From NCBI GenBank assembly GCA_021770925.1, contig JAETPY010000011.1:1-41417 (forward strand): DNA of 41,417 nt. The letters run 5' to 3'. Below the pieces are notes generated by a model that had not been told where the DNA came from, did no database searches, and saw only the letters and a program-made list of their open reading frames with translations. The stretch comes from Erysipelotrichaceae bacterium (GTDB lineage Bacteria; Bacillota_I; Bacilli_A; Erysipelotrichales; Coprobacillaceae). Within the stretch, counting starts at the first letter, position 1. Every line of letters starts with the position of its first letter. The translations under genes and the position numbers were made by a program. Below, in pieces: positions 1 to 41,417 of the stretch.

Positions 1-499
1 TGATATTAATAATTGTATCTTGATCACTAGTAGCCAAATATTGAATTTTTAAAATATCTTTATCCAAAGTATATACTGCTTTGAAATCTAAATTTCCTGG
101 ATATCCTTCTTCACCGTCTTTAGATAAATAACTAAACTCAATAGAATCACCTTCAATTCTATAATCAAAAACTTGATAAGAAAAACCCTTAATCCCGCCA
201 TGTAAACAATTTGGTCCATTATTTATTGGTAAATTATATATTTTACTATTTAAACTAAATCTTCCTTTACCAATTCGATTAGCTGTTCTTCCCACTAACG
301 CCCCTAAATAAGCATCTTTAGTCTGATAATCATTAAAATTATCATATCCCAGTACTACATCATCAATATTTCCATCTTTATCTTTCATTAGTACTTTTAC
401 AATTGTACAACCATAATTAGAAACAACTACTGTTAATTCATCACTTTTCATTTCAATTAAATCGATCTGATCATCAATTTTTTCAATTACTTGAATCAT
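1..499 (-). CDS. galM: Aldose 1-epimerase (mutarotase), C-terminus off window
   Basis: Reading leftward from an ATG at 499, the frame is open to the window edge (166 codons). Seen: residues VVLGYDNFNDY, a GALVGRTANRIGKGRF segment and PNCLHGGIKGF, which are the conserved N-terminal half of the GalM family (LGY, GRxANRI, LHGG). The family converts beta- to alpha-aldoses, feeding galactose into the Leloir pathway in the cytoplasm. The start follows the galT stop by one base, and its AAGGAG ribosome site lies inside the galT 3' end, so the two genes are probably co-transcribed and translationally coupled. The C-terminal half, including the catalytic Glu, lies outside the window and cannot be checked. 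Confidence 0.9.
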   Translation of the reverse strand, partial: MIQVIEKIDDQIDLIEMKSDELTVVVSNYGCTIVKVLMKDKDGNIDDVVLGYDNFNDYQTKDAYLGALVGRTANRIGKGRFSLNSKIYNLPINNGPNCLHGGIKGFSYQVFDYRIEGDSIEFSYLSKDGEEGYPGNLDFKAVYTLDKDILKIQYLATSDQDTIINI

Positions 500-500
500 T

Positions 501-1997
501 TTATTCTCCTTTCAATACTAAATTAACAAAACTTGTCAAACCAGCAATTCCTTGATCATCCATCTTAAATACTCCAGCATCTTCAAGCACGCTAACAAAC
601 TTGATCGTCACCGCTTCTTTTAAAATCTCATCAACATTACCTTCAGTAAAATCATAATTACTAATCAAATATTTATACCAGTCTTTATGTTTTTCTAATT
701 CTTGATATTTGTTAATATCAATTTTCTTTAATAAACATTCTCTTAATAGTTTTAACTCATCTTTTAAACGGGCTGGCAGGATAGCTAATCCCATTACCTC
801 TATTAAACCAATGTTCTCTTTTTTTATATGATGAGATTCTTGATGGGGATGGAAAATACCATCTGGATATTTATCACTAGTACGATTATTTCTTAATACT
901 AGATCAATTTGATATTTGTTGCCTTTCATTCTTGCAATAGGGGTAACTGTATTATGTGGCGTATCATCAGTGTAAGCAATAATATCAAAAACTGGTTCAC
1001 TAAAATCTCGCCAATAATTCAATACATCATTTGACAATTGTATCAATTCTTCCTTGTTTTCAGAAGTTAATCTAATTGTTGATAACGGCCATTTTACAAT
1101 TTCAATTATTGTATGAGAAAATTTATCACATTCTAATGTTTCTAATACTTCTGCCCCTTGAATCGGAAACTCGTAATTACCACCCTGATAATGATCATGA
1201 GATAAAATAGATCCTCCAACAATTGGTAAATCGGCATTAGAACCAATCATATAGTGAGGAAAAATATCTAAAAATGTAAATAGATTTCTAAAAGTATTTT
1301 CATTAATCTCCATTGGTTTATGCTCTTCATTAAAAACAATACAGTGTTCATCATAATATACATATGGTGAGTATTGTAAATAATAATTACCAGTATTTAA
1401 TTTTAAAGGAATAACGCGATGAGTTTGTCTAGCTGCCCGATTTAAATCACCTTTAAAGCCAACATTTTCTTTGCATAATAAACATTTGGGATAATCGCTT
1501 GATTTAATCAATTTGGCCTTAGCAATTTCTTTGGGATCTTTTTCGGGTTTAGATAAATTAATTGAAATTTCAATATTTCCATATTTAACATATTTTTTCC
1601 AACGAATATTTCTATCTGTTCTACTTTTTCTTATATAGTTTGATGCAATCGATAGATGATAATAATAGTCAGTAGCTAGTTGAGGATTAATTTTATATTT
1701 TTGTTTAAACGTTTCTATTATTGTATGAGGACGAGGCATTATGCAATTCATTATTTTAGTATCGAATAAATCACGACTTGTAACATTATCTTCAATCAAT
1801 CCTTTATCTACTGCTTTATCTAATATTTTCTCTAAAATTGGAGCAGCCAATGGGAAATGTTCGTTTATATCTACATTTTCAAAATTATCTTCATCTAATA
1901 AATCTAATAATAAATTTACTGAATAGTCATACTCATCCATTGTAATCATTTCTTTATCTAAAGCAAACTGAATCAACTGGTTTATTTCATAATTCAT
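501..1997 (-). CDS. galT: UDP-glucose--hexose-1-phosphate uridylyltransferase, class II
   Basis: 498 aa, the usual length for the class II (Firmicute) GalT family, which is clearly longer than the roughly 350-aa class I enzymes. It exchanges UMP between UDP-glucose and galactose-1-phosphate in the Leloir pathway. Visible landmarks are MNCIMPRPHTI (about 86), HRVIPL (about 193), and GGSILSHDHYQGG around 262-274, whose His-X-His-X-Gln-like core (HDHYQ) is the expected catalytic region for nucleotidyl transfer. An AGGAG ribosome site precedes the ATG at 1997. A good leftward promoter lies 30-58 bp upstream. It is followed directly by galM, and a LacI-family regulator is divergent, forming a compact galactose cluster. 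galK and galE are not in the window. Confidence 0.93.
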   Translation of the reverse strand: MNYEINQLIQFALDKEMITMDEYDYSVNLLLDLLDEDNFENVDINEHFPLAAPILEKILDKAVDKGLIEDNVTSRDLFDTKIMNCIMPRPHTIIETFKQKYKINPQLATDYYYHLSIASNYIRKSRTDRNIRWKKYVKYGNIEISINLSKPEKDPKEIAKAKLIKSSDYPKCLLCKENVGFKGDLNRAARQTHRVIPLKLNTGNYYLQYSPYVYYDEHCIVFNEEHKPMEINENTFRNLFTFLDIFPHYMIGSNADLPIVGGSILSHDHYQGGNYEFPIQGAEVLETLECDKFSHTIIEIVKWPLSTIRLTSENKEELIQLSNDVLNYWRDFSEPVFDIIAYTDDTPHNTVTPIARMKGNKYQIDLVLRNNRTSDKYPDGIFHPHQESHHIKKENIGLIEVMGLAILPARLKDELKLLRECLLKKIDINKYQELEKHKDWYKYLISNYDFTEGNVDEILKEAVTIKFVSVLEDAGVFKMDDQGIAGLTSFVNLVLKGE

Positions 1998-2026
1998 ACA
2001 TTTTCTCCTCTCTTATAGACAGTTTT

Positions 2027-2055
2027 ATTTTATCGTTTATATAATAAATTGTCAA
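2027..2055 (-). promoter_or_regulatory. Probable galT-galM promoter
   Basis: On the minus strand TTGACA (2050-2055) is followed after exactly 17 bp by TAAAAT (2027-2032), about 30 bp upstream of the galT start. The -35 is a perfect consensus hexamer. This is the best leftward promoter in the galT/galR divergent region. Confidence 0.7.
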
Positions 2056-2060
2056 TTATT

Positions 2061-2111
2061 TTTACTAAAATTTAGGTAAATCTTTACTATTAAGTTGACT
2101 AAAGTTTACTT
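2061..2111. promoter_or_regulatory. Candidate GalR operators in galT/galR divergent region
   Basis: Two imperfect palindromes sit just upstream of the galT -35. TTTACTAAAATTTAGGTAAA (2061-2080) matches its own reverse complement at 16 of 20 positions; AAGTTGACTAAAGTTTACTT (2092-2111) matches at 14 of 20. Both share TTTAC/GTAAA and ACTAAA-type half-sites and are about 31 bp apart. Position between a galactose operon and a LacI-family gene makes them plausible operators. Binding is inferred. Confidence 0.4.
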
Positions 2112-2210
2112 ATAAATTATAATGTATTTATAAGATAAAATATAAATATTTACTATATATTGATTAAAAACAATGATAAAGCTTTTGATAACCATTTTAT
2201 TTTAAACAGA

Positions 2211-2219
2211 TGCTATAAT
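2211..2219 (+). promoter_or_regulatory. Extended -10 promoter element for galR-like gene
   Basis: TGCTATAAT is a perfect extended -10 (TGnTATAAT); no good -35 is present, as is common for extended -10 promoters. It would give an untranslated leader of about 110 nt before the ATG at 2336. A second TATAAT at 2302-2307 is closer but lacks a recognisable -35. Confidence 0.45.
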
Positions 2220-2335
2220 TCAAAGACAAAAAATTGAAATATCCCACTATTAAGAAGATAATTTCTTTTATCTAGAACTTTTATATTAATCAAAAATAGG
2301 ATATAATATTATAAAATAAGATAAGGAGGAAAATC

Positions 2336-3334
2336 ATGGCTACAATTAAAGATATTGCCAATCTTGCAAATGTTTCTAGTGCTACTGTTTCTAGAATTCT
2401 TAATAATGATAAAACCCTGTCAGTTCCTGAAGAAACAAGACGCGCTGTTTTTAATGCGGCCAAAGAGTTAAATTATACAAAAAAAAGAAAGGTTACAAAA
2501 AATGATTTTACATTAGGTATTGTCCAATGGTATTCATTGCAGCAGGAAATTGATGATCCATATTATTTACAAATTAGACAAGGAATTGAAAATTTTTGTT
2601 TACAAAATCAGATTAGTGTTATACGTACTTTTAGATCTGATCAAAATTATCTTGAAGCCCTTAAAAATGTAGATGGTTTAATTTGTATTGGCAAATTTAA
2701 TAATCGTGAAATTGTTCAATTTAAAAAAATATCAAATAAAATTATTTTTTTAGATATGAAAAATCCAAATCATGAAGACAGCACAATTACATTAGATTTT
2801 AATAAGGCAGTAACCGATGCTTTAACGTATTTAAAAATTTTAAATCATAAAAAAATCGGTTTTTTAGGTGGAAGAGAATATATAGATGACAGCATATTAT
2901 ACCATGATAATCGTAAAGAAATATTCATTGAATTTTGCAAACAAAATGATATTAAATATGAACCATATTTATTAGAAGGTGAATTTTCTAATGAATCCGG
3001 CTATACAATGATGATTGATATGATTAATCAAGGTGATCTACCAACTGCAATATTTTGTGCTAGTGATCCAATAGCAATTGGAGCCTTAAGAGCTTTGCAG
3101 GAGCGTAATATTCGAGTTCCTGAAGATATTTCATTAGTTGGTTTTGATGATATCAAGGCTGCCAGCTTTACAACCCCCCCTTTAACAACCGTATTTGCGC
3201 CTGCTGATTTAATGGGAGAGTATGGTGCCAGTATTGTATATAATATTTTAAGCAGGTATTCTTCTCCTACACCAATGCAAATAACTCTACCATGTGTATT
3301 AATTGAAAGAGAATCTTGTAAAGAAATCGATTAA
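2336..3334 (+). CDS. galR: LacI/GalR-family transcriptional regulator
   Basis: 332 aa. The first 50 residues are a textbook LacI helix-turn-helix with hinge (ATIKDIANLANVSSATVSRILN). This is followed by a periplasmic-binding-protein-like effector domain with the SDPIAIGALRALQERNIRVPEDISLVGFDDI segment near 245-275, characteristic of sugar-sensing members. AAGGAGG precedes the ATG. Divergence from galT-galM and the LGIVQWYS segment near residue 60, similar to galactose regulators of streptococci and lactobacilli as I recall them, favour GalR: a repressor (sometimes activator) released by galactose. The ligand is inferred from context, and other sugars are possible. A Rho-independent terminator overlaps its stop. 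Confidence 0.85.
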   Translation: MATIKDIANLANVSSATVSRILNNDKTLSVPEETRRAVFNAAKELNYTKKRKVTKNDFTLGIVQWYSLQQEIDDPYYLQIRQGIENFCLQNQISVIRTFRSDQNYLEALKNVDGLICIGKFNNREIVQFKKISNKIIFLDMKNPNHEDSTITLDFNKAVTDALTYLKILNHKKIGFLGGREYIDDSILYHDNRKEIFIEFCKQNDIKYEPYLLEGEFSNESGYTMMIDMINQGDLPTAIFCASDPIAIGALRALQERNIRVPEDISLVGFDDIKAASFTTPPLTTVFAPADLMGEYGASIVYNILSRYSSPTPMQITLPCVLIERESCKEID

Positions 3335-3356
3335 AAATCGATTTCTTTTATTTTAA
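3319..3356 (+). terminator. Terminator of galR-like gene
   Basis: AAAGAAATCGAT (3320-3331) and ATCGATTTCTTT (3337-3348) form a perfect 12-bp stem with a 5-nt loop, followed by TTTATTTT. The stem overlaps the last codons of the gene. Confidence 0.85.
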
Positions 3357-3360
3357 AATA

Positions 3361-3402
3361 ATAAAACATACTGGGAGTTATCAGTACCAATATGTTTTAT
3401 TA
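3361..3402 (-). terminator. Probable terminator of the leftward surface-protein operon
   Basis: ATAAAACATA (3361-3370) and TATGTTTTAT pair as a 10-bp stem around a roughly 20-nt loop. Read leftward it follows the stop of the 1632-aa gene (3419) and leads into a T-rich stretch, so it fits as that operon's terminator. It may work in both directions between convergent genes. Confidence 0.55.
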
Positions 3403-3418
3403 AAAATCATAAAATAGA

Positions 3419-6400
3419 TCATTCTGTTCTATTTTTTCTCAAATAAACAAAAATCATCATAGAAATTAATAAAATAAATATAGCTAAACTACCGAAAAAT
3501 AATGGTTTATTTAAATACCAGCGTACAAAGAAATTACTGGATATTGTGAAATCATTAATTTCTTTAATGCTCTTATTCCCAGTTTTATCTGATGCAATTA
3601 TTTTTAAATTCTGCACACTGTTATCTTCAGGTATTGAAATTATAAGATTGCTATCATCAATTTTCTCGACATTTATAGCTTTATCGTTTAATAACACTTC
3701 AATCTTGTCTAACATTAAATTATCTTCTATTGATAATTCTACTTTTTTTATGGTTTCATTATAAATAGCATTAGATTTTAAATTATGGACTGCAATAGTC
3801 GGTGCTGTTTTATCTATTACAAAATTAATCCCAGCCTTTTTTTCTTCAAAAATATTTTCATTAATATTCCCTGCTGTATCTTTAGAAGTAGTTATTATTC
3901 TATATACTCCGTCCTTTTCAAATAATGATGATTTTAAATTATATGTATATCTATACCAGGCACTTTCTCTATTTTGAATAAATGTATAATCTATGCCTTC
4001 CTTCAACTCCTTAATTTGCCCGTTAATACTTAATTTAACTGATGATTCAACTAATTGATTAACATTTAATTCATCAAATATTATATTCTGACCTTTTTTA
4101 TTATAATGCTTGTTAATTATTTTAGATAATGTATCTGAAAAAACATATGTAGAACCAAATCTGTTAATTGAATACATAATATTTGTTTCTGATTTATTAC
4201 CAGCCTTATCATTTAAAAATGCTTGAATTGTATAAACATCGTCATTTTCCTTATCATGTTTCATATCATTGAAAACAAATACTTCACCATTTAATTGAGA
4301 TGATCTTGTTCCATCAATTTCCACTGCTCCACGATGATCACCAATTAAATTTATACTTAATTCGTTTATATCATAATTTGTATCTTTTGCAAAAACAGTT
4401 GGAATTACTTCCCCCGAATTTGCTGAATTTGCTTCAACACCACTTATAATCAGCTCTGGCGCTGTCTTATCAATATAGAATTCCTCTTTATTATAATCAT
4501 CCATTTTATTTCCAGCTTTGTCAATATACTCAATATCAAAACTATATAATGCATCTTGATCATATTTAATAATTGCAATATTTTTATCATTATTTTTTGT
4601 CCAATTACTTACTACTGGAAATGACTTTATAATTCCATCATCCACAGCAGTACCAATAATATTAATCCTACTCGAATCAAAGTTATGTTCATCAATTGTA
4701 ATAGTAGCTATTCTAGGTTGATTGAAATAGTTATTATTTTTAGCATTATTATTATCGTATGAAATATTTATTGTTGGTTTTGTTTTATCCAAAACAAATT
4801 TATCTGAATATGATCTATTTATATTAAAATCCATCATATCTTTTCCATCAACGAATACCTCATAATCAGCGTCTTCATTAAATATCATCTTTGTCTGATA
4901 AACAGCATTAATACTACCACTATTACCTGAAACTAATTGCCATTGCAATCTCAATCTATCAAGAATACCATTTTTTCTAACTACTACATTTATTAATTCA
5001 GAATCAAAGTTCATTTCATTTATTTTTAATGTTAAAACTCGATTTTCTTTATAAAAATCAGTGAAAGTATTATCCGCATTATAATTATCATACTCTGCTT
5101 CTAATACTGGGGCATCTAAATCTCGGTAGATTACACGTTCTATTTGTGACATATTTCCAGCATTATCCTTAGCAATTATTTTAATTGCTATTCTTCCATT
5201 ATCTTCACTTTGAAGAATATCGGTATTAAATTTAACATCAATTTTATCATTCTTACTTTTTGATAAATTATAGCATAGTTCGTTAATAATTTTACCATTT
5301 ACTTCAACATCAATAGAAGATAATCCCGAGCTATCTCTTACTTCATCGATATCACTAACTAAATAGCTAATTGTAACATTTTGATTAACCCATTCTTTAT
5401 GATCAATTATTTTGGTACTACCATCAATCTTTAATGAACTAATTACAGGGTTTTTATTATCAATAATAAGATTTTTAAATTCCTTTTCATTAGCCTCAAT
5501 AATCTTCTGTCCTAAATTATTTTCAGAAATCTTTTGTCCTAAATTATCTTCTGTTTGAATATAAGCATTAAAAAATTTATTTGTTAAATCAATCTTAAAA
5601 GTATATATCTCTTTATCTTGATCAATTTCATATGGTAAGACTCTTTGTATTATTTCATTATCAACAACGATATTCAAAAAAGTTTTATCTGCATTTATAC
5701 CAGAACTTGAATTAAAATCATAAATATCATTTAGTTTTACAATTATATCAACATCATCATTAGAACAATAAAATTTACCTGGTTCAAAAAAGAATAATTT
5801 TCCTTTTTCTTCTTTAATTGTTACTGTTTCAACTTCTGGAACCATAAAATCACGATATAATGTTAATGTCTTTTCTGTATCATTACCCGCTTTATCTATT
5901 ACAATAATTTGAATTAATAATTCTCCAGAATCTTCTTTGTAATATTCTGATAATTTTGCTGTATCTATAGTATCCACTATATCATCAATCTTTTTATCTA
6001 AATAAGTATTTTTTACATATTTTATACCATTTATATTAATAATTAATTCTTTAATACCCGAATTATCTATATTTTCCACTAAATCACTAATACCATAATC
6101 AATTATGACATCTTCACAAAACCACATTTTATTATTATATTCAATAATTTTTGAACTATCATTTTTAGAAACCTCTAACTTACTTATAGCTGGTTCTTTA
6201 TCATCAATTAAAATAGGCAAATCAAGTTGTTTATCATTACATTTATATTCTAAATTTTCGATCTGTGTAATATTTTCAACATTGTCTGAAACAATTAAAG
6301 ACATCGTAAAATTAGTATCTTTCTCATCTATTTCAAAAATATAGTTATCACTATTTTGATCTTCTTTTTTTCCTTGATAATCCCTAGATTCTTCTTTTCC

Positions 6401-8317
6401 ATTTTCTAAAAATTTAATTTTTAGAATTGGATGTTCTTCAATACCTGAAACAGCACTAAATTTGTTTTCACCATCTTTAATAACAACAGTAACAATAATA
6501 TTAGAATTAGTATAAGTTCCTAACTCATCAGAATAAATTTTTCCTTTTTCTGTAGTCAAAACAGCTTCTTCTACGACTGGTTCAAGATTATCAATATCAT
6601 TAATTTCAATCTTTTCACTTTTAACAACATTACCTAATTTATCTTTTACTTCAATATAATATATTCCATTTTCATAAACTGTTTTATTAAAATATCCATT
6701 ATTAATATCCCTTTCAAATATTGGCTCACTACCCTCTTTATAAATAGCAAAATCTTCTATACCTACACCAGAATCACTAGCTTCAACAAAAATATCAAAA
6801 CCACTTCTTTCATTTGAATATCTACCATATTCTTCAAACTTATTAATTGCTTTATGAGTATTAATAACTGGTGCATCATTGTCAACATTAATTATAACTT
6901 CTTCTGATTTCCTGATATTATTGCTTTCATCTTTAACATAAAAATAATAGATTCCCTTTTCATCAAAACAAAAAGTATTTTCTTCAACAAACTTTAAGTT
7001 ATTAATATCAATATCCTTATCTTTTTTACTATAAGCGTAGCTCAATATTGAATCTAATTTTTGATCATACGCTTCTATTTTAACTTCAACACCTGTACCG
7101 TATTCCTCACCAGCAGAATTAACTACAGAATTACAATATGTCAAATCTATATTTGAAATTACTGGTTTTTCTCGGTCTATAGTAATTTTTTTATTATTAT
7201 CTAATTGATCATATACTTTTATTGTAAATACTTTTTCAGGCAAAGTATCAAATTCAAATATACCATCTTTACTTTCTATTTCTATTCTTTCATTTTCATC
7301 ATTATAATAAGATAATATATATTTACTTATACCAGCACCATCATCATTAGCGTATACCGTTAAACTATTATTATCCACATCAAACTCATAAGATTTTTCT
7401 TCAAATTCTGGTGGTGTATAATCAATAGTATTAATTTCTATATTTACAGGTTTAAACAATATAATACCACTCTTTTTGTTTTTTATTTGACAATTATATG
7501 TAGCATTTTGACAAACATTAAAATTATTTTCATCTGTAAAACTGTTTTCTTCACCATCTTTTACTAGTGAATAACAATAATCTTCTTTTGAAAACTGGTT
7601 TTCTTTGTCTTCTTTTAAATTTATTTCAACATTAAATGATTTAGCCCAATATTCATTATCATTTTTTACACCATCAACTGGTATAATATTAGTTTCTATT
7701 TCTGGCAGTTTTTCTTTGATACCCAGGATATCTATTTGAAAGCTAGAACTGTTGTTAAATTCATCAATTAATTCTATTTTATATTTGTCATTACTTTCAA
7801 ATACCAATTGAACCTCTAAACTACTTGAATTAATATCTTTTTCATCAATTTTTTCTCCTGATAAGTTCAATACTTTATATTTACAAGTATCTTCAGAAAC
7901 ATTAAATAATACACTTGCCTTTTCATACATACGATTATTATTATCATATTCGATATATTGAAGATCTAAATTTTCATGGACAGGAGCAATTGTATCAACA
8001 TTTAATTCAATTGGTTCATTATCTAAAGTCTTTACATATAAGACATATTCTTTATTTTCTTCAACCACAAATTGTGGCTCTTCCTGGTATTTTGGGATTT
8101 CTTCTTTACTAGATACTAGAGCATATTGAATATCTGTAAGTTTATCAGCATTTTTCATTGTTACTGACAGCACATTATTTTCAACAATAATGGACTCTAC
8201 ATCTTTTGAACTAAACTCCTGCTTTTTTTCTAAAGCGCTAACATTAGTAATTCTAATATTTAAAAATAAATTAGTAATTACTAAAAATATACTAATAATT
8301 TTTTTTAACTTTTTCAC
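3419..8317 (-). CDS. Very large membrane-anchored surface protein with Ig-like repeats
   Basis: 1632 aa. Seen: an N-terminal signal peptide (basic KKLKK, hydrophobic IISIFLVITNLFL, cleavage near VSA about residue 28), about ten to twelve tandem modules of roughly 90-130 residues, and a C-terminal transmembrane helix (GSLAIFILLISMMIFVYL, about 1605-1625) with a short basic tail. Module boundaries are marked by recurring signatures such as DKAGN, DNAGN, DKTGN, then DKTAP, DDKEP or DNDAP, typical of bacterial Ig-like folds. There is no LPXTG sorting motif, so anchoring would be by the helix. An adhesin or stalk-like role is inferred. Its start overlaps the preceding stop by one base (TAATG), and it is the last gene of the phosphatase-kinase unit, so it may be displayed or regulated together with the Tad pilus. 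Partner and ligand are unknown. Confidence 0.8.
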   Translation of the reverse strand: MKKLKKIISIFLVITNLFLNIRITNVSALEKKQEFSSKDVESIIVENNVLSVTMKNADKLTDIQYALVSSKEEIPKYQEEPQFVVEENKEYVLYVKTLDNEPIELNVDTIAPVHENLDLQYIEYDNNNRMYEKASVLFNVSEDTCKYKVLNLSGEKIDEKDINSSSLEVQLVFESNDKYKIELIDEFNNSSSFQIDILGIKEKLPEIETNIIPVDGVKNDNEYWAKSFNVEINLKEDKENQFSKEDYCYSLVKDGEENSFTDENNFNVCQNATYNCQIKNKKSGIILFKPVNIEINTIDYTPPEFEEKSYEFDVDNNSLTVYANDDGAGISKYILSYYNDENERIEIESKDGIFEFDTLPEKVFTIKVYDQLDNNKKITIDREKPVISNIDLTYCNSVVNSAGEEYGTGVEVKIEAYDQKLDSILSYAYSKKDKDIDINNLKFVEENTFCFDEKGIYYFYVKDESNNIRKSEEVIINVDNDAPVINTHKAINKFEEYGRYSNERSGFDIFVEASDSGVGIEDFAIYKEGSEPIFERDINNGYFNKTVYENGIYYIEVKDKLGNVVKSEKIEINDIDNLEPVVEEAVLTTEKGKIYSDELGTYTNSNIIVTVVIKDGENKFSAVSGIEEHPILKIKFLENGKEESRDYQGKKEDQNSDNYIFEIDEKDTNFTMSLIVSDNVENITQIENLEYKCNDKQLDLPILIDDKEPAISKLEVSKNDSSKIIEYNNKMWFCEDVIIDYGISDLVENIDNSGIKELIININGIKYVKNTYLDKKIDDIVDTIDTAKLSEYYKEDSGELLIQIIVIDKAGNDTEKTLTLYRDFMVPEVETVTIKEEKGKLFFFEPGKFYCSNDDVDIIVKLNDIYDFNSSSGINADKTFLNIVVDNEIIQRVLPYEIDQDKEIYTFKIDLTNKFFNAYIQTEDNLGQKISENNLGQKIIEANEKEFKNLIIDNKNPVISSLKIDGSTKIIDHKEWVNQNVTISYLVSDIDEVRDSSGLSSIDVEVNGKIINELCYNLSKSKNDKIDVKFNTDILQSEDNGRIAIKIIAKDNAGNMSQIERVIYRDLDAPVLEAEYDNYNADNTFTDFYKENRVLTLKINEMNFDSELINVVVRKNGILDRLRLQWQLVSGNSGSINAVYQTKMIFNEDADYEVFVDGKDMMDFNINRSYSDKFVLDKTKPTINISYDNNNAKNNNYFNQPRIATITIDEHNFDSSRINIIGTAVDDGIIKSFPVVSNWTKNNDKNIAIIKYDQDALYSFDIEYIDKAGNKMDDYNKEEFYIDKTAPELIISGVEANSANSGEVIPTVFAKDTNYDINELSINLIGDHRGAVEIDGTRSSQLNGEVFVFNDMKHDKENDDVYTIQAFLNDKAGNKSETNIMYSINRFGSTYVFSDTLSKIINKHYNKKGQNIIFDELNVNQLVESSVKLSINGQIKELKEGIDYTFIQNRESAWYRYTYNLKSSLFEKDGVYRIITTSKDTAGNINENIFEEKKAGINFVIDKTAPTIAVHNLKSNAIYNETIKKVELSIEDNLMLDKIEVLLNDKAINVEKIDDSNLIISIPEDNSVQNLKIIASDKTGNKSIKEINDFTISSNFFVRWYLNKPLFFGSLAIFILLISMMIFVYLRKNRTE
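5501..5554 (-). repeat. 27-bp tandem duplication inside the Ig-like protein gene
   Basis: Two adjacent 27-bp units give the residues NNLGQKISE and NNLGQKIIE back to back. The reading frame is kept. It is a recent in-frame duplication within a loop of one module. Confidence 0.7.
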
Positions 8318-8736
8318 TATAATTTCACCTCATCAATTGTTTTTTCTGTATTAATTACCATTTCAGTATCTTCTAAAATAAATTCTATTTCTTCATTAAC
8401 TCTTTGTTCCATTAAATCAATGGTTGGACTACTTAAAATTGTTGTACTATCACCATCCAATACTTTTGTTTTACTGTTAAAAGATATTGGTTCATTATTA
8501 AACAATATCTCCTCTGTTTTATTTTTATTTTGAGAAATAATAAAATCAGATTTTTTCTTATTTATATGCATTCCCTTACTAATTTCTTTTATTTCATTTA
8601 ATGCTGTTTTACCAGTTAAAAAATTATAAACCTTTTTAATATCGTAATGAAAATATAGAAAAACTGTCATTATGAAAAAAATGACTGATAAAACAAAACA
8701 GATTATTGCAATTACTTTAAACATTGCTGCTTCCAT
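8317..8736 (-). CDS. Small single-pass membrane protein with TTIL motif
   Basis: 139 aa, family not recognised. One N-terminal transmembrane helix (VIAIICFVLSVIFFIMTVFLYF, about 8-29) is followed by a charged, probably cytoplasmic segment. Around residues 88-103 is TKVLDGDSTTILSSPTID, resembling the threonine-rich TTVL segments of the FHA protein encoded upstream. The C-terminus is strongly acidic (EEIEFILEDTEMV). The gene sits between the kinase and the giant surface protein with one-base TAATG overlaps at both ends, so the three products are made together. A role linking the kinase to the surface protein, or as a kinase substrate, is inferred only from position and this motif. Confidence 0.75.
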   Translation of the reverse strand: MEAAMFKVIAIICFVLSVIFFIMTVFLYFHYDIKKVYNFLTGKTALNEIKEISKGMHINKKKSDFIISQNKNKTEEILFNNEPISFNSKTKVLDGDSTTILSSPTIDLMEQRVNEEIEFILEDTEMVINTEKTIDEVKL

Positions 8737-10445
8737 TACCTCACCACCATTTCTTCTAATAAATAAGCATTCTCGATTACTTTATATACAGCTTCCTTTC
8801 GGCTAATGATATAATCTTTCATCTCTGCTGTCTTTTTTGAAGAAGGATTAATAATATTAAGTTTTTTTTCAACATCATTACATATAGAGATAAGTTTTTC
8901 TTTATTTACTCCATCAGACTTAAAATCATGAACATAATTTTCAATTGAATTATAAATTAATTTATATGTTTCCAGCTTGATTATTTCACTTTCTTTTGTA
9001 TTATCAACCAGATTAAAAAGATCTATTAAATCCTTAAAATATGAATCAAACATTCCTTGAATAGAAGCACCTTCATTTATTTTTACTTGTAATTCTTTAT
9101 AAAAAGTTCCTATCTTATTATATATTAAAGCTGTAGTATAATATTTATCGTCTTTATTACTATTATTTACAACATCATTAAACCAGCTAATTGAATTAAT
9201 CATCTTAGTTATCTGGGTACTATCAGGATCATTATCACCATAGTCATAGTAATACCAGTATAACCTTCCTATTTCAAAAGCAATATGAGCATAATCACTT
9301 GATTTTTGAATACCTGGCAAATATTGAACTACATGTTCTTTAAATTCTGTTGCTTCATCAATATCAAATGTATTATTATCTTTATAAACTTCGACTAGTT
9401 TTTCGTATGCTTTACTATTTTGTGGCAAAATACTAATTGCTTTAATGCAATAAGCACGTTTAGTTATACTATCTGTCGCTTTTTCAGCTAGTGATAAATT
9501 ATTAGCATAATCTGATTCATTTAAACTGTTTTTAATGAAAATATTTGTTATACCAGCAATTAAAAAAATAACTGTAAGTATACTAGATATAATAAATTTT
9601 TTCATTTTTCTCTTTTGCAATATTTTAAATAAATCATCCTCTTCCTCGTAATGTTCTAGTGCATATAATAATTCAGCACAGGATTGATAACGATCTTCTG
9701 GATTTAATTGAATACATTTTTGAATAATATTTTCTAGTCCGCCAGATAATGTTGGATTCCAATGTCTAATAGGATAAATCTCGTATGGTGGTTCAGTTGG
9801 GTTTTGTCCTGTAATCAAATGATATAAGGTCATACCTAAGCAATAAATATCTGTACGTGCATCAGTTTGTCCTTTTCCACCAAATTGTTCTGGGGCTGCA
9901 TAACCTCTTGTACCTAAATATGTTGTATCATTTAAATTTAATTCCTTGTATTCACGAGCAATTCCAAAATCAATTACTTTAATGTTTCCATCTGGTTTTA
10001 ACATTACATTCCCTGGTTTCATATCTCGATAGATTATTGGCGGTTTTCGAGTATGTAAATAATAAAGTACCTCTGTTAATTGTTTAGCCCAATCAATTAC
10101 TAGTTCCTGACTTTGAGCTCCCTGATTATTTACTACATATTCTAGAGTTTCACCTTCAATATAATCCATAACAACATAAATAACTTCATCCTCTTCAATA
10201 ATATCTACGATTCTAGGAAGAGCTGGATGATCTAGTTTTTTTATCATATTTGCTTCAGCAATTGCACTTTGAATAATGACTTCGTTATTAGCATTTGTAG
10301 CATGTTTTTGTAACTCTTTTACTGCCCATTGTTTGTTTAAACGTTTATCCATAGCCAGATAAACAACTGACATCCCCCCTTGTCCTATTTTTTTTAATAT
10401 CTCATATTTATTATCGATAAAACTTCCAATCTTAGCCAAAATCAT
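8736..10445 (-). CDS. Hanks-type Ser/Thr protein kinase, membrane-anchored
   Basis: 569 aa from the ATG at 10445. Kinase domain about residues 10-270: glycine loop IGQGGMSVVYLAMD, lysine in WAVKEL, catalytic loop YRDMKPGN (Tyr instead of the usual His of HRD), IDFGIARE, activation segment ending TRGYAAPEQF. A transmembrane helix follows (KKFIISSILTVIFLIAGITNIFI, about 280-305). The roughly 265-residue outer part is helical and TPR-like, not PASTA, so it probably does not sense peptidoglycan in the PrkC manner. The start could be 10460, 10445 (ATGA overlap with the phosphatase) or a TTG at 10439, which has the best spacing from GAGGGGG. It is paired with a PP2C phosphatase upstream and lies near an FHA gene, making a phosphothreonine signalling set inside a Tad locus. 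Confidence 0.9.
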   Translation of the reverse strand: MILAKIGSFIDNKYEILKKIGQGGMSVVYLAMDKRLNKQWAVKELQKHATNANNEVIIQSAIAEANMIKKLDHPALPRIVDIIEEDEVIYVVMDYIEGETLEYVVNNQGAQSQELVIDWAKQLTEVLYYLHTRKPPIIYRDMKPGNVMLKPDGNIKVIDFGIAREYKELNLNDTTYLGTRGYAAPEQFGGKGQTDARTDIYCLGMTLYHLITGQNPTEPPYEIYPIRHWNPTLSGGLENIIQKCIQLNPEDRYQSCAELLYALEHYEEEDDLFKILQKRKMKKFIISSILTVIFLIAGITNIFIKNSLNESDYANNLSLAEKATDSITKRAYCIKAISILPQNSKAYEKLVEVYKDNNTFDIDEATEFKEHVVQYLPGIQKSSDYAHIAFEIGRLYWYYYDYGDNDPDSTQITKMINSISWFNDVVNNSNKDDKYYTTALIYNKIGTFYKELQVKINEGASIQGMFDSYFKDLIDLFNLVDNTKESEIIKLETYKLIYNSIENYVHDFKSDGVNKEKLISICNDVEKKLNIINPSSKKTAEMKDYIISRKEAVYKVIENAYLLEEMVVR

Positions 10446-11221
10446 TCCCCCTCGTAACATTGAAATGCTAGAGCAGTTATATTATCTGTTTCATTTCTTT
10501 TTTTATTTAGTTCTACTAAATCAATCAATTTATTTGTAATATCTTCTTTAGACACTAAAGATTTAAAACTGAATTCTTTAAATATTTCATTTTTGCTAAT
10601 TAAATGTCTAAAACCATCAGAGCAAATTAAATATAAATCTCCATCTTTTACTTCGCCAAAATAAAATGAAGGTGATACTGTTTTAGATGCCCCGATACAT
10701 TGCAATAAAGCATTCTTTCGCGAATCCTTATTTGCTTCTTCTTTACTAAGAATTTTATTTTTAATAACATTATTCATCCAGGTTTGGTCCTCTGTTATTT
10801 GAATAATATCTTGACTAATTTTATATATTCTAGTATCTCCAACGTGAAAAATAATATATTTATTATTTAAAATAATTATTCCTGTTGCTGTGGTCCCTAG
10901 GTTTATTCTGTTTTGACGTCCATAAAACAAAATCTTTTGATTAAGTTCCTTTAAAACCCTATTTATCGGATCTTGTAAATTATTTAAGGTAAAAAATTTG
11001 TTTTTTAAAAATAATGGTAAATAATTGGAAAACCAGTTTGAAAAGCATTTTATTACCGTTCCACTTGCTACTTCACCATTTGATAATCCGCCCATCCCAT
11101 CACATATTAAAGCTAAAAATATCCTTCCTTTAGAAGTATTTGCGCTTCTAATTAATAAACTATCTTCATTTATTTGTTTTTCAATTCCAATGTCACTACA
11201 GTAACCATAATTAAATTTCAT
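10442..11221 (-). CDS. PP2C-family Ser/Thr protein phosphatase
   Basis: 259 aa, normal length for Stp/PrpC-type enzymes. Seen: NEDSLLI near residue 20, LICDGMGGLSNGEVAS (38-53; metal-binding Asp and Gly-Gly), GTTATGIIIL (about 120), HVGDTRIYKI (about 135), ICSDGFRHLI (about 199) and a late ETDNITAL (about 245), i.e. the expected metal-binding aspartates. It reverses phosphorylation by the kinase, whose start overlaps its stop in an ATGA arrangement. A clear GGAGGA ribosome site precedes the ATG. The upstream region carries a 13-bp perfect inverted repeat made of two copies of the putative XRE operator, so this gene probably opens a separate transcription unit running to 3419. Confidence 0.92.
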   Translation of the reverse strand: MKFNYGYCSDIGIEKQINEDSLLIRSANTSKGRIFLALICDGMGGLSNGEVASGTVIKCFSNWFSNYLPLFLKNKFFTLNNLQDPINRVLKELNQKILFYGRQNRINLGTTATGIIILNNKYIIFHVGDTRIYKISQDIIQITEDQTWMNNVIKNKILSKEEANKDSRKNALLQCIGASKTVSPSFYFGEVKDGDLYLICSDGFRHLISKNEIFKEFSFKSLVSKEDITNKLIDLVELNKKRNETDNITALAFQCYEGE

Positions 11222-11231
11222 GTTTCCTCCA

Positions 11232-11269
11232 AAGGACTTATAATCAATACATATATATTATAAGTCCTT
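11232..11269. promoter_or_regulatory. Inverted pair of AGGACTTATAAT operator-like sites before the phosphatase gene
   Basis: AAGGACTTATAAT (11232-11244) and its perfect reverse complement ATTATAAGTCCTT (11257-11269) are separated by 12 bp, immediately upstream of the ribosome site. The same 12-mer occurs upstream of tadZ and the XRE gene. In RNA the two arms could also form a hairpin next to the ribosome site. Confidence 0.6.
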
Positions 11270-11290
11270 AATTTTATAAAATAAAAAATA

Positions 11291-11938
11291 TTATAAATCA
11301 AAATATGTTTTTACATCTCTAGAAAAAACTGTACATATTGCATATAAACTAATAATATTAATGATAGGTAAAAAATTCCATAAAAATATATATTTATATT
11401 TTTTAAATTCATTTTTATAAAATTCTAAACTATCATCTTCATAAATTGAGCATATTAGTTTTAAATATAGAGTAGTTATAATTTTTATAACCATAAATGA
11501 TATTAATAATAATAATAAAATTAAAATGATAAAAAGAATATATATTGTTTCTAATGAACTAACTTTTCTAGTAAAAATCATTCCCATAATCAACGCAATG
11601 ATTATGACTAACAGCATTAAAGTTAAAATCAATTTTAAAAATTGTTTAAGTACTTCCCTTTTTATTCCTACTTTTAAAAAATCGATATATTTTTGATAAA
11701 TAGAAAAATCTATTTTAAGATCACAAACAATCAATGTAACTCCGTAGGGAATAAAAGCTAATGCTATGATATCCAATACTAATGCTATTAATCCTCCAAT
11801 AAAAGGGATTTTACCAAATATCGAGATAATAAATCCATTTACAATAGTAAATAAAAATAATTTAAAATACTCTAAAAAGTTAGAAAAAATATATACAACT
11901 GCTTCCATAAACCCTGTTCTTATAAAATTATCATTCAT
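11291..11938 (-). CDS. Polytopic membrane protein of the Tad locus, unknown function
   Basis: 215 aa, not recognised. Four to five hydrophobic stretches are visible: FKLFLFTIVNGFIISIF, FIGGLIALVLDIIALAFIPYGVTLIV, FLKLILTLMLLVIIIALIMGMIF, a long ILFIILILLLLLISFMVIKII and FLWNFLPIINIISLYAI. The ATG at 11938 is preferred because GGAG lies 5 bp upstream; an in-frame ATG at 11950 has a poorer site. It is separated from the FHA gene by about 170 bp and from the phosphatase gene by 69 bp containing the paired operator-like sites. The overall look (membrane segments, 'YIDFLKVGIKREVLKQF' amphipathic stretch) resembles DUF975/DUF4013-type membrane proteins, but I am not sure of that. Confidence 0.65.
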   Translation of the reverse strand: MNDNFIRTGFMEAVVYIFSNFLEYFKLFLFTIVNGFIISIFGKIPFIGGLIALVLDIIALAFIPYGVTLIVCDLKIDFSIYQKYIDFLKVGIKREVLKQFLKLILTLMLLVIIIALIMGMIFTRKVSSLETIYILFIILILLLLLISFMVIKIITTLYLKLICSIYEDDSLEFYKNEFKKYKYIFLWNFLPIINIISLYAICTVFSRDVKTYFDL

Positions 11939-12111
11939 ATATTTCTCCATTTCCGTCTGCCTTTACTAGTTAGACACAAACATGTGATTAAAATTCTAAT
12001 TTACTATTAATCTAAATGAATTTATAATATTACTAAATGATCTGTTTTTATCATAAGTAATATCCATATTTTCTTTGATTAATGATAAATTTTATTTCCA
12101 CACTTATTAAT

Positions 12112-13434
12112 CTACATTTCAAATATAAAGTCCTCATCAGCAAGTTTTATTCTACTGCCTGAAAATAATTCAAATTTATATCCTGGTCTAACGATAGTTC
12201 CATCTACTATTGTCTTATTTGTTGAATTTAAATCTAAAATATAATATTTACCATTTTCATAATGTATTTCAGCATGTTTTCTACTTACTGCAGTATTATT
12301 ACTAATTATAAAATCATTATAATTTATATCCGTACCAATATTAAAAACTGCCTTTTTAATTTCTATTTTTTTACCATTGACTACTCTTGTAATTGTTGCA
12401 TATTTTATGCTATTTACTTGATCTACTGAAAGTACTGTTGTTCCCCCTGATAATACTGTTGTACCATCATTTTGTCCTAAAATTGTTGTACCCGTAAAAT
12501 TTCCTGATTGTATATCTTTTGCATATGTTAATTCGATATTTCTACTAATTTCATTATTAACTTTTGCTTCTTTTCGTTTAGTTAAAGTTGGAATAGAACT
12601 TTTCTTATTATCTTTTTTAGGTGTATTTTTTCTAAATGATAAAAAACTACTTTTCTTTTCTTTTTTTTGTTTATCTTTGATACCATTATTTTTTTTCTTT
12701 TTTCTTTTTAATGTAGGTATACCATCATTTCTTTTGCTTTGTGATATTTCAATTATTTCTTCTTTAGCTAAAGCTGTAACAGTTTCCTTTTTAGAAATAT
12801 CTTGAAATATAGGAATACTTTTAGATTTTGGCTTTTCTTCATTAATATTTTGATTTGGAATATTACGATGTAATGTTATTTGCTCATTTTTTATACTCAA
12901 CAATAATGATTTGATATCACTCAATGAACACTCAGGTCTACTATTTATAAAGTTTAGTATTTTAGTTACATAACTTGTATCTTCATTATTTTGATACTTA
13001 GCCATAATTAAAATATGTTTTATAAACCCGCTAAGATCAGTTACATTTTCAATATTTTCTATTGGTAAACAAATTAAATTTACTACGTTTCTTTCTTGAT
13101 CTACATATATCTTATCAACTTGTAAAAGCAGGTACTTTTTTTCAATCATATATTCGTTAACATTTTCTAAAATATCAATAATATTGATAAAAATATTGAT
13201 TAATTGATTTTTACTAATTGGGTTATGTAAAAGACTGCTTAAAGATATCAATCCTGATACATCAAAACTATAATATTTTTCATTATCTATTTGTTGAAAT
13301 GAGATTGGCAACAATCCTTTTATTTCATTATTTTTTATCATTCCTTCACAAAATATATCAATACAATCGTCCATATCAAATCTATATTCCATAAAATTGC
13401 GATCCATACTTAACTTATTCTTTAAATCAATCAT
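12112..13434 (-). CDS. FHA-domain phosphothreonine-binding protein of Tad locus
   Basis: 440 aa. The N-terminal 190 residues resemble the DUF6382-type domain found before FHA domains in Firmicutes (my recollection). The middle is a Lys/Ser-rich disordered linker (about 195-300). Three T-T-[V/I]-L motifs (TGTTILGQ, GTTVLSG, GTTVLSVD) follow near 310-333. A C-terminal FHA domain (about 355-440) shows the expected binding residues: NTAVSRKHAEIH and LNSTNKTIVDG. FHA domains bind phosphothreonine peptides, so this is the probable reader for the kinase encoded nearby. The threonine motifs could be acceptor sites bound by the FHA domain in cis or trans. It is the last gene of the block starting at tadZ. 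Confidence 0.9.
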   Translation of the reverse strand: MIDLKNKLSMDRNFMEYRFDMDDCIDIFCEGMIKNNEIKGLLPISFQQIDNEKYYSFDVSGLISLSSLLHNPISKNQLINIFINIIDILENVNEYMIEKKYLLLQVDKIYVDQERNVVNLICLPIENIENVTDLSGFIKHILIMAKYQNNEDTSYVTKILNFINSRPECSLSDIKSLLLSIKNEQITLHRNIPNQNINEEKPKSKSIPIFQDISKKETVTALAKEEIIEISQSKRNDGIPTLKRKKKKNNGIKDKQKKEKKSSFLSFRKNTPKKDNKKSSIPTLTKRKEAKVNNEISRNIELTYAKDIQSGNFTGTTILGQNDGTTVLSGGTTVLSVDQVNSIKYATITRVVNGKKIEIKKAVFNIGTDINYNDFIISNNTAVSRKHAEIHYENGKYYILDLNSTNKTIVDGTIVRPGYKFELFSGSRIKLADEDFIFEM

Positions 13435-13444
13435 CTAATCCCCC

Positions 13445-14752
13445 CTATTCATATTTCATAAAAGCATATAATTGAATACATTGCCAAATTTCCTCATTTT
13501 TAATTATTAAAATCCCATCACTATTCATCATTTTAATGTCATCAAACATTGGCGCTAAAATAATCTCATTATTTTGGTTAATTAACCCCCAGGCACCTTG
13601 ACTCTTATACCCAGCAGCACCATTCGCAAAAGAACGGGCGTCTTCATATTGATATTTAATAGCTAATTTCCCATCTGTATTAACATATCCCCATTTACTT
13701 CCCTTTTTTACTGCTGCATATTGATTTCCATTGAATGCCTTAACATCATCAAATTCTAATTTGCCAATCTTTTTTCCCGCTGTATCAATCAAATAATATT
13801 TGTCTTTTTCTTTTACAAATATACTTTCTGCATTAGCACAAAAACCATTTTCATCTAATACTATTTCATCAAACTTAAACTTCGTAAGTTGTTGTAAATC
13901 TTCATCAATCAAGGCCCATTTATTACCTTTTTTAGCAGCTGCTATCCCGTTACAAAATGGTGTCGTATAATCATACTCCATCTTATATTCATTAAAATCA
14001 CGATCTATCCAGCCATACCTTTCGTTGTAACAGGCAGGTGCATATCCATTAGCAAAATTACCCAAATAATTATATTCATGATCTCCAACTAATTTTTTAT
14101 ATCCATCTTCGTCTATATAAAACCATTGATTTCCATCAGATACAGGAGTTACTTTTTCTTCATCACTATAACAGCCAATATTTTTATAAACAGTTTCAAT
14201 AACAAGATTTCCGGTGTTATTCAACAAGCCCCAGGTTTCTCCTTTTTTTACTGGTAAATAACCATTACGCCATTGAATTGTATCATCCACATATGCTCCA
14301 ACTACCCGATAAAATGACTTATATGATTCTAAAAGTTTATCTATTTCTTTTCGATTCTTTACATTTTTTGCCTCTAAAAGAGTTTTATATGCCTCTTGAT
14401 AATTTTCAGTTTTTGCATAATATTTTGCTAATTTTACATAAGCTGTTTCATTCTCTTCATCTAGACTTATTGTATTTTTTAAAATTGTTTCAAACTGACT
14501 ATTATTACCTAGTTTAAGATATGAATCTGCTAGTTTCATTTTTACATCTATATTAGAAGGATTACTGTTAGAAGCTTCACCATAATATTCAATTGCATCA
14601 ATATATATCTCTTTTTTATATGCTTTATCACCAAGGACCATATTTTCATTAAATGTATCATCAACATCATTAAAATTTTTTATAAAACTTATTATTCCAA
14701 TCAATGATATTCCAATTATTAAAATTGTAATGTATCGTATATCCTTATTCAT
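13445..14752 (-). CDS. Membrane-anchored TPR and WG-repeat protein
   Basis: 435 aa from the ATG at 14752, which has AGGGGG 7 bp upstream (an in-frame ATG at 14767 overlaps the previous gene and has no site). Seen: an N-terminal hydrophobic helix (YITILIIGISLIGIISFI), TPR-like helices at about 30-140 (GDKAYKKEIYIDAIEYYGEAS, AYVKLAKYYAKTENYQEAYKTLLEA), then six to seven WG repeats (GETWGLLNNTGNLVIE, GRWGYV-like 'KGSKWGYVNTDGKLAI', 'QGAWGLINQNNEIIL'). WG repeats form beta modules thought to mediate protein contacts. The protein would face outward behind a single anchor. Position between the prepilin peptidase and the FHA gene suggests an accessory pilus function. In some Tad systems a TPR protein (TadD) aids assembly, but homology to TadD is not shown. 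Confidence 0.82.
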   Translation of the reverse strand: MNKDIRYITILIIGISLIGIISFIKNFNDVDDTFNENMVLGDKAYKKEIYIDAIEYYGEASNSNPSNIDVKMKLADSYLKLGNNSQFETILKNTISLDEENETAYVKLAKYYAKTENYQEAYKTLLEAKNVKNRKEIDKLLESYKSFYRVVGAYVDDTIQWRNGYLPVKKGETWGLLNNTGNLVIETVYKNIGCYSDEEKVTPVSDGNQWFYIDEDGYKKLVGDHEYNYLGNFANGYAPACYNERYGWIDRDFNEYKMEYDYTTPFCNGIAAAKKGNKWALIDEDLQQLTKFKFDEIVLDENGFCANAESIFVKEKDKYYLIDTAGKKIGKLEFDDVKAFNGNQYAAVKKGSKWGYVNTDGKLAIKYQYEDARSFANGAAGYKSQGAWGLINQNNEIILAPMFDDIKMMNSDGILIIKNEEIWQCIQLYAFMKYE

Positions 14753-14763
14753 AGCTTTCCCCC

Positions 14764-15435
14764 TCATATTAAATTAATGATAAAATTTGCTAACATCCCA
14801 ATATAGATAAATGGTGCCATTGCAATAAAATCCTTAAGCTTAACTCTCTTTAATAGCAGCATCACTATTGAATAAACAAAAGAAGCCAATAATATATAAA
14901 ATATTACATTTAAAATATTTGTGCTTCCTACGCATAACCCAATAATTGTAATTAACTTAACATCACCAGCTCCAATTCCTCCACGAGAAATCAGCATTGA
15001 AACAAAGAAGATAATAAAAGCAATTCCACCACCAATCAAAAAAGATAAAGCAAATACTTTTGCATTATCTATTTGCAAAAGTATTTGATAACAATCAAAT
15101 AAAACTACTATTATCAATAAAACTGCACACAATTTATTAGGGATAATTCTTTTTTTTATATCAATAAGCACTGCAACAAATATAATTGTAATAACAATTA
15201 AATATTTATATAAACCAGCAAAATTTAAATCCAAGTCAGCAAATATACAATATCCAAATATACCTAAAAATAATATTTGAATAAATAATGAAATATTTTC
15301 TTTATTTATTTTAAAACAATTTTTTATATTAAAATTAAACTCACTCTTTAATTCATCATATTGAAGATAGCTTGAAGAAAAAATATATAAAAATAACATA
15401 ACTAATATCATAACAAATAATTCCATTGATTCCAT
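14764..15435 (-). CDS. tadV: Prepilin peptidase, A24 family (TadV/CpaA type)
   Basis: 223 aa. Two catalytic aspartates of the aspartyl A24 family are visible: VAVLIDIKKRIIPNKL (about 89-104, DxxKRxIPN) and RGGIGAGDVKLITIIGL (about 150-166, GxGDVK). Seven to eight hydrophobic segments surround them. The enzyme cleaves the positively charged leader of Flp-type prepilins at the cytoplasmic face of the membrane; the Flp pilin and TadE-like proteins here are its likely substrates. No methyltransferase domain is present, as usual for short TadV types. The start may be the ATG at 15435 or 15426; AGGATGG is better spaced for the second. Confidence 0.92.
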   Translation of the reverse strand: MESMELFVMILVMLFLYIFSSSYLQYDELKSEFNFNIKNCFKINKENISLFIQILFLGIFGYCIFADLDLNFAGLYKYLIVITIIFVAVLIDIKKRIIPNKLCAVLLIIVVLFDCYQILLQIDNAKVFALSFLIGGGIAFIIFFVSMLISRGGIGAGDVKLITIIGLCVGSTNILNVIFYILLASFVYSIVMLLLKRVKLKDFIAMAPFIYIGMLANFIINLI

Positions 15436-15440
15436 CCTAC

Positions 15441-16676
15441 CTATTCTTCATAATAACTAACCTTTATTGTTATTCCATCATATTCTTTTGCAACTTCATC
15501 AGCATATTTTTGAGCAGTATGTTTAAGATCACTATCTTTAGGAATATAGATTTGAATAACCCCATTTTTATCCTTACTGTCTACATTTAAAACACTTCCA
15601 TTTTCCATATTTACTGTCTCTGTTTTTTTCAGATAATCCTTTAACAAACCTGCTTCTTTTTTTATTTGCTTTTTAAAATTAACTTCATTTAAAGATATAT
15701 TATTTCCCTCACTACTTAAAACATAAGAAGGATCTCCAGTATTTATAGATATAATTTGGGTAAATGTATTAGTATTTTTATCATATAGATCAAAACCATG
15801 TGTTTTATTTGTATTGACTGCTAATGCCAGGTTTTCTTTTTTTATTTTTTCAACAATTTCTTTTCCTCTTTTTAATGGCGGTTTATCCCAAACACTTGAC
15901 TTAACTTCATCTAGTTTTGTTTCCTTTGACCAGGTAGCGGTACTAGCGGTTTGTTTAATTGTAAACCTGCGATCACCAACTAAGGGAATTTTATAATCAA
16001 CAGTATAAACCGCTGTTAAATTGATAGTTCTACCATCCTCCATAATACTTGAAAGAGAAAAATTCAAACCACTCATACCATTTTCTACACCCATGCCTTC
16101 TAAAAATTCATCTGCACTCTTTTCACTAGATTCTAAATATTTAGGCATTAAAATATTAGCTACAACAGGTGCAATTATTTTAGATCTAACAGTATTTTTA
16201 ATCTCACCTTTAACAATAGAATAAATCGCATTTAATACCTCAGTAGGATTTTCAGCTACAGATTTATATTTGTTAGCTAATGATTTTCCAGCTTCTAAAA
16301 TACTTTGAACATCATTTTTAACAGTACTAACATCACTAATAGTTTTTTTTAAATCACTAGCTACTTGATCTTTCGAAAATAAACTATCACTAAAATCAAC
16401 ATCCTTAGAAGCATTCTTTATCATATTAGTAAAATTGCCAGTTTCCTTAATTAACTCATCAACTGGTTTAGTTGTATTTTCTGCAGTTTCTCCACGATAA
16501 AAGATATACATATATTGAGATAGCTCTTTAGCCGTTTGATTCAATGCATATTGAACTTTACTTTCTGCTCTAACTAAAGTTGAAAGAGAAGTAATTCCTA
16601 GAAAAGCAAACATAAAAATTGTTAATGCAATGGTTGCCTCAATTGTGACCGAACCTAATTCTCTTCTAGTCTTCAT
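15441..16676 (-). CDS. TadE/TadG-like pseudopilin
   Basis: 411 aa. A class III prepilin-like N-terminus is clear: charged MKTRREL, Gly10, then SVTIEATIALTIFMFAFLGI with Glu at +5 after the putative cleavage glycine. The remainder is an extracytoplasmic domain with helical region (about 45-180) and a beta-rich middle (SLSSIMEDGRTINLTAVYTVDYKIPLVG). GGAGG stands 8 bp before the ATG. This is a long TadE-like minor pilin; such proteins prime or tip the pilus in known Tad systems. It lies between a lipoprotein gene and the prepilin peptidase. Confidence 0.82.
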   Translation of the reverse strand: MKTRRELGSVTIEATIALTIFMFAFLGITSLSTLVRAESKVQYALNQTAKELSQYMYIFYRGETAENTTKPVDELIKETGNFTNMIKNASKDVDFSDSLFSKDQVASDLKKTISDVSTVKNDVQSILEAGKSLANKYKSVAENPTEVLNAIYSIVKGEIKNTVRSKIIAPVVANILMPKYLESSEKSADEFLEGMGVENGMSGLNFSLSSIMEDGRTINLTAVYTVDYKIPLVGDRRFTIKQTASTATWSKETKLDEVKSSVWDKPPLKRGKEIVEKIKKENLALAVNTNKTHGFDLYDKNTNTFTQIISINTGDPSYVLSSEGNNISLNEVNFKKQIKKEAGLLKDYLKKTETVNMENGSVLNVDSKDKNGVIQIYIPKDSDLKHTAQKYADEVAKEYDGITIKVSYYEE

Positions 16677-16695
16677 CTACTTTTCCTCCACTTAT

Positions 16696-17358
16696 TTAAT
16701 CATTTTCTTCTATCATTCCTATCATTTCTTCAGCTATTTTTGCTAATTCATCTGGTTCTATTTCCATCGATCCCACAAAAAATTCACATGGTATCTTATT
16801 TTCATCATCTAAAAATAAATGATATACAGCATATTTACATACTTCACCACCTGAATCCATAGCAACCCCTTTATCTAATAAGGCTTTTTTATTGCCTACT
16901 GTTGTTTCTACTGGTTGATCATTATAGACTGTATTTTCCCCAGAAAAAATGATTAAACTTAAATTTGAACTGCGGTCATTTTTAAATTTTTCACGAATAT
17001 CAGTAATACTAAAATTAGTATCAGATTTTTTGTAATTTTCAGTCGTTGTAATTAAAGCACCTAACTCTTTACCATCTTTGGTAATCATTTTAATAGAATC
17101 TGAACGCGTGCTATTATTAGTAGATATATAATTAACAGGAAGCTTTATTTTATAATAAGTTACATTAAGCTCATATTCTTCTTTATAACCTTCAAAATAC
17201 TTACTACTGACCTTATTATTATCTTTTTTATCATCTGTTTTTATTTCTTCTGATTTGTTGTTTTGATTACCTGAAACCTCTTTATTATCATTATTACTAC
17301 AACCAGTAACGGTTAATAAACATCCTAAACAAATTAATAATTTAAATATTTTTTTCAT
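16696..17358 (-). CDS. Lipoprotein of the Tad locus
   Basis: 220 aa. The N-terminus MKKIFKLLICLGCLLTVTGCSNN is a type II signal peptide with a VTGC lipobox, so the mature protein would be lipidated at Cys20 and sit on the outer face of the membrane. A Lys/Asp/Asn-rich spacer (about 23-50) precedes a compact folded domain. The annotated start at 17358 has GAGG 8 bp upstream and follows the large pseudopilin gene by one base; an upstream in-frame ATG at 17382 would destroy the signal peptide position. Function is unknown. A pilus-assembly or stability role in the Gram-positive envelope is inferred. Confidence 0.8.
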   Translation of the reverse strand: MKKIFKLLICLGCLLTVTGCSNNDNKEVSGNQNNKSEEIKTDDKKDNNKVSSKYFEGYKEEYELNVTYYKIKLPVNYISTNNSTRSDSIKMITKDGKELGALITTTENYKKSDTNFSITDIREKFKNDRSSNLSLIIFSGENTVYNDQPVETTVGNKKALLDKGVAMDSGGEVCKYAVYHLFLDDENKIPCEFFVGSMEIEPDELAKIAEEMIGMIEEND

Positions 17359-17359
17359 T

Positions 17360-20300
17360 TTAATATCCTCGTACACTTTCATAATTTAATTTTCTTGATT
17401 TTTCACTAAAACTTTTAAAATCAAAATCTTTTTGTCCTTTTTCATTTTCGATAATCGGTATATTTAAAAATGTAGTTTCTACATCAACATCACCTTTAAT
17501 CGTAATAATCGTATACATCTTTGAAAGATCATTTCCAGAATCTTTACTATTTAAATTTATTCCAATCAAATTAGCGGTACGCTGTAACATTGCATCACGT
17601 TGTGAGTTTTTATCGCTATTATCAAAATTTTGTAATAAGACAAACAGCTTTAAATATTCCTTATAATTCATCGTAAAACCAGCCCCTGCTGAATTATTCC
17701 CTTTTTTTGATGTATCAGTAACATTTGATGAAATTGATTGATTAAATTTATCAAAGGCTTTATTAATTTCTTCGGTAGCAGTGGATTTTAAATCTTCACT
17801 ATAATTACTAGCAATTTTCTGAATACTATTCTTTAATTCTCCACTTACTCCTGATATTCCCTCTTTAACTAAAGTAATAATATCTGCTCTTATATCTTCT
17901 ATTAACATATTTAATTGTTCATTTATGTTATTCAACGCTTCAGATAAATCAATTTTTTCATCAACATATTCTTTTTTTGTTATTATTATTTTTTCAACAA
18001 TATCTTCTACTGATATCAACTCAAAGATATTGTTTTTTATTTTATCACCAATATTTCCACCAAAATCACTTTTTTTTATTTCATTTAAAATATTATTTAA
18101 TTCCTGTTCTATCTTTGTTTCTGACAATTCACGATAGTCACAAATTATCTGTTCCGCCTTTTCAAATAGTACCGAAGAAATTATACTTTCGATATTTTGT
18201 GCTATATCAGAACTGACTTTATTGATATAAATATCCAAACTATTACTAATACTATCAATCCCATTACTAGAAACATCTAAAATAGTATTTGTAATATCAT
18301 CGATACCGCCAATCACAGCATTTGATACCTCGTCTTTAGCATAATTTAAAATTTCTTTACCAAATTTATCTGGCTTAAACATAAAAGTTCGATCACTTTT
18401 TAAAAAAGCTACATCATTACCATCCATTAGCTCTTTAACATCAATCGTACTTTCACCAAGAGCAAAACCACAAACTATAATCGTTCTTACTACTGGTATC
18501 ATAAAAGGCATTGAACCAGCTATAGCGGCAGCTGTATTTCTTGCAAAAGTATTAATATCTGTATCAGTCATAGCGTATAGTAAATTAAGGACAAATCTAG
18601 TTGCAAATAGCTTAGACTTCATAGCATCGATATTTGCTTGCGGGGTATCCATTCCACATAAAATATACTCTACTTCGCTTTTATAGAAGGGATTAGTATT
18701 TACATCTTTTCCAGATAAAGTAACTTGGGACTCTTTTTTATCGATTGTATAATAGCTAAACATTTCTGTCATATATTCAGATATATATAAAGTATCACGG
18801 CTATTTTCACCATCAAAAATATTTTTAAGATTAGTAATTGATTTTAGAAATGATCCCATACTGTTAAAATAATTCATAAATTTACTTACTGTCTTATTTT
18901 TATCATAGTTACCTGATTCAAAATTATTAACTTTTCCACTACCATCAGTATCTTTTGTATAACCAGCAGCGGAACTAATTGAATTATTATTAGGTAGATT
19001 ATTTTCTGCTGGTGGTTTAGCAGTAGTCAAAACTTTATCAAGTTCATTTTTTTTACTTTCATTACCATCTATGTTTTTACAAATACTTTTTAAATATTTA
19101 TAAAATTTATCTTTTTCATCAATTTTTACTGCTTTAGTTCCTGAAAAACCAGTTAGTTTATATTTGGTAAAATTCTTTTTAATGTCAGCTTCTTTTGTAT
19201 CTGGTTCGATTGATAAGGAAGAAGCTTTTATTGGCTTATTTAAATTTTTATTATAAAAAGTCCCACCTTTAACAATTGATTCAGTTAAATCATCAATATA
19301 CTGCCTATATTTAGCAATCGTATTTTGTAATGTTTCCAGATTTTTTTTATCTAGATTTCTTGCACTGCTTTTAAATTCTGCCTCCATTGATACTTTATAT
19401 TCACTTTGAGCAAGATTATTGATAGCAGTTTTATAATTATTTTTTGCTTCTTCTGCTTTCTCCATTGCTTTTTTAATTTTAGTTAATTTTTTATCTATTT
19501 CATCTAATTTATAATTAATAGTTACAAGCTTATTGTTCATTAAATTAACAGTATTTGAAATATCAGAGAATTTTTCATTTATTTTAGGCGTATAATCTGT
19601 AACTTTATTGTTTTGAATTTGATAAATAACAGTCCCTTTATCAGCAAAATCTTTTTTAAAACTTTTTACTTCCTCATATTTTTCTCGATATTCTTTATCT
19701 TCTTCACTTTCTACATAATTTTCATCTTCATATTTTTCTGACATTTCTTCATCATAATTTTTGCAATATTGTTTACAATAATAATACAATTTATTATATG
19801 GGCTATATTTCTTTTCTAAAGCTTTAACTGCATTATACATTACTTCTGGATAATTATCAGAATTTGCATTTTTTTGTGCTAATGCATTAGCTAAATTATT
19901 CTTTATAGTATTTAATTCTCTATTTAATCCATTAAGATATTTTTCTATATAACTATATAAATGATCTTGAGAACGTGATTTTAATTTTGATTTTTCTGAA
20001 TCACTTAAATTATCTTCTTTATATTTAGTAACTTTATTGTCACTTTTATTTTGAATATACAAAATCTTACAAATATAATTCATTTTAGCATCATTTATAT
20101 CTTTTAAAGTATTAATCATACCATCTATTGGTGTATCGGATATTAATGTATTATACTCATTTATCTTTTCATATGCTTCTTCACATTTTTTTCCGATTTC
20201 ACTCAATTTATCTTCATATTCCATTTTCTTATTTACCGCTTCAGCTTGTTTATCAACATCACCTAACGTCTTTAGTTTTGTTAGTAAACCTGAGGCTAAA

Positions 20301-20806
20301 CTAACAGGTCCGCGATATTTCATATATTCAATAATTTGATTTTTCATCACATCAGGATTTGTTATTTGTGATTCATTAGCACCAGCAACATTTAAATTAT
20401 TAATAGCACTGATTTTAACTAGATTATCAAATTCCTGTGAATTGGAACTATTCATAAAATTTTTAAAGCCGTTTATAATATTTAATGATACTGAATCACT
20501 ACCCTGGATTATTGAAGAACTTTCTAAATTATTATTAAAATACATTTCTGCTTGATTTTTAAAACTGCCGGGATCAGCTTTGGTTGCGAGTAAACCATAA
20601 TTATCATAAAGTTCATCATGAAATTCTGATAACAAAGCATTAAGAACTAGATCCCCTGAACTTGTAACTACCGTCTTAGCTGCATCTAGTCTAGCTCCGT
20701 CAAATACATAGCCGCCAAACACAAATGATGGTAACATGATAATAATTAAAAATACGGTTACGCCACCTCGACATTTTTTAGTAAAAAAATCCATTAATTT
20801 TTTCAC
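17360..20806 (-). CDS. Giant TadG/DUF5702-like pseudopilin with coiled coils
   Basis: 1148 aa. The N-terminus MKKLMDFFTKKCRGGVTVFL plus a hydrophobic segment (VTVFLIIIMLPSFVFGGYVF) resembles a TadG-type or DUF5702 leader, but without the Glu+5. DUF5702 naming is from memory. It continues with DGARLDAAKTVVTSSGDLVLNALLSEFHDELYDNYGL, a pattern seen in Firmicute Tad loci. Residues about 180-480 are long charged helices, likely coiled coil; 640-790 contain a conserved-looking globular and hydrophobic part (NTFARNTAAAIAGSMPFMIPVVRTIIVCGFALGEST); 800-1030 are again helical. It is far larger than ordinary TadE/F/G proteins. It would be a large extracytoplasmic structure anchored by one helix. Function is inferred. 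Confidence 0.75.
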   Translation of the reverse strand: MKKLMDFFTKKCRGGVTVFLIIIMLPSFVFGGYVFDGARLDAAKTVVTSSGDLVLNALLSEFHDELYDNYGLLATKADPGSFKNQAEMYFNNNLESSSIIQGSDSVSLNIINGFKNFMNSSNSQEFDNLVKISAINNLNVAGANESQITNPDVMKNQIIEYMKYRGPVSLASGLLTKLKTLGDVDKQAEAVNKKMEYEDKLSEIGKKCEEAYEKINEYNTLISDTPIDGMINTLKDINDAKMNYICKILYIQNKSDNKVTKYKEDNLSDSEKSKLKSRSQDHLYSYIEKYLNGLNRELNTIKNNLANALAQKNANSDNYPEVMYNAVKALEKKYSPYNKLYYYCKQYCKNYDEEMSEKYEDENYVESEEDKEYREKYEEVKSFKKDFADKGTVIYQIQNNKVTDYTPKINEKFSDISNTVNLMNNKLVTINYKLDEIDKKLTKIKKAMEKAEEAKNNYKTAINNLAQSEYKVSMEAEFKSSARNLDKKNLETLQNTIAKYRQYIDDLTESIVKGGTFYNKNLNKPIKASSLSIEPDTKEADIKKNFTKYKLTGFSGTKAVKIDEKDKFYKYLKSICKNIDGNESKKNELDKVLTTAKPPAENNLPNNNSISSAAGYTKDTDGSGKVNNFESGNYDKNKTVSKFMNYFNSMGSFLKSITNLKNIFDGENSRDTLYISEYMTEMFSYYTIDKKESQVTLSGKDVNTNPFYKSEVEYILCGMDTPQANIDAMKSKLFATRFVLNLLYAMTDTDINTFARNTAAAIAGSMPFMIPVVRTIIVCGFALGESTIDVKELMDGNDVAFLKSDRTFMFKPDKFGKEILNYAKDEVSNAVIGGIDDITNTILDVSSNGIDSISNSLDIYINKVSSDIAQNIESIISSVLFEKAEQIICDYRELSETKIEQELNNILNEIKKSDFGGNIGDKIKNNIFELISVEDIVEKIIITKKEYVDEKIDLSEALNNINEQLNMLIEDIRADIITLVKEGISGVSGELKNSIQKIASNYSEDLKSTATEEINKAFDKFNQSISSNVTDTSKKGNNSAGAGFTMNYKEYLKLFVLLQNFDNSDKNSQRDAMLQRTANLIGINLNSKDSGNDLSKMYTIITIKGDVDVETTFLNIPIIENEKGQKDFDFKSFSEKSRKLNYESVRGY

Positions 20807-20811
20807 CCCTC

Positions 20812-21504
20812 TTATTTAAAATTTAAAAATGAGAATTGTTCTATAATTTTATTAATAACATCTTTTGCATTATCTGACACTTTGCATTTTTTTGCTAAAA
20901 AATCACCCAAATCAAATACAATGTCTGTATTTCTAAGAAATTCAGAACTATCACTAACAAAAGCTACAGTTGTAAATTCCTTATTTATCTCTGTTGGCAA
21001 ACCTAAGAAATTAAAGAATTTAGGTAATTCAACTTTGCTATTAACAACGACCTCTACTTTATTCGATAAAATGCCTAATTTAGGTTTTATTTTTACACTT
21101 GTAATACTTGCATTAGAATCAAAATAAGCCTTTTTTTTCATAATATTTTCTAATTTTGTATTAGCACTACCATCTATTTTTTTTTCGCCAATTCCCCAAT
21201 AACGGTATGGATCTAAATCACGATATATTTCTTTTATCAAACCAGTATCAAATCCATTTATTGCCTCAAAATCTATTTTATTAGTTTCGACTTCTCCATA
21301 TTTTGTATAGCCGGATTGAACCATTATTCTACCAGCAACATCAGCCACACGATCTGCTCGAGATTGTAAAGTTGCTATTTCTAATTGATAGTAGCCCATA
21401 ATAAACAAGAAACATACAATGATAAAAACGATTGGCATTACAATAGAAGCTTCTACAATCGTAGCCGCTCCTTTTTCATTTTTTAATTGTTCAACTACTT
21501 TCAT
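20812..21504 (-). CDS. tadE: TadE-like pseudopilin
   Basis: 230 aa from the ATG at 21504, chosen because AAGGAGGG lies about 6 bp upstream (the longer in-frame start at 21528 has no site). The N-terminus is prepilin-like: EQLKNEKG, then AATIVEASIVMPIVFIIVCFLFIMGY, with Gly before the cleavage point and Glu shortly after. The rest is a secreted domain (SRADRVADVAGRIMVQSGY). TadE-type proteins are minor pilins processed by the A24 peptidase and needed for Tad pilus assembly. The gene lies directly after the Flp pilin gene. Confidence 0.85.
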   Translation of the reverse strand: MKVVEQLKNEKGAATIVEASIVMPIVFIIVCFLFIMGYYQLEIATLQSRADRVADVAGRIMVQSGYTKYGEVETNKIDFEAINGFDTGLIKEIYRDLDPYRYWGIGEKKIDGSANTKLENIMKKKAYFDSNASITSVKIKPKLGILSNKVEVVVNSKVELPKFFNFLGLPTEINKEFTTVAFVSDSSEFLRNTDIVFDLGDFLAKKCKVSDNAKDVINKIIEQFSFLNFK

Positions 21505-21532
21505 AAAAGCCCTCCTTAATATATTCATTTGT

Positions 21533-21745
21533 CTAATGTGATCCTAATCCACTAGTATCCCCAATTTGATTAAATAGATTATTAATCAATTCCATGATCC
21601 GATCCTTAAATAGCCATGCTATCGCTACAGCAATAACAATAATTAAAATAACTGCCACAATATCTGCAGCCCCTTTTTCATCATTTAAAAAACCAATTAA
21701 TCTTTCTTTTAATAAAAATTTTTTCATTTCTAAATACGTTAACAT
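21533..21745 (-). CDS. flp: Flp-type (Flp1-like) type IVb pilin
   Basis: 70 aa. Seen: a short basic leader, NDEKG at 21-25, then AADIVAVILIIVIAVAIAWLF and an amphipathic helix with a short C-terminus ending GLGSH. The size and single hydrophobic helix after a Gly fit the major Flp pilin, specifically the Flp1-like variant of Gram-positives; the GxxxxEY signature of proteobacterial Flp is absent, with Asp at +3 instead. AGGAG stands 7 bp before the ATG. Processing at Gly25 by the locus peptidase is predicted. This is the only major pilin candidate in the locus. Confidence 0.85.
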   Translation of the reverse strand: MLTYLEMKKFLLKERLIGFLNDEKGAADIVAVILIIVIAVAIAWLFKDRIMELINNLFNQIGDTSGLGSH

Positions 21746-21760
21746 TTCCCTTCTCCTTTT

Positions 21761-22630
21761 CTAAAACATATTTGTGAACAATGGAACAATAATAACAACT
21801 AAAACGCCCATAAAAATAATACCTGTTGGAATTAGTAGTTTTGCATCAGCTGCTGCTCCTTTTTGAATTGTTCGCTGCTTTTTCTCATGCCAGCTTTCTT
21901 CTGATAATTCTCTTAATGATTTTGCTAATTCACCACTTCCTTTTTCTAAATTCTGTTCAATAACTGAAATAAACTTTTTTATCTCTTTTACATTACATCG
22001 ATTGGAAAAATTTAATAAAGCCTCATGAGTTGAAATACCATTATTCATCTCATATTCAGCTTTTTGCATTTCTAAATAAAGTTCCCGATCATTATTAGAA
22101 GCTATTTTTGCCCAGGCCTCTTTTAAAATAAGCCCAGTATTAATTAATAAAGCCATTTTAGATAATACAGTGGGTAAATCTTTTAATAAATTATCATGAC
22201 GGTTATTTACTGCTTCTAAAACAGAATAATCAATGTAATATCCTAATATTAATCCACACACTAATGCTAAAATTGCAAGCTCAATACTATCTGCAATTAT
22301 TGAAATCATCATTCCAATTGGAATGATTGTAAGAATATATGAGATTTGTCCTGCAACATTGACATATAAAAAATATTCTGCGTTTTGCTCCCCTTTTATT
22401 TCAACTAAACTTTTTAATTTCTTTTGAAAATATGGACTATGTAAATCTAATTTGAATTTTTCAATTATACAAAATCCAATTTGAAACAATCCTGGTAGAA
22501 AATATTCTTCACTATCAATATCTGCGATTTGCTCTTCATACCTTCCTTTGGAAACAATCATTAAATAAAGCCAAAATAATGTAAATAATAAACCTGCTAT
22601 TAATATTGCTATTTTTATTCTTATTGTCAT
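21761..22630 (-). CDS. tadC: Tad pilus inner-membrane platform protein TadC
   Basis: 289 aa, type II secretion F domain family. Hydrophobic helix near residues 4-26 (ILIAGLLFTLFWLYLMIV), a central pair (ILTIIPIGMMISIIA, LAILALVCGLILGYYI), then the F domain helical bundle with LLKDLPTVLSKMALLINTGLILKEAW, LEKGSGELAKSLRELSEE and a final helix IPTGIIFMGVLVVIIVPLF. The GSGELAxxLRELS pattern is typical of TadC. With TadB it forms the membrane platform on which the TadA ATPase acts. Confidence 0.9.
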   Translation of the reverse strand: MTIRIKIAILIAGLLFTLFWLYLMIVSKGRYEEQIADIDSEEYFLPGLFQIGFCIIEKFKLDLHSPYFQKKLKSLVEIKGEQNAEYFLYVNVAGQISYILTIIPIGMMISIIADSIELAILALVCGLILGYYIDYSVLEAVNNRHDNLLKDLPTVLSKMALLINTGLILKEAWAKIASNNDRELYLEMQKAEYEMNNGISTHEALLNFSNRCNVKEIKKFISVIEQNLEKGSGELAKSLRELSEESWHEKKQRTIQKGAAADAKLLIPTGIIFMGVLVVIIVPLFTNMF

Positions 22631-22632
22631 CT

Positions 22633-23418
22633 CTATACCTCTATCTTAATAATTTTCAAACCTATTCTATATGCAAGAATGAAGATTAGCAGAGCAACTA
22701 TTTTAGTCAAAATAGTTGTAAAATTAAATGACATAATGGCATCAAAACCCATTGTCTGCATCATTGCAATAATAGCAAACGGCATTAAAATGATTATATT
22801 CAACTGATTTTTATTTCCAGCAATAATCGTATTAATTTCTAGTTCTATATCAATTTTTTGAGTAATTATTTCTTTGCAGTCATTGATGATTATTTTTAAA
22901 TTTCCGCCTAATCTAGTACAGGTACAAAAAGTGTCGCAAAAATCTTTTATATCATCTAAATGACTTCTAGCAGCAAAATTTTCCAGTAGTTTTTCAACTA
23001 CAATATTATTATGTAAACCACCTACGATAATATTAACTTCTTCTGTTATGTATGCGCTTTCACCGTGCTGATTAATCATATCTTGTAAAGCATTATTAAA
23101 TGAATCAGTAACATTATCCCCTGCTGCTAACGAATTGCTTAATGAATCTAATAAATCTCTAAATTCTAATAATAATTTTTTCTTTCTTTTTTCTAAAAGA
23201 TATTTTTTATATGCAGGTATTGTTCTAATACCAAAAATTATTGCAATAATAAAACTAATAACAGCTATTCCAAAAAAAATTTGAATGGCCAAAAATGAAA
23301 GTATAAAACCAATAATAAAACCTATAAGTTTTTCTTTAATACCAATATCGATATAGTTATAATCAATAGCATTAGTATAAATTCCATCTATCAATTCATA
23401 TTTTTCTTTTTTAAACAT
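22633..23418 (-). CDS. tadB: Tad pilus inner-membrane platform protein TadB
   Basis: 261 aa, type II secretion F domain. Two hydrophobic helices near 30-70 (KLIGFIIGFILSFLAIQIFFGIAVISFIIAIIFGI), the helical F domain (LLEFRDLLDSLSNSLAAGDNVTDSFNNAL; DIKDFCDTFCTCTRLGGNLKIIINDC), and two C-terminal helices. The DLLDSLSNSLAAG and TRLGGNL segments are characteristic of TadB. It lies between tadA and tadC with gaps of 11 and 2 bp, so it is translated as part of one operon. Confidence 0.88.
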   Translation of the reverse strand: MFKKEKYELIDGIYTNAIDYNYIDIGIKEKLIGFIIGFILSFLAIQIFFGIAVISFIIAIIFGIRTIPAYKKYLLEKRKKKLLLEFRDLLDSLSNSLAAGDNVTDSFNNALQDMINQHGESAYITEEVNIIVGGLHNNIVVEKLLENFAARSHLDDIKDFCDTFCTCTRLGGNLKIIINDCKEIITQKIDIELEINTIIAGNKNQLNIIILMPFAIIAMMQTMGFDAIMSFNFTTILTKIVALLIFILAYRIGLKIIKIEV

Positions 23419-23429
23419 AATACTTTCCC

Positions 23430-24668
23430 CTAAATTTTTATATTAAATCCTGCTAATTTTAACTTATGAGTATTTTTAAACTCATTAGAAGTTCTTAATA
23501 ATTTTCCTGATACTTTTTCTAGACTTGTTTTTTCATCTTCAACAAACTGATAAATTGGATTTAAAATTATTTTTCCTTTCTCATATCCTAATACTTCACT
23601 TATTTCCATTGTTTTCCTTGAATGATCCCTCAATCTTGATAAATGAATAATAATATCTAAAGATGATGCAATTTGTTGCCTTACAGCATCCAATGGCAAT
23701 CCTTCAGATCCTGTTAAAACCATTGTTTCCAAACGACTCAGCATATCCTGAGTTGAATTAGCATGTCCTGTGGATAAAGAACCATCGTGCCCTGTATTCA
23801 TCGCTTGAAGCATATCTAATGCCTCAGATCCTCTAACCTCACCAACAATAATTCTTTCTGGCCGCATTCTTAATGACGATTTTATTAAATCTCTAATACT
23901 TACCGCTCCAGCACCTGTTGTATTAGCATTTCTAGTTTCTAAACTAACTAAATTCTCAATTCCCACAAGTTGTAATTCAGCTGAATCTTCAATTGTTATG
24001 ATTCTCTCCTCTTTAGGAATATAGTTCGACAATGCATTTAAAAAGGTTGTTTTTCCTGAGCCTGTTCCACCTGAAACAAAAATATTATATTTAGCTTTTA
24101 CTAAACATTTTAAAATTTTAGCTATCTCTGGTGTAATAGAGCCAAATTTAATCAATTGTTCCATAGTCATTGGCGTTTTAGAAAACTTTCGAATTGTAAC
24201 AATTGGTCCACTTAAAGAAATTGGCGGCAAAACTACATTAACACGCGAACCATCAGGTAACCGTGTGTCTACAATTGGATTAGCTTGATTAACTTCTCTC
24301 CCTGCTAGCCCAACAATTTTTTGAATTATATCCTCTAGACGCTCTTCAGATTCAAATTTCTCATCTATTTTTATTAGTTCTCCATTTTTTTCAATAAAAA
24401 TATTTTCATATCCATTTATCATTACTTCAGTAATACTATCATCACTAATTATTGAATCCAAAATTCCTAATCCCCTAATTGAACTATATATACGTTCAAT
24501 TAATTTTACTTGTTCCTGAATTGAAATATATCTACCTTTAGTTATTTCTAATAGTAGTTCACTAATTTTTTCTTGCAATAAATCATCAGAAAAATCTTTA
24601 AGTGAATATTCTTTAAGTAAAATGTCTTTAATTCTAGCTATTATCTCATTTTTATATTCTTCCTTCAT
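23430..24668 (-). CDS. tadA: Tad pilus assembly ATPase TadA/CpaF
   Basis: 412 aa, standard CpaF length. Walker A GGTGSGKTTFLNAL (about 199-212), Asp box ITIEDSAELQL (about 223-233), Walker B-containing RMRPERIIVGEVRGSEALDMLQAMNTGHDGSLSTGHAN (about 263-300, includes the His box) and the upstream DDSITEVMINGYENIFIE segment define the PilT/VirB11-like secretion ATPase family. It powers assembly (and possibly retraction) of the Flp pilus from the cytoplasm. Fully intact. Confidence 0.95.
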   Translation of the reverse strand: MKEEYKNEIIARIKDILLKEYSLKDFSDDLLQEKISELLLEITKGRYISIQEQVKLIERIYSSIRGLGILDSIISDDSITEVMINGYENIFIEKNGELIKIDEKFESEERLEDIIQKIVGLAGREVNQANPIVDTRLPDGSRVNVVLPPISLSGPIVTIRKFSKTPMTMEQLIKFGSITPEIAKILKCLVKAKYNIFVSGGTGSGKTTFLNALSNYIPKEERIITIEDSAELQLVGIENLVSLETRNANTTGAGAVSIRDLIKSSLRMRPERIIVGEVRGSEALDMLQAMNTGHDGSLSTGHANSTQDMLSRLETMVLTGSEGLPLDAVRQQIASSLDIIIHLSRLRDHSRKTMEISEVLGYEKGKIILNPIYQFVEDEKTSLEKVSGKLLRTSNEFKNTHKLKLAGFNIKI

Positions 24669-24675
24669 AAAATTC

Positions 24676-25737
24676 CTATATATTAGTTAAAATATCTTTA
24701 GAGACTATTTCGTCAATTATTATCTTATCATCATGTGTCGTATATTTATTCACCATAGCTAGAACTGGTATTTCTACATTTTGAATAGTATTATTAAATG
24801 ATGAACTCATTTTATTGTAGATAACACTTATTTTTTGACAAACAGTAGTTTCTTCTCTTTCATCAATTAAAGATAAAGAATTTATTAGTTTTAAAAATTT
24901 ATAATTACTTGTTTTGCTTCCATCAACAACAAATCTAAGTGTATCACTTGATTCAAAAATAAACTTTTCTACTAATGAAAAATCTATATTACGATCAATC
25001 ACAATATAATCAAAACCTATTTGTTTAAATGCATTAAATAATTTACGAATATCTTCAATGTTATTTATTTCCAATTTATCTAATAAAATAGCAGGAGATG
25101 AACAATAAAATACACCACTATCATGTTTAATTAATACTTTTTCTAATTTTGATACTAAATTTACGTCATATTTCTTTATTAAAAACACTATATTACTAAA
25201 AGTATTATTTTTACTATTTTCAAAATAGATATCGGTAGTATCAAAATACTCTAAATTCAAATATAAAACTTTAGCTCCTAATTTAGCTTTAGAAACTGCT
25301 TCACTAATGGCAATAGTTGATGTTCCTGTTCCACCGCTAAAAGATGTATAAGTTATTAATTTAGTTTGTCCTACAAATGTATTATTTAAATTCGTATTTA
25401 TTTCAAAATAATTTTCATAAATATCTTTGATTTTTTCATAAAACTCACTAATTTTTTGAAATTTAGTAATTGTTTCAAAATCATCAATTTTATTAATTTC
25501 TTTAGTTTCACTAAAATATACTTTTGCTATCTTAATATCATTTATTTCTCTTAAATCAAACATTTGATTATTTACAATCAATATGTGTATACTATTTAAA
25601 TCAACTGAATTTAATAAACTTTGTTTAGAAGTAAAAATATATAATTCTAATTTTTTTCCATACCTATTTTTTAAAGCAGTAAATATCTTATTTAAATATT
25701 TTTGATCATTATCCAACAATGCCACCTTTATTTTCAC
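24676..25737 (-). CDS. tadZ: TadZ/CpaE-like pilus localisation ATPase, atypical Walker A
   Basis: 353 aa with a GTG start; a GAGGTG ribosome site lies 6 bp upstream, and an ATG two bases earlier is followed at once by TGA. An N-terminal receiver-like domain (KVALLDNDQKYLNKI, about 3-115; key phosphorylation Asp not obvious) precedes a MinD/ParA-type domain beginning LITYTSFSGGTGTSTIAISEA near 127-148. The canonical KGGxGKT is changed to SGGTGTST, so both lysines are missing. TadZ proteins place the pilus machinery in the cell; some from gut Firmicutes are described as having atypical Walker motifs. First gene of the Tad operon. Confidence 0.85.
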   Translation of the reverse strand: MKIKVALLDNDQKYLNKIFTALKNRYGKKLELYIFTSKQSLLNSVDLNSIHILIVNNQMFDLREINDIKIAKVYFSETKEINKIDDFETITKFQKISEFYEKIKDIYENYFEINTNLNNTFVGQTKLITYTSFSGGTGTSTIAISEAVSKAKLGAKVLYLNLEYFDTTDIYFENSKNNTFSNIVFLIKKYDVNLVSKLEKVLIKHDSGVFYCSSPAILLDKLEINNIEDIRKLFNAFKQIGFDYIVIDRNIDFSLVEKFIFESSDTLRFVVDGSKTSNYKFLKLINSLSLIDEREETTVCQKISVIYNKMSSSFNNTIQNVEIPVLAMVNKYTTHDDKIIIDEIVSKDILTNI

Positions 25738-25761
25738 ATAATCACCTCAATTTATACACAT

Positions 25762-25790
25762 ATATTACTACCTACAGGACTTATTGTCAA
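25762..25790 (-). promoter_or_regulatory. Promoter of the Tad operon
   Basis: On the minus strand, TTGACA (25785-25790), a 17-bp spacer and TAATAT (25762-25767) lie about 25 bp upstream of the tadZ GTG. An AGGACTTATTGT operator-like site (25776-25787) covers the spacer and the edge of the -35, so a protein bound there should block RNA polymerase. Confidence 0.75.
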
Positions 25791-25807
25791 CTTTTAGGAC
25801 TTATAAT
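25776..25807. promoter_or_regulatory. Direct pair of operator-like sites over tadZ promoter
   Basis: AGGACTTATTGT (25776-25787) and AGGACTTATAAT (25796-25807) are direct repeats 20 bp apart, i.e. about two helical turns. They sit over and just upstream of the -35. Same motif as before the phosphatase gene and the XRE gene. Confidence 0.65.
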
Positions 25808-25963
25808 AAACATCCGACGCTTTACTTTATTTTTAAAAAATTAAACAGTAATCTAATAATTTTTATTTTACTAACATATTTTTAATTTTAATTTATGAGT
25901 TTATGTCAAATTTATTTAAGTAATTAAACTTTTTATATGAACAATAGTTTTAATTCAAAAATA

Positions 25964-25991
25964 CTTATTAGTCCTTTTTAGGACTTATAGT
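25964..25991. promoter_or_regulatory. Inverted pair of operator-like sites before the XRE gene
   Basis: AGTCCT (25970-25975), TTTT, AGGACT (25980-25985) form a palindrome. The right site reads AGGACTTATAGT; the left, on the minus strand, reads AGGACTAATAAG. It lies about 55 bp upstream of the XRE start, where an autorepressor would be expected to act. The remainder of 25808-25963 is AT-rich DNA with no gene seen. Confidence 0.6.
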
Positions 25992-26046
25992 AACTTTATA
26001 TTTAATAATTTTCTAGGTATTATGTATATAATTTGGAGATGATTAA

Positions 26047-26379
26047 ATGGACTATAATAAACTTGGAAATAATATTAGAAAAGAGAGATTAAAACAAAAT
26101 CTAACAATTGAAGAATTAGCTTATAAAGCCGATATTACTCCTAATTATTTAGGTAAAATTGAAAGAGCTCAAAGTAAATTAAGCTTAGACGTACTTGTAA
26201 AAATTGCAAATGCTTTAGATATAACTTCAGATGATATACTGTCACATGAATTTCAAAAGGTACCTAAACACTCTATTGATAAAATCAATAAAAATCTTAC
26301 TATTTTAGCTCAAAAAAATAGTGAAGATATTGAATTACTAAATATCATAATTGATTTTATTATTAATAAAAATAATTAA
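26047..26379 (+). CDS. XRE-family helix-turn-helix regulator, candidate Tad-locus regulator
   Basis: 110 aa. Residues 7-62 are a Cro/CI-type helix-turn-helix (LGNNIRKERLKQNLTIEELA, ITPNYLGKIERAQ, LDVLVKIANALDITSDDIL). The remaining 45 residues are helical and could dimerise. GGAGATG lies 6-7 bp before the ATG, with a TATAAT at 26027-26032. It is divergent from the Tad operon. Recurrent AGGACTTATAAT sites lie before this gene, tadZ and the phosphatase gene, so it is the natural candidate for a common repressor and autorepressor. DNA binding to these sites is inferred. Confidence 0.88.
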   Translation: MDYNKLGNNIRKERLKQNLTIEELAYKADITPNYLGKIERAQSKLSLDVLVKIANALDITSDDILSHEFQKVPKHSIDKINKNLTILAQKNSEDIELLNIIIDFIINKNN

Positions 26380-26397
26380 AATATATTTAATTTAGAT

Positions 26398-26426
26398 GAA
26401 TCGTTTATTAACGATTCTATTTTTTC
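26398..26426 (+). terminator. Terminator of XRE gene
   Basis: GAATCGTT (26398-26405) and AACGATTC (26410-26417) make an 8-bp stem with a 4-nt loop, followed by TATTTTTT. Confidence 0.8.
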
Positions 26427-26761
26427 CACAGATTTTACTTTTATTAACCTTACTGAACTTGAAGTTTTAGCAGATAAATGTGATAAATTTAAAAAATTAA
26501 TTATTCGATGTTAGACAATTTAGTTAAAGATTAGAAGTATGTATTGAAACTAATGGATCAGTCGAGTGCGAAAGCTTTATTATTAATTCTAAAGATAAAA
26601 TTGTTATTTATGAAGTAATACCAGGTAATGCAAAAAGATTATTTAGGTGAATACGAGCTTCTCGATTTATTTATGAATACAGAGACAAAGTTTGCCCTGC
26701 TAAAAGGAAATCTAGTGAAGCTGCACTCAAACCATCATTAGATTTAGTAAAATTAATTTAA
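26418..26761 (+). pseudogene. ahpC: Decayed ahpC (peroxiredoxin) remnant
   Basis: Translating across frames gives pieces in AhpC order. Near 26421-26495 is FSTDFTFINLTELEVLADKCDKFKKL, matching the family's [24 protein letters not shown], but the VCP holding the peroxidatic Cys has become INL. Near 26535-26640 is LEVCIETNGSVECESFIINSKDKIVIYEVIPGN (family RGTFII...EV). Near 26660-26761 is RASRFIYEYRDKVCPAKRKSSEAALKPSLDLVKLI, ending at a TAA and matching the AhpC C-terminus VCPAKWKPGEATLKPSLDLVGKI. The 5' third is missing, about 55-60 central residues are deleted, and stops and frameshifts break the rest, so it cannot make active AhpC. Confidence 0.82.
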
Positions 26762-27665
26762 TGAATAATTTTTATAATACAATTATTGTTACAGTTTTGA
26801 CTGGCAGCAGCAATCTATTTAATTAGAGTAAAATTTTAAGTTTTAGTAATTGAAAAAAATCAGCAGACAAATTACCCTAGTGTATTTAGAAAAATAACAG
26901 ATAATATAAAATAAAATTTTGAAACTGAATTCCTAATTACAAATACTAGTCAGGTTAAATTAAATGAAAGAAATAATTTGATTGTCGACAGATTTCAAAA
27001 ACTATTCTTGATTGTTTATGATACTGGAGATGTCCAAGTTAAAGAATTACACCAGGTTGTTACAGCTGTTAGTGAAAAAGTCAGCAATTAGAAAATATAT
27101 TCCTAAAATTATTTCCAAACATAACTTAAAAACAAAATACTTATGTTCAAGAGATATCTGTAGAAAACAGCAAGGGTCTCATTTCCAAGGAAATAAAACA
27201 ACAACTAATATAAATTTTTAGTAAATTAGAGAGAAATCTAGTAATAAAATGCTATCTTAACAATTCTATATTTAATAATGAAATAAAATTGTTTATTGAA
27301 GAACTTACATCTCTGTGCAATCGTATTTTTATCAATTACTAGAAGGTGAAATTTTTATACTGTTACTGGAGAGCACAAATGCAATTCTTTCATTATTGTA
27401 ATTTATAGCATAGTCAGTCCTAAACGGGTTTTAGATAAAGAACTAATTAAAACCCTTGTTTTTCTATCTTGTATCTGATGTTATGGCTACTCGACAAATT
27501 GCAGGCGAAAACAAAAATATTGCAACTTCAATGTATGCTGTCTAAAATTAAAAGAACAGTACAATATTATGCCTGTTCCTTGTATGATCATTAATGATCA
27601 AGATGTGTATTTTAGAAAAAATATTAAAGAGATTTTAAATATTATCAAACAGCCAGTCATTATGA
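26762..27665 (+). pseudogene. ahpF: Decayed ahpF/trxB-type FAD reductase remnant
   Basis: Fragments in several frames follow the order of an AhpF-like enzyme fused to a thioredoxin-fold domain. LIVDRFQKTILD then VYDTGDVQVKELHQVVTAVSEKVS then SAIRKYIPKI (26980-27115) match the end of the FAD domain (IPGVYAxGDV.KELRQVVTAxxDG). KEIKQQLI, a stop, IFSKLERNLVIKCYLNNSIFNN and IKLFIEELTSL (about 27190-27315) match the start of the thioredoxin-like part. SDVMATRQIAGENKNIATSMYAV and LKEQYNIMPVPCMIINDQDVYFRKNIKEILNII (about 27477-27645) match its end. Most of the N-terminal FAD domain is gone. The pair ahpC-ahpF is a known operon, which supports the call. The short open frames seen inside are pieces of this remnant. 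Confidence 0.75.
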
Positions 27666-27677
27666 CTAGCTGTTTTA
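27647..27677. terminator. Probable bidirectional terminator between ahpF remnant and PBP gene
   Basis: AAACAGC (27647-27653) pairs with GCTGTTT (27669-27675), with AGTCAT/ATGACT extending the stem past one mismatch. TTTTATT follows on the plus strand, and the leftward reading is also T-rich after the PBP stop at 27678. Confidence 0.65.
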
Positions 27678-29678
27678 TTAATATAAATAATTACCCAAAG
27701 GCTTTTTCATATGTTCAACAACATAACCACTACCACCGCGTTCTTTAACATCCTCAACCATTGTAGTTATTAAAATAGGCTTATCACTATTAGTAGTCAT
27801 TATTGTAAACCATCCTAATTCTGTTCCTGTTGTATCACTTTGGGAAGCTTTAAGTTCTGCTGTTCCGGTTTTACCAGCCAGTTCAATATCATTATGATAA
27901 ATGGCATGACCTGTTCCATTATTATCACTAATAACCCCTATTAAAGCTTCTTTAATAGTATTAGCGGTTTCTTTACTAAAAGCAGATTTAATCCAGTCTT
28001 GTTCAGGTTTTTCATCTACAATTAAATATGGCTGATTAATTACTCCTTCATTTACAAATGAACTATATATTGATGCTAATTGAACTGGATTCATCAATAA
28101 TTCACCTTGCCCATAGCCACTGTCAGCTAACTGCTGATCTCCAAAATTACTATCTTTATTTTGATATTGTGATGTGTTCAATGCTAATTCAAAAGGTATT
28201 TTATCACCTATTTTCAATTTATCATAACCAGCAGTTAATTTATCTTTTCCAATTTCAACTGCGCTTCTTGCAAAATAAACATTGTCAGAATAAATAATTG
28301 CATTTTTTAAATTATTAGGAGTTGGGGCATGTAAAGTAGTTACATAATAATTACCCCAGCTAGAATCCTTCTGCCACTTATCTTTAGCCCCTAGATCTTT
28401 ATCAGGATCAATTGCATTAGCATCCAAACCAATAGCACCAGTAATTGGTTTCATACTAGAACCTGGAACATAAGCAGCTCGAAAACGATTTGTCAAAGGT
28501 TTTTGAACATCATTATTTAAAGCATCCCATTCATCGCTATTAAACCCTAAGATAAAATCATTACTTGAAAATGAAGGGGTTGAAACTAAAGCCAGAATTT
28601 CGCCAGTCTTTGGATTCATAGCAACTGAGGCACTTTTATCATTTTGATATTCATCGTACAAATCTTTTTGTAAATCAATATCAATTGTTAATTTAATATC
28701 TTTGCCATTTTTAACTTTTTTATTGGCAATAGTACCAGCTTCTTTACCATCCTTATCAACAACAACAATCTTTTTACCATCACTGCCCTTTAAATCACTT
28801 TCATAAGCAGCTTCGATTCCACTTCTTCCTATTAATGAAGTTTCGCTGTATCCTTCATCCTTATGTTTTTTTAGATCATCAGCGTTTACCTGCTGTAAAT
28901 AACCTGTTAAGTGTGAAGTGATTTCACCATAAGGATAGTAACGAACATAGACTGTATTTAGTTTTACTCCCTTTATTGTTAACAATTGGCTAGCTAAAGC
29001 TCGTCCCTCTTCATCTTTAGCAATTTCTTTTAATGGCACAAATGAATCATCTTTAATCCATGAAGCACTCATTATCTTTTTAATATTATCTACTGACATA
29101 TTTAAAAGATTACCTATCGCCTGATAATCAGTTTCTCCATTTAATTTACCACGTACAAGACCAACTGAATACGCTTCACCAATAGTTGCTAATTCTTTAT
29201 CATTACGATCTAAAATTTTCCCTCTACTCGCTTTATCTGTCAAAACTCTTACTTTATTTTCTCCATCAACTCCGTCAAATAACATTTTTTCATTAAAAAT
29301 AATTTTTCCATCTTGGACCGTTATTTTATTATCGTAACTTACTTTCCCAGCTACAGTATCCATTGATACTGTACACTCAACAATACCATCATCCACTTCA
29401 TTAATCTTTACTTTAATATTTTTAGCTTCAATTCCATCATAGATATTTTCATAACGTGTTTCAAATACATTTTGCGATGTTTTAGCTAAAGAACCCTTTG
29501 TTAACATTGTATACATTTTTTTATAATCTTTTTTAGCTAGATAAGCGTAATAATCTTCTACTATTTCACCAGCATTTTCTCGCTTATTGAAAAATACAAA
29601 TACCAGTGCAATAATAATTAAAACACTAACTGCAGCAATAAGTATAATTTTTTTTCTTTCTTTTAAATTTAAATTCAT
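27678..29678 (-). CDS. Class B penicillin-binding protein with MecA_N domain
   Basis: 666 aa. N-terminal membrane helix (IILIAAVSVLIIIALVFVFF), an NTF2-like MecA_N domain (about 33-145, GEIVEDYYAYLAKKDYKKMYTMLT), a dimerisation region (about 150-320, SRGKILDRNDKELATIGEAYSVG) and a transpeptidase domain. Catalytic motifs: SSMK (serine about 406), SDN in IYSDNVYF (about 463) and KTGT (about 603). This architecture is that of PBP3/PBP2a-like D,D-transpeptidases, which cross-link peptidoglycan outside the membrane; some members have low affinity for beta-lactams. Whether this one does cannot be read from the sequence. AGGGAG lies upstream of the ATG. Confidence 0.93.
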   Translation of the reverse strand: MNLNLKERKKIILIAAVSVLIIIALVFVFFNKRENAGEIVEDYYAYLAKKDYKKMYTMLTKGSLAKTSQNVFETRYENIYDGIEAKNIKVKINEVDDGIVECTVSMDTVAGKVSYDNKITVQDGKIIFNEKMLFDGVDGENKVRVLTDKASRGKILDRNDKELATIGEAYSVGLVRGKLNGETDYQAIGNLLNMSVDNIKKIMSASWIKDDSFVPLKEIAKDEEGRALASQLLTIKGVKLNTVYVRYYPYGEITSHLTGYLQQVNADDLKKHKDEGYSETSLIGRSGIEAAYESDLKGSDGKKIVVVDKDGKEAGTIANKKVKNGKDIKLTIDIDLQKDLYDEYQNDKSASVAMNPKTGEILALVSTPSFSSNDFILGFNSDEWDALNNDVQKPLTNRFRAAYVPGSSMKPITGAIGLDANAIDPDKDLGAKDKWQKDSSWGNYYVTTLHAPTPNNLKNAIIYSDNVYFARSAVEIGKDKLTAGYDKLKIGDKIPFELALNTSQYQNKDSNFGDQQLADSGYGQGELLMNPVQLASIYSSFVNEGVINQPYLIVDEKPEQDWIKSAFSKETANTIKEALIGVISDNNGTGHAIYHNDIELAGKTGTAELKASQSDTTGTELGWFTIMTTNSDKPILITTMVEDVKERGGSGYVVEHMKKPLGNYLY

Positions 29679-30560
29679 TTTTCTCCCTCTTTCTCTTTAT
29701 GTTAAAAACATTGTACTCATATTTTAACATATTTAACACTTATTTATCATAGAAATAGTATACTTATCGTCGAATTAGCCAAGATATGTTATAATTCCTG
29801 AAAAATGATGGAAAATCTGATAATAATATTAGCACTTATAAAATTAAAATAAGATGAAATTAAAAAATAATTTTACATTTATACTAATAGAACCACTCCT
29901 TAGACAGTTTTGATAAATACTAACTACAGTTATAGAAAAACAGTAGCCAAACCCACGATTAAAATAACAAAAATTTTAAAACTTATTTAAAAATATGGAT
30001 ACCCATCTTTGATATAGCACTCCTGATGATAAAAAATATATGACATTATAGTAGTTATACTGATATATAAGATTTAAAATATGAAATAGCTAAACAGCTT
30101 ATAGTCTCTGATCGTAAAATTATTTTCTAATTTCTGAATATATTGATAAGTTATACCTGACTGATAGATTAAACGAATTTCTCAAGATGATTTTATTGTT
30201 TCTTGTTTATTTAAAACTAAACTCTTATTAATTTTATGTCAATGAAAAAAGATGCATTATTTACAAATATTGAATGATGCAATGCTTAAATACATCAGAT
30301 TTAAAAAATATCTTGACGTAATATCTCCTAAGTCGTTTAATCAAGATAGTGATTTATGAAAGTTAAAAATATTTTATAACTCCATATATTTCAAGAAGAT
30401 TCACGTAGAAAAGCATTCATAAATATTTCGTAGTTTTAACAATTAGAAATATTAATCATATTATTAATGAAGCATCTTTAAAAAATAAAGTTGATTTTAC
30501 TACTGATTATCAAAAAACCGTCAAATATAATTAATATATTACAGATGTCACAAACATTTT
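29679..30560. other. AT-rich decayed non-coding stretch, no intact gene
   Basis: No open frame of useful size. On the plus strand between about 30070 and 30540, short protein-like runs appear in alternating frames (YEIAKQLIVSDRKI; ISEYIDKLYLTDRLNEFLKDDFIVSCLF; ILNDAMLKYIRFKKYLDVISPKSF; INHIINEASLKNKVDFTTDYQKTVKYN). This looks like a gene broken by frameshifts, comparable to the ahp remnants on the other side of the PBP gene. I could not identify its family. The first 120 bp should hold the PBP promoter; none is clear. Confidence 0.45.
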
Positions 30561-30597
30561 TGAAAGTGTTTACAATCATTTATTCTAGTGGTATACT
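30561..30597 (+). promoter_or_regulatory. Strong promoter with cre-like site for the PTS IIB-like gene
   Basis: TTTACA (30569-30574), 17 bp, then TATACT (30592-30597) with TGG just before it (extended -10). TGAAAGTGTTTACA (30561-30574) overlaps the -35 and matches the catabolite-response element TGWNANCGNTNWCA at all fixed positions but one (T for C at the centre). Repression by CcpA during growth on preferred sugars is inferred. Confidence 0.65.
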
Positions 30598-30672
30598 AAT
30601 AAAAAATTTTATTGTTGTAATTTAGGTTTTTATACATATAATATATTCAATTACAGAAAGGGGCAAAATGAT

Positions 30673-30996
30673 GTGAAGAAAATCGTGTTATTATGTGATA
30701 TGTTTCAGGATATGACTATTACCAATGATTTCTTAGTGAACAAGATGAAAGAAACTTCTAAAAAAGATTCTATTGAATGTGAAATTTATGCCCATCCTAT
30801 TCAAAATGTCTATGAGATAACTAAGGATGCAGATATTATTTTACTTACCCCTTTAATATGTTTTAAATACCAAATGATTGAAAAATTAGTAAATTGTCCA
30901 GTAGAAAAAATTGGTATGGGAGCTTATGCAAACATTGATGCTAAATATGTATTAGATAGAGCTTTTGCAAGAATGTCTGAATATTATGCTGTATAA
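30673..30996 (+). CDS. Orphan PTS lactose/cellobiose IIB-like protein
   Basis: 107 aa with a GTG start (an ATG two bases upstream runs straight into TGA); GGGG lies 8-10 bp before it. Overall pattern fits the IIB(Lac/Cel) fold: KKIVLLCDMF with a Cys at position 8 where the phosphorylated cysteine is expected, ECEIYAHPIQNVYEITKDADIILLTPLICFKYQMIEKL in the middle, then a KIGMGAYANIDAKYVL end. The usual CSAGMSTS loop after the Cys is replaced by CDMFQDMTITN. No IIA or IIC gene is adjacent, and a terminator follows directly, so the gene stands alone. It may serve a IIC encoded elsewhere or be regulatory. Substrate unknown. Confidence 0.72.
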   Translation: MKKIVLLCDMFQDMTITNDFLVNKMKETSKKDSIECEIYAHPIQNVYEITKDADIILLTPLICFKYQMIEKLVNCPVEKIGMGAYANIDAKYVLDRAFARMSEYYAV

Positions 30997-31000
30997 ACTT

Positions 31001-31026
31001 AAGAACCTGACATTCCAGGTTCTTTT
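31001..31026 (+). terminator. Terminator of PTS IIB-like gene
   Basis: AAGAACCTG (31001-31009) and CAGGTTCTT (31016-31024) form a 9-bp stem with a 6-nt loop, followed by TTT. Confidence 0.85.
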
Positions 31027-31079
31027 TATCTAATATTAAAAAATGACACTGCTTAAAGATTTAAATAATGATAATAATA

Positions 31080-31128
31080 AAAAGATAATAGACTATTCTG
31101 GTAAACTGTTACCTACTATCTTTTAAAA
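31080..31128. terminator. Hairpin, probable terminator
   Basis: An outer AAAGATA...TATCTTT stem and inner GGTAA/TTACC stem are followed by T-rich tracts on both strands. It could end leftward transcription from the VanZ-like fragment at 31159-31308. Confidence 0.45.
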
Positions 31129-31158
31129 TTTTATAAACTCATATACCTAGATATATGC

Positions 31159-31308
31159 TTATTTACCTGCTTTAAATTTATGAATATAAAATCCTGTTAA
31201 TCCTCCAATTAAAAAATAGATAAAATCAGTTATATCGAAACAGCCATATAAAATCAATAAATGAAACAATTCTTTTAAAAAACCAAGTAATAACAATGTT
31301 TTTATCAT
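31159..31308 (-). pseudogene. VanZ-like C-terminal fragment
   Basis: A 49-codon open frame from ATG at 31308 (extendable upstream without stop for about 20 codons) reads MIKTLLLLGFLKELFHLLI and then YGCFDITDFIYFLIGGLTG with a basic end. The FDI-D-IxxxxGG pattern resembles the last third of VanZ-like membrane proteins (FDIDDLILNTLGGLLG). The remainder of a roughly 150-aa family member is absent, so it is probably a remnant. It could be a short intact membrane peptide instead. Confidence 0.4.
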
Positions 31309-31430
31309 TGCTGTTATATTTTTATGAAATAAGTAAAACGTTATTATTGCTTGGATATGCTGATATAAATGATATTATTTTAGGTTCTTTTAGTACAATA
31401 ATTATCTATAAGATATTTTTTAAAGCATAG
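31296..31430 (+). pseudogene. Second VanZ-like C-terminal fragment, opposite strand
   Basis: A 44-codon frame reads MFLSLLLYFYEISKTLLLLGY, then ADINDIILGSFSTIIIYKI, and stops at TAG. ADINDIILGxxxTIIxYKI resembles the VanZ C-terminus. A strong plus-strand terminator starts inside the last codon, which supports this having been the end of a rightward gene. The N-terminal part is missing. The similarity is short, so the family call is tentative. Confidence 0.4.
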
Positions 31431-31462
31431 GCTTAACAAATTATTTGTTAAGCCTGTTTTTT
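31429..31462 (+). terminator. Strong Rho-independent terminator
   Basis: AGGCTTAACAAA (31429-31440), 3-nt loop, TTTGTTAAGCCT (31444-31455), then GTTTTTT. It directly follows the rightward VanZ-like fragment and faces the end of the DUF1848 gene. Confidence 0.88.
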
Positions 31463-31486
31463 CCTCTAATCATTATCAAATTAGCT

Positions 31487-32413
31487 CTATTTTATATCTA
31501 ACTGTAACTGTCTAACTTTATTTGATGCAACTATCCGTTTAGTAACCTTATCACTATCAATTAAATTTCCAAGTAACATCAAACTATTATCATCATGCAA
31601 TCTCATATTTTTCTTAACTATAGCATGATTACAGGCATAACAATATGTACAGCCATGATTACAGCAGTTATAAGCACCAATATCAATACTAGCTAAACAT
31701 GAACAGTTAGCCCTATTTTGATTAGTCTTTATTTTTAAAGGATAGCCAATCAGTTTTTCGATATATGCTTTATCAATACAGCTGCCTTTAGTTATTCCGT
31801 ATTGTTCTAAATGATATTTTTCACTGCATGTTTGAATATGTAGATTATACTTAGCAGCAGTTACTCCTAGATACTTAGCTAAATAATGAATTTCCTCATC
31901 ACTTAACCCATTAAACTTTCCAATAATATTTTTATAAACATCTAAAAAACTAATGATAACAGTATTGGTATATTGATGTAATAGTTGACACATCTTTTCA
32001 AACATTTTTAAATGAAATTCATTATTATAACGATCATTTAATAATATTGGATCATATCGCCAGATTATTTTATCCTTACCTATTTTATTACTTAAGTCTA
32101 TGAAAGTTTTTATAATTTCTAATTTAGGACGCAAACCTGGTTCAATATCACGATCATAAGGAGTGATGGTAACCATAAAATAATATTTATATCCTAACTG
32201 ATCAATAATTTTTAAATATGACATAATATTTTTAGGATCTTTTGTACAAAAAGCAATGCAATCGACTACATCTTTACTTATTTTTACATGACTAACAAGC
32301 TGTTGATTATAAGGATTTCTAACAAGTACATATCCTTCTTTTAAACGATTAATAAACCATAATGGATATAAAGCACATATATCAGTTCTCCCTGAAACTT
32401 GTAAAATCATCAT
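31487..32413 (-). CDS. DUF1848 family protein with Cys-rich C-terminus
   Basis: 308 aa. ILQVSGRTDICALYPLWFINRLKEGYVLVRNP at the N-terminus, then IAFCTKDPKNIMSYL and YYFMVTITPYDRDIEPGL are typical of DUF1848, a family I recall as related to radical-SAM/spore-photoproduct-lyase-like folds. A cysteine cluster stands near residues 243-266 (CSCLASIDIGAYNCCNHGCTYCYAC), which contains CNHGCTYCYA, a CxxxCxxC-like pattern plausible for an iron-sulfur cluster. Function is unknown. The start (ATG 32413 or 32410, GGAG upstream) lies within the end of ogt, giving a 32-bp overlap, so the pair is co-translated and a role in nucleic-acid repair or modification may be inferred. Confidence 0.85.
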   Translation of the reverse strand: MMILQVSGRTDICALYPLWFINRLKEGYVLVRNPYNQQLVSHVKISKDVVDCIAFCTKDPKNIMSYLKIIDQLGYKYYFMVTITPYDRDIEPGLRPKLEIIKTFIDLSNKIGKDKIIWRYDPILLNDRYNNEFHLKMFEKMCQLLHQYTNTVIISFLDVYKNIIGKFNGLSDEEIHYLAKYLGVTAAKYNLHIQTCSEKYHLEQYGITKGSCIDKAYIEKLIGYPLKIKTNQNRANCSCLASIDIGAYNCCNHGCTYCYACNHAIVKKNMRLHDDNSLMLLGNLIDSDKVTKRIVASNKVRQLQLDIK

Positions 32414-32867
32414 TTTTCTCCAACGATAATAACATTTCTTTCATGTTAAGCCCACCTGCATAACCAACTAGATTATTACTACTTCCAATTACTCGATGAC
32501 AGGGAATTACGATCATAATACGATTACGATGATTTGCCATCCCTACAGCTCGATATGCCTTAGGACTATTAACTGCATTTGCAATTTGTTTATAGCTTCT
32601 AGTCTGCCCATAAGGGATCTTTTGTAATTCTTGCCAAACTTTTATTTGAAAAGGGGTACCCTCTAAATCCAATGGTAAATCAAAAGTTCTTCGTTCTCCA
32701 TTAAAATACTCTCTTAATTGTTTAGCTGTTTCTTTTATTAATATCGTTTCTTCTTCAACATAATCATAAAGATTGTTTGTTGTAATTGCATAAATTTTAT
32801 TATCTCTTTCAATAATATATAAATTTACCAGCATTTTATATTGATATCCTTTTAACATTTTCTTCAC
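32382..32867 (-). CDS. ogt: Methylated-DNA--protein-cysteine methyltransferase
   Basis: 161 aa, typical Ogt/MGMT size. Active-site IVIPCHRVIGSSNNLVGYAGGL (PCHRV, about residues 126-130) and the helix-turn-helix segment PYGQTRSYKQIANAVNSPKAYRAVGMANHRNR precede it; FQIKVWQELQKIPYGQ is the expected start of the DNA-binding domain. It repairs O6-alkylguanine by irreversible transfer of the alkyl group to its cysteine. It is followed by and overlaps the DUF1848 gene. Confidence 0.95.
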   Translation of the reverse strand: MKKMLKGYQYKMLVNLYIIERDNKIYAITTNNLYDYVEEETILIKETAKQLREYFNGERRTFDLPLDLEGTPFQIKVWQELQKIPYGQTRSYKQIANAVNSPKAYRAVGMANHRNRIMIVIPCHRVIGSSNNLVGYAGGLNMKEMLLSLEKNDDFTSFREN

Positions 32868-32961
32868 CCACTCTATTTTATCATAATATTTTTTAAATAT
32901 TAATAATCAATTTATATCATTTAAAAAATATTCATGATATACTTTAGATTTGAGGTGGCTT

Positions 32962-33711
32962 ATGAACGAACAAAAACTTATTAATTTAATTGGTGAAATT
33001 GGAAGACTTTTATTAAAACATGGAGCAGAAATTTACCGGGTTGAAGAATCATTACTTAGAATGTGTAAAAGTTATGGTTATCAAAATGTTGAAGTATTTG
33101 CCTTACCATCTTATTTTACATTAACAATTGAAATGCATGATAACCATACTTATACCATATCAAAACGTACTCAACAAAATCGTGTTAATTTAGATATGGT
33201 ATATGAACTTAATAATTTAGTACGATATGTCTGTGATAAATGTCCTGATTATGATTATCTTAAAAATAGAATAAATGAAATTAAAAATACACCTTTAAAC
33301 ATGCCTTTAGTTTTTTTAGGTTATGGATTGGGTACAGGTTTTTTTACTACTTTTTTCGGTGGCAAAATAAAGGAAACAATCATTGCGATGATTATTGGTT
33401 TTATTTTATATTTTTTTATTTGGTTAATGGAAATATTGGAAATTAATAATCTTGTTACAACTCTTTTATCAAGTATCGTTCTTTCTTCTTTAGCAATTTT
33501 TTGCTATAAGTTAGGTTTAATTAATAATTTACAATCTACGATTATTGGCTGCTTAATGATTTTGACCCCTGGAGTAGCTATTACAAATAGTTTGCGTGAC
33601 ATCATGGGCGGTGACTACATTTCTGGAATGGCTCGAATGCTTGAAGCCTTATTAACAGCTACTTTTATTGCTGTTGGAGTCGGAATTATGATGGTTATTT
33701 TAGGAGGTTAG
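32962..33711 (+). CDS. Threonine/serine exporter family, ThrE N-part (DUF1212)
   Basis: 249 aa from the ATG at 32962 with GAGGTGG just upstream (an in-frame TTG at 32950 is less likely). N-terminal soluble part LLLKHGAEIYRVEESLLRMCKSYG, VEVFALPSYFTLTIE and RTQQNRVNLDMV, then about five hydrophobic helices with GCLMILTPGVAITNSLRDIMGGDYISG near 195-220, all matching the ThrE/DUF1212 family. In Firmicutes the exporter is split into two genes, and the partner follows one base after. Amino-acid or dicarboxylate export is the family role. The actual substrate is not known. Confidence 0.9.
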   Translation: MNEQKLINLIGEIGRLLLKHGAEIYRVEESLLRMCKSYGYQNVEVFALPSYFTLTIEMHDNHTYTISKRTQQNRVNLDMVYELNNLVRYVCDKCPDYDYLKNRINEIKNTPLNMPLVFLGYGLGTGFFTTFFGGKIKETIIAMIIGFILYFFIWLMEILEINNLVTTLLSSIVLSSLAIFCYKLGLINNLQSTIIGCLMILTPGVAITNSLRDIMGGDYISGMARMLEALLTATFIAVGVGIMMVILGG

Positions 33712-33712
33712 T

Positions 33713-34162
33713 ATGCAGGGATTGATTGAATGTCTTAGTGCCTTTATTGCTAGTATAGGCTTTTCCTTTATTTTTAGAATCCATCATAATTTACGTTTTG
33801 CCATTATTAGTTCCTTTGGCGGTGCATTAGGATGGTTTGTTTATTTAAATACTAATGCTTTACATAATGAAATAATGAGTTATTTTATTGCTATGGTAGT
33901 AGTTAGTTTGTATGCTGAAATTGCAGCGAGAGTATATAAAGCTCCAGCTACAATATTTTTAATTATTGGCTGCTTCCCTTTAGTACCAGGTAGAGGAATT
34001 TATCAAACAATGCTTTATTGTACTCAGGGTAAAAATATTCTCTTTTTAGATAGTCTTATTCATACATTCGCTATTTCTGCTAGTCTAGCATTAGCAATAA
34101 TGATTGTTTCAACTATATTTAAAGTTATTAAAAAATTATCTATTTCTAAAAAGCTGTTTTAA
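33713..34162 (+). CDS. Threonine/serine exporter family, ThrE C-part (DUF3815)
   Basis: 149 aa, four to five membrane helices. FSFIFRIHHNLRFAIISSFGGALGWFVY and CFPLVPGRGIYQTMLYC (proline-rich, PGxxxY) are typical of the ThrE second half. Starts one base after the partner's stop with GGAGG inside its end. The two products likely form one exporter. Confidence 0.9.
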   Translation: MQGLIECLSAFIASIGFSFIFRIHHNLRFAIISSFGGALGWFVYLNTNALHNEIMSYFIAMVVVSLYAEIAARVYKAPATIFLIIGCFPLVPGRGIYQTMLYCTQGKNILFLDSLIHTFAISASLALAIMIVSTIFKVIKKLSISKKLF

Positions 34163-34254
34163 TCTTGATTAAGTACCTAAATTTAAAATTCGGATAATCA
34201 AAGTATTTTATCTAAATAATTTTCATGTTACAATACAAAAAAGCAGGTGAATTT

Positions 34255-35394
34255 ATGAAAATTTTAGGATTAATAGTTGAATATAACCCTTTCCATCAGG
34301 GTCATCTTTTCCATTTAAATAGAGCAAAAGAAATTATAAATCCTGATATTACGATTATTGTAATGTCAGGACATTTTGTTCAGCGAGGTGAACCTGCTAT
34401 TAGTGATAAGTGGACTAGAGCTAATGTTGCAATTAAAAATGGAATTGATCTAGTAATTGAACTGCCTTTTGTCTATAGTGTTCAGAGTGCGGATTATTTT
34501 GCTCATGGAGCAATTGAATTACTTGCAAAAATGAATGTTACTGATATTGTTTTCGGCAGTGAAAATGGTGATATAAATATTTTTACAGATATTGCTTATA
34601 CTATTAAAAGAAATAAGAGCCAATATAATCATTTAGTTAAACAACAAATGAATTTAGGTTTGCGTTATCCTGATGCTTGTAATCAGGCTTTATCAATATT
34701 AATGAATAAAACTATTACTACACCTAATGATTTATTAGGTTTAGCGTATGTAAAAGATGTTATTGATCACGAATATTCAATTGACTTACATTGTATAAAA
34801 AGAACTAATGATTTTCACAGTTTAAAGATTGAGACAATTAGTTCTGCTAGTGCTATTCGTCATGCCTTAAAAAACAAAATTGATATTGTTGATCAATTTT
34901 GTAATTATAATGATTATCAAGAGTTTTATTTCTTTGAAGATTTTTTTCTCTTTTTACGTTATAAACTTTTAACAACAGGGAAAGAAGAACTTAAACAGAT
35001 TCATTTAGTCGATGAAGGAATCGAAAATTTGCTTAAAGATAAGATAGAAACATGTAAAAATATGGAAGAATTAATCTTAAGCTTAACTTCTAAACGCTAT
35101 ACCCGCTCACGAATCCAGCGAATGTTAATTCACATTTTAATGAATAATACTAAAGATGAGATCATAGAAGCAATGAATTTAGATTATATTAGGATCTTAA
35201 AGATGAGTAATAATGGTCAAGCTTATTTAAACAAAATAAAAAAGAGCTGTGAATACAAATTAGTGACTAATTTTTCTAGTCATTACCATCCTGCTCTTGA
35301 GATTGAATTTAAAGCTACTAAATTATTATCATGTTTATCTAAAGATCCTCGCAATTTAATTATGCTTGAATATAAAAGTATTCCAAAGACCTAA
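34255..35394 (+). CDS. tmcAL: tRNA(Met) cytidine acetate ligase
   Basis: 379 aa from the ATG at 34255, preceded by AGGTG; an in-frame ATG at 34225 would add a residue string not found in the family. The N-terminus GLIVEYNPFHQGHLFHLNRAK holds the HxGH nucleotidyltransferase motif, followed by MSGHFVQRGEPAISDKWTRA and ELPFVYSVQSADYFAHGAI. This is the TmcAL (YlbM) family, which uses acetate and ATP to form N4-acetylcytidine at the wobble base of elongator tRNA-Met. The terminator overlaps its stop. Confidence 0.93.
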   Translation: MKILGLIVEYNPFHQGHLFHLNRAKEIINPDITIIVMSGHFVQRGEPAISDKWTRANVAIKNGIDLVIELPFVYSVQSADYFAHGAIELLAKMNVTDIVFGSENGDINIFTDIAYTIKRNKSQYNHLVKQQMNLGLRYPDACNQALSILMNKTITTPNDLLGLAYVKDVIDHEYSIDLHCIKRTNDFHSLKIETISSASAIRHALKNKIDIVDQFCNYNDYQEFYFFEDFFLFLRYKLLTTGKEELKQIHLVDEGIENLLKDKIETCKNMEELILSLTSKRYTRSRIQRMLIHILMNNTKDEIIEAMNLDYIRILKMSNNGQAYLNKIKKSCEYKLVTNFSSHYHPALEIEFKATKLLSCLSKDPRNLIMLEYKSIPKT

Positions 35395-35405
35395 ACGGTC
35401 TTTTT
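35385..35405 (+). terminator. Terminator of tmcAL
   Basis: AAAGACC (35385-35391) and GGTCTTT (35397-35403) form a 7-bp stem with a 5-nt loop and a T run. Confidence 0.8.
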
Positions 35406-35427
35406 ATTTAAGAAAATATACTTGATT

Positions 35428-35688
35428 TTATGATTTACGAAAAGATGCAAAAAAACCTTTCTTTTCATAAGGAACTTTTTCTATAGAAACAACTTTATAT
35501 CCAGTAGCATCAATAGCTTTCCTTAGTTCATTTTCATCAATATCGTCTACAGTAATAATCTCAGTTTTATTTTTGCTATGTGAAGAAGTAACTTTTTTTA
35601 TGGCAAAAGACTTTCTTATTGCATCGTTAATATGAGTCTCACACATTCCACACATCATGCCGTCAATCTTTAATATAATTTTTTGCAC
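35428..35688 (-). CDS. Heavy-metal-associated (HMA) domain protein
   Basis: 86 aa. KIILKIDGMMCGMCETHINDAIRK contains the GMxCxxC metal site (Cys13 and Cys16), and the rest fits one ferredoxin-like HMA domain of about 70 residues with a basic KKGFFASFRKS tail. A GTG start at 35688 is preferred, with AGGGTG about 8 bp upstream; an in-frame GTG at 35697 overlaps that site. It resembles CopZ-like chaperones, but the MCGMC spacing and missing partner ATPase leave the metal (copper most likely) unproved. Confidence 0.85.
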   Translation of the reverse strand: MQKIILKIDGMMCGMCETHINDAIRKSFAIKKVTSSHSKNKTEIITVDDIDENELRKAIDATGYKVVSIEKVPYEKKGFFASFRKS

Positions 35689-35827
35689 TATAATCACCCT
35701 TTCAAAATAATTTTAAACATCTCATTTATCCTTGTCAAATATTATATATCTTTTGATTTCATAAAATCTAAATACTGTTTATTTTTAGTAATTATCCTAT
35801 ATAGCTTTTTTATATATAACAACAAAC

Positions 35828-35856
35828 AAAAACAGACATAATTTGCCTGTTTTTTT
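35828..35856. terminator. Hairpin with T run, possible terminator
   Basis: AAAAACAG (35828-35835) and CTGTTTTT (35847-35854) pair around an 11-nt loop and are followed by TT on the plus strand. Read leftward it could end the lipoprotein/metalloprotease unit. The rest of 35698-35950 holds no gene. Confidence 0.4.
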
Positions 35857-35908
35857 AATGAGTATTTAAAACTCTATACAGAATATGGCCTCTACACTTC
35901 ACAAGTTA
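35857..35908 (+). repeat. Diverged repeat copy A
   Basis: Shares AATGAGTATyTAAAA and a CTACACTyCACAAGTTA block with copy B at 37456-37523, on the same strand. Copy A lacks about 20 bp in the middle. Both copies follow a hairpin and lie on either side of the lipoprotein/metalloprotease pair. Confidence 0.6.
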
Positions 35909-35950
35909 GAAAATCCAAATTATTTTAATTTATCAAATCATCATAATTAT

Positions 35951-36553
35951 TTATTCATAATCGATTTGATTTTCATATTTTTTTTGGATCTCTTTATGTA
36001 ATTTTTCAACTATTTCATTATCTTCAGCATTTTTCATTTTCAATTTAGTACCATTGATTTCATAATTTGTTAATGGAACTTTACCAATTGTAACGGCAAG
36101 AGGCATGTAATAACCTTCATCTGCTAATCTAAGATATAATATATATTTATTTCCTTTTAACATATTAGTATATCCTGCAATATGTAATATTTGATTATAT
36201 TTTTTATCATATGCCTGGTTTTCAAATATCGTGATTTCTTTTCTTGATTCATTTACTTTATTACTTATGATTTCATCAATTTGAAAAGATGAATATGTAT
36301 AAGCAATTTGATAAACATCATTTTCATCATATATAACATCTGATTCTAATTCCTTAACTTTTGTCCCAATAACTATTAAGTTACTAGTATTTTCAAGCTC
36401 TTCAACTGATTCGTATGAATCGGTTTTAGCACTAACAAACACATCTTCTACTTCTTTTGAATCAGCTATACTTTTTTCATTGTCATTACAGCCAGAAAGC
36501 GGTAATAAAATCATTAGTGCTAGAGTACTAAGTAAAATTTTAGTTTTCATCAT
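35951..36553 (-). CDS. Lipoprotein, unknown function
   Basis: 200 aa. MKTKILLSTLALMILLPLSGC is a lipoprotein signal with LSGC lipobox (Cys about 22). The mature part is an acidic soluble domain without a motif I recognise (TSNLIVIGTKVKELESDVIYDENDVYQIAYTYSSFQIDEII; GNKYILYLRLADEGYYMPL). The ribosome site AGGTGG stands 6 bp upstream. It begins 15 bp after the metalloprotease gene, so they form an operon; an inhibitor, substrate-binding or maturation partner is possible but unproved. Confidence 0.78.
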   Translation of the reverse strand: MMKTKILLSTLALMILLPLSGCNDNEKSIADSKEVEDVFVSAKTDSYESVEELENTSNLIVIGTKVKELESDVIYDENDVYQIAYTYSSFQIDEIISNKVNESRKEITIFENQAYDKKYNQILHIAGYTNMLKGNKYILYLRLADEGYYMPLAVTIGKVPLTNYEINGTKLKMKNAEDNEIVEKLHKEIQKKYENQIDYE

Positions 36554-36568
36554 AACTATCCCACCTTT

Positions 36569-37075
36569 TTATAATTTATATTTAGCCCTAATTCCTAAAA
36601 TATCATCATTTAATGGATAAGCTTTATTATTAAAACCAAGGGCTCTCATTACCGATATTGATTCATTTATTGTTTGAGTATGATCTAAACCTAAAGCATG
36701 TCCCACTTCATGTACGACAGTTTCTCTTTGCCAAGCAAGGCTGATTTTAATAAATGCACTGTAATATACAATATTAAATTTACCAGTACTTTTAAAAGTC
36801 GTAACACCATATGTTCCATTATCTTGATCAACAACACTGCTAACTATATCAGAAGACAAACCGTTATTAAAGGTAGCAAACTTTATTCCTGTACTAGTCC
36901 ATTTAGAATAATAACTTATTGCAGAATATCCAGATGTACTAGAGGTATTATATATGGTAATATTTTGGGGATTAATGACTCCTTTTTTCCAATACTGATA
37001 AGCATCAATATTTGTAACGTTAAATAAAAAGATTGATATTATGATTAATATTACAAAGCATTTTCTATTTTTCAT
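36569..37075 (-). CDS. Secreted matrixin-like zinc metalloprotease
   Basis: 168 aa from ATG 37075 (the longer frame begins at a TTG). MKNRKCFVILIIISIFLFNVTNIDA is a signal peptide. The mature 140 residues end with ETVVHEVGHALGLDHTQTINESISVMRALGF, holding the HExxHxxGxxH zinc site (about 115-125) and a Met-turn (SVM), the metzincin signature. The protein contains nothing else but a compact catalytic domain, and no prodomain cysteine switch is visible. A secreted or surface-bound protease acting outside the cell is expected. It is followed by a lipoprotein gene. Substrates are unknown. Confidence 0.88.
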   Translation of the reverse strand: MKNRKCFVILIIISIFLFNVTNIDAYQYWKKGVINPQNITIYNTSSTSGYSAISYYSKWTSTGIKFATFNNGLSSDIVSSVVDQDNGTYGVTTFKSTGKFNIVYYSAFIKISLAWQRETVVHEVGHALGLDHTQTINESISVMRALGFNNKAYPLNDDILGIRAKYKL

Positions 37076-37427
37076 ATCTGTATTCTTTCTCAATATTATG
37101 AAATAAATATGTAATTACTTTTCAACTCCTTTTCCGTATATAACTTATTTCTTTGCTTAATTCTAATGAATGTTATAATATCATTAAACTGATTATCGAA
37201 ATTTTTATCTTTTATATATTCCTTTATCAATTAAATTATATCAATGAAATCAACTATTTTAAAATGTTATTATAAACAATTTATCCTTAAAAAACACCTA
37301 ATTATTCTATGTCTAATAATATACTTTTTCAACATAAATTCATATGATATAATGAAATGTTAGTTTTAAATATAGAATACTATAACTCCAGCATATAGTC
37401 GTTTTATCTATTTTGATAAAATATAAA

Positions 37428-37453
37428 AAGAACTATCATGATCGATAGTTCTT
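37428..37453 (-). terminator. Probable pheT terminator
   Basis: AAGAACTATC (37428-37437) and GATAGTTCTT (37444-37453) form a perfect 10-bp stem with a 6-nt loop; reading leftward the stem is followed by TTTATATTTT. It lies about 110 nt beyond the pheT stop, with repeat copy B in between. The AT-rich 37094-37420 contains nothing else I recognise. Confidence 0.75.
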
Positions 37454-37455
37454 AA

Positions 37456-37523
37456 AATGAGTATCTAAAATAACAGTGGGTTTAAAGTCGCTACAAAATA
37501 TGAAGTCTACACTCCACAAGTTA
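37456..37523 (+). repeat. Diverged repeat copy B
   Basis: Begins AATGAGTATCTAAAA and ends GTCTACACTCCACAAGTTA, the fuller copy of the repeat at 35857-35908. It contains AGTGGGTTTAAAGTCGCTAC in the middle, absent from copy A. No open frame. Its origin, perhaps an insertion-sequence end or small mobile repeat, is an inference. Confidence 0.6.
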
Positions 37524-37565
37524 TTGTAGAGTACCGTTTTAATTAAATATTTCTTGATAAATCTT

Positions 37566-39956
37566 CTAACCTCTTAATACTGCTCCAAATTCTTTTTTTA
37601 CAGCCTCAAGAATTTTTTCCATTACAGCATTAACTGTTGCTTCTTCCAATGTTCCTTTTGAATCTTGGAAAATTAAGTTGATTGCCACAGATTTTTTGCC
37701 AGCTTCAATATGTTCTCCAGCATAAACATCAAAAATATTTGTCTCTTTAACTAACTGTTTACTAGCTTGAACGATCTTACGGCAAACATCATATGTTAAA
37801 ACATCTTCATCCATAACCAATGCAATATCACGACTTACTGATGGATACATTGGAATATCTGTAAATTTAACTTTACTTGTTTTTAAGTTTAATAAACTTG
37901 TTAAATTTAATTCAACAACATACACATCTTTAACATCATATTTCTTTTCCATTAATGGATGAATATTTCCTACAACACCTACTGTTTCTTTTCCAATCAT
38001 AATATAAGCTGTTCTACCTGGATGATAATATTTATCATCTTGACTTGCACGAACTAATTTATAACGTGATTCTTCAATTCCCAGGTTTTTAAAAATTGTT
38101 TCAACAAAGCCTTTTACCAAATAATAGTCTGCTTTATATGAAACTTGTTTAAATGGTAAACTATTATATTCTCCACAGCAGGCAATTGCTAGGTTTTGTA
38201 ATTCTGTATCTTTAGAATAAGTAGTTGATAATTCAAAAATATTTACATCTTTAATATTATGAGACTGATTGTAATTAATTACCTGCAGCAATGAACCAAT
38301 TACTGATTTTCTTGTTACACTTCTTTCCTCTCCTAATGGCATTGCCAGTTTAACTGTATCATTAGTATGGAAGATATTAAAGTCATCAACTAACATTGGT
38401 GATGTTAATGAATAAGTAAGTGTTTCATGCAATCCCTGGTCTTTTAATAAATTACGAATCATATGCTTTTTAGCCTGAACATCCGTTCTTTTACCAACTG
38501 TCATTGACATTTCTGGTAAAGTTGATGGAATCTTATCATATCCATACATTCGTGCAACTTCTTCAATTAGATCAGCTGCCATTGTTATATCATTACGATA
38601 AGTTGGAACTTTAACACTAAATTCTTCACCATCTAGAGTGAATTCAAAATTCAATGAACTGAAAATATTTTTAATTTCATCAGTAGTTATATTAGTTCCA
38701 ATTAAACCATTAACTCTAGATGTTGTTACTTTAACAAAACGATCTTCAATTTGCAGTTTAGTAGTTACACTTTTATATACTTCTTTAGCATCAGCTAAAT
38801 CAACCAATAAATTAGCGCATCTTTCTAAAATATTTAATGAATTAGCAGTATTCAATGCTCCTTTAATATAATGTTGAGAAGCATCAGTTAATAAATTTAA
38901 GCGACGTGCTGTCTCTCTTAAAGCAGCTCCATCAAATGTTGCAACCTCAATTACAATATTAGTTGTATTCTCATCTATTTTTGTACTATTTGCTCCCATA
39001 ACCCCAGCAACACATCCAATACCATCATCAGTAGAAACAATTACATCGTTTGGCTCTATTTTATACTCTTCACCATCTAACATTATTTCTTTACAATCAA
39101 ATCCTGTTTTAATAATAAATTCTTTTTTAGTTAGTTTATCATAATCATACATATGAATTGGCTGTCCTGTTTCCAACATCACAAAGTTAGAAATATCAAC
39201 AATATTATTGATAGGTTTAATTCCACTAGCAATCAACGCATTTTTCAACCATTTTGGCGATTCCTTTGTTGTTACTCCTTTAACAAGTTTTGCACCAAAG
39301 AATGAACATAATTCTGTCTCTATTTTAACACTAATACCACTGCCTTCAACGCCTGAAGTTGTCACTGCTGGTAAGTTAACTTCACGTCCTAATATAGCTG
39401 CAACCTCATATGCAAAAGATGTTAAAGCCATACAATCCGAACGATTTGGCGTTAAACCAACTTCTAAAATAGTATCTTTTAAACCAATATATTCTAACGG
39501 ATCATCACCAATTGGTGCATCAGCATCTAATACATGAATTCCTTCTTTATCCTCAGGTTTTAATAATCTTTGATCCAATCCAAGTTCCGCAATTGAACAA
39601 ATCATTCCATTAGATTCTACACCTCTAATTTTACTTTCTTTGATAACAAATCCACCACCCAAATCACAGCCCGGATTAGCTACAATTACTTTCTGACCTG
39701 CTGCTACATTTGGCGCTCCACAAACAATTTGTTTAACTTCTCCTTGTCTTACTTCTACCTGGCAAACGTTTAAATGATCGCTGTCTGGATGAGGTACGCA
39801 TTCTAATACATGACCAATAGTCATATTATTTCCTTTAACTAAATCATGCATTCCCTCAACTTCTAAACCAATCGAAGTAATTTTATTAGCTAGATCTTTC
39901 GGATCTTGATCATCTATTTTTACATATCTATTCAAAACTTTTAAACTAATATCCAT
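37566..39956 (-). CDS. pheT: Phenylalanyl-tRNA synthetase beta subunit
   Basis: 796 aa from MDISLKVL (ATG 39956, with AAGGAG about 7 bp upstream). The N-terminal OB-fold tRNA-binding region (IGHVLECVPHPDSDHLNVCQVEV), B3/B4 editing region with GVMGANSTKID (about 320), a B5 core (RMYGYDKIPSTLP) and a C-terminal FDX-ACB domain (KFTDIPMYPSVSRDIALVMDED) are all present in order. It pairs with PheS in the (alpha-beta)2 synthetase; five bases separate the pheS stop from the pheT start. Length is normal (about 800 aa). Confidence 0.97.
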   Translation of the reverse strand: MDISLKVLNRYVKIDDQDPKDLANKITSIGLEVEGMHDLVKGNNMTIGHVLECVPHPDSDHLNVCQVEVRQGEVKQIVCGAPNVAAGQKVIVANPGCDLGGGFVIKESKIRGVESNGMICSIAELGLDQRLLKPEDKEGIHVLDADAPIGDDPLEYIGLKDTILEVGLTPNRSDCMALTSFAYEVAAILGREVNLPAVTTSGVEGSGISVKIETELCSFFGAKLVKGVTTKESPKWLKNALIASGIKPINNIVDISNFVMLETGQPIHMYDYDKLTKKEFIIKTGFDCKEIMLDGEEYKIEPNDVIVSTDDGIGCVAGVMGANSTKIDENTTNIVIEVATFDGAALRETARRLNLLTDASQHYIKGALNTANSLNILERCANLLVDLADAKEVYKSVTTKLQIEDRFVKVTTSRVNGLIGTNITTDEIKNIFSSLNFEFTLDGEEFSVKVPTYRNDITMAADLIEEVARMYGYDKIPSTLPEMSMTVGKRTDVQAKKHMIRNLLKDQGLHETLTYSLTSPMLVDDFNIFHTNDTVKLAMPLGEERSVTRKSVIGSLLQVINYNQSHNIKDVNIFELSTTYSKDTELQNLAIACCGEYNSLPFKQVSYKADYYLVKGFVETIFKNLGIEESRYKLVRASQDDKYYHPGRTAYIMIGKETVGVVGNIHPLMEKKYDVKDVYVVELNLTSLLNLKTSKVKFTDIPMYPSVSRDIALVMDEDVLTYDVCRKIVQASKQLVKETNIFDVYAGEHIEAGKKSVAINLIFQDSKGTLEEATVNAVMEKILEAVKKEFGAVLRG

Positions 39957-39960
39957 TCTT

Positions 39961-40998
39961 CTACTCCTTTCTACCAAACTGACTTAAAAATCTAATATCA
40001 TCATTATAGAAATTACGGATATTATCAATACCATATTTAAGCATTGCAACACGTTCAATTCCAATTCCGAATGCAAATCCTTGATATACTTCGCAGTCAA
40101 AACCGCACATTTCAAGCACCTTAGGATTTACCATTCCAGCTCCTAAAATTTCGATCCATCCTGTGTGCTTGCACATTGAGCACCCTTCACCACCACAATT
40201 ATGACATGAAATATCAACCTCTACAGATGGTTCAGTAAATGGGAAATATGAAGGACGTAAACGAACCTCTCGCTTTTCTCCAAAAAATTTACGAGCAAAT
40301 ACTTCTAATGTTCCTTTCAAATCAGCCATAGTAATATTTTTATCCACTACTAAACCTTCACATTGCATAAATTGATGAGAATGAGTAGCATCATCATCAT
40401 CGCGACGATATGTTTTACCTGGACAAATTACTTTGATTGGTCCTTTACCTTTTGCTGCTAACATTGTATGAGCCTGGACTGGAGAAGTATGTGTTCTCAT
40501 TAATGTATTTTCATCAATATAAAAAGTATCTTGCATATCACGCGCAGGATGCCCTTTTGGTAAATTCATTAATTCAAAATTAAAATAATCACTTTCAACT
40601 TCTGGACCTTCTGCAATTTGATAACCCATACCTAAAAACAAATCTTCTAATTCTGCAACAATTGTTGATAAAGGATGCAAAGACCCTTGATCTAACTTAT
40701 AACTAGGTAATGTGATATCTATTCTTTCTTTATTGATTTTATCTAAAATTGCCTGTTTTTCCAAAGCGTCTTTTTTATCTTCAACTGCTTTCGATAATTC
40801 CTGTTTAACTATGTTAGAAGTTTGACCAAATAACTTTCGTTCCTCAGGTGCCATATTCTTCATTGACTTCATAGCCTCTTGAATTGGTCCCTTTTTCCCT
40901 AAATATAAAACACGAATTTCATTTAATTCCTTTAAAGATGAACAACTATCTAACTTAGCTAATGCTTCTTCTTTAATTTTTAATAATTTAGTTTCCAT
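39961..40998 (-). CDS. pheS: Phenylalanyl-tRNA synthetase alpha subunit
   Basis: 345 aa starting [13 protein letters not shown] (ATG 40998, GGAGGT upstream); longer frames would enter the T-box. An N-terminal coiled coil precedes class II synthetase motifs: [36 protein letters not shown], motif 2 [26 protein letters not shown], and motif 3 [18 protein letters not shown]. The residues AEGPEVE and [21 protein letters not shown] are characteristic of PheS. Catalyses charging of tRNA-Phe with PheT; expression is controlled by the leader just upstream. Confidence 0.97.
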
Positions 40999-41002
40999 AT
41001 TT

Positions 41003-41225
41003 ACCTCCAAAAAATATAAAAAATCGTTCCAATAGGAACGATTATTTCGCGGTACCATCCTAATTCATAGCTTTAAGCTATGCACTTAATTAACTGTAAC
41101 GTAGTTTAAACGGCGAGGATTAATCGCACTCCAAGGTGAATTCAATAATTCCATTGTTAGAAGAATCTCACCAAATATCTTCCTCTCTAAAACAACTTTC
41201 TTATTTACTAGTCCTTATCATCGTG
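41003..41225 (-). promoter_or_regulatory. T-box leader of pheST, Phe-specific
   Basis: Read leftward the leader has an AG-rich stem I internal segment (GAGAGGAAGATATTTGGTGAGA), then GAATTCACCTTGGAGTGCG, where TTC (minus-strand bases 41140-41138) is the specifier codon for Phe followed by ACC. The conserved T-box TAGGATGGTACCGCG lies at 41048-41062. The terminator ATCGTTCC/GGAACGAT (41023-41042) ends in a run of T bases, 25 nt before pheS. Uncharged tRNA-Phe should stabilise the antiterminator and permit pheST transcription. A promoter TTGTCA-17-TATAAT stands just upstream. Confidence 0.95.
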
Positions 41226-41240
41226 TTATCATACCTAATA

Positions 41241-41269
41241 ATTATAACGTGTTTGAATTATTTTGACAA
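41241..41269 (-). promoter_or_regulatory. Promoter of T-box/pheST
   Basis: Minus strand TTGTCA (41264-41269), 17-bp spacer and perfect TATAAT (41241-41246). It is placed so that transcription begins about 8-10 bp before the T-box leader. Confidence 0.8.
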
Positions 41270-41309
41270 TAGGTTTATGCTTATTTATACAATTTTAAAA
41301 TAAAAAAAG

Positions 41310-41417
41310 AACCGGCAGCTTGCTATTTTCGCACCGCAGTACTATCTTCGCCGTTATGATGCTTAACTTCTGTGTTCGGTATGGGTACAGGTGTGTCCAT
41401 CATGCTATCGCTACCAG
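41310..41417 (-). rRNA. rrf: 5S rRNA (5' end at or just beyond window edge)
   Basis: Reading leftward from the right edge, the sequence starts CTGGTAGCGATAGC and contains the highly conserved CCATACCGAACACAGAAGTTAAGC and a matching 3' segment GCTGCCGG that pairs with the 5' CTGGTAGC (helix I). About 108 nt are in the window; at most a few bases of the 5' end may be missing. A T-rich run (41301-41309, read leftward TCTTTTTTTA) follows as the terminator. This is the end of an rRNA operon whose 16S and 23S genes are outside the window. Confidence 0.93.

Follow-up and report, generated by a model that had tools for sequence, protein, structure and literature searches.

Paired boxes shared by an XRE regulator gene, a Tad pilus cluster and a phosphatase-kinase unit in Thomasclavelia: a probable operator set of the cluster-encoded regulator

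Phage switches have a divergent layout of repressor and target promoters. Controller (C) proteins of restriction-modification (R-M) systems, such as C.AhdI and C.Esp1396I, are small XRE/HTH_3 regulators whose own genes are preceded by paired operators; the published C-box consensus, GACTTATAGTC, is quasi-palindromic, and the C-protein sites are separated by approximately 4 bp and face opposite sides of the helix (PMC4321490). SinR of Bacillus subtilis, which represses biofilm operons, recognises the motif GTTCTYT. It is a protein of approximately 111 aa with an HTH (1-69) and a two-helix oligomerisation domain (74-111), its sites are known in several orientations, and it binds direct repeats no better than single sites (PMC3163267). 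In the vanG operon, VanU(G) is a cluster-encoded XRE repressor that binds repeats in two promoters of the cluster, one of them the promoter of its own operon; it controls vancomycin resistance genes in competition with VanR (PMC4405338). In our literature search, no regulator dedicated to a Tad locus of the kind described here came to light for Bacillota.

In this study, we report the analysis of a 41,417-nucleotide contig of a Thomasclavelia genome (the whole of this stretch is called the window), which makes up 1.4% of the 2,879,776-base (2.88-Mb) assembly and carries an XRE regulator gene, divergent from tadZ, together with Tad pilus genes and a PP2C phosphatase/kinase unit. A preliminary description of the window had proposed that a 12-mer, present in pairs upstream of the PP2C, tadZ and XRE genes, ties these genes into a compact regulon, and all six copies were located at these three places (Table 1). 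It is probable that the six boxes are three operator pairs, through which the XRE protein, their putative binder, represses tadZ and the PP2C gene and also regulates its own gene.

Table 1. Positions of the boxes, promoters, genes and proposed transcription units in the window
Feature	Position	Strand	Remarks
Proposed second controlled unit	3419-11221	-	PP2C phosphatase, Ser/Thr kinase, 139-aa protein, 1632-aa Ig-like surface protein
PP2C operator box b (AGGACTTATAAT)	11233-11244	+	Exact; immediately upstream of the PP2C ribosome-binding site
PP2C operator box a (AGGACTTATAAT)	11257-11268	-	Exact; inverted relative to box b; axis-to-axis 20 bp
Proposed first controlled unit	11291-25737	-	Gene order kept in three species; spacing suggests a single operon
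Predicted tadZ promoter, TTGACA-17-TAATAT	25762-25790	-	-35 at 25790-25785, second hexamer at 25767-25762
tadZ operator box s1 (AGGACTTATTGT)	25776-25787	+	2 mismatches; extends over the spacer and the 3' half of the tadZ -35; retained in T. saccharogumia and T. cocleata
tadZ operator box s2 (AGGACTTATAAT)	25796-25807	+	Exact; direct repeat 20 bp from s1, upstream of the -35
XRE operator box a (AGGACTAATAAG)	25964-25975	-	2 mismatches; identical in T. saccharogumia
XRE operator box b (AGGACTTATAGT)	25980-25991	+	1 mismatch; 10/11 match to GACTTATAGTC from base 3 on
Predicted XRE promoter, TTTATA-17-TATTAT	25995-26023	+	Both hexamers invariant in four species
XRE (HTH_3) regulator, 110 aa	26047-26379	+	HTH approximately 6-70; predicted two-helix tail 74-107

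Against the Pfam HTH_3 model, the XRE protein scored 54.8 bits (cut-off 23; E=9.5e-15), which places it in the XRE/Cro-CI family. The first proposed unit contains tadZ, tadA, tadB and tadC, followed by genes for a Flp1-like pilin, a TadE-like protein, a large DUF5702 protein, a lipoprotein, a second TadE-like protein, an A24 prepilin peptidase, a TPR/WG protein, a DUF6382-FHA protein and a membrane protein. It was recognised as a Tad locus by matches above the cut-off to TadZ-like_ARD, T2SSE, Flp1_like and Peptidase_A24; T2SSF and TadE matched below it, and the TadA-family ATPase model (9.8e-94) was below its own cut-off. The Flp1_like match (E=1.2e-15) came from a 70-aa ORF on the reverse strand (21533-21745), located between tadC and the TadE-like gene and under the 90-aa ORF cut-off, which is likely to encode the major pilin. 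The PP2C, Ser/Thr kinase and DUF6382-FHA genes (8736-13434, reverse strand) lie inside the Tad cluster; they form a phospho-signalling set of eukaryote-like type, which three species retain along with the pilus genes. An interval of approximately 160 bp (11951-12111) separates the FHA gene from the gene for a 219-aa membrane protein here; in the two relatives described below it measures only approximately 15-20 bp. The 1632-aa protein (3419-8317, reverse strand), which gave a weak Ig-like match and seems to have a membrane anchor at its C-terminus, is a possible adhesin or kinase target; this and the 139-aa protein are the fastest diverging in the cluster (54-67% identity).

The exact 12-mer occurs three times in the genome, all three copies being within the window. 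With at most one mismatch, 33 copies were counted genome-wide compared with 67 for a reversed-pattern control, so the motif is not enriched elsewhere. The earlier statement that the window holds no further copy is correct for exact copies and for pairs but not for single copies, as a 1-mismatch copy falls within a coding ORF (34333-34344) and several 2-mismatch copies are present. At three mismatches, 114 copies were found in the window against 111.6 +/- 11 by chance; hence the signal sits in exact or near-exact pairs and not in a loose motif, and the special feature of the motif is its pairing and position. The chance level of the 3-mismatch copies would suit a mere similarity among AT-rich promoter sequences, but such an explanation is contradicted by the genome-wide rarity of the pairs, as well as by the conservation and cross-species ranking given below, and is extremely improbable.

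The XRE-tad-kinase cluster of Thomasclavelia is also present in T. saccharogumia and T. cocleata (XRE orthologues of 92% and 84%, respectively), where the order XRE, tadZ, tad genes, FHA, PP2C, kinase and large Ig-like protein is identical. No tadZ was found in the other six genomes of the genus, and a TadZ search of 295 genomes of the order returned one weak match outside the genus. Further relatives of the XRE protein were not confirmed in viral contigs, and genome contigs yielded three relatives within the genus and one distant match. Conservation of the motif between relatives, which the preliminary description had named as a check, was observed: all three species have the paired boxes at tadZ and PP2C, and two have them at XRE, where the pair of T. 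cocleata is reorganised. Alignment of the tadZ-XRE intergenic region showed the boxes standing out against diverged sequence. Over both intergenic regions, the three species agree at 55 of 72 box columns, compared with 91 of 210 other intergenic columns, promoter and leader having been subtracted from the latter (p=1.2e-6). The PP2C region alone gave no excess conservation of the boxes (18/24 against 22/34 columns, p=0.57), because the whole of this short region is conserved. The strongest test in the analysis is the cross-species matrix ranking, since the window was excluded from training: with a matrix trained on T. saccharogumia and T. cocleata only, the boxes of the window took ranks 1-6 of the 41 kb. 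When T. saccharogumia was left out in the same manner, its six boxes were within the top 8 and included the top 5; in T. cocleata, boxes were three of the top four matches, and the weak XRE pair scored poorly.

Pattern searches, which were used for all genome-wide motif work, found no comparable pair elsewhere in nine genomes of the genus. The direct-pair pattern matched the tadZ site only in each of the three cluster-bearing genomes, and gave one unrelated match in a genome without the cluster; reversed controls gave two matches in the nine genomes. Head-to-head and tail-to-tail patterns recovered the XRE and PP2C pairs, plus others that lacked the ATAAT part or belonged to a repeated element or a terminator-like repeat. 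One inverted AGGAC pair, C37 of T. saccharogumia, is a repeat resembling a terminator, with a run of T after it and a gene starting MLLSVKKWVIKMFMGEF downstream, and is not operator-like. Neither are two inverted AGGAC matches in another member of the genus, which are found on two contigs within almost identical sequence, one of them beside a 585-aa ORF taken for an intron-encoded protein. A single high-scoring box in T. cocleata (L071), AGGACTAGTAGTAA, located approximately 180 bp upstream of leuS, is unpaired and probably due to chance.

A caveat to the XRE protein as the binder is the presence of several other XRE paralogues in the genome, as in each genome of the genus; one of these, or some other regulator, might bind the boxes, with the neighbouring XRE protein acting elsewhere. 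This appears decidedly improbable given that no box pairs were found away from this XRE gene and its cluster, that the loci of the nearest paralogues (L121, L122 and L124) hold no box at up to 2 mismatches, and that the boxes of the XRE promoter disappear together with the cluster. In T. cocleata, the flanking genes galT, lacI and PBP were not found within 60 kb around the cluster (PBP is on another contig), thus the XRE gene travels with the tad genes, and its move with them to a different neighbourhood was counted in favour of the XRE-operator model.

The joint loss was seen in strain VE202-01, where galT and lacI are followed by XRE, with no tad genes between and no tadZ match. The XRE gene there is a fragment ended by the contig end (98% over 43 aa), and the rest of it, which was not found, probably lies in an assembly gap. 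Comparison with the XRE promoter of the window revealed 100% agreement over 62 bases, beginning within box b at window base 25985; nothing upstream of this base is left, the AGGAC of box b and the whole of box a included, and the core promoter hexamers remain. Target loss and operator loss coincide, in this one species only. On L073:9259-9648, lacI is followed by approximately 275 bp without a good match in the compared regions and then by the XRE promoter, and the lacI-XRE interval has the appearance of a scar left by a lost tad cluster.

The geometries of the pairs are as described previously, namely inverted with a 12-bp gap (PP2C), direct with a 20-bp period (tadZ) and inverted with a 4-bp gap (XRE). 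The flexible dimers invoked to accommodate them can be replaced by a single rule of 20 bp between box centres. If p is the position of the axis in the 12-mer, the distance between axes is 20 at tadZ, 3+2p at XRE and 37-2p at PP2C, and p=8.5, between box bases 8 and 9, sets all of them to 20; with this axis, nine of nine pairs (three promoters in three species) are exactly 20 bp apart. The XRE pair of T. cocleata is a direct 20-bp repeat, compared with an inverted pair in the other species, the AGG end of box a having switched strand about an unchanged axis with the spacing kept. Since the rule was noticed after looking, and since dyad symmetry within the box was not significant (axis 8, z=1.2; axis 8.5, z=0.4; 16 sites), it is treated as a good lead only. 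From this spacing we infer that each box would be the site of one XRE dimer, and that two dimers, two helical turns (20 bp) apart, would bind cooperatively.

Alternatively, AGGACT could be the half-site of one monomer, with a flexible-armed, SinR-like tetramer binding the pairs in any orientation. Such binding would accord with the several orientations of SinR sites, with the SinR-like size and predicted layout of the XRE protein (HTH and two C-terminal helices, in a low-confidence model) and with AGTCCTttttAGGACT, a good 16-bp palindrome in front of XRE. However, conservation spans 12-14 bases (consensus AGGACTTATARTaa) and so exceeds AGGACT, the spacing about a single axis is a constant 20 bp, SinR gains nothing over a single site from direct repeats, the arrangement seen at tadZ, and T. 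cocleata has lost the XRE palindrome and retained the 20-bp spacing. We therefore consider a half-site arrangement rather unlikely.

At tadZ, the TTGACA hexamer is kept in the three aligned species and the second hexamer is TAATAT or TAAGAT. The claim that one box sits between the -35 and -10 was confirmed, as s1 covers the 17-bp spacer along with part of the -35. Relative to the inferred start, the axes are at approximately -28 (s1) and -48 (s2), which is a repressor position, and repression of tadZ fits. The XRE boxes are located just before a weak -35, and their axes are at approximately -42 and -62 relative to the inferred start. For PP2C, no clear sigma-70 promoter was found, and for this reason the sign of control at PP2C and XRE is less certain; box b ends near the ribosome-binding site, a placement that would suit a block of initiation or of read-through.

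For the favoured model of XRE dimers on paired boxes, we infer the sign at each promoter as follows. Dimers over the -35/-10 spacer of tadZ and the region upstream of the -35 would exclude RNA polymerase and thereby silence the pilus operon. Dimers just upstream of the weak -35 of the XRE gene would lead to autoregulation, and mild self-activation is as likely as self-repression because the position of the boxes is that of a class II activator. Phage lambda CI activates PRM from a comparable position. At PP2C, dimers would occupy the last part of the intergenic region as far as the ribosome-binding site, and may block initiation or stop read-through from the tad operon; C.Kpn2I has been reported to act as a roadblock (PMC6237814).

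The inverted pair at PP2C might also be read as a leader RNA hairpin that hides or frees the ribosome-binding site, and not as a DNA operator. It forms a perfect 13-bp stem adjoining the ribosome-binding site, and the folding z-scores are -4.5 and -4.1 in two species and -2.2 in T. cocleata. However, any inverted operator would fold likewise, the direct repeat at tadZ is unable to form such a hairpin, and in T. cocleata both boxes are still recognisable in spite of two mismatches in the stem, which makes the hairpin reading very improbable.

Among the described systems, C.AhdI and C.Esp1396I are among the best PDB matches to the XRE protein, and the XRE gene resembles those of C proteins in the paired sites upstream of it. 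Box b of XRE is close to the C-box, the other boxes match it less well, and dyad symmetry over the 16 sites was not significant; the axes are 20 bp apart in place of approximately 4 bp. The residues with which C.Esp1396I reads bases, T36 and R46, are not kept, their counterparts in the alignment being N33 and S43; the XRE protein is longer, and no restriction or methylation gene was seen in the conserved cluster of tad and kinase genes (flanking ORFs were scanned in part). That a C-box-like operator system has been taken over by a Tad pilus/Ser/Thr-kinase cluster, with the XRE protein activating itself from approximately -42 and repressing tadZ from the spacer to give a two-state, cell-by-cell pilus switch, is doubtful and distinctly unlikely.

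The HTH of SinR is similar to that of the XRE protein (E=5.6e-5) and the two proteins are of comparable size, with helices predicted at 74-88 and 92-107 in an AlphaFold model of the XRE protein that is too poor for fold searches (mean pLDDT 52); the tail had no sequence match. The AGGACTTATAR of the boxes differs from the SinR motif, and no SinI-like antagonist was identified here. Of the RstR/DicA/P22-C2 phage repressors, RstR (NF041951) was the best NCBIfam model, spanning XRE residues 6-107 (E=4.4e-10) with 39.8 bits, below its cut-off of 80; the XRE-tadZ arrangement is divergent as in phage switches, but the XRE gene here is not in a phage. VanU(G) is similar in being encoded in the cluster and acting at more than one of its promoters, but belongs to an unrelated cluster. 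As the base-reading residues of C.Esp1396I are not kept and RstR is below the cut-off, the XRE protein is not called a C-protein, SinR or RstR; it would be an XRE regulator working in the manner of these proteins, and none of them by name.

Of the compact XRE/tad/PP2C-kinase regulon proposed at the outset, the shared operator has held up, through its conservation in three species, the matrix ranking, the want of a comparable pair elsewhere in nine genomes and the VE202-01 loss, and the flexible dimers have not. Wiring by a cluster-encoded regulator is of an ordinary kind. In Thomasclavelia, the boxes would link a single such regulator with pilus building, with phospho-signalling and with a large surface protein, in a gut-bacterial cluster where Tad pili and eukaryote-like kinase, phosphatase and FHA genes are co-located, and they supply the exact bases to mutate.
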